IMG/VR virus record: IMGVR_UViG_3300009103_000076
Location: 1 to 38,272 of that record
Source of the DNA: a virus
Reading direction: 5' to 3' (one strand)
DNA length: 38,272 bases
Below the pieces are notes generated by a model, which ran no database searches, was not told the DNA's origin, and saw only the letters and a program-made list of their open reading frames with translations. This document shows positions 1-38,272 of this stretch, piece after piece (position 1 is the stretch's first letter; each line of letters starts with the position of its first letter). Made by a program: the position numbers and the translations under genes.

Positions 1-119
1 CGCAGGTCTTTGAGCGCTCGGTGCCCCACCCCAGCCCGCTCGCAGATCCGCCGCCACTCCCGCGCTCGGAAGTTGTCCCCGTCCAGGCCGGGAAAAACCA
101 GCGCCCCCGGCCCCGGCTG
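1..119. repeat. Left copy of 119-bp exact terminal direct repeat
   Basis: These 119 bases are identical to 38154-38272. The repeat lies inside the integrase gene, whose reading frame continues without a break when the ends are joined. This is what a circular assembly with a k-mer-sized overlap looks like; 119 is a common assembler k value. A true terminal repeat of packaged DNA is less likely because it would split an intact gene. Confidence 0.95.
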
Positions 120-1025
120 CCCGGCTTCCACCCAAGCCAGCCGCAGAGCCGACCTCAGAGCGCGTGAGAGCCCAACCGTGCGGGGCTTGCCGCTCTTGGT
201 CGCTTCCACCTCGGTGACCCCGGTGGGGAGGTTGCGGGAGACCCTCAGCGCCCGCGTCAGGTCGCTCGCATCCTCCCCCCACTTGATGCACCCCCACGTC
301 AGCGCGCGAGCTTCCCCGAGCCGCAGCCCCGCGTGAGCCAGCACCCGCACCAGCAGAGCAGCTCGCGGGCTCTCCGCTTCGGCAGCCGTGAGCAGCCGCG
401 CCAGCTCGTCAAAAGTCACGGGCCGCACCGAGCTGCTCTGCTCAGCCCGCGCGAGCTTGCCCCGGCGCTTTGCCTTGAGCCTCGCGCGAAACTCGGGCAC
501 CGGGCTTGTGCCGATCTGCTCCGCGTCCATTGCCGTGAGGTAGACCTGCTCCACCACGTTGACCATATGTTTGCCTGTCTGCGTGGAGCGGTTGGCGGCC
601 ACCACCTCGGTGCGCCAAAACGCGAGCAGCTCGCGGGTGCCGATTTCGTCTAGGCGCATCCTCCCGAAAAACCGCACCAGCGGGGTGGGGTCCACGGGCT
701 CGTCACCCATCACCAGCTCTTTGGCTCCGCGCAGCAGGTTGCGGCGGTCCCGCTTGGTCCGGGTCGCAAGGTGCGCCAGGTCGCAAAGGTGGTCACACGC
801 TGCCTGCGCAAACGTGGGCGATGACCCAAAGCTGCTGCGCCGCTTCTCGGCTTGGCGATTCAGCAGGATGCGCTTGGCTTCCAGCGCTTCCGCCCAGTCT
901 TCGGTCTCAAGGGAGACCTTGACCCGCTTGCCCCCTTTGGTGGTCTCAAAGTAAATCACCCGGCCCCGGCGCGAGAGCCCCGCGTACTCGGCGCCCTTCG
1001 GTCTCTTTGCTAGTCGCTGCCCCAT
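1..1025 (-). CDS. int: Tyrosine integrase, N-terminal 5' part (gene crosses the circle joint)
   Basis: Joined to 37865-38153 this frame gives a 437-residue tyrosine recombinase starting at the ATG at 1025-1023. Residues 1-65 are basic and arm-binding-like, about 70-195 form a core-binding SAM-like domain, and about 200-380 form the catalytic domain. Visible catalytic residues are Arg235 (in AGLRLGEAR), Lys277, Arg342 (in KDLRDTFAS), His365 (in LGHADV) and the nucleophile Tyr375 (in KHYA). The first box histidine is replaced by Lys339, a substitution I recall from some phage integrases. It overlaps the upstream HTH gene by 16 bases, giving an xis-int pair at the end of the early operon. It should catalyse recombination between attP (about 37801-37845) and a host tRNA gene. 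Confidence 0.93.
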   Translation of the reverse strand, partial: MGQRLAKRPKGAEYAGLSRRGRVIYFETTKGGKRVKVSLETEDWAEALEAKRILLNRQAEKRRSSFGSSPTFAQAACDHLCDLAHLATRTKRDRRNLLRGAKELVMGDEPVDPTPLVRFFGRMRLDEIGTRELLAFWRTEVVAANRSTQTGKHMVNVVEQVYLTAMDAEQIGTSPVPEFRARLKAKRRGKLARAEQSSSVRPVTFDELARLLTAAEAESPRAALLVRVLAHAGLRLGEARALTWGCIKWGEDASDLTRALRVSRNLPTGVTEVEATKSGKPRTVGLSRALRSALRLAWVEAGQPGPGALVFPGLDGDNFRAREWRRICERAGVGHRALKDL

Positions 1026-1276
1026 CTGGTTGCTGCCTTTCTGGCTGCTCGCTGCGCTGGCGTTTCCACCTTGCACCGCCGCAGCCACGTGTTGAGAGCT
1101 GGAAGGGTCACCCGCACCGTGCGGGCTCCGAGCTTCACCGCTTCTAGCTCTCCGCTTCTGATCGCCCCGTGCAGCGTGCGCTCGGCCACTCCGAGCTGCT
1201 TTGCTGCTTGCCTCACTGTAATGAGCCGCGGGGGCGCACCTGCGCGGGAGTTTTGCAAGGTTTCCCGCGGTGTCAA
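1010..1276 (-). CDS. Excisionase-like helix-turn-helix protein
   Basis: This is an 88-residue protein if it starts at the TTG at 1276-1274, which overlaps the upstream stop codon as TTGA. The frame stays open further upstream to 1447, but that part is rich in G and P, reads like out-of-frame sequence and overlaps another gene. Residues about 18-65 (LITVRQAAKQLGVAERTLHGAI, then a beta-hairpin with KLGARTVRV) form a MerR/HTH_17-type winged helix, the fold of phage excisionases and recombination directionality factors. Its place directly before int, with a 16-base overlap, supports an Xis role. A transcription factor that also acts on the attP region is possible. Confidence 0.7.
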   Translation of the reverse strand: MTPRETLQNSRAGAPPRLITVRQAAKQLGVAERTLHGAIRSGELEAVKLGARTVRVTLPALNTWLRRCKVETPAQRAARKAATRWGSD

Positions 1277-1470
1277 TCCGGCCCCCCCACCGCTTGCTTG
1301 GTTGGCTTGTGGAATTGATTCCAGCGCCGCGCCGTAAGCTCGCACGGCTGCGGGGTTTTTTGGTGCTGGCGCCACGTGGTCCCGCAGGCGCAAGTCAGGT
1401 CTCCCGTGCCCACCCCGAAGCTGTGCCCCATGGCGTTGGGGTGGCATTCGCAGCGGTCAAGTAACGCCAT
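1273..1470 (-). CDS. Small Cys/His-containing protein, unknown function
   Basis: A 65-residue protein starting at ATG 1470, overlapping the end of the upstream zinc-ribbon gene by 14 bases. It has two cysteine pairs (C8-x-C10-H11 and C27-x-C29) that could bind one metal ion, with no domain I recognise. The C-terminal third is basic and polar. The gene sits in the tightly packed end of the early operon and ends in the TTGA overlap that starts the excisionase-like gene. It is called real because of the overlapping start and stop arrangement and its position between two supported genes, not because of homology. Confidence 0.55.
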   Translation of the reverse strand: MALLDRCECHPNAMGHSFGVGTGDLTCACGTTWRQHQKTPQPCELTARRWNQFHKPTKQAVGGPD

Positions 1471-1717
1471 GACTCAGGGCCTCCAGCTCAAGCAGCGTGG
1501 GGGGAGGCACGGGGCTCTCGTGGCCGCACGTGGGGCAGCGCTTCCACTCCCGCACCGCAATGCTGCCGCGGGCGCCGCAGCTCGGGCAGTTTTTCCCCGG
1601 CCGCGGTGCGTTGATCTGCTTGCCTCCCCACTCCGAAAGACAAACCACGCAACGCACACCGGGGTCTTCGGGCGGCGCCGGGCGCGTGGTGGCGGTCACG
1701 CTCGTGGCTTCGGTCAT
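1457..1717 (-). CDS. Zinc-ribbon protein with three CxxC motifs
   Basis: An 86-residue protein whose ATG (1717) overlaps the stop of the preceding gene as ATGA. It carries CVVC (23-26), CPSC (44-47) and CPTC (61-64), enough for one or two treble-clef or rubredoxin-like zinc knuckles. The N-terminal 20 residues are low-complexity (T, A, P). Small zinc ribbons in phage early operons are often nucleic-acid or RNA polymerase-binding proteins, but nothing here identifies the partner. Confidence 0.65.
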   Translation of the reverse strand: MTEATSVTATTRPAPPEDPGVRCVVCLSEWGGKQINAPRPGKNCPSCGARGSIAVREWKRCPTCGHESPVPPPTLLELEALSHGVT

Positions 1718-2004
1718 CGGCGCGGTCCCTTGACTGCTTGGTTGGCTGCGCTCTCCGCGGTCAACGCCGCGTATCCCACCGCGTCTAGCCAGTCATCGGC
1801 GCACGGCTTCCCGCCGTATCCTCGAGAGAGCTTCAGGCATAGCAACAGCACCCAGCCGTCACGCTCGGTGAGGTCGTGCTGCGTTAGGTCGTTGAACGCT
1901 TCCACCGCGCGAGCCATTGAGCGCTCACCGTCTGCCAGGTCACGCTCCTGGCCCCGTTGCTCAAGCGTGGCAGCCGCAGCCGCCAAGACTTCCGTGGCTT
2001 TCAT
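1714..2004 (-). CDS. Small helical phage protein, resembles DUF6378 family
   Basis: A 96-residue all-helical protein starting at ATG 2004 directly after the exonuclease stop. The pattern of an N-terminal helix with RGQERDLADGE, a central WVLLLCLKLSRG helix and a final DDWLDAVGYAALTAE helix looks like the phage DUF6378 family, which resembles MazG-type nucleotide pyrophosphohydrolases. No complete metal-binding EExxE motif is obvious, so I do not assign catalysis. If the relationship holds, the protein belongs with nucleotide metabolism in the replication operon. Confidence 0.55.
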   Translation of the reverse strand: MKATEVLAAAAATLEQRGQERDLADGERSMARAVEAFNDLTQHDLTERDGWVLLLCLKLSRGYGGKPCADDWLDAVGYAALTAESAANQAVKGPRR

Positions 2005-2817
2005 TCACTCCCCCCAGAGTTTTGGCTTGTAAGTCTCAAAGCAAAAGTCACCGTGACGCAGGATGCGAGCCATACGCGCGCACGTAAGCGCTTCCTCGCG
2101 CGTGTGCCCGGCAGCCGTCCACGCAGGCAGCACGAGCGCCTCCCAGCGCTCAAGCAGCGAGCCGGTGGCGCCCGCGGCCAGGATCTTGCGAGCTTTGACG
2201 GGGCCGATCCCGCGCAGCCCTTCGTACCCGTCCGTGCGATCCCCCGTCAGCGCTTGAGCCAGAAACGCGTCATCTGCCTCAACCTCAGAGACCTCAAGCA
2301 CGCCGCTCTCCGGTTTGTCCCAATTGAAGTGAAGCCCCGGCACCGTGAGCAGGTCTTTGTCTATCGAGCAAACAACGGGCGGCAGCGTTTCGCTGGTCTC
2401 AAGCGTGGTGGGCACGGGGGGGCTCGTTGCCATAATCCCAAGCACGTCGTCGGCTTCCAGCCCTTCCACGGTGAGGGTCTCGTGGGTGGCTTCCACGTAG
2501 TTGCGCAGCGCGGCAATGCCAATGGGCTTGTGGCGGGTCTTCCGGTTGGCTTTGTACGTCGGCAGCAGGTCTCTCCGAAAGTTACTACCCGAAGACAACG
2601 CCACCACGTACTCAGCAGCCCCGAGCTGCTCAAGCACGTCGCTCACGAGGTCGTCAAACACCGCGGCGCTTTCGTCGGGCCACGTCCACGCGGTGAGCAG
2701 CTCGCGCTCGGTAGCGTCTTCCGCGTTTTCCACGTCCCAGCTCACGACCTTTTCAGCCGCAAACGCAGCGCGATACACAAGCACGTCCCCGTCAATCAAA
2801 CACCGCAGCCGCGTCAT
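2005..2817 (-). CDS. 5'-3' exonuclease / flap endonuclease, T7 gp6-like
   Basis: A 270-residue protein from the ATG at 2817, which overlaps the upstream HNH stop as ATGA; a slightly longer frame starts at 2844. It has the acidic N-terminus LIDGDVLVYRAAF (Asp9, Asp11), a basic patch with YKANRKTRHK near 87-96, the acidic site VEGLEADDVLG, and the second metal cluster SIDKDLLTVPG, followed by TGDRTDGYEGLRGIGPVKA, a helix-hairpin-helix of the FEN/PIN-like nuclease superfamily. T7 gp6 and the pol I 5' nuclease domain share this plan. It probably removes RNA primers and degrades DNA 5'-3'. Its place after the polymerase copies the T7 gene order. Confidence 0.88.
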   Translation of the reverse strand: MTRLRCLIDGDVLVYRAAFAAEKVVSWDVENAEDATERELLTAWTWPDESAAVFDDLVSDVLEQLGAAEYVVALSSGSNFRRDLLPTYKANRKTRHKPIGIAALRNYVEATHETLTVEGLEADDVLGIMATSPPVPTTLETSETLPPVVCSIDKDLLTVPGLHFNWDKPESGVLEVSEVEADDAFLAQALTGDRTDGYEGLRGIGPVKARKILAAGATGSLLERWEALVLPAWTAAGHTREEALTCARMARILRHGDFCFETYKPKLWGE

Positions 2818-3242
2818 TGCTCGCCCCCTTTGCCCAGGTTGCACGCCCCGCAGAGCGTTTGGAGGTTGCGGGGGTGGGCGCTTCCGCCCGCGCTGTGGGG
2901 GGTGATGTGGTCAACGTGAAGCTCGGCACGGCTCGCGCTGACCCCGCAGTGCTGGCAGCGGAAGCCGTCCCGCTTGAGTACCCGGTGGCGCAGCGCTGCC
3001 GTGATGCCCGAGCTGATCCCGCTTGCGCTTGCTTGCGTGGGGGGAGGGCTGCCCGCTTCGGGCCACGGCTCGCCCTGGCGGTGGGCCAACGCAAGCCGCG
3101 CCAGCTCGCGCTCCAGCGCACCGCACACCAACGCGTTGAGGGTGGGCGCGGCAGCTTTCCGGTGGTCTTCAAGCCAACGCACTGCGGTCTTGGCTTGCGC
3201 GTACAGTTCCCACGGCAGCCGTATCGTGGTGCGGTGCAGCAT
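2814..3242 (-). CDS. HNH endonuclease with N-terminal ribbon-helix-helix-like domain
   Basis: A 142-residue protein; its ATG overlaps the polymerase stop as TGATG. Residues about 3-50 (TTIRLPWELYAQAKTAVRWLEDH) look like a ribbon-helix-helix DNA-binding fold. Residues 85-142 are a classical HNH nuclease: C96xxC99, HVDH (109-112), Asn126 and C131xxC134 with two CxxC zinc pairs. It sits between the polymerase and exonuclease genes, a typical place for a homing-type HNH gene, but the RHH-like head would give it its own sequence recognition. Nicking for recombination or regulation of the operon are alternatives. Confidence 0.82.
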   Translation of the reverse strand: MLHRTTIRLPWELYAQAKTAVRWLEDHRKAAAPTLNALVCGALERELARLALAHRQGEPWPEAGSPPPTQASASGISSGITAALRHRVLKRDGFRCQHCGVSASRAELHVDHITPHSAGGSAHPRNLQTLCGACNLGKGGEQ

Positions 3243-5296
3243 CAGTGCGTCTCTGCCCAGCTCGCGCCTAAGTGGTACTCACCCGCCAGCGCAATGCGGT
3301 AGCCGAGCCTGCGCCCCGCGGTTTCAATCGCGTCGCACATGCGTTGCCCCAGCACGTTCGCCAGGTGGGGCGGTGCCTCAAATTGCAGCTCGTCGTGGAC
3401 CCACAGCAGCGGCGCGAAGTCTTGGCCCAGCACCCAGCCGCAGCCCTCCAGCCCGGTCATGAGTTGATAGAACGCGGTCTTCATAATTACCGCTTCATCA
3501 CTTTGCAGCAGGTCGTTGAGCGCGCCGTGCTCGCTGCGCACCGGGATGACGCGGCCGTCAAGCCCGCGCAGCCACCCGAAGCCCGAGCGCTTGGGCTTGC
3601 GGTGGCGGCCCAGCGTCGTGGAGGTGGGCGGGTTTCCCCGAGCAAAGCACGCGGCGCAGTTCTCAACGAGCTGCTCAAGCCCCACCACTTTGCTGGCGAG
3701 CTTCTCGCGAGACTTGCGGCCCAGGGCTGCGCACTGACTCAGCGGCGGCGGCGGCGCCTCGTTGTCTCCCGCTTCGTATGCCTCGCGCCAGTCTTCCACG
3801 ACGATGCTGCCTAGCTTCCGGTCAGCGGCGCCAAACAGCATGGCGTACGTGTACGTTTTCTGGTTGCGCCGGTAGTGGAGCCCGGTGGCTTGCTGCCAAG
3901 CGGTGTGCGGGTCGGACTCAAGCAGCACCCGCGCAAACTCACCCCCGTCAAACGCTGCCAAGCGGTGCGCAAGCGCTCGGAGCTGGAGCCCGCTCGCGTC
4001 AGCCCCAACCATCACCCAGCCCTCGCGCGTGGGCCGGAACAGCTCGCGGCACTCTTTCCCCCACGGCTTACCGCTCGCAGGGACTTGCGCCAGGTTGGGC
4101 TTGCGGTGGCTCGCGCGGGTCGTGCGGGTGCCCAACGTCTCGCAGCGCCCGTGAATGCGCCCGTGCTTGGTGACGAGCTTGCGCCACGCGTTTTGCCCAT
4201 CGCTAAGGGCACCGAGCCGCTTGCTGACCAGCAGATACTCACGGACCAGCGGCACGGCTTCCCACTGCGTCAGCTCCGAGAGGGTTTCGTCATCGCACGT
4301 GGCAACACCGTCCGCGCCGAAGTCTTTGGGCTTCCACCCGTAGAGCTGCCGCAGCCCGCGCTCAATATGCTTGGCGCTGCTCGGGTTAAATTCAACGGTG
4401 CGCACTTTGGTGTACGGGCACCCCTCCATCACGTTGCGGTAGCCGTCTTCCCCTGGCTTGACTTTGCGGCTGCGCTGGGTGCGTTTGGGTGTGACTTGCT
4501 CCACTTCCTCGGCCCACGGCGGGAACAGCTCGCGCAGCTCGGTGACTAGCGCTTGCTGGCGAGAGCGCAGGCGCACCTCCAGCTCAAGCGCTTTGGCGTC
4601 GTCAAACCCCACCCCGTTGCGCTCCATCTGGCCGACGTAATACGCCACCCACGTCTCAAGGGTGAGGCTCTCGTGGGAGTGCTGCGGCCAACCGTATTGG
4701 CTGCTGCTCGCCAACAGGTAGCGGTGGAGCTTCGCATTGAGGCTCACGTCTCTCATGCAATACGCAAGCAGCTCGGGGCTGTAGGTCATGCTCTCAACGT
4801 CTTCCACCTCACTCAAAAACTCACCTTTGAGGTGGTTGAGCCGGTAGCCCCAGCTCTCAAGGCTGTGCGCGTTGAGCAGCCGCGCGGGCATCCTGGCCTC
4901 TTGCTCTTTGTCGGTTCCCCCGTCCCGGCGCCGAAACTTCACGCTGCGCGCCCACATCGTTGACCCGAAGATCAAGCGGGACGCAATGAACGTGTCAAAG
5001 ACTTTGACCTGGCACCGCCACCCGTCAAAGAGCTGCTCTAGCACCGGCAAGTCAAACCGCGTGATGTTGTGGCCCGAGACGGTTTCGCGCTCGTTGATCC
5101 AGTGCGGCAGGGTATCCAGCGGGAGGGCTTCCGCCCCAACCCCTCGCGGCGGCTGCTCCCCCGCTGGCTACCAGACGACCCGCTTCCCCGTTTCCACTTC
5201 CTCAGCAGCAGCGCAAAGCAGCGTCAGCTCGGGGCCGCGGTCCAGCAAGCCGTTGGTCTCAAGGTCAAAAACCCACGTACCCTTTGCGCTCGTCAA
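3242..5296 (-). CDS. Family A DNA polymerase, T7 gp5-like, with an in-frame amber codon
   Basis: The frame from the TTG at 5296 (TTGA overlap with the helicase stop) to 3242 has 685 codons, near the 704 residues of T7 gp5, but codon 43 is TAG (5170-5168). Exo I (VFDLETNG, Asp11 and Glu13) lies before the amber. Exo II (SGHNITRFD, Asp82) and exo III (YCMRDV, Asp183) lie after it in the same frame. Polymerase motif A (GADASGLQLR, Asp433), motif B (RRNQKTYTYAMLFGA) and motif C (VHDE, 634-636) are intact. TAG is a normal stop for other genes here, so global recoding is unlikely. CAG to TAG is the simplest origin. The options are suppression or readthrough, an error or variant, or restart downstream (TTG 5050 is in frame but would lose exo II). 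Confidence 0.9.
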
Positions 5297-6987
5297 AACG
5301 GCACCTCAATCACGTCCGCGGTTGAGTGGTGGGGGAGGTGGTTAGCGGCAGCAAAGTCAGCGGGCGTGGCTTCGGCAGCGCTCTCAAACAGCCGCCCGGT
5401 TGCGTGGTCGTAGCTGAGCGGGATGACCGTGCCGGTGCCGCGTCCGGTAAAGCGGTCTTTGAGGATGCGCAGCCGGGTCTCCCCTTGCACTGCGGGGTCG
5501 TCGCTCTGGGTGTCGCGCTCCAGGCCAAAGAGGAAGTGGGACCAAAAGCCGATAGCGCGCGAGCCGCGGAAATGCCGAATCATCACGCGGCCCCCTTCCT
5601 CGTGGGGGACTCCCTCGGGCGTTGCTAGGTGGCTCACGAGGTTGACGCTGACGCCAAGCCCCACGGCCAGGCTCGCCACCTCTTCCATCAACACCTCTAG
5701 GCTGCGCCGCTCGTCACCGGGGTCAGCCAGCGCGGTGAGGTGGTCGAGAAAGAAATCTTGCACCCCCTCAGCTATTGCCAGGTGCCTGATGGCCCCGCGT
5801 ATCTCGCCCCAGTCTTTCGCGCCGAAGTGGTCAAGCAGGTGGAGCGCGGGGCCGTCAGCGAGCTGCTCTAGCGATTGATGCAGCTCGGCCTCAGTCCAAC
5901 CAGCTCCCGGCACCCAGAACGGCTTCCCCGCAATCTTTCCGGCCACGCGCGTGACCGTATCCACGGGCGACCCCTCCAAGTAAATCGCGGCCACGGGGCT
6001 CTCAAGCTCGGTGAGGGTGTGCGCAATACACTGGGTAAAGAGGTCAGTCTTACCCACGCCCGTGCCCGCGCCCCACGTGGTGACCTCCCCGTTGCGGCGC
6101 CCAAACGTGGCCGAGGTCAAGCTGGGAAACGGCCAGGGCTTCCCGATTTCCGCGGGTTTCTTGGCTTCCTCCAGCACGTCCCGCACGGTGACCAGCCCGC
6201 CCGGCTTGTGGGGAGTGGCTTGCCAAAACGCCCGCGTGAGGTCGTCCCCCCGCCCGTCCATCCATAGCTCGCTCGGGTCTTTGCCGGGGAGCGAGGCAAG
6301 GCACACTTTGCCAGGCGTAAAGAGCTGGCTGCACTTCTCAACCGCAGCTCGCCCGGCTTCGTCTTCGTCAAACATCAAAACCACTTGCTCAAATTGCTCA
6401 AGCCAGCCGAGAGCAGCGCCAACCGCGTTGACGGCATCGGCAGCGCCGGAGGGAAGACTAACCACCGGCCACGAGCCCCCGAGCGCTTCTGACAGGGCAA
6501 GCGCGTCGTGCTCCCCCTCGGTGATAGCCACGCGGCGCCCTGGCTTGTAGAGCTGCATCCCCCACAGCGGGAGCGCTTTGGACCGATCCCCAGCCCACGC
6601 AAACCGCTTGTCAGCGCTGCGGAAGTGCTGCGCCACCACGCGGCCAAACGCGTCCACATACTCAGCGACCTGCGCAACCTGGCCCCAGCGGGCGCCCACC
6701 CCGTAGCCGTAACGCTTGGCAGTGTTGAGCGACACGCGGCGGGTGGGAAAGGGCTGCCAGTCCACCGGCACCAGCTCCGCGCTCGTGCTGCTCGTGGGCG
6801 TGGCGCGCTGGGGCTGCTGCTGGTGGGGAAACGGGCGCGAGCTGCTGCTGCCCTCGGGCTGGCTGCTGGTCTTGCACGCAAAGCAATACGTTGAGCCGTC
6901 GTCGTACACCGCAAGGTTGTCGCCACTGGTGTCCCTGCCGTTGGCGCGGCAATCCGGGCAAGCGTCGTGGCGCACAAACTCAGCCAA
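5293..6987 (-). CDS. Primase-helicase, T7 gp4-like
   Basis: A 564-residue protein if started at TTG 6987, which overlaps the endonuclease I stop by 8 bases and has a GAGGGG upstream; T7 gp4 has 566. The open frame runs to 7146, but that part overlaps endonuclease I and is out-of-frame-like. In order: a Cys4 zinc ribbon (C10xxC13, C35xxC38), a TOPRIM primase core (TEGEHDA, Glu157; FDEDEAG, Asp207 and Asp209) and a RecA-like DnaB-family helicase with Walker A GAGTGVGKT (306-314), Walker B (DFFLDHL), the VSHLATP sensor and the HFRGSRAIG arginine-finger region. It unwinds and primes DNA for the adjacent polymerase. Confidence 0.94.
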   Translation of the reverse strand: MAEFVRHDACPDCRANGRDTSGDNLAVYDDGSTYCFACKTSSQPEGSSSSRPFPHQQQPQRATPTSSTSAELVPVDWQPFPTRRVSLNTAKRYGYGVGARWGQVAQVAEYVDAFGRVVAQHFRSADKRFAWAGDRSKALPLWGMQLYKPGRRVAITEGEHDALALSEALGGSWPVVSLPSGAADAVNAVGAALGWLEQFEQVVLMFDEDEAGRAAVEKCSQLFTPGKVCLASLPGKDPSELWMDGRGDDLTRAFWQATPHKPGGLVTVRDVLEEAKKPAEIGKPWPFPSLTSATFGRRNGEVTTWGAGTGVGKTDLFTQCIAHTLTELESPVAAIYLEGSPVDTVTRVAGKIAGKPFWVPGAGWTEAELHQSLEQLADGPALHLLDHFGAKDWGEIRGAIRHLAIAEGVQDFFLDHLTALADPGDERRSLEVLMEEVASLAVGLGVSVNLVSHLATPEGVPHEEGGRVMIRHFRGSRAIGFWSHFLFGLERDTQSDDPAVQGETRLRILKDRFTGRGTGTVIPLSYDHATGRLFESAAEATPADFAAANHLPHHSTADVIEVPF

Positions 6988-7414
6988 CCGCGTCCCCCTC
7001 GCACCCCTCCAGCCAGCTCTCAGGCAAGCTCGGCCCTTGGCACCACGCAATGCCGTGCTTGGTCGCCCACTCCCCATAATTCGCGGGGAAGCGGGTGCCC
7101 TTGCCAATCCGGCTGCTGGCGTTTTGGAAGCACAAGCGGAAGTCAAACCGGGGGTGGGTCGCGATCAAAGCCAAAAACGCTTTGCGGTCTTCGCTCGGGA
7201 AGTAGCCTTTGGCCTCAATAAATATGCCGTTGGCTAGGCGGAAATCCGGCACGGCTAAGTGCGGCACGGCATACGGAAGCTCTACGGGTTCGTAAAGCCA
7301 ACCAACCCCGGCCAAGTCCAACGAGGCAGCAACCGTGGACTCAAACCGGGACCGGAAGCGTATGCCGTGCCGCACCGTTGCACGCCCGCGCTTAGAAATC
7401 GCTAGCACTCCCAT
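6980..7414 (-). CDS. Holliday-junction endonuclease I, T7 gp3-like
   Basis: A 144-residue protein (T7 gp3 is 149) starting at ATG 7414. The active-site pattern of endonuclease I is complete: Glu25 in FRSRFES, Asp57 in VPDFRLANG, Glu67 and Lys69 in IFIEAKG. The C-terminal NYGEWATKHGIAW stretch also matches the family. It resolves branched DNA during replication and packaging. It lies between SSB and primase-helicase exactly as in T7. Confidence 0.93.
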   Translation of the reverse strand: MGVLAISKRGRATVRHGIRFRSRFESTVAASLDLAGVGWLYEPVELPYAVPHLAVPDFRLANGIFIEAKGYFPSEDRKAFLALIATHPRFDFRLCFQNASSRIGKGTRFPANYGEWATKHGIAWCQGPSLPESWLEGCEGDAVG

Positions 7415-8009
7415 TGGCGCCGGGGGTGCTCCCCACCTCTTCCACGTGGTCCGCTACGTGACCGCTGGTGCCCATGAGCAGCTCGCGGGCTTGTTCTTCT
7501 ACGGCTTCGGGTTCGTCAGGCCCCCCGGCGCCATACTCGACGAGCTTGTGCACGCAGCACGCAACCGGCTGGAGCGTGACGCCAGCGCGGCCCCCTGCGG
7601 CCCAGCGGTACGGGGTAAACGCAACCTGTGCCTCAGTCCCGTTGCCCATCTGGACGCTGGCCGGGAGCGGTGAGCCGTCCGAATAGAACACAGCCGGGCG
7701 CCGGTCCCACGTCGTGCCGTCCCGCTTCTGCACGGTCGCACGCACCCGAAAACGAAAATCCCAAAACTCCCGGCCTTGCTCGTCCACCTCAACGGTCACG
7801 GCCGGGGTGGGGTCGAAGGTGCACCCGTTCTGCTTCGCGGCTTCCTCGCGCCAGCCGTCAATGGCGGTGACAAACGGCAGCGCGTCTTCCTCGTCGTAGA
7901 CTCGCAGCGTCGTCTCATACTTCGGCTGGTCGTCGCCCTTGAAGCTGTGCGGGACCAGCAGCCGCGGAAACCGCAGCAGCCCCACCGGGCTCTTGAACAT
8001 CTCACCCAT
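7392..8009 (-). CDS. Single-stranded DNA-binding protein, T7 gp2.5-like
   Basis: A 205-residue protein from the ATG at 8009, which lies 5 bases before the end of the upstream stop; the longer frame to 8162 overlaps the upstream gene and is ignored. An OB-like beta-rich core has KSPVGLLRFPRLLVPHSF, KYETTLRVYD and EFWDFRFRVRA strands. The protein ends in an acidic linker and a terminal SDF, and a terminal phenylalanine is the hallmark by which gp2.5 contacts the polymerase and helicase. It also resembles DUF2815-type phage SSBs. Position one of the T7-like replication series supports the role. Confidence 0.78.
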   Translation of the reverse strand: MGEMFKSPVGLLRFPRLLVPHSFKGDDQPKYETTLRVYDEEDALPFVTAIDGWREEAAKQNGCTFDPTPAVTVEVDEQGREFWDFRFRVRATVQKRDGTTWDRRPAVFYSDGSPLPASVQMGNGTEAQVAFTPYRWAAGGRAGVTLQPVACCVHKLVEYGAGGPDEPEAVEEQARELLMGTSGHVADHVEEVGSTPGANGSASDF

Positions 8010-8580
8010 CGGTCTTGCCTCCCTGCGCCCACTCTGGGCGCGCTTTGTACGTCGGGGGGTTGGCCCCGCGGTCCATCTGGATTGCACCAAGCAACTCAAA
8101 GCACCCCAGCGCAAGGCTGGTGGCTTGGGCACGGCCCCGGAGCTGCTCGCGGAGCTGGTCAAACGTCCAAACCGTTTCAGGGTTGCGCTTGAGCAGCGCG
8201 GAAAGCCGCAGCGGCAGCGCTAGAAACCGCTCGCTAGGGAGCAGCCCCCGGACGGCAAGAGCCCCGGCAGCCCCAAGCTCGGCCGCCAGGTCAAGAGCGG
8301 CGCCAGGGTCAGGGCGCACCGTCAGCGCCCCGAGCTGCTCCCGCGTGACGGGGACCTCGCGCTGCTTGCGGGTGGTCAGCTCGCCCCGAGCCGTGAGCAG
8401 CTCCCAGCGCATTGTCTGCGTGGAGTGTCCGCGCTCGTTTTCCGTGCAAGCCACCCAAGCGGTGACCACGCAGTCAACCCGCTCGGCTTCGCTCTCCCAC
8501 GTCAAGCGCTTGCTGATCCGGTGCAACGCTTCAAACAACTGAACACCCCCAAGCCCGATGTCTCGCACGTCTTCAGGCAT
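8002..8580 (-). CDS. Early operon protein of unknown function
   Basis: A 192-residue protein starting at ATG 8580, which overlaps the stop of the small zinc-ribbon gene as TGATG. The same frame is open to 8946, but this upstream part overlaps other genes and lacks protein-like character. Residues about 15-75 are a mixed strand region (HRISKRLTWESEAERVDCVVTAWVACTEN), followed by Ala/Leu-rich helices and a C-terminal WTFDQLREQLRGRAQATSLALGCFE segment resembling a winged helix. A DNA-binding role is possible. It is co-transcribed directly before the SSB gene. Confidence 0.6.
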   Translation of the reverse strand: MPEDVRDIGLGGVQLFEALHRISKRLTWESEAERVDCVVTAWVACTENERGHSTQTMRWELLTARGELTTRKQREVPVTREQLGALTVRPDPGAALDLAAELGAAGALAVRGLLPSERFLALPLRLSALLKRNPETVWTFDQLREQLRGRAQATSLALGCFELLGAIQMDRGANPPTYKARPEWAQGGKTDG

Positions 8581-8693
8581 CAAGCCGAGCCGTGGCAGCC
8601 GGGGCAGCGGCGCCAGGCGAAGGCCCAGCGCTGACGCCACCACCCGCGGCCCCCGCAAACGAAACAGCCGCGCGGCTTCGGCCACGCGCTCAT
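8580..8693 (-). CDS. 37-residue zinc-ribbon microprotein
   Basis: This tiny frame is too short for usual gene callers, but its ATG (8693) overlaps the previous stop as ATGA and its TGA (8582-8580) overlaps the next start as TGATG. The product is basic and tryptophan-rich with two knuckles, CFVCGGRG (10-17) and CPGCHGS (30-36), spaced like a DnaJ-type or rubredoxin-like zinc ribbon. The double overlap and the paired CxxC motifs make chance unlikely. Function unknown; a nucleic-acid or RNA polymerase contact is typical for such folds. Confidence 0.6.
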   Translation of the reverse strand: MSAWPKPRGCFVCGGRGWWRQRWAFAWRRCPGCHGSA

Positions 8694-9088
8694 TGCTGGC
8701 GAGCCCGCGTCCCGTAGTTGGGGGGCAGGTGCACTGAGAGCGTTGAGCCGCTGGCGGTGTGATAGACGGCAGCCCAGTGAGCGAGCTGCTCGGCAAAGTC
8801 TTGGGCGGCTTCAGCGGTGTGGAAAAACTCGCGCCGGTAGGCGAGGGCGCCATCGGGGCCGGGCTCGCGCTCAAGGAAGCCCACCCACCACGCGGCGGGC
8901 TCAGCCAGACCCGTAGGCGCGGGGGCTGCGAGCTGGAGCAGCTCAAACCCGCAGCGGTCCAGCGCTACGTCAGCGAGCTGCTGAGCCTCGGTGGCTTTGC
9001 GTACCGCATCCCAGTCAACCGCCGCGTGTGGCTCGTAGCTTTGTGAGATTGACCCGCAGATTGCTGCGGCTTTAGCTTGCCTCCCCAT
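8690..9088 (-). CDS. First gene of the early operon, unknown function
   Basis: A 132-residue protein from ATG 9088, about 150 bases downstream of the regulator gene's stop. No known family recognised. It has a helical N-terminus with a repeated ALDRCGFELLQLAAP stretch, a central beta segment WWVGFLEREPG, and a helical RREFFHTAEAAQDFAEQLAHWAAVYHT segment. No signal peptide or membrane span. As first gene after the presumed leftward promoter it is a candidate early regulator or host take-over protein, but this is position only. Confidence 0.6.
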   Translation of the reverse strand: MGRQAKAAAICGSISQSYEPHAAVDWDAVRKATEAQQLADVALDRCGFELLQLAAPAPTGLAEPAAWWVGFLEREPGPDGALAYRREFFHTAEAAQDFAEQLAHWAAVYHTASGSTLSVHLPPNYGTRARQQ

Positions 9089-9242
9089 CGCGCTGGCCCC
9101 CCCCCGAAACGCTGATGAAGGGGAGTTGGTGGCTCACTATTTTCCGCGCGTCAAACAAAAAACGCAGAAAACTGTGGCCTTTAATTAGTTACATGCTCTC
9201 AAAAACCACAAAAATGCACCACGTGGGGCAGGGGTGCCGGGG
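9089..9242. promoter_or_regulatory. AT-rich early leftward promoter region with operator-like word
   Basis: This 154-base gap between the HTH regulator and the early operon is much AT-richer than its surroundings (9170-9215). On the minus strand TTGTGG and TAATTA stand 18 bases apart as a possible -35/-10 pair. It contains the octamer TTAGTTAC (9185-9192), whose complement GTAACTAA recurs in the dyad at 9879-9893. No promoter is proven. Confidence 0.4.
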
Positions 9243-9737
9243 TTAACCCTCGTCTTCCTCGCTGTGGTTTCGGAGTGTCTCAAGCCACGCCGGGTTGTCC
9301 CCTTGGATTTCCAGCGCTCGGTTGAGTGCTTGGAGCAACCCCTCGGCCCCTTCGCCCCCAGGGTCAACCTGCTGACGAAAACGGGTCAAAGCCGGGTCAT
9401 GACAGTGGGGGTCGTCGTCGCGCAACCGCTCCAAAACAGCGCTGATGATTTCATGGGCCGCGGTGCCCGGCTCGACAAATTGCCCATCAACGTAGTGGCT
9501 GCCGGGGAGCGGCATACGCAGGTCAAACACCAGCGCGCCGCGCCCGAGCTGCTCGCGGTAAGCGGGGTTAACCGCAACGGTGCAGCGGATCAGCACGTCA
9601 TAAGGGACCGAGCTGCTGCCGGTGATGTAGTTCCGCATGGTGCTGGGGCTCACCTTCAAGTCTTCGGCCATCCGTGTGACGTTGCCGTCCCAGTGGTCGG
9701 CGCACTCCCGCCTCAATATCCCCGCGTCAGGCGTCAT
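9243..9737 (-). CDS. Helix-turn-helix transcriptional regulator, probable phage repressor or CII-like
   Basis: A 164-residue protein from ATG 9737 (AAAGG seven bases upstream); the frame is open to 9830, so a start further up cannot be excluded. Residues about 6-50 (ILRRECADHWDGNVTRMAEDLKVSPSTMRNYITG) form a Cro/CI-type HTH. The C-terminal part is acidic and helical, ends in HSEEDEG, and does not look like a LexA-type autoprotease, so any induction route would differ from lambda CI. It is transcribed towards the early operon and faces the rightward genes across a control region with dyads. Repressor, Cro-like and CII-like roles all remain open. Confidence 0.65.
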   Translation of the reverse strand: MTPDAGILRRECADHWDGNVTRMAEDLKVSPSTMRNYITGSSSVPYDVLIRCTVAVNPAYREQLGRGALVFDLRMPLPGSHYVDGQFVEPGTAAHEIISAVLERLRDDDPHCHDPALTRFRQQVDPGGEGAEGLLQALNRALEIQGDNPAWLETLRNHSEEDEG

Positions 9738-9873
9738 CTGACCTTTAGCGACCGGGAGCCGCTGCCAAGCAGACCGCCGCTGAGTATTCACTTGGTTACA
9801 CCTCTTGCCGCGCTCAATTGCGCGAGACAAAAAAAACCCAAAAAAAAAGCAAACGCAAGGTCTGTGAATCCGT

Positions 9874-9898
9874 CTTTAGTAACTAAGGGTTACCTAAG
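9874..9898. promoter_or_regulatory. Operator-like dyad, GTAAC-N5-GTTAC
   Basis: GTAAC (9879-9883) and GTTAC (9889-9893) form an inverted repeat with five bases between them. With flanking bases the arms CTTTAGTAAC and CTTAGGTAAC match at 8 of 10 positions. The octamer GTAACTAA here occurs again on the minus strand at 9192-9185, next to the early operon start, and GGTTAC occurs at 9794-9799. Two control regions sharing this word around an HTH regulator gene suggests that regulator's operator. Confidence 0.5.
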
Positions 9899-10031
9899 AA
9901 ACGCTAGCGACAAAGAGGGGGGGAGAGAGGGAAACCTACACCACCCCCCCAAGGGTGGGCCTCAGAAACCCAAGCCGGGGGACAAACCCTCAAACCCTCC
10001 AGGCTCCCCCGTCCGGGGTTGAGCTGGAGGT

Positions 10032-10072
10032 GCTGAGGGTGGCACCCCGTCCCCCTTGGGTGCCCCCTCAGC
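10032..10072. terminator. Strong GC hairpin, terminator-like or leader structure
   Basis: The left arm 10032-10047 and right arm 10058-10072 pair over 15 bases with a single bulged T, around a 10-base loop. No T-run follows on the plus strand, so classical intrinsic termination is doubtful. It stands about 40 bases before the first rightward gene and could be an attenuator, an RNA leader structure or part of an origin. Confidence 0.5.
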
Positions 10073-10110
10073 CTCTCTATCACCCACACCCTCCCATTGA
10101 GGTGTTGACG

Positions 10111-10470
10111 ATGCGCTTTTTTGTCCTGTTGGTGTTCCTTCTCGCTGCGAGCTGTGCCACCACCAACGTGGTTCCCGGTGTTGCTGTGGGTGGCACGGCT
10201 GCCGTCAACGGTGACCTCAGTGCCACGGTCACGGTCAGCCCGCAGGGTCTCATTTGTACGCTGCTGGACTTGGTAAACCTTGACGACCTGTGCCCCCCCG
10301 GAGCTTCCGAGACGGAGCCCGCGCCGGTTGCTGGTGTGCCCACCGCTCGCGCGTGGACTCCCGCCGACCCGGTGGCGTTGCGTTGCTCGGTGTTTGCGCC
10401 ACGTATGACCTCGGTGCCGTGCTTGGCTTCGCCTATCGCTCCCACGCGGTATTACGGCGGCCACGTTTGA
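10111..10470 (+). CDS. Small secreted lipoprotein
   Basis: A 119-residue protein from ATG 10111 with GAGGTG at a good distance upstream. Residues 1-15 are a lipoprotein signal (MRFFVLLVFLLAASC), with LAAS-C15 as lipobox. The mature part is proline- and valine-rich with four further cysteines, which could form disulphides outside the cytoplasm. No family recognised. As first gene of the rightward transcript, before the packaging genes, it could act in superinfection exclusion or in lysis (spanin-like). No companion inner-membrane spanin is evident, so I do not assign this. Confidence 0.65.
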   Translation: MRFFVLLVFLLAASCATTNVVPGVAVGGTAAVNGDLSATVTVSPQGLICTLLDLVNLDDLCPPGASETEPAPVAGVPTARAWTPADPVALRCSVFAPRMTSVPCLASPIAPTRYYGGHV

Positions 10471-10736
10471 AGCGTTGGCAGCGCGTCTTCATCAAGCTCG
10501 CGGCCCCGTTCATCCTCTCCATTGTGCGGGATGCGGTGGCCGCGTTCTTTGCTTGGGCACGCACGCACTTTGACGGCAACGAGCTGGACGGCGCCAGCAA
10601 CCACCTTGAGGGCAAGCTAAGCGCTGCCGAGCTGGCGGTGGTTTCCGAGCTGCTCGCGGTGCTGGAAGACCGAGCCCAAGCCCACGCACGAGAAGCCATC
10701 ACCACGGGCGCGGTTTCGCTCGATAGGTCTGGGTGA
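10467..10736 (+). CDS. Small protein with one N-terminal membrane-like helix
   Basis: An 89-residue protein from the TTG at 10467, overlapping the lipoprotein stop as TTGA. Residues about 7-28 (FIKLAAPFILSIVRDAVAAFFAWA) are hydrophobic with few charges, followed by an acidic helical region (AAELAVVSELLAVLEDRAQAHAREAI) like a coiled coil. No family recognised. The topology, together with the preceding lipoprotein, hints at an envelope role. An amphipathic head or packaging accessory protein is the alternative. Confidence 0.5.
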   Translation: MKRWQRVFIKLAAPFILSIVRDAVAAFFAWARTHFDGNELDGASNHLEGKLSAAELAVVSELLAVLEDRAQAHAREAITTGAVSLDRSG

Positions 10737-11050
10737 GAGATGTGTTGCACCAGCTTGCCACCGAGCTGCTTTCGCTGATGCTCAACACCGAAGCCGACAC
10801 GGTGATAGCGATGGACGAAAACGGCAACAGCATCCAGGCGAGCGTCACGGACTTTGACGGGTTGCTGGACGGGCTGGCGCGGCTTGAGCTTGCGGGGTAC
10901 TCGGTCACCGGGATTGCACGGCGCGGCTTGGTTGACGCGGGTGCTGGTGACGTGTTCAACGCTCCCACCCCAGGGGACTACGCAGACGTGAGCGTTGCGG
11001 AAGACGGCACCGTAACGGTGAGCCCTGACGCGGACTGGCTCGGTGCCTAG
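10733..11050 (+). CDS. Unknown small acidic protein
   Basis: A 105-residue protein from GTG 10733 (GTGA overlap with the previous stop). It is acidic, with an N-terminal helix and a run of short strands (DTVIAMDENGNSIQASV, DVSVAEDGTVTVSPD). No cysteine, signal or membrane helix. No known family; the tight overlap with its neighbours supports it as a real gene. Confidence 0.5.
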   Translation: MRDVLHQLATELLSLMLNTEADTVIAMDENGNSIQASVTDFDGLLDGLARLELAGYSVTGIARRGLVDAGAGDVFNAPTPGDYADVSVAEDGTVTVSPDADWLGA

Positions 11051-11384
11051 CGCAGCTCCCGCGTGGTGCCCGCGCTGCCAGACCCCGCACAGTGATGGCT
11101 GTGCCGCGCGGCTTCGGGAGCAACGCAAAGCCCTCGACCTGCGCCGGGGGAAAACCGCAGCTCGCGGCTACGGGGGCAAGTGGCAGCGCACACGGGCGCG
11201 CTACCTGGCGCAAAACCCGCTGTGCGTGCGTTGCCTCGCTAATCAGCGCACTGAGGTGGCCGTGGTGGTTGACCACGTTGTGCCCAAGAGCCAAGGGGGC
11301 ACGGACGACGCGAGCAACTACCAAGCGCTCTGCGTGCCGTGTCACAACCGCAAGACCGCAGGGGAAGACCGCGCACGTGGGTGA
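11043..11384 (+). CDS. HNH endonuclease next to terminase
   Basis: A 113-residue protein from GTG 11043. It has a zinc-binding CPRC (9-12), then C61VRC64, the HNH core VVDHVVPKSQGG, and LCVPCHNRK, giving the usual His-Asn-His site and CxxC pairs. HNH proteins placed just before terminase genes are found in HK97-type phages, where they are needed for terminase-specific cleavage at cos. The position supports cos packaging. A homing nuclease is less likely here. Confidence 0.85.
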   Translation: MPSAAPAWCPRCQTPHSDGCAARLREQRKALDLRRGKTAARGYGGKWQRTRARYLAQNPLCVRCLANQRTEVAVVVDHVVPKSQGGTDDASNYQALCVPCHNRKTAGEDRARG

Positions 11385-11577
11385 GAGCGAAACGCTGGTG
11401 AGCCATTACCGCTTCACGGCCCTTGACCGCTTGTCGCTCTGTGTTCACTTCCTGGCGTGGGGGTTGGTTGCGCTCGTCAGTCCGCGCGGAGCCCTTGAGG
11501 CAATGCTTGCGAGCGCTGAGGAAGCCCGGCGGCTTGAAGCGCTGCACACCATCGCACGCGCATACAACAAGTATTGA
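11377..11577 (+). CDS. Small membrane-like protein, unknown
   Basis: A 66-residue protein from GTG 11377, overlapping the HNH stop by 8 bases; an internal GTG at 11398 is an alternative start. One hydrophobic stretch (LSLCVHFLAWGLVALVSPRG) could span a membrane, followed by a helical, charged tail. No homology seen. Support comes from tight spacing and composition only. Confidence 0.4.
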   Translation: MGESETLVSHYRFTALDRLSLCVHFLAWGLVALVSPRGALEAMLASAEEARRLEALHTIARAYNKY

Positions 11578-11696
11578 GGGGAGGGGTGGGTGATATCCCT
11601 ACGCCCCCCAAAGCCCTGACCGCACTGGGCCCGTTTCGCACGCGGCGGCATGTTTCCAGCGACCTCCCCCGCTGATTTTGAGGTAACCGAGACCTG
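11578..11696. promoter_or_regulatory. Gap before terminase, candidate cos/packaging site
   Basis: A 119-base gap without a gene, in the place where HK97-type cos phages carry cos. It includes a G-rich run ending in a near-palindrome around GATATC (about 11589-11600) and a C-run a few bases later. No cos cleavage site can be read directly; this rests on position and the HNH-terminase neighbourhood. Confidence 0.3.
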
Positions 11697-12185
11697 ATGG
11701 GAGCACGCGGCCCCGCACCGAAGCCCTCAGCGCTCAAGAAAGCCGAGGGCACTTACCGACCAGACCGAGCAGCCGGTGGCAACGAGCCCCAGCCACCCGA
11801 GGTCGTAGACCTGGCGCAGCCCGCGTGGCTCGACGTTTACGCGGGGCTCAAGTGGCGCGAGCTGGCCCCCGTGCTGGTGAAGGTGGGCGTGCTGAAACTC
11901 ACGGACCTTGATGCCCTCGCGGCTTACTGCGTGGCTTGGTCAACGTGGCGCGCGGCTGTTGAAAACTTCGAGGATGAACTAGCCGCCCCCGCGGTCCCCG
12001 GCTCTGAAGCGGACAAACTCCGCAACCAACGGCTCACGCTGTTTGAGCGAGCAGCTCGGGAAGCCAATAAGCAGATGGCTACGTGGGGCGACCGGCTAGG
12101 ACTAAGCCCGAGCCAGCGCACCAAGGTGAGAGCGAGCGAGGGGGCGCCGACAAGTGGCAACAGCGGCACCGCGTTCTTCCAGTGA
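11697..12185 (+). CDS. terS: Terminase small subunit, P27 family
   Basis: A 162-residue protein from ATG 11697. The N-terminus MGARGPAPKPSALKKAEG is the usual opening of P27-type small terminase subunits. The WRELAPVLVKVGVLKLTDLDALAAYCVAWSTW core and the C-terminal LGLSPSQRTKVR motif are also typical. It recognises phage DNA and regulates the large subunit, whose gene overlaps by 32 bases. Confidence 0.9.
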   Translation: MGARGPAPKPSALKKAEGTYRPDRAAGGNEPQPPEVVDLAQPAWLDVYAGLKWRELAPVLVKVGVLKLTDLDALAAYCVAWSTWRAAVENFEDELAAPAVPGSEADKLRNQRLTLFERAAREANKQMATWGDRLGLSPSQRTKVRASEGAPTSGNSGTAFFQ

Positions 12186-13809
12186 GCTGGTGCTGCCGCT
12201 TCCGCTTGATGCTCGCGCCGCGTATGCGCAGCGGTGGGGGGTACTTGAGGACGAGCTAGCCGCGGGTCAGCTCTCGCGTGTGGAGCAGTTTTTCGAGCAA
12301 CACCTAACGCACACAAAGGGCAAGTGGATGGGGGAGCCCTTCCAGCTTTTGCCCTGGCAGCGCAAAGTCTTGCGGGATGTATTCGAGACCCGCAACGCAG
12401 ACGGCACGCGGCAGTACCGCACGGCTTACATCAGCGTGCCGCGGAAGAACGGCAAGACCGAGTTCGCCGCGGGCATTGCGCTCTACATGCTGGCGGGTGA
12501 CGAGGAAAACGGGGCCGAGGTTTACGGCGCAGCCCACGACCGAAACCAAGCGGGCACCCTTTACACGATGGCCCGCAGGATGGTGCAAGCAGACCCGGCA
12601 ATGGCAAAAGCCATCAGGGTGCTGCGCAATTCGATGGTCTTTGACTCCCCGGCCCACGGGCAGTGTTACTACCAACCGCTCAGCAGCGACGCGGGCGGGG
12701 CGCACTCCACAAGCCCCCACTGCGCAATCTGCGACGAACTGCACACGTGGACGGGGCAGCGCGGGCGCGAGCTTTACGAAGCACTGACAAGCGGCCAGGG
12801 AAGCCGCGAGCAACCCCTCACGCTGGTCATCACGACGCGAGGAAACGACCGGCAAGGCATCTGCTTTGAGCTTGATGACTACGCGGACAAAGTTGAGCGG
12901 GGGGTAGTGGAAGACCCGACGTTCTACAGCTTCCGCGCTTTTGCTGAGGTCGAAGCGGACTGGCACGACCCGGCCACGTGGGTGGCAGCCAACCCGAGCG
13001 TGGGCAGAACGGTCTCGTGGCGATTTCTCCAAGAGCGCTACGGCAAGACCCACGGAAGCCCTAGCGCTCGGTCAGCGTTTCGCACGTTCAACCTCAACAC
13101 GTGGGGCCAAGCAACTAGCCGGTGGATTGACCCAGCACGCTGGGCAGAGTGCGCCGCAACCTTTACCGCGGAAGAGCTGCACGGGCGCAAGTGCTTTGGC
13201 GGGCTCGACCTCAGCAACACCACGGACTTGACCGCGTTTGTGCTGGCGTTTCCCCCGGTAGACGGGGCCGAGCCGTGGAAGCTGCTTCCGTTCTTTTGGA
13301 TACCGCAGGACAACATTGCCGAGCGCAAGCGCAGGGACGGGGTGCCCTATGACCAGTGGAGCCAAGACGGCTACCTCACGGCCACGCCGGGCAACATTGT
13401 TGACCACGGCCAGGTCATCGCGCAGGTGGAGCAGCTCGCCACGGTCTTTGACATACAAGCCATTGCTTTTGACCGCTGGGGCTCGGTGCAAGTCAGCACC
13501 CGGCTGCAAGACGCGGGGCTAGAGCTGGTCGCGTTTGGTCAGGGCTTCGCGTCTATGAGCCCCCCCACCAAGAGCTTGGAAGAAAAAGTGATAGACGGCT
13601 CGGTGGTACACCCGAGCAACCCGGTGCTCACTTGGTGCGCCGACAACGTTGTAGTCAGGCAAGACGAAGCCGAGAACAAAAAGCCCGATAAAGCCCGCAG
13701 CGCTGAGCGCATTGACGGGGTGGTCGCGGCAATCATGGCTCTGGGAATCGCTGAGGCAGACACGCCCAGCACCGAGCTGCTCACGTCTTCGCCCGTCTCG
13801 TTTTTCTAA
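12154..13809 (+). CDS. terL: Terminase large subunit, HK97-like
   Basis: A 551-residue ATPase/nuclease from GTG 12154. Residues about 55-320 form the packaging motor, with an upstream adenine-binding PFQLLPWQRKV, Walker A PRKNGKT (96-102) and Walker B AICDELH (Asp194, Glu195). Residues about 345-540 form the RNase H-like nuclease, with acidic residues at GGLDLS (Asp352), IAFDRWGS and RIDGVVAAIMAL. The length fits the Terminase_1 (HK97) group. It cuts and pumps DNA into the prohead through the portal encoded next. Confidence 0.96.
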   Translation: MATAAPRSSSELVLPLPLDARAAYAQRWGVLEDELAAGQLSRVEQFFEQHLTHTKGKWMGEPFQLLPWQRKVLRDVFETRNADGTRQYRTAYISVPRKNGKTEFAAGIALYMLAGDEENGAEVYGAAHDRNQAGTLYTMARRMVQADPAMAKAIRVLRNSMVFDSPAHGQCYYQPLSSDAGGAHSTSPHCAICDELHTWTGQRGRELYEALTSGQGSREQPLTLVITTRGNDRQGICFELDDYADKVERGVVEDPTFYSFRAFAEVEADWHDPATWVAANPSVGRTVSWRFLQERYGKTHGSPSARSAFRTFNLNTWGQATSRWIDPARWAECAATFTAEELHGRKCFGGLDLSNTTDLTAFVLAFPPVDGAEPWKLLPFFWIPQDNIAERKRRDGVPYDQWSQDGYLTATPGNIVDHGQVIAQVEQLATVFDIQAIAFDRWGSVQVSTRLQDAGLELVAFGQGFASMSPPTKSLEEKVIDGSVVHPSNPVLTWCADNVVVRQDEAENKKPDKARSAERIDGVVAAIMALGIAEADTPSTELLTSSPVSFF

Positions 13810-13819
13810 GGGGTAGCGT

Positions 13820-15910
13820 TTGGCGCTGCTTGAAAAGCTCAAAGACCTGACGCGGTGGGGTGGTAGTGGTGGTGAGAGGGGCGAAGCGGAAGAGCGCTCC
13901 ACCCTGAATCACCCGGCCCCGTGGCTTTCTGACGCACTGATGGGAGCGTCAAGCCCGAGCGGGGCACGGGTCAACGCGTCCACCGCTATCAGCGTCCCCG
14001 CGGTTTGGTCTGCTATCCGCGTCCTGGCGGACTCGCTCAGCTCGCTGCCGTTTCACTTGCGCGAGCGCGTCCCTGGCGGCGGCACCCGCGACGCTGAAAA
14101 CCACCCCGTGTTTCGGGTGCTGTACGTGGCGCCCAACCCGCGGCAGACCCCGCGAGAGTTCTGGGGAGCAATGCACGCGTGCGTGATAGCCCGCGGCAAC
14201 GCTTACGCCCAGGTCATCCGAGACAACGGTGGCCGCGTCCGCGAGCTGCTCCCCCTCCACCCCGCTCGGATGCGCGCGGTGCTTACTGACTCGGGGGAGG
14301 TGGGTTACGTCTACGTCAGACCGGACGGCACTAGCCGCTTGTTTGCCGCGGGCGAGCTACTGCGGCTTCACGGGTTGAGCTTTGACGGTGTGGAGGGTGT
14401 GAGCCCGCTGACCGCGCACCGCCGAGCGCTCGGGCTAGCGATTGACTCGGAAGAGAGCGCGGCCCGGTTTTACGGTAACGGCGCCCGGCCCGGTCTCAGC
14501 ATCAAGCTGCCGGACGGCATCAAGCTGAGTGAAGAGGCGCGGGTGCAGCTCAAAGCGGAGCTAGCGCGAGAGTTTGAGGGAAGCGCCAACGCGTTTCGCA
14601 CGATGGTGCTTGACCAGGGTGCCGACGTTGCGCAAATCGGGCTGGCCCCCGGTGACATGCAGTTTTTGGAGTCGCGCACCATGCAGGTGCGAGAGGTGGC
14701 GCGGATCTTCCGAGTCCCCCCGCACCTCTTGGGTGACCTGGCAGACGCAACGTTTTCCAACGTGGAGCAGATGGGCCAGGAGTTTGTCACTTACTCCCTC
14801 ATGCCTCACGTGGTCGCGGCCGAGCAAGCGGTGCGCCGGGACTTGCTGACCGAAGCCGAGCAGCTCGCGTACACGCCCAAGCTGAACGTGAGCGCGCTGC
14901 TCAGAGGGGACGCCCAGACCCGCGCCAGCTTCTACTCCACCATGACTCAAAACGGGCTCATGAGTAGCAACGAAGCCCGCGCGCTCGAAGACCTCAACCC
15001 GAGCGAGCAGCAGGGCGCCGATGACCTCAGAGTGCAAAGCGCGCTCGTGCCGCTTGACCTACTTGGCACCACCCCCAACGAAGGCAGCCCCGCTCCCGCC
15101 AACAACGGTGAGCAGCGCAGCCAACCCGTTGACGTGGAGGTCACCGAGACCCCGCCCGAGCCTGACGGGTTTCTGCCCGCTCCCGAGGAAGCCCGCGCCG
15201 AGCCCGGCTACACCGCACGGCTGGACGCCCACGAGCGCATCAAGGAAACGCTGAGCGCTGCTGCGACCGAGCTGCTCAAGGAAGAGCTAGCCACCGTGCG
15301 CAAGCTCGTGGCCGAAGCAGGGACCATCACCGAGCTGCGTATTGGGGTGGAAGAGCTTTACGCACGGCGCCGGGAGGTTGCGCGGGAAGTGCTGGCCCCG
15401 GCTTTTCAAGCGGCGCTGCTGCTTATTGCTGAAGCGGCTGCGGCTGAGGTGGGCAAAGAGCTGACGCGAGGCGCCACCCTTGACCGCTTCATTGAGGGTG
15501 TGATTGACGCCCGAGCAGCTCGCTGGGTCCGCAACGGTCGCAAGCAGCTACTAGACCTGGCGGAAGAGGAAGAGCCGCGGGCAGCCATCACCGAGCGGCT
15601 GGACAGTTGGGAGCAAGAGCGCGCCGCCACGTACGCGGAAAAGCAAAGCACCGAGGTGGGGGGAGCGGCTGCGCAGTTTGCGTGGGCTGCCGTGGGTGTG
15701 GCCGCAATGCAGTGGCGCACGCGCGGGGATAACTGCCCCGTCTGCAATCAGTTGAACGGCAAGCAGGTGAGGCTCGGGACCGGGGAGCCCTTTGCGCAGG
15801 AAGGCTCGTTTTTGCCAGGCAGGGACGGCTCCGGCATGAAAGCCAGCCGCACGACGCGCCACCCCCCGATCCACAAAGGCTGCAACTGCTTCCTCACCCC
15901 GAGCGTTTAG
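13820..15910 (+). CDS. Portal protein fused to a MuF-like minor head domain
   Basis: A 696-residue protein from TTG 13820 (AAGGGG upstream). Residues about 1-390 are an HK97-family portal (ISVPAVWSAIRVLADSLSSLPFHL, FYGNGARPG, VREVARIFRVPPHLLGD). After a proline-rich linker (about 405-460), residues about 470-696 are helical and end in WRTRGDNCPVCNQLNGKQV and HPPIHKGCNCF, the signature of the Mu gpF / SPP1 gp7 minor head family. HK97-type phages usually encode a portal of about 400-450 residues and keep MuF apart. One polypeptide would place the MuF domain at every portal subunit. Confidence 0.88.
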   Translation: MALLEKLKDLTRWGGSGGERGEAEERSTLNHPAPWLSDALMGASSPSGARVNASTAISVPAVWSAIRVLADSLSSLPFHLRERVPGGGTRDAENHPVFRVLYVAPNPRQTPREFWGAMHACVIARGNAYAQVIRDNGGRVRELLPLHPARMRAVLTDSGEVGYVYVRPDGTSRLFAAGELLRLHGLSFDGVEGVSPLTAHRRALGLAIDSEESAARFYGNGARPGLSIKLPDGIKLSEEARVQLKAELAREFEGSANAFRTMVLDQGADVAQIGLAPGDMQFLESRTMQVREVARIFRVPPHLLGDLADATFSNVEQMGQEFVTYSLMPHVVAAEQAVRRDLLTEAEQLAYTPKLNVSALLRGDAQTRASFYSTMTQNGLMSSNEARALEDLNPSEQQGADDLRVQSALVPLDLLGTTPNEGSPAPANNGEQRSQPVDVEVTETPPEPDGFLPAPEEARAEPGYTARLDAHERIKETLSAAATELLKEELATVRKLVAEAGTITELRIGVEELYARRREVAREVLAPAFQAALLLIAEAAAAEVGKELTRGATLDRFIEGVIDARAARWVRNGRKQLLDLAEEEEPRAAITERLDSWEQERAATYAEKQSTEVGGAAAQFAWAAVGVAAMQWRTRGDNCPVCNQLNGKQVRLGTGEPFAQEGSFLPGRDGSGMKASRTTRHPPIHKGCNCFLTPSV

Positions 15911-15922
15911 AAGGGCACCGGA

Positions 15923-16546
15923 ATGACTGAAGAGCGACGCACACACATTGGCGACCTTGAGCTGCGTGACGCAGGCGACGACGCGCCCCCGCGGCTTCGG
16001 GGATACGCTGCCGTCTTCAACAGCCCCAGCCGCGACCTCGGTGGCTTTCGCGAGATTATCCGCCCCGGTGCTTTTGCTCGCGCTCTTTCCGAGGGCCAGG
16101 ACGTGGTTGCGCACTGGCAGCACGGACGCGGGCAAGACCTCCCGCTGGGCCGCACGTCTTCCGGCACGCTTCGGCTTTTCGAGGATGACCGCGGGCTGGG
16201 CTTTGAGATTGATATGCCGGAAACACAGCACGCGCGTGACCTCGGGGTGGCCGTCAAGCGTGGGGACGTTTCGGGCGTTTCGTTTGCTTTCGTCGCAGAC
16301 CATGACGATGCGTTTCGGGTCACGCGTGACGCGGACGGGGAAGTGCTGCGCGAGCTGCTTGACGTGGACTTGCGGGACGTGTCGCCCGTGGTGACCCCCG
16401 CCTACAGCGCGCCGAGCTTGGAGCTGCGTGAGCTGGTTGAGACGTTTGACGCGTTTGATGGTGTAGGGGAAGAGCCGAAGACGGCCCCCGAGCCCATCGA
16501 CCTTGAGACGTACCGGCGCCGGTTGCGCTTGATCGAGCGCAGCTAG
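15923..16546 (+). CDS. HK97-type prohead protease (S78 family)
   Basis: A 207-residue protein from ATG 15923. It has the S78 signature GYAAVFNSPSRDLGGFREIIRPGAF (20 residues of it at 27-46), His64 in VVAHWQHG, the serine region GDVSGVSFAF (Ser117) and DLRDVSPVVTPAYSAPS. The family cleaves the capsid delta domain and itself during head maturation. Position between portal and capsid genes is standard. Confidence 0.93.
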   Translation: MTEERRTHIGDLELRDAGDDAPPRLRGYAAVFNSPSRDLGGFREIIRPGAFARALSEGQDVVAHWQHGRGQDLPLGRTSSGTLRLFEDDRGLGFEIDMPETQHARDLGVAVKRGDVSGVSFAFVADHDDAFRVTRDADGEVLRELLDVDLRDVSPVVTPAYSAPSLELRELVETFDAFDGVGEEPKTAPEPIDLETYRRRLRLIERS

Positions 16547-16646
16547 CTCCCACCATTTTCAGCCGCAGCGGCGGCTTCGCTGCTCAATCGAATTGGGCAC
16601 CCACATCAAAGACCCCCCCAGTGGGGTGGGGTTGAGGTTTGAAAAC

Positions 16647-17837
16647 ATGCAGAGCATCGAGAAGCTAAAGGGCCGCCGTAACGCGATCATCGCGGAGCAG
16701 CGGTCCACCATCGACAAGGCTGGCGCCGAAGAGCGTGGGCTTACGGTGGAAGAGCGTGAGGCGTTCGACCGCCACGACGCGGACATTGAGCAGCTTGACG
16801 CGGACATTGCCCGCGAGGAGCGGCTGCTCGCCCGTGAGGCTGAGCTGGCCGAGGTTGCGGAAAAGCGGGAAGCCCCTGCGGTTGAGACCGCGGACGCTGA
16901 CCCGGTTGGGCGTGGCTCCAAGGTGTACGCCCGCGCGTGGGACCAGTACATGCGCCACGGCGTCAACGGTGTGACGGACCCCGAGGAGCAGCGCGCTCTC
17001 AGCGTGGGCACCAACAGCGCGGGCGGCTTTCTGGTCCCCGAGGACTTTGAGCGCACGCTGGTGGAGTCCCTCGCCGACAACAACGTCATGCGCTCCCTTG
17101 CAACGGTGGTGACGACCGAGGGCGACAAGCCCATCCCGGTGGTTTCCTCCGAGGGCGCGGCAGCGTGGACGAATGAAGCGGCGAGCTTCAACCAGAGTGA
17201 CGACGTTTTTGCCCAGGTCACCCTCAACGCGTACAAGGCCACGCGGCTCATCAAGACCAGCACCGAGCTGCTGCAAGACTCCGCATTTGACCTCCAGGCT
17301 CACCTGGCTCGCTCGTTTGGGCGCAGCTTCGGGACGCTGGAGGAAGCGGCGTTTGTGGACGGTGACGGCTCCAGCAAGCCCACGGGTGTCACTGGCGGTG
17401 CGTCGGCTGGTGTCACGGCTGCGGGTGCTGCGGCCATTACGGCTTCGGAGCTGATTGATCTGATCTACTCGCTGCGGCGGGTGTATCGGCCGCGCGCTCG
17501 GTTCCTGATGGCAGACGGGACGCTCAAGGCTGTGCGGAAGTTGCAAGACAGCAACAGCAATTTCCTCTGGCAGCCGAGCTTCCAGGCTGGTGAGCCTGAC
17601 CGCATTGGCGGCTACCCCGTCGCCACGAGCGTGTCCATGCCCGCGATGACCACCGGCAACATCTCGGTGTTGTTTGGGGACTTCTCCTACTACTGGGTAG
17701 GCGACCGGGCTGGCCGTTCTTTCCAGCGGCTGGACGAGCTTTACGCGGCCACCGGCGAAGTGGGCTGGGTTTCCAGCTACCGCGTGGACGGCAAGCTGAC
17801 TCTGGCCGAAGCGGTCAAAAAGCTCACGCAGGCGTAG
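16647..17837 (+). CDS. Major capsid protein, HK97 fold
   Basis: A 396-residue protein from ATG 16647 (GAGGT nine bases upstream); the frame also opens at TTG 16593, but the ATG is better placed. Residues 1-90 are a charged coiled-coil delta domain, with the likely protease cut around 90-110. The rest has HK97 features: ALSVGTNSAGGFLVPEDFERTLVESL, the P-domain helix, GGYPVATSVSMPAM and SVLFGDFSYYWVGDR near the C-terminus. It builds the icosahedral head. A strong hairpin follows the gene. Confidence 0.95.
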   Translation: MQSIEKLKGRRNAIIAEQRSTIDKAGAEERGLTVEEREAFDRHDADIEQLDADIAREERLLAREAELAEVAEKREAPAVETADADPVGRGSKVYARAWDQYMRHGVNGVTDPEEQRALSVGTNSAGGFLVPEDFERTLVESLADNNVMRSLATVVTTEGDKPIPVVSSEGAAAWTNEAASFNQSDDVFAQVTLNAYKATRLIKTSTELLQDSAFDLQAHLARSFGRSFGTLEEAAFVDGDGSSKPTGVTGGASAGVTAAGAAAITASELIDLIYSLRRVYRPRARFLMADGTLKAVRKLQDSNSNFLWQPSFQAGEPDRIGGYPVATSVSMPAMTTGNISVLFGDFSYYWVGDRAGRSFQRLDELYAATGEVGWVSSYRVDGKLTLAEAVKKLTQA

Positions 17838-17870
17838 CCCGCCGCGGTCTGAGCTTCTGCCCCGAGAGAC

Positions 17871-17940
17871 GGGGGGAGGGGTGGCCTAGCGCTGAGCCGG
17901 GCTGCCTCTCCCCCTCTCTCTCCCCCCTTTTGTTTATTTC
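17871..17940 (+). terminator. Terminator-like hairpin after the capsid gene
   Basis: A G-run (17871-17878) pairs with CTCCCCCC (17920-17927), directly followed by TTTTGTTTATTT. A smaller CCCCG/CGGGG stem lies just before it (17860-17875). This fits a partial terminator that lets capsid mRNA accumulate over downstream tail genes. Confidence 0.55.
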
Positions 17941-17959
17941 TCTTTGTGAGGTGTGAGCT

Positions 17960-18217
17960 GTGCCCGAAGACCAGAGAGCCCCCCAGCCGAGCGCGAAAGC
18001 GGACCCGGTGGAGGTCACCATTGTGGTGCCGTCTGCGGGTGTTGACTTCACACGCGCCCCCGGTGACGTGGTGGAAATGAGCCGCGACGAAGCCGCGCGC
18101 AGTTTGGTGCTCGGTTACGTGGACGTAGAAGACCCGGCCCTGCGTAAAGCGTTGCGGGCTGAGGGTGCTGCGTTTCGCAAGCTCCGCGCGCAAGAGGCGG
18201 GGGTGGGTGAAGGTTGA
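17960..18217 (+). CDS. Small protein after capsid, unknown, possible head accessory
   Basis: An 85-residue protein from GTG 17960. The middle is beta-rich (VEVTIVVPSAGVDFTRAPGD), followed by an EMSRDEAARSLVLGYVDVED helix, and the C-terminus is basic and helical. Small proteins at this site in HK97-type phages are often decoration or head-tail adaptor accessories. No family recognised. Confidence 0.55.
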   Translation: MPEDQRAPQPSAKADPVEVTIVVPSAGVDFTRAPGDVVEMSRDEAARSLVLGYVDVEDPALRKALRAEGAAFRKLRAQEAGVGEG

Positions 18218-18789
18218 GCCTCACCGTCTCGTCAGAGCCCTCGGTGGAGCCTCTCAGCCTTGCTGATGCGAAGACGCACCTACGCGTCACCACCACCGCG
18301 AGCGATGACTACATCACGGCGCTGGTCACGGTCGCCCGCAAGCACGTCGAGAACGTGACCGGCCGCGCCCTCATCACGCAGACGCTCGTCTACACGCTCG
18401 CGGAGCTGGACGACCGTATGCCGCTCCCGCGTGCCCCGGTCGCGAGCATCAGCAGCGTCAAGCTCTACAGCGACGCCAGCGCAGCGACCACGGTGGGCTC
18501 GGGCGTGTACACCACGAGCAGCTCGGGCGAGCGGGTAAGCGTCGTCCGTGAGGATGACGAGAGCTGGCCCACGGTAACCCTGCGCAGCTTTGACCCGGTT
18601 GAGGTCACGTTTGTTGCGGGCTACGGGGCAAGCGCGAGCGACGTACCCGCGGGCATCGTCCACGCCATCAAGCTGCTGGTGGGGCATTGGTTTGAAAACC
18701 GTGAGCCCGTCGTGGTCGGAACCATCACCGCGGCTGTGCCGTTGAGCGTGGACGCGCTCCTGGCCCCGTACACGTTGCGGGGTTTCTGA
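18214..18789 (+). CDS. Head-tail connector, HK97 gp6-like
   Basis: A 191-residue protein from TTG 18214 (TTGA overlap). It has the gp6-like helical opening LSLADAKTHLRVT..DDYITALVTVARKHVENVTGRAL, a beta insert with PLPRAPVASISSVKLY, and the closing helix PAGIVHAIKLLVGHWFENRE. The family forms a dodecameric ring below the portal. Confidence 0.87.
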   Translation: MSLTVSSEPSVEPLSLADAKTHLRVTTTASDDYITALVTVARKHVENVTGRALITQTLVYTLAELDDRMPLPRAPVASISSVKLYSDASAATTVGSGVYTTSSSGERVSVVREDDESWPTVTLRSFDPVEVTFVAGYGASASDVPAGIVHAIKLLVGHWFENREPVVVGTITAAVPLSVDALLAPYTLRGF

Positions 18790-18796
18790 GCGGCCC

Positions 18797-19159
18797 ATGC
18801 GAGCGGGTGAGCTGCGAGAGCGTTTCACGGTCAAAGCCGTCACGCGTGGGACCGCTGGGAGCTTCGGCGCCCCGAGCGTTTCGACGAGCACGGCCGGGAC
18901 GTTGTGGGGGCGAGCTGTTCCCGCGGGCGGGCGCGAGGGCCAGGCGGCTGGCGCCAACGTCGAGGAAGTTGACTACGTGGTGACGGTTCGCGCCCAGGAC
19001 GCTGACCACTACACCCTCACCGCTTCCGGCACGTATCTGGTGCATGACGAAACCAGCGAAGCCCTGAACGTGCGCGCGGTCTTGCGTGACGAAGGGCGCA
19101 ACGCCACCCGCACGTTGCTGTGCCAAGTCCGCAGCCAGGACGGTCACGGCAATGCGTAG
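18797..19159 (+). CDS. Head closure / head-tail joining protein
   Basis: A 120-residue beta-rich protein from ATG 18797. It begins MRAGELRERFTVKA, the typical opening of SPP1 gp16 / phage_H_T_join proteins (also HK97 gp7-gp8 region), followed by TLWGRAVPAGGREG. It seals the connector and accepts the tail. Confidence 0.85.
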   Translation: MRAGELRERFTVKAVTRGTAGSFGAPSVSTSTAGTLWGRAVPAGGREGQAAGANVEEVDYVVTVRAQDADHYTLTASGTYLVHDETSEALNVRAVLRDEGRNATRTLLCQVRSQDGHGNA

Positions 19160-19658
19160 GGATGCCAAGGGCCGGTTCATCAAGGGTTCTGGCTCGGGTG
19201 CCCCACGCAAGACAAGCGGAGGCGGCGGCAGCGCAGCTCGTGCCCGCACAGCCGTCAACGCCCGCATGGAAGTGGTGGGGGATGTGGAGCTGGAGCGGAT
19301 GCTGCTGCGTATGAGCCAGGCAGTAGCCAGCGAGCTGCTCGCGGACGCGTTGGAAGCCGGGGCCGAGCCGGTGGTGGCGAAAGCCAAGCAGCTCGTGCCG
19401 AAACGCTCGGGGCAGCTTGAGCGCTCTATTCGCTACGAGCTGGCCGAGCGCAGCGACCGATTGAGCCAGGGAGACGTTGGGCCAGCCTCGGGACCGAGCG
19501 AGCCCGATGACGGTTTTTATGGCTTCTGGGTTGAGTTTGGAAATTACGGAAAGCCCGGCACCCCGTTTATGAGCCGCGCCGCTGAAATGAGCAAAGACGA
19601 AGCGCAGCAGCGCATGGCTGACGTGATCCAAAAAGCGCTCTCAAAGGCTGCCCGCTGA
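19152..19658 (+). CDS. HK97 gp10-like tail/head-tail protein
   Basis: A 168-residue protein from ATG 19152, overlapping the previous gene by 8 bases. A basic Gly/Ser-rich N-terminus (about 35 residues) precedes the gp10 core: ELLADALEAGAEPVVAKAKQLVPKRSGQLERSI and FYGFWVEFGNYGKPGTPFMSRA. The family acts at the neck during tail joining. Confidence 0.88.
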   Translation: MRRDAKGRFIKGSGSGAPRKTSGGGGSAARARTAVNARMEVVGDVELERMLLRMSQAVASELLADALEAGAEPVVAKAKQLVPKRSGQLERSIRYELAERSDRLSQGDVGPASGPSEPDDGFYGFWVEFGNYGKPGTPFMSRAAEMSKDEAQQRMADVIQKALSKAAR

Positions 19659-20029
19659 TGGCTTACGTGGAGGCGTCCGCGGTGAGCTGGCTGAAAGCTA
19701 ACGCCACGCTCAGCTCGTTGATTAGCTCGCAGGTGTTTCCCCAAGTGGCCCCGGCTAGCAGCTCGCTGCCGTTCATCACTTACCAGACGGTCACGGACAC
19801 GCCCGCGAGCGGGCTAGGCGGCAGCGCTGGGCTCAAGTTCGCCCGGCTTCGGTTTAGCTGCTTTGGCTCCAGCTACGGGCAGGCCAAATCAGTGGGCGCG
19901 CTAGTGCGCTCGACATTAGACGGCAACGGCTCAGCCATCTGGGAAGCCACCTTTGACGGGTACGACGCGGAAACCCGCACCCACTTCACGGTTGTTGACG
20001 TGTTGATCGCGGACGCGGACGACGAATAG
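19658..20029 (+). CDS. Tail terminator / completion protein, DUF3168-like
   Basis: A 123-residue protein from ATG 19658 (TGATG overlap). SWLKANATLSSLISSQVFPQVAP..LPFITYQTV and LRFSCFGSSYGQAKSVGALVRSTLDG match the DUF3168/gpU-like tail terminator layout. It caps the tail tube and stops its growth. The stop codon lies inside one copy of a 19-bp imperfect repeat (see 20015-20122). Confidence 0.85.
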   Translation: MAYVEASAVSWLKANATLSSLISSQVFPQVAPASSSLPFITYQTVTDTPASGLGGSAGLKFARLRFSCFGSSYGQAKSVGALVRSTLDGNGSAIWEATFDGYDAETRTHFTVVDVLIADADDE

Positions 20030-20122
20030 CAAGCGCACCCGCGCTGCTCCCGGCCCGCCGCTCTTTTCAGTTTTCCCGGTTCGTATGCGCGTGTGCATTT
20101 GGCGCGGACGACGAAAAGCAAG
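20015..20122. repeat. 19-bp imperfect direct repeat bracketing 70 bases
   Basis: Bases 20015-20033 and 20104-20122 differ at one position. The first copy holds the stop of the tail terminator gene; in the second the T of the stop is A, so it would read on. The offset is 89 bases. The rest of the gap to 20161 shows no gene. Confidence 0.75.
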
Positions 20123-20161
20123 ACCCCACCACCCCCTTCATGGCGAGAGGATTGAGACGGC

Positions 20162-20587
20162 ATGGCAACCATCAAAGGCATGGGCACCGCGTTCAAGATA
20201 GGCGACGGCACAAGCCCCACCGAAACCTTCACGGCTATTTCGGGCATCAAGTCCATTGGCATTCCTGGCTTGAGCGCTGACGTGGCAGACACCACGACGC
20301 TGGCCAGCACGAGCAACTACGAGGAAGCGCTGAGCACTGTGCTGCGCACGGGTGACCTGACCCTCTCGCTTTCGTGGGACCCCGACGACACCGAGCACCA
20401 GGGCTTCCTCACGGACTACGCCAGCGGCGCGGTCAAGAGCTATCAGATTGTCTTCACCGACACGACGCCGACCACGTTTCAGTTTTCGAGCATCGTCACG
20501 GGCGTGAGCATCTCGATTGAGACGGGCAGCGAGGTCACTGCCGAAGTGACGCTGAAGAACACGGGCGTGCCTAACTTCGCAGCGTAG
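20162..20587 (+). CDS. Major tail tube protein, copy 1
   Basis: A 141-residue beta-rich protein from ATG 20162. It carries LSADVADTTTLASTSNYEEALSTVLRTGDLTLSLSWDPDD (residues about 38-78), the core shared with the next two genes, and ends in an EVTAEVTLKNTGVPNF strand. The place between tail terminator and tail chaperones is that of the tail tube gene. Its composition matches the genome, so it is the best candidate for the main tube subunit. Confidence 0.85.
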   Translation: MATIKGMGTAFKIGDGTSPTETFTAISGIKSIGIPGLSADVADTTTLASTSNYEEALSTVLRTGDLTLSLSWDPDDTEHQGFLTDYASGAVKSYQIVFTDTTPTTFQFSSIVTGVSISIETGSEVTAEVTLKNTGVPNFAA

Positions 20588-20596
20588 AGGTAGGAC

Positions 20597-21013
20597 ATGG
20601 GCGCACTAACGAGCCTTGGCACAACGATAAGGGTTGGCGGCTTTGAGGTAGGACAGGTAACTGCCATTCAAGCAGTCAACCTTTCTGCGGACGTAGCCGA
20701 CGTGACAACGTTAGCCAGCGCATCGAATTACGAAGAAGCAGCGTCTACCGTTCTTCGGTCTGGGGAGCTAGTTGTTTCCGTTGCGTGGGACCCGGACCTT
20801 ACAACGCACTCCAATAGTATCTTCAGCGGAGCTATCGGAGAATGGCGAACGCAAGAGAATAAGAGCGTAAACATCACTTTTGCAAACGCCAATTCAAGTG
20901 TGTGGCAAATCTGGGGCTACGTCACCGGCATAGCCATTACAGCCGAGACCACTGACGTGTTGCGTGCTGACTTTACGTTTAAGACCACGGGCGCCGGAAC
21001 GTTTACGAACTAA
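20597..21013 (+). CDS. Tail tube paralogue, copy 2, compositionally atypical
   Basis: A 138-residue protein from ATG 20597, nine bases after copy 1. It keeps the shared core LSADVADVTTLASASNYEEAASTVLRSGEL and the WDPD motif, and the final ADFTFKTTGAGTF strand. Sampled lines of this gene are about 47-52% GC, well below its neighbours, with codons such as TTA, GTA, ACA and AGA that the rest of the genome avoids, and it has no GAGCWGCTC site. The protein fits the family while the DNA looks foreign. A recent arrival from a lower-GC relative is the simplest reading. Confidence 0.82.
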   Translation: MGALTSLGTTIRVGGFEVGQVTAIQAVNLSADVADVTTLASASNYEEAASTVLRSGELVVSVAWDPDLTTHSNSIFSGAIGEWRTQENKSVNITFANANSSVWQIWGYVTGIAITAETTDVLRADFTFKTTGAGTFTN

Positions 21014-21031
21014 CACGCGGAGGGATTGCCC

Positions 21032-21445
21032 GTGGGTGCGTTGAATAGCGCGGGGACTATCCTGCGGCTACAGAACACGACAGTGGGTCAGGTGGTGGGC
21101 ATTTCCGCAGTTAACCTCAGCGCTGACCTTGCCGACGTGACCAGCCTTGATAGCGCGAGCAACTACGAGCACGTGCTTGGCAACGTGTTGCGGAGTGGTG
21201 AGGTGACGTTCTCAGTTATCTGGGACCCGGACAACGTGAGCCACGGTTCGGGTGGCAACGGTTTCATTGGGCGCTGGGAAGAGCAGAGCACCCCGGTGTT
21301 GACGGTGATATTCCCAAACGATGACCAGAGCGTGTGGCAGATAGACGGCATCGTGAGCGGCGTTTCAATCACCGCCGAATCGGCCGACGTTGTACGGGCT
21401 GAGGTAACCGTGAAGACTACGGGTGTCGGCACTTTTACCCAATAA
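21032..21445 (+). CDS. Tail tube paralogue, copy 3
   Basis: A 137-residue protein from GTG 21032, seven bases after GGAGGG; a TTG at 21026 is too close to that site. It starts MGALNSAGTILRL like copy 2 (MGALTSLGTTIRV) and shares LSADLADVTSLDSASNYEHVLGNVLRSGEV and WDPD. The core is more diverged (NYEHVLGN). It may form part of a mixed tube, a tube-tip ring or an alternative subunit. Confidence 0.82.
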   Translation: MGALNSAGTILRLQNTTVGQVVGISAVNLSADLADVTSLDSASNYEHVLGNVLRSGEVTFSVIWDPDNVSHGSGGNGFIGRWEEQSTPVLTVIFPNDDQSVWQIDGIVSGVSITAESADVVRAEVTVKTTGVGTFTQ

Positions 21446-21472
21446 CGTCACCAAACGTGTGGAGGGGGAGAC

Positions 21473-21871
21473 GTGAAAGCTAGCGACATACGGCAAGCCA
21501 TCGGCCAGGTGGATGACGCGGACTACACCGAGGTGCGCGTACCCGAGTGGGGCGCAGACTTTTCGGTGCGGGTGCGTACGTTGACCGGCGCCGAGCGTGA
21601 CCGCTTCCTGACCACGCAGATGACCACCAACGCGAGCGGGGAGCTGGAGCCCGTGCTGGCTGGCTTTCACGCCAACATTGCCGCGCTGGTGATGGTGGAC
21701 GAAGACGGCACGCGGGTCTTCCCTGACGCGGACGAAGGCGCCGAGCTGCTCGGTCAGCGCAACGCCGACGTGGTGCAGCGCATTGCTGAAACCGCAATGG
21801 CCCTCAACGGTCTGACCGCGGAAGCGGTTGAGGAAGAGGTTGAGGGTTTCAGCGAAGCCCCGAGCGCTTAG
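21473..21871 (+). CDS. Tail assembly chaperone, gpG-like
   Basis: A 132-residue protein from GTG 21473 behind a strong GGAGGGGGAG. It is acidic, with RVRTLTGAERDRFLTTQM in the middle and QRNADVVQRIAETAMALNGLTAEAVEEEVEGF near the end. Between tail tube and tape measure, this is the lambda G position. A -1 slip at 21844-21850 yields the longer GT product. Confidence 0.85.
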   Translation: MKASDIRQAIGQVDDADYTEVRVPEWGADFSVRVRTLTGAERDRFLTTQMTTNASGELEPVLAGFHANIAALVMVDEDGTRVFPDADEGAELLGQRNADVVQRIAETAMALNGLTAEAVEEEVEGFSEAPSA

Positions 21872-22233
21872 CGTGGGTCCGTCTCTCCCTCGCTCTGGGC
21901 ATCCCCCTCACAGAACTACAGCAGCGCACCAGCTCGCGGGACTTCACGCGCTACCTGGCGTTTTTTAGCGTTGAGCCGTGGCCTGAGCAGCGCGCGGACT
22001 TCAACGCGGCGCTGGTTGCGGCTGTGATTGCGCGGTGTCTTTCCGAGTCTGAGGTGGACCCTGACGCGTTCGCCCCGGACTATTGGGCCAGCGCTCGCGC
22101 TCGCGCCGAGGAAAAGCGCCGCGCCGCAGCTCCCCCTCCCGAGCCCCAAAGCCCGGACGCTCTCACCCGTCAGCTAGAGCAGCTCGCTCAGCTTTTCCCT
22201 GACGCGGTGATTGAGAACAAGACCAGAAAGTAG
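21473..22233 (+). CDS. Tail assembly chaperone GT fusion made by -1 frameshift
   Basis: Reading the first 126 codons, slipping back one base at 21850, and continuing to the TAG at 22231-22233 gives 253 residues. The T part (GFQRSPERLAWVRLSLALGIPL..FTRYLAFFSVEPWPEQRADFNAALVAAVI) has no good start of its own and its frame is closed by TGA (21841-21843) right before the slip site. This matches the G/GT pair of lambda-like phages, in which a small share of GT loads the tape measure protein. Confidence 0.83.
21844..21850 (+). other. -1 ribosomal slippery heptamer GGGTTTC
   Basis: In the gpG frame the ribosome reads G-GGT-TTC and can re-pair one base back as GGG-TTT, the canonical X-XXY-YYZ form. 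It sits directly after the -1 frame stop and 19 bases before the zero-frame TAG, at the right place to make GT. Confidence 0.8.
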
Positions 22234-22247
22234 AGACCGGCCCCCCT

Positions 22248-24425
22248 ATGGCTCAGACCGTCATCAAGCGTATCGTCGTAAAGCTGCAAGCGGACGCGAA
22301 GCAATTCCGCAAGCAGATGGACGGCGCCGTCAAGACCGTGAAAAACGCAGGCGCCAGGATGCGAGCGGCGGGCAGCACCCTCTCAATGGGCGTGACGCTC
22401 CCGCTGGCTGCGGCTGGTGGTGCCGCGCTTAAGTTTGCTGCCGATGCGGAGGAGATGGAGAGCAAGCTGGGCACGGTGTTTGGCGCCGCCAGCTCAGACG
22501 TGCGGGCGTGGTCGAAGACGTACGCAAGCAGCGTCAACCGGGGTGTCACCGAAACCCGCAAGATGGTGAGCGACGCGGGCGACCTCTTTGCCGGGCTCGG
22601 GCTGACGAAAGACCAAACCCTTGAGATGAGCAAGGCAATGGTCACGTTGACCAACGACCTCAGCAGCTTCAAAAACGTGGAAGCTGAGCAAGCGTTTGAC
22701 GCGTTGCGTGGTGCAGCGGTGGGGGAAAACGAAGCGCTCAAAACGCTGGGCGTGGTGCTCAACGCGGAGATGGTCAACGAGCGCGCCCTAGCCGTTGCCC
22801 GAGCCGAGGGCGCCGAGACCCTTACCACCGCACACAAAGCAACCGCAGCGTTTGCGCTGATTCAAGAGAAAGCCGCCAACGCGGTGGGAGACGCGGCAAA
22901 GACTTCGGGGAGCTTCACAAACAAGTTGCGCGGGGTTCAAGGAAGAGCCAAAGACGCGGGGGTCAAGATAGGGACCATGCTGCTGCCCGCTGCCACCGAG
23001 CTGCTCGGGATGGTTGAGGGGCTGATTGACAAGATAAGCACAATAAACCCGCAGATTTTGAAGTGGGGGTTACTGGCGGCGGGCGTTGCGGCGGTGCTGG
23101 GGCCGCTCCTGATTGTCGCGGGGGGCTTGGCTACGGCCATGGGCATACTCGCGGGCGCGGCCATGGCGGTGGTTTCCCCGTTTGGGCTGCTGGCTGCTGC
23201 CATTCTTGCGGTAGGTGCGGTGGCGTGGGTCTGGCGTGACGAGATCATGGAAGCGGTCAAGCCGGTGGCTGACGTGCTGTTTGAGATACCTGGCAAGCTC
23301 CGAAAGTTCTGGAGTGACTACTGGGCCGACGCACTCAAAGACGGCAAGGCAGCGCTAGAGAAAATTGCCAGCTTGTTTGTCTGGCTCAAAGACCGGGTGG
23401 CGGCGGTCTTCGGGACTATCGGCGGCGCCATGTCTGCGGTGTGGGCTGCCATGAAGGGGGATTTCTCGGCGTGGGGTGACTTTGACTTTGCGGCCACGTG
23501 GGAGGCGGAGTTGGCAGAAGCCGAAGCCGCGAGCCGTGCGCAGACCGCGGCCATCTCGGGTTATCTCAAAACGCTCGGGAAGCTGGCGAAAGACGCGGGG
23601 GGCGCCGCGGCGGACGGCATGGCTGGCATCTGGGAGAGCTTCAGCAACCTCAGCACCGAGACCAAAGACCGGCTGATGGACGACTGGGAAGCGTTCAAGG
23701 AGTGGGCGCAGCAGCAAGCCCTCAAGGTTCCTGGCATGGCGCCACCCGTCGGGGGTGATACCGGGGACGGCAAAGGTGAGGGCGGTGACGGCAGCGGCGG
23801 CGGCGGCGGCGGCTTCCGTGAGCAAGCGTCCGCGTTTGTGGCAAAGGTCAAAGAAGACGCGGACGCGGCAAAGAGCGCCACGGACCTTGCGACCCAGGGA
23901 GTCAACGGCATCGGCGACGCGCTCACCAACGCTATCACCGAGGGGAAAAATTTCGGCAAAGCCATGAAAGCCCTGTTTGCTGATTTGGTGAAGCAAATCA
24001 TGCAAGCGATTGTCAAGCAGACGCTTCTCAATTCGCTATTTGGCGCCACCGGCTCGGGTGGGATCATTGGTGGTGTGTTCTCAATGGGAGGCCAAGCCGC
24101 GGGAGGCCCCGTCTCTGCGGGCGTTAGCTACGTAACGGGGGAGCGGGGGCTGGAGGTGTTCACCCCTGACCGAGCTGGGCACATCACGAGCGCGTCAAAG
24201 CTCGCGGCAGCTCTCAGCAACAGCGGCGGGGGAGGGGGCACCACCGTCAACGTGGAAGTCAACAACAACGCGAGCGGCGCCACGGCTCGGGTCGATCAAT
24301 CGGACCCCAACCGGCTCCGCGTCATCGTCGAAGACATAGCCGCCGAAAGCATTGCCCGGCGCGGCAAGGTCTACAGCGCGCTGCGGGCTAGCACCGGGAT
24401 GCGCTCGCAGCCGATGGGGAGGTGA
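22248..24425 (+). CDS. Tape measure protein
   Basis: A 725-residue protein from ATG 22248. The N-terminal third is helical coiled-coil, with KFAADAEEMESKLGTVFGAASSDVRAW and a run of heptads. Hydrophobic segments lie near 270-330 (LLAAGVAAVLGPLLIVAGGL). A glycine-rich stretch follows near 510-525, and the C-terminus carries AAGGPVSAGVSYVTGERGLEVFTP, common in tape measures. Length sets a tail of roughly 110 nm by the usual rule of about 1.5 angstrom per residue. Genes before it are the tail chaperones that coat it. Confidence 0.95.
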   Translation: MAQTVIKRIVVKLQADAKQFRKQMDGAVKTVKNAGARMRAAGSTLSMGVTLPLAAAGGAALKFAADAEEMESKLGTVFGAASSDVRAWSKTYASSVNRGVTETRKMVSDAGDLFAGLGLTKDQTLEMSKAMVTLTNDLSSFKNVEAEQAFDALRGAAVGENEALKTLGVVLNAEMVNERALAVARAEGAETLTTAHKATAAFALIQEKAANAVGDAAKTSGSFTNKLRGVQGRAKDAGVKIGTMLLPAATELLGMVEGLIDKISTINPQILKWGLLAAGVAAVLGPLLIVAGGLATAMGILAGAAMAVVSPFGLLAAAILAVGAVAWVWRDEIMEAVKPVADVLFEIPGKLRKFWSDYWADALKDGKAALEKIASLFVWLKDRVAAVFGTIGGAMSAVWAAMKGDFSAWGDFDFAATWEAELAEAEAASRAQTAAISGYLKTLGKLAKDAGGAAADGMAGIWESFSNLSTETKDRLMDDWEAFKEWAQQQALKVPGMAPPVGGDTGDGKGEGGDGSGGGGGGFREQASAFVAKVKEDADAAKSATDLATQGVNGIGDALTNAITEGKNFGKAMKALFADLVKQIMQAIVKQTLLNSLFGATGSGGIIGGVFSMGGQAAGGPVSAGVSYVTGERGLEVFTPDRAGHITSASKLAAALSNSGGGGGTTVNVEVNNNASGATARVDQSDPNRLRVIVEDIAAESIARRGKVYSALRASTGMRSQPMGR

Positions 24426-24428
24426 GAC

Positions 24429-24794
24429 GTGGCAACGTGGCCCGCGGGTTTGCCGCAGTATCCAACGCTTGCGGGGGACTCTCGCGAGGAGCCCAAGCAA
24501 GTCAAAGCCAACCGCATGATGAGCGGCCCGGTGCGGCTGCGCCGTATTCACCAAAACCCGCAGCGCCCGTGGAAGTGCAGCGTGGTGATGACTCAGACCC
24601 AGCTCGGGACGTTTGAAACCTTTTTCCGTACCACGACCAAAGGCGGCTCGGAGTCGTTTGTTTGGTTTTTTCCTGACTCCCCCGGCACGGATCGAAATTT
24701 CATTTTCAACCCCGACAGTCCACCAAAGAGCACCCCGATGGGCGGGGACCGTTGGATGGTAGAGCTAGACCTGATCTACACCGGGGACGCGTAA
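24429..24794 (+). CDS. Minor tail protein, lambda gpM-like position
   Basis: A 121-residue protein from GTG 24429, four bases after the tape measure stop. Beta-rich with GPVRLRRIHQNPQRPWKCSVVMTQTQLGTFETFF and RWMVELDLIYTGDA. First of the tail-tip genes. Called by order and general resemblance to distal tail proteins. Confidence 0.7.
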   Translation: MATWPAGLPQYPTLAGDSREEPKQVKANRMMSGPVRLRRIHQNPQRPWKCSVVMTQTQLGTFETFFRTTTKGGSESFVWFFPDSPGTDRNFIFNPDSPPKSTPMGGDRWMVELDLIYTGDA

Positions 24795-24796
24795 CC

Positions 24797-25285
24797 GTGG
24801 CGCCGCTAACCACGACCGGACTGGCAAGCATCAACGCGCAGAACACCGGGGATGTGTGGGCGTTTGTAGTTTTTCTCTCGGGCAGCTCGGTCAACCTGCG
24901 GCTGACTTCTAATTTCAGCAACGTCACGCACGGGGGCAACGTCTACACCCCTCGCGGCATGAGCTTGCGGCTACCCGACGAGACCAAAGACCAGCTCGGC
25001 ACCGTTGACCTGGCGGTTGAGGATACGGACGGCGCCGTCTTTGACGCGTTCAAGACCGAGCACCCGATAGCCAACGAGCGGCCCACCTGCACCATCACCC
25101 TGCTAGACCTTGAGGAACCAAACCAAGCGCAATACGGACCCACCGAGCTTGAGATAGTGAACGTGGCGACCGCTCCCGACGAAGCAAAGACGGTGACGCT
25201 GATACAGCTTCAGCTTCCCAACCTTGCCAAAGAGCCTTACCCCGGCACCGCAATGCGGCCGGATAACTTCCCAGGGCTTTACTGA
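24797..25285 (+). CDS. Minor tail protein, DUF1833-like (gpL position)
   Basis: A 162-residue protein from GTG 24797, two bases after the previous stop. The long VDLAVEDTDGAVFDAF stretch, LLDLEEPNQAQYGPTELEIVNV and the ending YPGTAMRPDNFPGLY match DUF1833 tail proteins. It has no clear cysteine cluster like lambda gpL. Place before the NlpC/P60 gene fits the L role. Confidence 0.77.
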   Translation: MAPLTTTGLASINAQNTGDVWAFVVFLSGSSVNLRLTSNFSNVTHGGNVYTPRGMSLRLPDETKDQLGTVDLAVEDTDGAVFDAFKTEHPIANERPTCTITLLDLEEPNQAQYGPTELEIVNVATAPDEAKTVTLIQLQLPNLAKEPYPGTAMRPDNFPGLY

Positions 25286-25286
25286 T

Positions 25287-25712
25287 ATGCAGCCGCCCCC
25301 GGAGTGGTGCGCCGGTTACGTGGGCACCCCATACGTGCCGAAAGGTTTGGAGCTTGAGAGCGGGGTGGATTGTTGGGGGCTGGTGTACGTCGTGCTGCGG
25401 CGTGAGTTTGGGCTAGCGGTTCCTGACTACAAAGACCTCTACGCGCAAGAGGCAGCCAACACGTCAGTCAGTGACTTAGTGCGTGGGCCGTCTTGGGTGG
25501 AGGTCCCCCTGGCCGAGCGTCAGCCGGGTGACGTGCTTTGGTTCCGCTCGCTGCGCGGGGTCGCCCACGTGGGGGTCGTGGTGTCCCGTGACTTTTTCCT
25601 GCACTGCAACATCGGCACGGCCGCGGTAGTGGCTCGCGTAGATTTGCCTTTCTGGGCTGCGCGGCTGCTCGGTGTGTACCGCTTCGCAGGGGGGCAGCTC
25701 GCAGATGGCTGA
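25287..25712 (+). CDS. NlpC/P60 peptidase, tail-tip hydrolase (gpK-like)
   Basis: A 141-residue protein from ATG 25287. The papain-like NlpC/P60 site is visible: Cys29 in SGVDCWGLVYVV, His94 in GVAHVGVVVS, and a polar third residue nearby (His106 region). Lambda gpK has this domain C-terminally; here it stands alone without the Mov34 part. It probably trims tail proteins or opens peptidoglycan at entry. Confidence 0.87.
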   Translation: MQPPPEWCAGYVGTPYVPKGLELESGVDCWGLVYVVLRREFGLAVPDYKDLYAQEAANTSVSDLVRGPSWVEVPLAERQPGDVLWFRSLRGVAHVGVVVSRDFFLHCNIGTAAVVARVDLPFWAARLLGVYRFAGGQLADG

Positions 25713-28700
25713 GCAGAGCAGCTCGCTGAGCGTTGCCTTTGGCTCCCCGCTCGATGAAACGTGGCACCTTGAGCTTCCGTTTGTCGAGGGTGAGACCTTG
25801 GTGGACACGCTCGCCCGCGTAGTGGACGAAGCCGACGACCGCCGCGGGCGCCCCGTAGATATCCACCTAGACAGTCTCAGTGTCAGCCTGAACGGAACAC
25901 CGTTGGAGGGCGACCTGCGCCAAGCGGCTGCCGTACCCGCGGGCGCGTTTGTCTCGGTTTGCACACTTCCGCAGATAAGCGGCATCGCTGGGTTTCTTGC
26001 CCCGCTGCTTTTTGGAGGCACCGCGCTTGGTAGTCTCGGCTGGGTCGCGTGGGGTTTTGTTTACCTAATCAGCACGCTGATTGTGGTGGGTGGTCTAGTT
26101 GGCCTCAACCTGGCGCTGGGCGAGCTGCTCACCGACGACCTTGACGAAAGCAGCTCGGGCAGCCGCGCCCGCTTGCTCACGGGTGGCCGCAACCGCGTGG
26201 ACCCGTACGCCCCCATTCCGAAAGTCTATGGGACGTGGCGCTACTTCCCCCCGATGGCCGCGCGCCCGTACACCGAGACCAGCAGCCGCGCGCAGCATCT
26301 ACGGCAAGCCGTGCTGTGGGGCTACGGCCCGCTCACGTTGACTGACGTGCGCATCGGCAACACCGCGCTCACGGACTTTGACTCAGTTGACGTGACGCAC
26401 GAGACCATTGCCACCACCCCGCAACGGTTGGCGCACTACCCTGGCGACGTGACCGAAGTGCTCCCCAACGTCGTACTCAAATCAGACTTTCAGGGGGTCA
26501 ACGTAGGCGAAACGGGAAACGAGGCGATTCGCTCCACCAGCGTTCCCACGCGTGAGTTTCACGTTGACCTGCTCTTTCCGGCGGGCACGTTTCGGATCAA
26601 CGCCAGTGGCAAGGAAAGAGCCGCGGCTTTCACGCTGCGCGTTTGGTACCGGGAGCAGGGAACAAGCACGTGGTCACTGGCGCACATTTACGATGTCACC
26701 GAGATAAACAAGGACGCGTATTTCGTTAGCTTCCACACGTTTGACCGCCCGCTAGCCATCTATGAAGTCAGGGTAACCCGCACCGATGACTTGCCCTCAC
26801 AGGGGGCGAGCCGATACCCCACCAACCGCGGCGGCAACGGCTCGCACGTAAGCGCTCGCGTGGACGATGTGCAGTGGATATCGCTCAAGACCTACGCGGA
26901 CACGGTGCCGGTGCAAGAGCCGGGCGTGGAGGTTTCGAGCTTCCGCATACAAGCCACAGACCAGCTCAACGGGGTGGTGGACCGGCTCAACGGGCTGGTC
27001 ACTTCTAAGCTGCGGTCAATCAGCAGCGGCACGGTGTCCGGCACCTACACAAACAGCGCAAACCCTGCGCTTGTCGCGCTCGACATCTTGACCGGGACCG
27101 CCAACCCAAAGCCCCACGCGTTGAGTGACCTTGACTTGGTGGCGTTTGAGGGGTTCCAAGACTTTTGCGCCACCGAACAGCTAGAGTTCCACCACGTCTT
27201 TGACTACACCAACGAAAACGTTTTTGACGCGGCGCAACAGGCGTGCCGCGCTGGGCGTGGTTCTTTGGTTATCCGTGGCGGCAAAATATCGGTCACGTGG
27301 GACCGATCCCTGACCACGCCCACGCAGCTCTTTACTCGGCGCAACATTACGAGTTATCGCGAAAGCAAGGTCTACGCGGAGCCGCTTGACGCGGTGCGGG
27401 TGAGCTACCGGAACAGCGCCGCCAACTACCAGCCCGATGAAACGATTGTGTACAACGTGGGCGAGAGCGCGGGCACCGCCACCAACATTGCGAAGCTACA
27501 GCTACGCGGCCCCACCACCGCGTCAGGGGTTTGGCGGCTTGCCTATTACGAGCTGCTAGCCGCGCGCTACCGGGCCACCACCATCTCGCTGGGCGTTGAC
27601 CTTGACGTGCTTGCGTGTACGCGGGGCGATTTGATCCGGGTGCAAGAGCCTCACGGCTTCGCTGCCCGCATCACGAGCGTGACCACGGACGGCAGCAGCA
27701 ACATCACCACGATGACGCTTGACGAGCCGTTTGACTTTGAGGCGGCCACCACTTACGTGGCAGAAACCCGCACGGCCGCGGGCACGTTTGTGGACACCAC
27801 GCTGAGCAACCCCGGCGCGACCACCACCGCGGTGCTCACCCCGAGCAGCCCGCTGACGCCGGGAGCGGTTGCGGTGGGGGACTTGGTTGCGGTGGGTGTG
27901 CAGTCCACGAGCGAGACCCGTGACTTGATTGTTCTGGCAATTGCATACGGGGAAGACCTCACGGCCACGCTTGAATGCGTGGACTACGCCCCTGAGATAT
28001 TCACGCAGCTTGCAAGCGGGACCGAGAACAGCGACACCACCCCCACCCGCTCCCCGTTTGACTTCTACAACGACGAGCCCCCGCCCCCGACCATCCACCG
28101 GGTCAACCGGCTGCGGGTGCTCGGAGCGGACGGGGCGACGCGCATGGGGCTGCGGGTTTTTGTCTCCCCCGGCACGCCCACCACCGAGCTGCCCGCTGTG
28201 TCTTCCCAATACGCGCTTCAATACCGCTCGGTCCCTAGCGGGGGGACGGCAGGGGAGTGGATAAGCGTGCCCGCGGTGGAAGCGCGCAGCGGTCAAATTA
28301 CGGTCCCTGACTTTGGGATTGCGGGCGGCTTTGACGTGCGCGTCTTTGCGATTTCGGCCTATGACGTAATCAGCGAGCCCACCACCAGCACCGGCCACAA
28401 CGCTATCGGCGACCTGGCGACCCCCACCGGGCTGGGGATGACGGTGGACTTTGCCAGCTCAACGCTCGGGCCGGTGTCGCGTGCTCTTTTCTCGTGGGAT
28501 GACGTCAACGACCGCATCGCCGTGGGCTGGCGCATCACCATTGCCGTGGACTCCGAGACCAACGTGGTGGTGGACGAAGTGACCTATTCCCCCGCGTACA
28601 CGTACACCACGGCAGACGTGGGCGAGCTGTTCGTCACGGTGGAGGCGGTGGGCTTCCACGGTGAGGTCAGCGCTGCGCTTGAGCAAACGTTCACCTACTC

Positions 28701-30447
28701 CCCGCTGCTGAGTATCCAGCCGCTGCGCCCGCACGGGCTTGAGGTGTTCGGCACGGATAAGGTGGGCCAGGGCAATGATGTGACGTTTACCACCGCAGAC
28801 GTGACGGTGCAGTGGCGGCCCAGCGGGGCGGTGCGGCTTGCCCCGGACTTTGAGGGTGCCGGGCTTGAGCGAGGCAACCCGCGTGACCCGCTGCTGCGTG
28901 ACTACGTGGTTGAGGTCATCAGTGACGCGGGTGAGGTGGTGCGCACGGAATACCTTGAGACGCACTCCTACGCGTACACCAAAGCCAAAAACATCGAAGA
29001 CCACGGGGGCACCCGGCCAGACCGCTCGCCCACGTTGCGCGTGCGCATGAGAGACGTGGAGGGAAACTTAAGCGGCCCGGCCACCATCACGCCCACCAAC
29101 GTGGCGCCGCCCGCTCCCACCTCGGTGACGTACACGCGGGAAGAGCAGAGGGTGGTGGCGTCAATCGCGTTGCCCACTGACCTCCCTGACCTTGAGGGGG
29201 TGCTGGTGTGGGGGAGCAGCTCGGACGCCACCGTGCCGACGACCAGCGCCACGCTGCTCTATGACGGCCCGGCACAGTCCCCGTTCATGTTTGAGCTGCC
29301 CGCGGGCACTGGCACCATCTACCTGCGCGCTGCGTTCTTTGATGAATTTGGCAAGGAAGCCGCCACGCTCAACACCACCGGGGTGGCAACGGTAACCACG
29401 AGCCCCATCAGCGTGACGCTCGGGGCGGGCTCAGTGGGCACGCTGGAGCTGGCCGCCAACGCGGCTTCGATCCTCTATCAAGCCAACGTCACGGACCAAA
29501 GCCTGTTCACGACGAGCACCGCTGAGAACACTTGGCAAACCGTGGTCACCGTGACCAGCGCGGTGATTAGCGGGGACAACGGTGCGCAGACGCCGGTACA
29601 CGTGGAGGGGTTCCTGCTGGGCCGCGTGCTGGACGTGTGGGACCACGGGCTCAACTCCGGGCTCCACTTTATGAGCGCGGGCGGTCTTCCGGTCTTTGAG
29701 TACCGAATTGTAAAAGACCTCGGGCTCGGGACTGAGGAAGTCATATTCCCCGCGAGCGGCACCGAGACGAAACAAACCATCACCACGCTCGGCTACGTGG
29801 TGGGGGGCACCCCTAGCGCCAGCTTGTTGATGGACGCGGGCACGTACACGTTCACGCTGCAAGCCCGGTGGCGCTTTGACTTCTACAACGAGGGCACCGC
29901 CTACTTTGACACCACGGACTCCGGGGGCACGACGTACATCACAGGCATCAAAGGCGTGGGGACTAAATGGTCTGACTGGCTGCCCCGCGTTATTGAAATG
30001 TCATTTCCCCACAATGCCGCGCAGAGTGGCAGCACGGGAGACTGGGGCACGCAAGCAGAAGGGGGGATTATTGCGGAGCTGCGTATTCCCTCGGCCGATT
30101 ATGGTGGCTACCCGGACTCCGGTGTAGCGGGAGCCACTGCCAGAACAAACGGGTGGGTTGACTTGGTAGCGGTCAATCAGGCGCAGAGCGCTGGGCTGGG
30201 GAGCGCTAGCCCTGCGGTGCAGCTCGACCCGGCTAGCCCCGATACGTTCATACGCTTCTATAGCAACCAATTCCCCAACAGCTTCCCCATCCTCTCGGGA
30301 GCGAGCAACCCCACCACGTCACCGGGCGCCGCCTATGAAATCCGGTTTACCCATAATTTCCTCGGGGCGTGGGAGCAATTCAAAGACGCAAAGGTGTTGG
30401 TTGATGTGGAAGAGGCGGTGCTGCAAGTCACGGAGCGGCGAGCGTGA
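25705..30447 (+). CDS. Tail tip / host specificity protein, gpI-gpJ-like fusion
   Basis: A 1580-residue protein from ATG 25705, overlapping the peptidase gene by 8 bases. Residues about 1-95 are beta-rich with DIHLDSLSVSLNGTPLEGDLRQ, like a ubiquitin-like gpI domain. Two hydrophobic segments follow (about 98-145). Then a gpJ-type central tail hub with YAPIPKVYGTWRYFPPM and LRQAVLWGYGPLTLTDVRIG, and fibronectin-like beta domains with repeated PAPTSVTYTREEQRVVASI segments towards the C-terminus. Lambda encodes I and J separately. The C-terminal part should contact the receptor. Confidence 0.88.
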   Translation: MAEQSSSLSVAFGSPLDETWHLELPFVEGETLVDTLARVVDEADDRRGRPVDIHLDSLSVSLNGTPLEGDLRQAAAVPAGAFVSVCTLPQISGIAGFLAPLLFGGTALGSLGWVAWGFVYLISTLIVVGGLVGLNLALGELLTDDLDESSSGSRARLLTGGRNRVDPYAPIPKVYGTWRYFPPMAARPYTETSSRAQHLRQAVLWGYGPLTLTDVRIGNTALTDFDSVDVTHETIATTPQRLAHYPGDVTEVLPNVVLKSDFQGVNVGETGNEAIRSTSVPTREFHVDLLFPAGTFRINASGKERAAAFTLRVWYREQGTSTWSLAHIYDVTEINKDAYFVSFHTFDRPLAIYEVRVTRTDDLPSQGASRYPTNRGGNGSHVSARVDDVQWISLKTYADTVPVQEPGVEVSSFRIQATDQLNGVVDRLNGLVTSKLRSISSGTVSGTYTNSANPALVALDILTGTANPKPHALSDLDLVAFEGFQDFCATEQLEFHHVFDYTNENVFDAAQQACRAGRGSLVIRGGKISVTWDRSLTTPTQLFTRRNITSYRESKVYAEPLDAVRVSYRNSAANYQPDETIVYNVGESAGTATNIAKLQLRGPTTASGVWRLAYYELLAARYRATTISLGVDLDVLACTRGDLIRVQEPHGFAARITSVTTDGSSNITTMTLDEPFDFEAATTYVAETRTAAGTFVDTTLSNPGATTTAVLTPSSPLTPGAVAVGDLVAVGVQSTSETRDLIVLAIAYGEDLTATLECVDYAPEIFTQLASGTENSDTTPTRSPFDFYNDEPPPPTIHRVNRLRVLGADGATRMGLRVFVSPGTPTTELPAVSSQYALQYRSVPSGGTAGEWISVPAVEARSGQITVPDFGIAGGFDVRVFAISAYDVISEPTTSTGHNAIGDLATPTGLGMTVDFASSTLGPVSRALFSWDDVNDRIAVGWRITIAVDSETNVVVDEVTYSPAYTYTTADVGELFVTVEAVGFHGEVSAALEQTFTYSPLLSIQPLRPHGLEVFGTDKVGQGNDVTFTTADVTVQWRPSGAVRLAPDFEGAGLERGNPRDPLLRDYVVEVISDAGEVVRTEYLETHSYAYTKAKNIEDHGGTRPDRSPTLRVRMRDVEGNLSGPATITPTNVAPPAPTSVTYTREEQRVVASIALPTDLPDLEGVLVWGSSSDATVPTTSATLLYDGPAQSPFMFELPAGTGTIYLRAAFFDEFGKEAATLNTTGVATVTTSPISVTLGAGSVGTLELAANAASILYQANVTDQSLFTTSTAENTWQTVVTVTSAVISGDNGAQTPVHVEGFLLGRVLDVWDHGLNSGLHFMSAGGLPVFEYRIVKDLGLGTEEVIFPASGTETKQTITTLGYVVGGTPSASLLMDAGTYTFTLQARWRFDFYNEGTAYFDTTDSGGTTYITGIKGVGTKWSDWLPRVIEMSFPHNAAQSGSTGDWGTQAEGGIIAELRIPSADYGGYPDSGVAGATARTNGWVDLVAVNQAQSAGLGSASPAVQLDPASPDTFIRFYSNQFPNSFPILSGASNPTTSPGAAYEIRFTHNFLGAWEQFKDAKVLVDVEEAVLQVTERRA

Positions 30448-30920
30448 GCTATCAGGTCTGGGGCTTGGTGAACACTGACGGCACCGTTGCCAGCACGATG
30501 ATGACTCCGCAGGACATGCACGCGGTGGACCCTGGCAACGGTCAGCACTGGCAGCCCATGCCGCGCAACGCTCGCAGCCGTAAAAAGTGGCTGTGGGTTG
30601 GCGAGCTGAGCCCAACCGGCTGGGAGCAACGCCACCACGGGCGCGTCACGGTCGATGACTACCGGCTGGAGCCAGACGGGGAGAGCTTCGCCACGGTGAT
30701 GGTGGTTATTGACGGCACCGAGCGGCTCACTGCGTGCGCGCTAGAGATCAACGGGGAGCCGGTAACCGTGGACTCTGAGACCCCGCTGGAAGTGGGCCGC
30801 ACGACCGAGAGCGGTAGCTACCGCATCAAGCTGGTGGACCCGCGCATATACGGCACCCCCTCCGAGCTGCTCCGCGAAGTGGTGGTGATGCCGTCAGAGG
30901 TAACCCATGCCGAGATTTGA
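30444..30920 (+). CDS. Tail-associated beta-rich protein, unknown
   Basis: A 158-residue protein from GTG 30444 (GTGA overlap). It has an N-terminal VWGLVNTDGTVASTMMTPQDMHAVDPGNGQHWQPMP segment and a C-terminal carbohydrate-binding-like beta region (LTACALEINGEPVTVDSETPLEVG). Directly after the J-like gene, it may be a fibre or hub accessory. No family recognised. Confidence 0.6.
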   Translation: MSYQVWGLVNTDGTVASTMMTPQDMHAVDPGNGQHWQPMPRNARSRKKWLWVGELSPTGWEQRHHGRVTVDDYRLEPDGESFATVMVVIDGTERLTACALEINGEPVTVDSETPLEVGRTTESGSYRIKLVDPRIYGTPSELLREVVVMPSEVTHAEI

Positions 30921-31218
30921 CAAGCCCCCGGCGCCCGTCGTCGCGAGCGCGGCCACCGTGACCCCCGAAGCGGCAGCGCGCCGCGCTCGTCGGCAAGCGG
31001 TGGCGGCTGGCCCTGGCCCCGAGTCCGCGGCCGAGATGCTGTGCGTGTTGCAAGACACCACCGTGGAGCTGCTCAAGCAGACGCAAGCGGGCACGGACCT
31101 CTTCCGCGAAGTGCTGGCCGAGCTGCAACTACTGAGAGAGAAAACGCAGGCAGCGATTGACGCGGCTGAGGTCAACACCGAGCGGGTGGTGCAAGCCGTG
31201 CGGGAGCTTCCGCGGTGA
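30907..31218 (+). CDS. Coiled-coil tail-region protein, unknown
   Basis: A 103-residue protein from ATG 30907. The first 45 residues are Ala/Pro/Arg-rich and the rest (EMLCVLQDTTVELLKQTQAGTDLFREVLAELQLLREKTQAAIDAAEV) is a continuous coiled coil. No membrane span. Likely a connector or a chaperone of the fibre region; unassigned. Confidence 0.55.
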   Translation: MPRFDKPPAPVVASAATVTPEAAARRARRQAVAAGPGPESAAEMLCVLQDTTVELLKQTQAGTDLFREVLAELQLLREKTQAAIDAAEVNTERVVQAVRELPR

Positions 31219-31289
31219 CCGTCGAGCTGCTGCGGTGGGTTGCCGCGTTTGCGCTTGCCGTCTCGCTGGCTCAGTGGGTGGCGCGTTGA
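31215..31289 (+). CDS. 24-residue single-span membrane microprotein
   Basis: A tiny frame from GTG 31215, overlapping the previous stop as GTGA, whose TGA overlaps the next ATG as TGATG. The product MTVELLRWVAAFALAVSLAQ (then WVAR) is one hydrophobic helix with charged ends. Double coupling supports translation. It directly precedes the ferritin-like/acyltransferase gene, so it may anchor or regulate that product, or simply keep ribosomes coupled. Confidence 0.5.
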   Translation: MTVELLRWVAAFALAVSLAQWVAR

Positions 31290-32629
31290 TGGGACGGCTG
31301 AGGGGGTGGGTGCAAGACTGGGAAGTCCGGGAGCTGGTGCGGCGGAATTTGCAGCACGCTCCCACGCACCTCACGGGGGACGACCGTATAGCGGGGCGCT
31401 GGCTGTTTTCGCTGCTGGCCCAGATGGAGGGCATCGCCGTGGAAGCGGCACGCCGCGGGGACGGTGTGCGGGGGCAGCTCCGCGACGAGCTAAGCCACCA
31501 GCAAACCTTTGCGCACATTGCCGAGCAGCTCGGAGCTACCGAAGCCCAACGCAGCCCGGAAATTGACGAGCTGGTTGAGTACCTCGAAGGGCTCGGGGGC
31601 GCGGAGAGCCTGGCCGCTCTCAATATCGTTGCGGAGCACTGGCTGGCTGGGATTTTCGAGCGGGTGGCGCGTTGGCCGCTCGCGTCGTGGCTGTTCACGC
31701 TTATTGGCGCGGAAGAGCACCGCCACGTTGCGCACGCTCTGAAAGCAGCTCGCCCCAGCTCCACCCACGCGCAGGCAGTGGTGCGGGTACTTGAAGAGCG
31801 GCTGGCCCAGGTCGCCCACGCGCCGGGGTTTCTGCTCCCGCTCGCGCACTTTGGTGGCGGGGAAGAGGTGGCGCAGATAGGACTCCGCAACGTGCACGAC
31901 CACCGCACGGCTTGCGCTCGGCTCGGCGTCGTCCCCGGCCCTGCTGTGCGAGACCTTGAAACGATGGCGCGGGGCTATCTCGCGGGGCTGCCCGAGGAGC
32001 CCGAGCTGCTGCGGCTCAACCGCTGGGAGCGCAGCCGCTTTGACATTTGGACGACCCCCGCGCCAATGGTCAGCTTTGTGGACGCGTGGGGCGTCTTCCC
32101 TGACTCCCCGGCAGACCTTGAGGCTCGGGTGGTGCTCGCGGTAGGCAAGGCGCTGGCGGCCCACCCGGAGCTTCGGGTCACAATGCGCGGCCGAAACCTC
32201 TACCGGCCGAAGACCGTGAGGGTGGGGGTGCGCCGGATGCGGACGCGCAACGAGCTGGTCACGCTTCACGTGCGCGAGCCTCAGCGGCTTACGCGGGGGG
32301 AGGTGGAGGCACGGCTGGAGCGACACGCGGCGCGGGCTCGGAGCCGTCCATACCACGCCGTGCGCTCAGTCCCGTGCGAGCTGCGCCCGTTGGTCCCCCC
32401 CACACGCACCCCGGTGGTGGTCACCAATTGCAGTGAGTTGGGCTGTGACTTTGCGCTGGCTCCCCTGGCCGAGCTGGAGGGCACACCCATCAGCGTGGCG
32501 GTGGGGAAGGCGCACCTATCTGGCCGCGTCACGCTCGGTATAACCCAAGACCACCGAAGCGGGGACGGTCGAGCGCTGGGGCTGCTTACCCGAGAAATCC
32601 GTGAGAGGTTGGAGGCGCAAGCCGCATGA
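31289..32629 (+). CDS. Ferritin-like diiron domain fused to E2-type CoA acyltransferase domain
   Basis: A 446-residue protein from ATG 31289 (TGATG overlap). Residues about 1-175 form a helical bundle with a diiron pattern: Glu47, ExxH (Glu67, His70), Glu116 and ExxH (Glu143, His146). Residues about 260-442 resemble the catalytic domain of 2-oxoacid dehydrogenase E2: VVLAVGKALAAHPELRVTM, a VGVRRMRTRNELVTLHV strand pair, PVVVTNCSELGCDFALAPL, and DHRSGDG (His422, Asp426), the E2/CAT active-site motif. No lipoyl domain is seen. Acceptor and CoA substrate are unknown. It lies between tail hub and fibre genes in the same operon. I know of no phage protein with this pairing. Confidence 0.7.
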   Translation: MGRLRGWVQDWEVRELVRRNLQHAPTHLTGDDRIAGRWLFSLLAQMEGIAVEAARRGDGVRGQLRDELSHQQTFAHIAEQLGATEAQRSPEIDELVEYLEGLGGAESLAALNIVAEHWLAGIFERVARWPLASWLFTLIGAEEHRHVAHALKAARPSSTHAQAVVRVLEERLAQVAHAPGFLLPLAHFGGGEEVAQIGLRNVHDHRTACARLGVVPGPAVRDLETMARGYLAGLPEEPELLRLNRWERSRFDIWTTPAPMVSFVDAWGVFPDSPADLEARVVLAVGKALAAHPELRVTMRGRNLYRPKTVRVGVRRMRTRNELVTLHVREPQRLTRGEVEARLERHAARARSRPYHAVRSVPCELRPLVPPTRTPVVVTNCSELGCDFALAPLAELEGTPISVAVGKAHLSGRVTLGITQDHRSGDGRALGLLTREIRERLEAQAA

Positions 32630-33528
32630 GTCAGTTAAGCAATTACGTGGCCGTCACGAGCGGCAGCGCCGTGGTTTATGCGGTGTGGGATGTGGTCATC
32701 AGCAACGCTAACGGCACGTTCACGGTAGGGGAGTCCGTGACGTTCAGCGGCTCGGGAGCTGCGGCCACCGTCGTTGCGTGGCTCCCCGGCTCCAGCACCA
32801 AGCTCCGCGCGTACGTGACGAGCACGGCAATGCCCGCAGCCGGGAACACCGCAACGGGTGGGAGCAGCTCGGCCACGGGCGTCGTTTCGAGCTTCACCGC
32901 TTCTAGCTCTTGGGCAACGGACGTGGATGCGGGGGACGTGTTCACCATCTCCGAGAGCGGGGTGGCGTATCTGGTGGGGAGTGTAGACACGCACGCAAAG
33001 CTCACCCTTTCCGCCAACTACGCAGCCGCCACCAACACGTACCAGCAGGGGTACATCTCGACGAGCTTTAGCCCCAGCAAATCTATTGCCTACCCCGAGG
33101 TTGGGGACAAAGACACCGAGACGGTGACGAAGCAGGGAACGCTCACTGTTGACACGGCGCTGGCGGCGGTGCCCTCGCTCAGCACTGAGCAGGTTTGGAC
33201 GGCAAGCCAGCACCCCGAGGCCAACGAAATCACCCATAGCGCGGGCGTGCTGACGATTGACCTGGCGGTCTCTACGTTTCACGTGGTGCAGCTTTCGGGT
33301 GTGGCGGTCGCGTCCATTGCATTCACGAACAAGCCAACAACGGGAGCGCTCGCCACCGTCGTCATCAACCAAGACGCAAGCACGGGCGTGGCGGTCAGCT
33401 CGTGGAGCGGTTTGGATTTCGGGGACGCTGGGACGCCCACCGGGTACACGTCACCGGGGGACGCGCTCGTGCTGAGCTTAGTGGTCACGCCAGCGGGCAC
33501 GGTCTTGGCTTCCGCGGGGGCGTTCTAG
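32626..33528 (+). CDS. Tail fibre-like protein
   Basis: A 300-residue protein from ATG 32626 (ATGA overlap). It is Ser/Thr/Ala/Gly-rich and beta-predicted throughout, with no cysteine, e.g. TFTVGESVTFSGSGAAATVV, SFSPSKSIAYPEVGDKDTETV and VVINQDASTGVAVSSW. Composition and position after the hub genes indicate a fibre or fibre-tip spacer. The C-terminal VLSLVVTPAGTVLASAGAF is a typical trimeric fibre end. Confidence 0.7.
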   Translation: MSQLSNYVAVTSGSAVVYAVWDVVISNANGTFTVGESVTFSGSGAAATVVAWLPGSSTKLRAYVTSTAMPAAGNTATGGSSSATGVVSSFTASSSWATDVDAGDVFTISESGVAYLVGSVDTHAKLTLSANYAAATNTYQQGYISTSFSPSKSIAYPEVGDKDTETVTKQGTLTVDTALAAVPSLSTEQVWTASQHPEANEITHSAGVLTIDLAVSTFHVVQLSGVAVASIAFTNKPTTGALATVVINQDASTGVAVSSWSGLDFGDAGTPTGYTSPGDALVLSLVVTPAGTVLASAGAF

Positions 33529-33529
33529 T

Positions 33530-34330
33530 TTGGCCCCGGTTGCACAGTTTGGGCTCGGCCAGACGCTCGCCACGGGTGGGACCGATACGGGACCGCAGCA
33601 TGTCCGCCTAACAGGTTCGCAGAGCAGCGTCAACCTGCGAACGGCAGCCGGGAATCCGACGGGCGCGGTGGATGTGATCTTCTACGTGGAGACGCATATC
33701 GGCACGGGTCTGTTTGGGTTCCAATACGCTATTCGGACTGGCACCGGGTGGCACGCCGACGCAACGGTGACGCTCGTGCTAAATAAGCCGGATTGCCTTG
33801 TCTGCGGGGGGTGGGCTCTCGGGGGCAGAGACAAAGTGGCGATTAACGAAACGCTCACCTACTGGCACAACGGGGGCGGGGGCGGGGGGGCTGGGGGTGC
33901 TGGCTTCGGTGGTAACTCCGCGTATGCCCCGGGGCACCGCTCCCACGCAGACCCAACGCACGCGACCCAGCCCACAATGGAGCGTTACGCTGGGGCCGGG
34001 GGGTATCGTCAGCACAGCTCGGTGGGGTGGCCCGGCCGCACGGCGACCGCTGGGGCGTATGGTCGTCACGCGCTTTGGCTAGACTGTGACCTAACAGTGT
34101 TCAACTATGCTGGCGTCATCGCGGGGGCGGGAGGCGGCGGGGGTGGCGGCGGTCAGACTTCCAACACCCCCGGGCGTGGCGGAAACGGGGGCGAGCTGGG
34201 CCAGGCGGGCAGTGCGGGAGTGGGCACTGGGGCCGGAAGCGGGGGGGCGGCCGGTACGCTGGTGAAGCTGAACGGGCACACAATCACGTGGGCTGTGCGG
34301 GGTGAGGCGTATGGGGCAGAAATTGCCTAG
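33530..34330 (+). CDS. Glycine-rich adhesin-like receptor-binding protein
   Basis: A 266-residue protein from TTG 33530. After a beta N-domain (about 1-105) it has glycine runs: WHNGGGGGGAGGAGFGGN (about 112-129), AGVIAGAGGGGGGGG near 195-209 and RGGNGGELGQAGSAGVGTGAG after. Such runs recall the polyglycine-II sandwich of T4-like gp38 adhesins that bind outer-membrane proteins. The residues between the runs (HRSHADPTH, YRQHSSVGWPG) would be the variable loops. A few Cys (CLVCGG, about 86-89) are odd for this class. Confidence 0.65.
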   Translation: MAPVAQFGLGQTLATGGTDTGPQHVRLTGSQSSVNLRTAAGNPTGAVDVIFYVETHIGTGLFGFQYAIRTGTGWHADATVTLVLNKPDCLVCGGWALGGRDKVAINETLTYWHNGGGGGGAGGAGFGGNSAYAPGHRSHADPTHATQPTMERYAGAGGYRQHSSVGWPGRTATAGAYGRHALWLDCDLTVFNYAGVIAGAGGGGGGGGQTSNTPGRGGNGGELGQAGSAGVGTGAGSGGAAGTLVKLNGHTITWAVRGEAYGAEIA

Positions 34331-34646
34331 CAGCAGCGAACAAGACGCCCGGCGCGCCGAAGCTCTCGCGGAGCTGCGCAGTTATCACCTAGAGGTCGTT
34401 GACCGGCTTGCGCGGATTGAGACGCACGCGCAGGGCTTCGTTGATCGGCTGGAAGAGCACACCGAGCAAGACGCCGCAAACTTTCACCGGCTTGACTCGG
34501 CGCTGGACGGTGTTGCGATTGACGTGGCGGTGGCAAAAGCGGTGGGGGGGAGAGAGGGGCGAAAGCGGGGGGCTTGGTGGGCCACAACCATCAGCGCCCT
34601 AGCGGTGGCCGTAGCCGAAGCCGCCAGGGCGCTGGGATGGCTTTAG
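34311..34646 (+). CDS. XhlA-like coiled-coil membrane protein, candidate holin accessory
   Basis: A 111-residue protein from ATG 34311 (a GTG at 34302 is also in frame), overlapping the adhesin gene by 20 bases. Residues about 10-70 are a charged coiled coil (DARRAEALAELRSYHLEVVDRLARIETHAQGFVDRLEEH); residues about 90-111 are one C-terminal membrane span (WWATTISALAVAVAEAARAL). This is the layout of XhlA-type haemolysin/holin accessories. It is the last gene of the rightward structural operon. Confidence 0.6.
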   Translation: MGQKLPSSSEQDARRAEALAELRSYHLEVVDRLARIETHAQGFVDRLEEHTEQDAANFHRLDSALDGVAIDVAVAKAVGGREGRKRGAWWATTISALAVAVAEAARALGWL

Positions 34647-34837
34647 CGCTTGCGCCTCGCTGAGCGTTTCCGCTCGGCTTCCAGCAGCTTGGTCAGGTAG
34701 TACGAGACCGTGCGGTCATCCTCAGCAGCTCGCTCAGTAACCCACGCGAGCAGCTCGGGCGCCAGGTGGACGGTGAGCTGCTGCTTTTTTGCAGCCCCCA
34801 GCGAGGGGCGCCCCGGTCTCTTTTTCTTTGCGGTCAC
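34643..34837 (-). CDS. Ribbon-helix-helix regulator
   Basis: A 64-residue basic protein from GTG 34837 (GTGA overlap with the upstream stop); a GTG at 34849 is a second choice. After a KKKRPGRPS tail, QLTVHLAPELLAWVTERAAEDDRTVSYYLTKLLEAE gives a CopG/Arc-type strand-helix-helix. Last gene of the accessory minus operon, converging with the structural operon by a four-base overlap. It may autoregulate that operon. Confidence 0.75.
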   Translation of the reverse strand: MTAKKKRPGRPSLGAAKKQQLTVHLAPELLAWVTERAAEDDRTVSYYLTKLLEAERKRSARRKR

Positions 34838-35193
34838 TCCTTCCCCCACTCAGCGAGCGCGGCCAGCGTGCCTAGGTAGCCGTGCGCTCGCCCCCGCTCC
34901 ACTCTATCGGCTTGCGCTTGCTTGGCCGCGGTGCTCTCGCACTCAAATACGTGGTAGCAGTGGAGATCGTGGGTGAGCCAGTCCCGCGCGGCTTCGGGGT
35001 CTTCCTCGCTGCGGTCTTCCTCACTGCACCAACGCTCGAAACGTCCACCGCTCGCGGCGGCTTCCTCGGTGCAGTAGCTCAACAGCTCGGTGCGGTTGCA
35101 GAACGTGTGAGCGCTGACTGGTCGCTGGTGCGGGACCATCACGAGCAGCACCGGCTCCGTGGGGTCAATAAAAAACGCGTTTCGATTCGCCAT
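34834..35193 (-). CDS. Accessory operon protein, unknown
   Basis: A 119-residue protein from ATG 35193, two bases after the previous stop; the frame extends to 35265 but that part overlaps the upstream gene. It contains FFIDPTEPVLLVMVPHQRPVSAHTF, an acidic EEDRSEEDPEAARDWLTHDLHCYHVFECE segment with two Cys and several His. No family recognised. Possibly a metal-binding or antagonist protein; unassigned. Confidence 0.5.
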   Translation of the reverse strand: MANRNAFFIDPTEPVLLVMVPHQRPVSAHTFCNRTELLSYCTEEAAASGGRFERWCSEEDRSEEDPEAARDWLTHDLHCYHVFECESTAAKQAQADRVERGRAHGYLGTLAALAEWGKE

Positions 35194-35195
35194 CG

Positions 35196-35471
35196 TTACG
35201 ACCTCTGCATGTCTTTGTGCGCCGCGACCACCGCCGCGCGGGTTTCCTCGCTCAACCTCTTCCACGCCCGGTCAAGCCGGTTGGTGCTGGCTTCGGTCCA
35301 CGTAGCCGGGTCGTAGTCGTTTGAGGGGCAGCCCCTCTCCTCGTCCGAGACCATCGCAGCCCACAGCGCTCGGGATACTTCCGCCGAAATCTCCCAAGTT
35401 TCCGCCACTGTGTCCAGGGTCGTAAATCGTGCCCACCGGGGGGCGCGCTTCGGTGCGGTCTTCGTCGTCAT
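35196..35471 (-). CDS. Small basic helical protein overlapping the TGT-like gene
   Basis: A 91-residue protein from ATG 35471. Its first 200 bases lie inside the 3' part of the TGT-like frame in another phase. Composition is ordinary protein-like (ETWEISAEVSRALWAAMVSDEERG, RLDRAWKRLSEETRAAVVAAHKDM), more so than the other frame at this place. No family recognised. Confidence 0.55.
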   Translation of the reverse strand: MTTKTAPKRAPRWARFTTLDTVAETWEISAEVSRALWAAMVSDEERGCPSNDYDPATWTEASTNRLDRAWKRLSEETRAAVVAAHKDMQRS

Positions 35472-36519
35472 TGTTCTCGGTTCCTTTCTCGTTGTTGTTG
35501 GTGGTGGTTTCGGTCTCGTTGCTCGCGGCCAGCGGCTCGCTGGTCTCGCTCAGCTCGTCCCCAAACAGGTCAGCCATCAGCGCGACGGCTTCCGCTTCGG
35601 CTTCGGCTTCGGCGGCGCGGCGCTTGGCCTCGAGGTGGGCCAGCACCCGCTCCAGCTCTTCCGAGTTGAAACGCATGAGCGGGGTCTTTGCCTGGCCGCT
35701 CGCGTCAGCGCAGATGACCTCTCGCACGTATTCGTCGGCGCCCGTGCCGCGGTAGCTCCACGCCACGAGTTGCAGCAGCTCGTCATCCGTGAGCGGCCCG
35801 AGCAGCAGCGCGGCATCCCCGTCCCCCAGCCGGTCGCTGCACTTCAACGAGCCGATGCGGCTTCGCAGTGCGCGGTACTCCGCGACCCACGTGGAAGAGT
35901 CAACGGTGGTGAGCCGGGTGTGGCCGCGCTTGAGCGCGTAGCGGGTCATCCCCAAGCCGTGAACGGCCACGCCGTAGCTCTCGCAGATGTTCAGCGCTTC
36001 GGTCAGCCACGCGTCAGGGCTCATGCCGTTCCCTTGGTCTTTGCTGATGGTGTTGCCGTTACGCGCGAAGCCGAGCGCCACGCGGTCAAAGCGCTGGCAG
36101 TAGTGGTGGAGCACTTCCCACGGCTCAACCCCGCCACCGTGGAACACCGGCACCACGTCCACGCCAGCGTTGAGCAGCTCGGCGGTGTTGTTCCACGTGG
36201 TTGTTAGGTCGCCAGCGATATCGTCAAGCGTGATGATTTGGTCAAACAGGTGCCCGTATTCAGCGGCAAACGCTGTGAACGCTTCCAGCTCAACCGTAAT
36301 GCCGCGGGTGAAAACCGTGAAGGCACCCGAGTCGAGAATGGCGGTGCTGTACTTCCCAGCCTCCAACCGCGGGAGCAGCTCGCGCTCCCACACGCCCGGC
36401 CGGTCCAGCACGTCCGCGAACGAAATCAGCACCGGGAAGCCCTCAGCCGCTTCGGCCAACAGCGCGGTGTTGAGCCCGGCCAGGTAGTTGAGGGGGGTGG
36501 GGTCGGTGGGGTTGGTCAT
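35272..36519 (-). CDS. TGT/DpdA-like transglycosylase, possible DNA 7-deazaguanine modification enzyme
   Basis: A 415-residue frame from ATG 36519 behind AAAGGAA. Residues about 25-215 fit a tRNA-guanine transglycosylase-like TIM barrel: ILDSGAFTVF (Asp63), FDQIITLDD, DVVPVFHGG, RVALGFARNG, VHGLGMTRYALKRGHTRL and TTVDSSTW (Asp207). This is the pattern of phage queuine-transferase/DpdA proteins, which exchange guanine in DNA. A poly-Glu/Asn tail (about 305-350) follows, and the last about 65 residues are read across the next gene in another phase and look unnatural. No preQ0/queC-E genes are near, so a base would have to come from the host. tRNA as substrate is not excluded. Confidence 0.62.
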   Translation of the reverse strand: MTNPTDPTPLNYLAGLNTALLAEAAEGFPVLISFADVLDRPGVWERELLPRLEAGKYSTAILDSGAFTVFTRGITVELEAFTAFAAEYGHLFDQIITLDDIAGDLTTTWNNTAELLNAGVDVVPVFHGGGVEPWEVLHHYCQRFDRVALGFARNGNTISKDQGNGMSPDAWLTEALNICESYGVAVHGLGMTRYALKRGHTRLTTVDSSTWVAEYRALRSRIGSLKCSDRLGDGDAALLLGPLTDDELLQLVAWSYRGTGADEYVREVICADASGQAKTPLMRFNSEELERVLAHLEAKRRAAEAEAEAEAVALMADLFGDELSETSEPLAASNETETTTNNNEKGTENNDDEDRTEARPPVGTIYDPGHSGGNLGDFGGSIPSAVGCDGLGRGEGLPLKRLRPGYVDRSQHQPA

Positions 36520-36629
36520 CGCTTTGGTTTCCTTTTTCGTTTCCGTTTCTTTTTGCCGGTCGAGACGTATGTGCCCCGAATTGTCTCAGGTTTCGGACCT
36601 TTAGACAAGTTTTTGAAGGGTTTTTTATT
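36520..36629. promoter_or_regulatory. Divergent promoter region with a hyphenated dyad
   Basis: This 110-base gap feeds the accessory operon leftwards and the M15/oxygenase pair rightwards. TTGTCT (36581-36586) and AGACAA (36603-36608) are inverted, with AGGT-TTCGG-ACCT nested inside, giving a stem with a five-base loop. T-runs follow on the plus strand. Operator or leader hairpin; a terminator would have no plus-strand gene to end. Confidence 0.45.
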
Positions 36630-37034
36630 GTGCCGAGATTTGGCCCCACTTCCCGCTCGCGCCTCGCTGGCGTCCACCCCGAGCTGCGGCGGCTGTGCGT
36701 TCACGTGGTGCAGCGATGGGACTGCACCGTCTTGTGCGGACACCGGGGCGAAGCCGAGCAGCTCGCGGCTCTCGCCAGCGGCGCCAGCCAGCTCGGTTGG
36801 CCGCAGAGCAAGCACAACGCCCAGCCCTCGCTCGCGGTTGACCTGGCCCCGTGGCCGCTCCCCCCGTGGGACGACGCTGCGAGCTTCCGCGCGTTTGGCT
36901 TCTACGTGCTGGGCACCGCGGCGGGGCTCGGCATCCCGCTGCGCTGGGGCGGCTGGTGGGCCGGGGTGGGCACCGATTGGAGGGCCAACGGGTTTGATGA
37001 CTTGGTGCACTTCGAGCTGGTGGGGGAGGTCTGA
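36630..37034 (+). CDS. M15-type peptidase endolysin (VanY/L-Ala-D-Glu peptidase-like)
   Basis: A 134-residue protein from GTG 36630. The zinc site of M15 peptidases is present: SKHNAQPSLAVDL (His62, Asp71) and DDLVHFEL (His127). These enzymes cut peptide cross-links of peptidoglycan; this size is typical for single-domain phage endolysins. No signal sequence. It stands apart from the XhlA-like gene and has its own promoter region. Confidence 0.85.
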   Translation: MPRFGPTSRSRLAGVHPELRRLCVHVVQRWDCTVLCGHRGEAEQLAALASGASQLGWPQSKHNAQPSLAVDLAPWPLPPWDDAASFRAFGFYVLGTAAGLGIPLRWGGWWAGVGTDWRANGFDDLVHFELVGEV

Positions 37035-37065
37035 CGGCGCCAGCGAGCCGCGCTAGCCACCCGCC

Positions 37066-37653
37066 ATGAGCATCACGCTGCTGCCTGATTTCCTCACCGA
37101 AGCGGAAGCCCGCGCGCTGCTGGCGAGGATGCCCGCGCGGCCCCCGGCGCCGCTGTATGACCGCATTGCGGGGACGCTGGAGGGGCTCGGGCTGGGCTGG
37201 TGTGCGCGGGGGCCTCGGTCCCGCCAGAGCGTCCGCATTGAGTGCCAGCAGCACGGGCACCCCTGGCACTTCGACGGGTGCGCAGGCACGCCGTGGGAGC
37301 CAGCAGAAGCCCTCCAGGCCGCTCGTAGCTACAAACTCAAGCCGGGGGGGCATGACTGGGCGCGGCTCAGCTTTTCGCTGCTCCTGAGCCATCCTGCGAC
37401 GTTCACGGGGGGAGAGCTTGAGCTGCTCACGGAAGCGGGGGAGGTCGTGCGGGTGACCCCGAAGCTCCACCACCGCACCCTCGTGGTGTGGCCGAGCGGG
37501 CTCGTGGGTGGGGGGGCGCCAGCGCTTCACCGAGTCCACCCGCACCAAGCCGTGCCGGGCTCCGAGCTGCTCGGCTGGAGCCACAACAGCGAGGGGGCGA
37601 CGGTGCGGCAATTCGGCGGGGCTCGTTACGTGCTGGTGGGGTTCCTCGCGTGA
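37066..37653 (+). CDS. 2-oxoglutarate/Fe(II) dioxygenase
   Basis: A 195-residue protein from ATG 37066. It has the facial triad of 2OG oxygenases: HPWHFDG (His68, Asp70) and a distal His in ALHRVHPHQ (His155 or His158), plus Arg187 in RYVLVGFLA to bind 2OG, and the SFSLLLSHPATFTGGELEL strand pair of prolyl-hydroxylase-like members. Substrate unknown: protein, nucleic-acid base or nucleotide are all possible. It is the last gene before attP, a common place for accessory cargo. Confidence 0.82.
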   Translation: MSITLLPDFLTEAEARALLARMPARPPAPLYDRIAGTLEGLGLGWCARGPRSRQSVRIECQQHGHPWHFDGCAGTPWEPAEALQAARSYKLKPGGHDWARLSFSLLLSHPATFTGGELELLTEAGEVVRVTPKLHHRTLVVWPSGLVGGGAPALHRVHPHQAVPGSELLGWSHNSEGATVRQFGGARYVLVGFLA

Positions 37654-37658
37654 GCGTT

Positions 37659-37670
37659 GGGGTGGTGTGA
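37659..37670. repeat. 12-bp repeat GGGGTGGTGTGA, candidate arm-type integrase site
   Basis: The same 12 bases occur at 37911-37922, and the last 9 (GTGGTGTGA) again at 37926-37934. The copies flank the attP core in the same orientation, as arm-type sites of lambda-like integrases do. The right-hand copies also encode the HTTSHTTPH tail of the integrase. Confidence 0.4.
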
Positions 37671-37735
37671 ATTTGGTGGGAGTGGGCGCTTCATCGGGCC
37701 GCATTGCGCATCATCGAGCAGCGAGCAGAAACGAG

Positions 37736-37781
37736 AAAACCCCAGCAGACACGGCTAGTTGCCTGAGTCTGCTGGGGTTTT
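37736..37781. terminator. Bidirectional intrinsic terminator
   Basis: Arms 37736-37750 (AAAACCCCAGCAGAC) and 37767-37781 are perfectly complementary over 15 bases with a 16-base loop, with A and T runs at the ends so it works on both strands. It ends the M15/oxygenase transcript and, from the other side, the integrase transcript. Confidence 0.88.
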
Positions 37782-37800
37782 TGCTAGGCCCCGTTTCTCT

Positions 37801-37845
37801 TTCATAAGCCGTAGGTCGGCAGTTCAAGTCTGCCCACCGCTACCA
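37801..37845 (+). other. attP core: 3' half of a tRNA with CAU anticodon
   Basis: Reading from 37801: a seven-base anticodon loop TTCATAA (anticodon 37803-37805), stem GCCGT, variable loop AGGTC, a perfect T arm GGCAG-TTCAAGT-CTGCC (37818-37834), acceptor strand CACCGCT, discriminator A and CCA (37843-37845). No matching 5' half exists upstream, so this is not a tRNA gene. Integrating phages carry such fragments to restore a split host tRNA; elongator tRNA-Met or tRNA-Ile(CAU) is indicated. Confidence 0.85.
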
Positions 37846-37864
37846 GGGAAAACCCTGCAATTCC

Positions 37865-38272
37865 CTAGCGTTGCGCGGCTCGGCGCTGGCCCTGAACGGG
37901 GCCGAGGTGGGGGGTGGTGTGAGAAGTGGTGTGAGTTTTTGCGCCTCGACTCCCCCCAGCCGCGGCAACGCCCCGCTCAATCAGGTCGGCGGGCAGCTCC
38001 CCGTCAGCCAGCTCAGCCGGGCGGCTGTAGCTCTGGCCCTCGACCTGCGCCGCGTAATGCTTGGCGGTGGTCGCCACGTCCGCGTGCCCGAGCTGAGCTG
38101 AGATGTACCCGAGCTGCACCCCCGCGGTGAGAAGCTGGCTGGCAAAGGTATCCCGCAGGTCTTTGAGCGCTCGGTGCCCCACCCCAGCCCGCTCGCAGAT
38201 CCGCCGCCACTCCCGCGCTCGGAAGTTGTCCCCGTCCAGGCCGGGAAAAACCAGCGCCCCCGGCCCCGGCTG
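37865..38272 (-). CDS. int: Tyrosine integrase, C-terminal part (continues into 1025-1 across the joint)
   Basis: This is the 3' end of the gene described at 1-1025; 38154-38272 duplicates 1-119. It encodes Arg342, His365 and the nucleophile Tyr375 of the recombinase. A 62-residue C-terminal tail after the tyrosine, ending in Arg-rich QGQRRAAQR, is longer than usual. The stop lies 20 bases from the tRNA-derived attP core. Confidence 0.93.
   Translation of the reverse strand, partial: QPGPGALVFPGLDGDNFRAREWRRICERAGVGHRALKDLRDTFASQLLTAGVQLGYISAQLGHADVATTAKHYAAQVEGQSYSRPAELADGELPADLIERGVAAAGGSRGAKTHTTSHTTPHLGPVQGQRRAAQR
38154..38272. repeat. Right copy of 119-bp terminal direct repeat
   Basis: Identical to bases 1-119. 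Remove one copy to obtain a circle of 38153 bases. Confidence 0.95.

Follow-up and report, generated by a model that had tools for sequence, protein, structure and literature searches.

The virus record occupies the entire window, a stretch of 38,272 bases with a G+C content of 65%, and its tail module follows the usual siphophage order of head closure, neck, terminator, three tube genes, chaperone, tape measure and tip genes (Table 1). The tube array lies after the terminator and before the frameshifting chaperone, a position occupied by one tube gene in single-copy relatives; in L084, a single-copy IMG/VR virus with the same gene order, the tube gene lies between the terminator and the chaperone/tape measure. 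The tip genes downstream of the tape measure are lambda-like, and the last of them encodes a 1591-aa gpJ-like protein. Because the genome encodes a terminator, a chaperone, a tape measure and lambda-like tip proteins, the extra tube copies do not replace an absent standard end part.

Table 1. Coordinates of the tail-tube array, its shared hairpins and the flanking tail genes in the window.
Feature	Coordinates	Strand	Basis
Tail terminator (gp17/gpU-like), upstream of tube array	19658..20029	+	PF11367 1.8e-11; phrog_347 9e-10
TTP1, 141 aa, tail-tube protein; proposed bulk tube subunit	20162..20587	+	PF16461 2.5e-12; phrog_158 9.7e-19
TTP1 beta2-beta3 ring-to-ring hairpin, residues 37-64	20270..20353	+	Aligned to lambda gpV loop
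TTP2, 138 aa, tail-tube paralogue; codon-usage outlier	20597..21013	+	phrog_158 6.2e-7; PF16460 9.5e-4
TTP2 hairpin, residues 29-56	20681..20764	+	Motif and identity comparison with other copies
TTP3, 137 aa (GTG start), tail-tube paralogue, TTP2 sister	21032..21445	+	PF16460 4.7e-7; phrog_158 9.4e-8
TTP3 hairpin	21116..21199	+	Motif and identity comparison with other copies
Tail assembly chaperone, G-like	21473..21871	+	phrog_344 3.9e-20
GGGTTTC slippery heptamer	21844..21850	+	Phase correct for -1 frameshifting into T-like frame, open 21844-22233
Tape measure protein, 725 aa	22248..24425	+	phrog_991 1.6e-24

A preliminary description had placed three adjacent genes of 141, 138 and 137 residues, with shared motifs, at the positions in Table 1, and our analysis confirms them, on the plus strand. 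All three reading frames are intact, each has a Shine-Dalgarno-like sequence, and the spacing is tight, with genes 9-30 nt apart. The start of TTP3 is most likely the GTG at 21032, located 6 nt past GGAGGGA, which yields the 137-aa product; an alternative TTG at 21026 lies immediately next to the Shine-Dalgarno sequence. A scan of the array found neither a promoter-like site nor a switching element, for example two inverted repeats close together, and the gap 5′ of TTP1 (20030-20161) likewise contained no promoter-like site and had an RNA fold that was not unusual. A 20-nt direct repeat, 95% identical with its copies 89 nt apart, is found at the terminator's end (20014-20033) and in the noncoding gap before TTP1 (20103-20122).

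Elsewhere in the genome, the minus strand encodes a T7-like replication set in this siphophage setting (2008-7146; 5′-3′ exonuclease, family A polymerase and T7-type helicase-primase), together with a 415-aa protein (35275-36519) that matches the queuine tRNA-ribosyltransferase family phrog_887 (4e-26) and is possibly a DpdA-like DNA modification enzyme. A 490-aa reading frame past the tip genes (31157-32629) has a Pfam 2-oxoacid dehydrogenase acyltransferase match (7e-7) that may be spurious.

The three products are plain 14.5 kDa domains, none with an added surface domain. Pairwise protein identities are 41% (TTP1-TTP2), 38% (TTP1-TTP3) and 55% (TTP2-TTP3), which is 21-34 SD above shuffled controls, so the likeness is not due to chance. 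Each copy matches the 'major tail protein' family phrog_158 (E 1e-18, 6e-7 and 9e-8 for TTP1, TTP2 and TTP3), and TTP1 and TTP3 pass a Pfam cut-off for lambda tail-tube proteins; TTP2, with E 9.5e-4 against PF16460, falls short of it. The AF2 models of TTP1 and TTP2, built from 26 sequences and of moderate confidence (pLDDT 81 and 76), have the predicted tube fold, consisting of a beta sandwich, one helix and a long beta2-beta3 hairpin. The best PDB match of both models is the lambda-type tube 9mfe (TTP1: Z 15.8, rmsd 4.5, 138 residues aligned; TTP2: Z 11.4, rmsd 5.1, 130 residues aligned). Profiles, gene order and the predicted fold of TTP1 and TTP2 thus agree in supporting the three genes as lambda-type tail-tube subunits, and the earlier identification of tandem tail-tube paralogues holds. 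Membership of a copy in another structural family, which would have refuted that identification, was not seen for TTP1 or TTP2, whose predicted folds match lambda gpV best, and it is unlikely for TTP3, given its sequence identity to TTP2.

An alignment of the copies, as the preliminary description had proposed, showed that they are 38-55% identical and that the hairpin is the part most alike. Residues 37-64 of TTP1 align with residues 50-78 of lambda gpV, where we anchored the gpV numbering on the D61/D62 pair. This segment of gpV is the flexible beta2-beta3 loop, which makes the bulk of ring-to-ring contact in most solved tubes, and changing two Asp residues within it stops tube growth in lambda (PMC8718954). 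TTP1 and TTP2 are identical at 24/28 hairpin positions (86%) and at 31/105 positions outside it (about 30%; Fisher 8e-8), a strong contrast. The contrast is moderate for TTP1 and TTP3 (18/28 versus 32/105, Fisher 1e-3) and marginal for TTP2 and TTP3 (20/28 versus 55/105, Fisher 0.05). The sequences that are invariant or nearly so in all three copies are LSAD-AD-T(T/S)L-S-SNYE, VLR(T/S)G and WDPD; the motif core that had first drawn attention to these genes is not generic, but marks the inter-ring hairpin. The position of gpV D61 is occupied by Ala in TTP1 and TTP2, and by Asp in TTP3 and several single-copy relatives, a difference that could set which rings stack.

Identity among the copies is concentrated in TTP1 residues 37-75, a block picked after the data were seen, whereas the hairpin limits (37-64) were set by gpV homology. 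Outside this block, identity is 27-28% between TTP1 and its neighbours, and 23-35% between TTP1 and the tubes of other phages. Inside it, identity rises to 0.77 (TTP1-TTP2) and 0.62 (TTP1-TTP3), compared to 0.36 +/- 0.08 (maximum 0.51) in 103 other tube pairs whose identity over the rest of the protein is 0.25-0.30, and the block-minus-rest excess of these two pairs is the most extreme among all tube pairs compared. Codon agreement at identical residues is no higher than chance, including within the block, and synonymous sites are saturated. Consequently, the hairpin and block match is kept by selection on the protein, and recent gene conversion or exchange is unlikely. Two proposals were rejected on these codon data: recent duplication or gene conversion, as codon agreement is at chance level, and deliberate codon scrambling against recombination, as there is no deficit of shared codons. 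The selected contacts may be other than those of stacking.

A tree built from 64 tube proteins places the trio in one clade (91/94), with TTP2 and TTP3 as sisters (100/96) and L084 as the next row out. When block 37-75 is removed, the trio clade is retained at 89/80. Duplication within the lineage is therefore favoured, though not proven, and separate origins of TTP1 and of TTP2/TTP3 are unsupported, even if the clade without the block reaches only 89/80. The beta1-beta2 region is common to TTP2 and TTP3 (0.64-0.79 identity in windows over residues 8-35) and different in TTP1, which is 0-21% identical to them over residues 8-35; over residues 6-33, TTP1 keeps 32-52% identity with the single-copy tubes of other phages.

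The copies also differ in codon adaptation. TTP1 has the highest value of the 21 genes compared (0.756), alongside the chaperone at 0.747 and the capsid at 0.721; TTP3 has 0.622. TTP2 is an outlier at 0.473 (z -7.2, GC3 0.56), every other gene having a z no lower than -3.1. Although codon adaptation only weakly indicates expression level in a phage, its simplest reading is that TTP1 would be the abundant subunit. For TTP2, the simplest reading is that it may have been acquired from a genome of lower G+C, by analogy with Gordonia cluster DJ siphophages, in which one tube gene of the two looks foreign in its codon usage and was proposed to be horizontally acquired (PMC12859696). The odd codons of TTP2 may reflect recent acquisition only.

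We surveyed 76 loci, most of them fetched as relatives by their major capsid protein (MCP) or portal gene; in each, a tube gene could be detected and was followed by no less than 2.5 kb of sequence. Within the reach of the profile used for tube detection, one tube gene was present in 71 loci, two in 4 and three in the present window only, which bears out, for a limited survey, the earlier statement that one tube gene is usual in siphophages. Siphophages with two copies are also described in the literature, as set out below. Two tube genes were found in L020 by an earlier model. As the two copies of L020 are each other's sisters in the tree, and likewise those of L071, the multi-tube state probably evolved on several occasions. 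No close relative of the trio was found in phages (blastn and P0002 search), in IMG/VR (motif and P0001 searches) or in genome_contigs (P0001 search), and scanning IMG/VR with either the tip protein or the tape measure did not reveal one. The closest single-copy relatives are L084 and Tetraselmis viridis virus S20 (31%). The latter (L004, NC_020840, 1067-6650) has an algal host listed and a classification among the tailed phages; it carries sialyltransferase and glycosyltransferase genes directly before its head-closure gene.

Hairpin sharing recurs in other two-tube phages, yet it is not a rule. In six of six pairs of the phrog_9522 type, two of which are near-identical, hairpin identity exceeds that of the rest of the protein (0.46-0.69 versus 0.20-0.39); nine pairs of the phrog_1407 type have no such excess (0.39 versus 0.42). 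Within two-tube genomes, a covariation test gave the same result for the rest of the protein as for the hairpin. Tandem phrog_9522 and phrog_10528 pairs, with an added C-terminal segment on one copy and a preferentially shared hairpin, are found in L189, L259, L260, L261, L245 and L249.

Lambda gpV (PF16461/PF16460, phrog_158) has the same fold, as predicted for TTP1 and TTP2, and the same profile, genome position and ring-to-ring hairpin as the proteins described here; the differences are the three tandem copies and the C-terminal Ig domain of gpV, which none of them has. More than one related tube gene is also found in cluster DJ, where FortCran gp22 and gp24 are 43% identical and unlike in G+C (PMC12859696), and in Microbacterium cluster EL siphophages, which have more than one related major tail protein (PMC11080557). 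The DJ and EL copies are separated by other genes, whereas here three short copies, 38-55% identical, lie side by side. In Damascus the copies exceed those of the trio in length (255-286 aa), and FortCran gp22 is extended by 51 residues at its C-terminus. Gp17 and gp20 of Damascus form one family, both matching phrog_2645, and the trio, matching phrog_158, thus belongs to another sequence family. Clostridial prophages and IMG/VR phages (phrog_1407 twice, or phrog_9522 with phrog_10528) have tandem tube paralogues as here, but in two copies, one of which invariably carries an additional segment that makes it larger (204-324 aa), in contrast to three plain domains.

The tails of SPP1 and T5 likewise contain tube modules of differing form: in SPP1, frameshifting adds an FN3 domain to one product (gp17.1*, alongside gp17.1), and in T5, pb6 fuses two tube modules in one protein (PMC8718954, PMC9022992). 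Unlike gp17.1*, the present copies are three separate plain-domain genes, and the frameshift site is found in the chaperone instead. T4 has several proteins along its tube axis, with six copies each of gp48 and gp54 as the platform for gp19 (PMC3004832); these are 35-40 kDa proteins at the baseplate-tube junction, whereas the copies here are 14.5 kDa and encoded before the chaperone. Two-copy siphophages are thus already known, and what is new here is three copies in tandem with a common joint.

A hairpin that stays constant while the bodies diverge fits a tube in which different rings are stacked. The reading we put forward, to which we give an even chance, is that TTP1 forms the bulk tube and that TTP2 and TTP3 form minor rings in the same virion tail, stacked via the common hairpin. 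Three lambda-type subunits would enter the same tail, most of which would be built from TTP1; TTP2 and TTP3, the younger sister pair, would form minor rings, each on its own or mixed together. The rings would stack because all three subunits keep a near-identical beta2-beta3 hairpin, leaving the rest free to diverge. A more specific arrangement, with TTP1 rings and separate TTP2 and TTP3 rings joined by the common hairpin, so that the surface or bore varies by ring, is possible but more tentative. We infer the presence of all three subunits in the particle, the arrangement of their rings and their relative amounts from the sequence of one genome. A tape measure protein spans about 1.5 Å per residue. 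Tube rings rise by 38-43 Å, one ring per roughly 4 nm (PMC9022992). By this estimate, the 725-residue tape measure would specify a tail with some 26 rings.

Of the three meanings first suggested for the array, dedicated rings and a mixed-subunit tube both fit the shared hairpin. In a mixed tube, all three subunits, or TTP2 with TTP3, would co-assemble within hexamers, producing a tube of lower symmetry. TTP2 and TTP3 are the natural candidates, being 55% identical and sharing most of the beta1-beta2 region, which includes beta2, the ring-lateral edge strand in solved tubes (PMC8718954); a precedent among the structure-search matches listed is PDB 9vne, a heterohexamer of the tube-like paralogues Hcp2-Hcp3 from a Bacteroides T6SS. 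TTP1, however, has diverged laterally from both, and its participation in their rings is unlikely because residues 8-35 are nearly unshared, single-copy tubes being closer to it there. Codon adaptation is also very unequal among the copies, which favours dedicated rings over a mixed-subunit tube, and we regard co-assembly within hexamers as unlikely.

The third suggestion, alternative surfaces that escape receptors, antibodies or host defence, found no specific support: no switching element was seen in the array, its genes are closely spaced and none of the copies bears an extra surface domain. In a related proposal, any copy could build the tube, and repeated acquisition would supply variation, for example against host factors that recognise tail proteins. 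The foreign-looking codons of TTP2 (z -7.2), a trait it has in common with the comparable tube gene of cluster DJ (PMC12859696), would suit such a reservoir, but no switching element or promoter-like site was detected in the array, and a free-standing reserve has no need of a hairpin matched to the other copies; we consider it quite improbable. Finally, the extra copies may be redundant or decaying, with no distinct role, given that a single copy is enough in most relatives and that TTP2 is poorly codon-adapted. Three intact reading frames with Shine-Dalgarno-like sequences, and a hairpin kept at a distance where synonymous sites are saturated, make such decay very unlikely.

Tube proteins are commonly regarded as a single, repeated component. 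Spare tube genes are mentioned in genome announcements, and we found no explanation for them. If this tail is indeed made of several subunits, it would show the hairpin to be the fixed part of a tube protein and the rest its variable part, and would help to address the question of why extra tube genes are present in some siphophages. Comparing the hairpin with the remainder of the protein provides a sequence test applicable to every multi-tube phage.

What the first reader, a model, noticed from the sequence alone, without database searches (positions are those of the whole stretch)
31289..32629. Phage protein joining a ferritin-like diiron bundle to an E2-type acyltransferase domain
The N-terminal half shows Glu, ExxH, Glu, ExxH spacing on four helices. 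The C-terminal half shows the E2/CAT fold pattern with DHRSGDG carrying the catalytic His and Asp. E2 domains normally belong to 2-oxoacid dehydrogenase complexes, with lipoyl domains that are absent here. The gene is translationally coupled inside the tail/fibre operon, so it could decorate a phage fibre or a host surface molecule by acylation linked to oxidation. I know no described phage system of this type.
Basis: partly seen in the sequence, partly recalled or inferred. Interest (0 to 1): 0.82.

Follow-up and report, generated by a model that had tools for sequence, protein, structure and literature searches.

The report
Orphan phage E2-like acyltransferase, helical N-terminus
A complete temperate-phage genome carries, inside its tail-fibre gene block, an orphan protein whose second half is an acyl-transferring enzyme of the kind that normally sits in pyruvate-type dehydrogenase complexes, and whose helical first half may, but is not shown to, bind two irons.

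Summary
The gene is real: codon statistics favour its frame, and it overlaps its neighbours in the late tail/fibre operon of a circularly complete 38,153-bp temperate phage genome. The C-terminal half (about residues 236-446) belongs by profile to the catalytic domain of 2-oxoacid dehydrogenase E2 proteins (PF00198, E=5.8e-8, above the curated cut-off; profile-profile probability 92% over 150 columns; shuffles far lower). It keeps the E2 active-site residues Asp421, His422, Arg423, Asp426 and, by alignment, Thr379. No lipoyl or E3-binding domain was found. The N-terminal half is all-helical in low-confidence models and does contain Glu47, E67xxH70, Glu116, E143xxH146, but the diiron reading stays unproven: no Pfam or PDB sequence match, uninformative folds, only a weak excess over controls against one ferritin-like profile, and a 20-residue first Glu-ExxH spacing where two canonical examples have 30-33. 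No relative, and no second copy of the architecture, was found in phages, plasmids, IMG/VR or GTDB genomes, though those searches reach mainly close relatives. Most likely it is an acyl-CoA-dependent acyltransferase made late with the fibres, acting on a host surface glycan or lipid. Coupled oxidation-acylation is speculation.

The parts
31289..32629 (+). The gene: 446-aa two-part protein (P0001)
   Evidence: Open frame; codon statistics
31289..31993 (+). N-terminal helical half, residues 1-235; Glu47 (31427-31429), Glu67/His70 (31487-31498), Glu116 (31634-31636), Glu143/His146 (31715-31726) as candidate metal ligands
   Evidence: Helices in low-confidence AF2 models; motif positions; weak Ferritin_2 profile signal
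31994..32626 (+). C-terminal E2-type acyltransferase domain, residues 236-446; Thr379 (32423-32425) and D421-H422-R423...D426 (32549-32566) as active-site residues
   Evidence: PF00198 E=5.8e-8; own E2 profile; hhalign 92%; numbering
31215..31289 (+). 24-codon hydrophobic ORF (GTG start, MTVELLRWVAAFALAVSLAQWVAR); its stop overlaps the start of the gene (TGATG)
   Evidence: Sequence; that it is translated is inferred
25672..30447 (+). Lambda J-like central tail fibre, upstream in the operon
   Evidence: phrog_31 E=8.9e-70; PF13550
32626..33528 (+). Downstream gene overlapping by ATGA, fibre-like by position and composition
   Evidence: no family match
33530..34330 (+). Glycine-rich, fibre-tip-like gene
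   Evidence: no family match

Best explanation
The gene encodes a working acyltransferase of the E2/CAT superfamily that the phage makes late, together with its tail fibres. By analogy with E2 and CAT it would be a trimer in which His422 activates an acceptor thiol or hydroxyl and an acyl group passes between CoA and an acceptor. Lacking its own lipoyl arm it is not an ordinary dehydrogenase core, so it probably uses free acyl-CoA, with the helical N-half binding or presenting the acceptor. The most likely acceptor is a host surface glycan or lipid, or its cytoplasmic precursor, so that the cell or the new virions are altered at adsorption. Shown: coding gene, E2-family domain, retained active-site residues, no lipoyl or E3-binding domain detected, late-operon position in a complete phage genome. 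Inferred: activity, trimer, CoA use. Guess: the acceptor and the role of the N-half.
For: PF00198 over its curated cut-off; own E2 profile and hhalign alignment reaching through the DHR motif; single-sequence match to a canonical E2 (L109). SucB Asp374, His375 and Asp379, whose mutation leaves about 2-10% activity, and Thr323 and Arg376 (PMC5986005) align with Asp421, His422, Asp426, Thr379 and Arg423. No lipoyl domain. Late operon, no internal sigma-70-like promoter. Many prophages carry putative acetyltransferases thought to modify surface sugars (PMC13123978). A phage with a similar J carries an annotated acyltransferase gene after its fibre gene.
Against: No substrate evidence; no relatives whose conservation could show that the active site is under selection. 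The domain is very divergent (21% identity to SucB and AceF) and the first strands of the E2 fold are shortened. The surface-modification role rests on gene position and analogy.
Confidence: 0.4

Rival explanations
1. A metabolic enzyme: the phage E2-like domain changes host acyl-CoA or lipoyl-bound acyl pools, or interferes with host 2-oxoacid dehydrogenase complexes (for instance by using the host's lipoyl domains), during late infection.
For: The domain is E2-like rather than CAT-like in profile matches: PF00198 and no CAT family.
Against: No E1- or E3-binding domain; sits in the fibre operon rather than with early or metabolic genes.
Confidence: 0.2
2. A structural or assembly part of the tail: the trimeric E2/CAT fold is used as a trimer organiser for fibres, catalysis being secondary or lost.
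For: Lies between J and the fibre-like genes and is coupled to the next one by ATGA; E2 active sites lie at the interface of subunits within a trimer (PMC5986005).
Against: The catalytically important Asp, His and Asp are kept, which a structural role does not need.
Confidence: 0.15
3. A bifunctional enzyme: the N-half is a true ferritin-like diiron oxygenase that oxidises a substrate which the E2-type half acylates (or the reverse), decorating a fibre or a host surface molecule.
For: Two ExxH motifs 76 residues apart, within the range seen in rubrerythrin and Ferritin_2 proteins (62-99 in most); Ferritin_2 profile score above all controls.
Against: First Glu to ExxH distance 20 against 30-33 in canonical examples (sequences); no Pfam match; rubrerythrin profile negative; models too poor to place the ligands; hhalign probability only 9.5%.
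Confidence: 0.1

Closest known systems
Catalytic domain of 2-oxoacid dehydrogenase E2 acyltransferases (PF00198; E. coli SucB and AceF)
   Same: Profile match over most of the domain; DHRxxDG motif; Thr, Asp, His, Arg and Asp active-site positions
   Different: No lipoyl or E3-binding domains; fused to an unrelated helical half; about 21% identity; in a phage fibre operon
Stand-alone E2-like/CAT-like proteins of bacteria (e.g. L133-L136)
   Same: Short proteins with an E2/CAT-type C-terminal motif and no lipoyl domain
   Different: Motifs differ (e.g. LDDRxADG, VHHGLADG, IDHDIIDG) and they lack the helical half; relation beyond the fold not tested
Ferritin-like diiron proteins (Ferritin_2 PF13668, rubrerythrin PF02915)
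   Same: Two ExxH motifs on helices at a compatible distance; weak Ferritin_2 profile signal
   Different: No match over any cut-off; short first Glu-ExxH spacing; metal binding unknown
Prophage-encoded acetyltransferases reported in Klebsiella prophages (PMC13123978)
   Same: Putative acyl transfer by a temperate phage, possibly on surface sugars
   Different: Not compared in sequence here; this protein matches no PHROG

Membership tests
E2 catalytic domain (PF00198) | Sequence profile over the curated cut-off | tested here: met
   29.7 bits whole protein, 32.9 bits C-half, cut-off 23
E2 catalytic domain (PF00198) | DHRxxDG motif with catalytic His and Asp, and the active-site Thr/Ser | tested here: met
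   Asp421, His422, Arg423, Asp426; Thr379 by alignment
E2 catalytic domain (PF00198) | CAT-like fold and trimer | tested here: inconclusive
   Single-sequence model of the C-half below pLDDT 50
Full E2 component of a 2-oxoacid dehydrogenase complex | Lipoyl and peripheral-subunit-binding domains | tested here: not met
   No such Pfam hit in the protein at E<=1
Ferritin-like diiron proteins | E, ExxH, E, ExxH on four helices with canonical spacing | tested here: inconclusive
   Letters present; ExxH-ExxH distance 76 fits; first Glu-ExxH distance 20 is short
Ferritin-like diiron proteins | Match to a family profile over its cut-off | tested here: not met
   No Pfam hit of the N-half at E<=10; weak own-profile signal only
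Ferritin-like diiron proteins | Four-helix bundle with ligands meeting at a metal site | tested here: inconclusive
   N-half model pLDDT 49, pTM 0.43; no Foldseek hit at E<=0.001 in PDB or BFVD; coordinates are not returned, so distances could not be measured
Ferritin-like diiron proteins | Bound iron or manganese | not testable with these tools
   Needs purified protein

The most novel reading that the evidence does not exclude
A phage-encoded bifunctional enzyme in which a diiron oxygenase domain and an E2-type acyltransferase domain act in sequence to put an oxidised or acylated mark on the phage's own fibre or the host's receptor: a fusion that these searches found in no other organism.
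Probability: 0.08. Interest if true: 0.82.

Novelty: new variant of a known kind. Interest (0 to 1): 0.45.

Why it matters
An E2 catalytic domain freed from its dehydrogenase complex and lipoyl arm, placed in a phage fibre operon with its active-site residues kept, would extend a central-metabolism fold to phage-host surface chemistry. The active-site His gives a simple loss-of-function test. If the N-half also binds iron, it would be a new kind of coupled modification enzyme.

Tried and rejected
Searches with the protein, its N-half, its C-half and a C-half/E2 alignment in viral contigs, with the whole protein in genome contigs, and by tblastn in phages and plasmids: no relative. A DHR[ST]GDGR-type DNA pattern gave 66 viral stretches, none related. 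Phages found through the terminase and the DNA polymerase: none of 21 whole records has the protein. 398 genomes of one phylum, reached through a Bacillota MAG: only an ordinary E2 and stray matches. E2 genes in 'phage' records are mostly ordinary sucB/aceF/pdhC-like genes, many in very large or tiny records, probably host DNA. Defence-gene library: nothing. Fold searches of the poor models: nothing significant; ribonucleotide-reductase NrdF chains, which are diiron proteins, appear in the list but with TM about 0.2 and are not used as evidence. A strict buried-ligand test of my own was not passed by the real protein, and the looser one failed by 0.1 degree at a threshold I had set, so neither is used as support. 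My first ferritin-family set contained wrong-frame ORFs and was rebuilt. Coding on the opposite strand (long shadow ORFs 31129-31908 and 31490-32356) was rejected by codon statistics.

Full report
WHAT WAS CHECKED. Codon statistics trained on the phage's own structural genes are positive in this frame only, in both halves of the gene, and its position-specific G+C (0.77/0.50/0.78) resembles that of the neighbours. The window is a complete genome: its first and last 119 bases are identical and the tyrosine integrase runs across the join (C-terminal part by Pfam). So the gene lies in a genuine 38,153-bp temperate phage with HK97-type head genes, a tape measure, a lambda-J-like central fibre and T7-like replication genes.

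SURROUNDINGS. The order is J (25672-30447), a 158-aa gene (30444-30920), a 103-aa gene (30907-31218), a 24-codon hydrophobic ORF (31215-31289), the gene in question, and two fibre-like genes (32626-33528, 33530-34330), nearly all overlapping or abutting. No sigma-70-like promoter lies in 30300-34900. The gene is therefore expected to be made late with the tail (inference), unlike an independently expressed moron. In three phages with a similar J, the place after J holds fibre, spike or unknown genes; one of them has an annotated acyltransferase after its fibre gene.

C-TERMINAL HALF. Pfam PF00198 matches at E=5.8e-8, over the cut-off. An independent profile that I built from E. coli SucB and AceF and 26 further open frames scores 20.7 bits and matches the central and the DHR stretches. 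hhalign gives 92% probability over residues 280-443, score 48.3 against a best of 20.8 for 60 shuffles. A plain single-sequence search also finds a canonical lipoyl-bearing E2 (L109; E=2.7e-4). The SucB residues tested by mutation in PMC5986005 are Thr323, Asp374, His375, Arg376 and Asp379, of which Asp374, His375 and Asp379 matter most. In alignment these fall on Thr379, Asp421, His422, Arg423 and Asp426. This is what the sequence can show; activity was not tested.

N-TERMINAL HALF. Models from the single sequence are poor (pLDDT 38 for the whole, 49 for the N-half) but consistently helical. Against the diiron reading: no family hit, no PDB sequence hit, no significant fold hit, and a rubrerythrin profile that scores the domain within the controls. 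For it: the Ferritin_2 profile scores it 8.2 bits, above 1000 shuffles and 2269 natural open frames (maximum 5.8), aligning E67xxH70 with the family's ExxH and running to about Glu116; hhalign agrees weakly (9.5%, score 22.9 against a best shuffle of 17.6). The first Glu to ExxH distance is 20, against 30 in L143 and 33 in L170 (counted on the sequences printed). I treat the diiron reading as possible, not shown.

RELATIVES. None found in any collection that could be searched. The seeds of the contig scans are mostly exact 8-residue stretches, so they find close relatives only; the deeper genome search reached only one phylum, which is unlikely to hold the host: the J-like fibre, the T7-like polymerase and 60-68% G+C point to a Gram-negative host (inference). 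Absence of relatives is therefore a statement about these searches. The phage itself is isolated: J has no close IMG/VR relative and the terminase is at most about 49% identical to anything found.

MECHANISM. Given kept catalytic residues and no lipoyl arm, an acyl-CoA-dependent transferase is the simplest reading. Surface chemistry is favoured by the late fibre operon and by reports of putative acetyltransferases in many prophages (PMC13123978). Metabolic chemistry and a structural role remain open.

VERDICT. The finding is an orphan variant of a known enzyme fold in an unexpected place; the 'diiron plus acyltransferase' headline is not established.

DISCLOSURE. One search printed two conservatively altered copies of the protein that I had meant as a mismatch-tolerant search query. 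I then stopped; they were set aside and used in nothing. All reported searches use natural sequences.

Noticed in passing
1-119 and 38154-38272: Identical 119-base ends: the record is a complete, circularly closing genome of 38,153 bp, with the integrase gene split across the ends.
   Followed up: yes
35272-36519 (-): Gene related to phage queuine tRNA-ribosyltransferases (phrog_887, E=4.1e-26), a possible DpdA-like DNA-modification gene; no preQ0 pathway genes were looked for.
   Followed up: partly
37066-37653 (+): Protein with a sub-threshold 2OG-Fe(II) oxygenase match (PF13640, E=0.0018), next to the integrase.
   Followed up: no
31215-31289 (+): Possible 24-residue single-pass membrane peptide translated between two fibre-operon genes, overlapping both neighbours.
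   Followed up: partly
3242-8162 (-): T7-like replication block (DNA polymerase A, T7-type primase-helicase, Gp2.5-like SSB) in a temperate lambda/HK97-type siphophage: a mosaic genome.
   Followed up: no
20162-21445 (+): Three consecutive, visibly similar genes of about 140 aa, probably tandem tail-tube or major-tail paralogues (translations).
   Followed up: no
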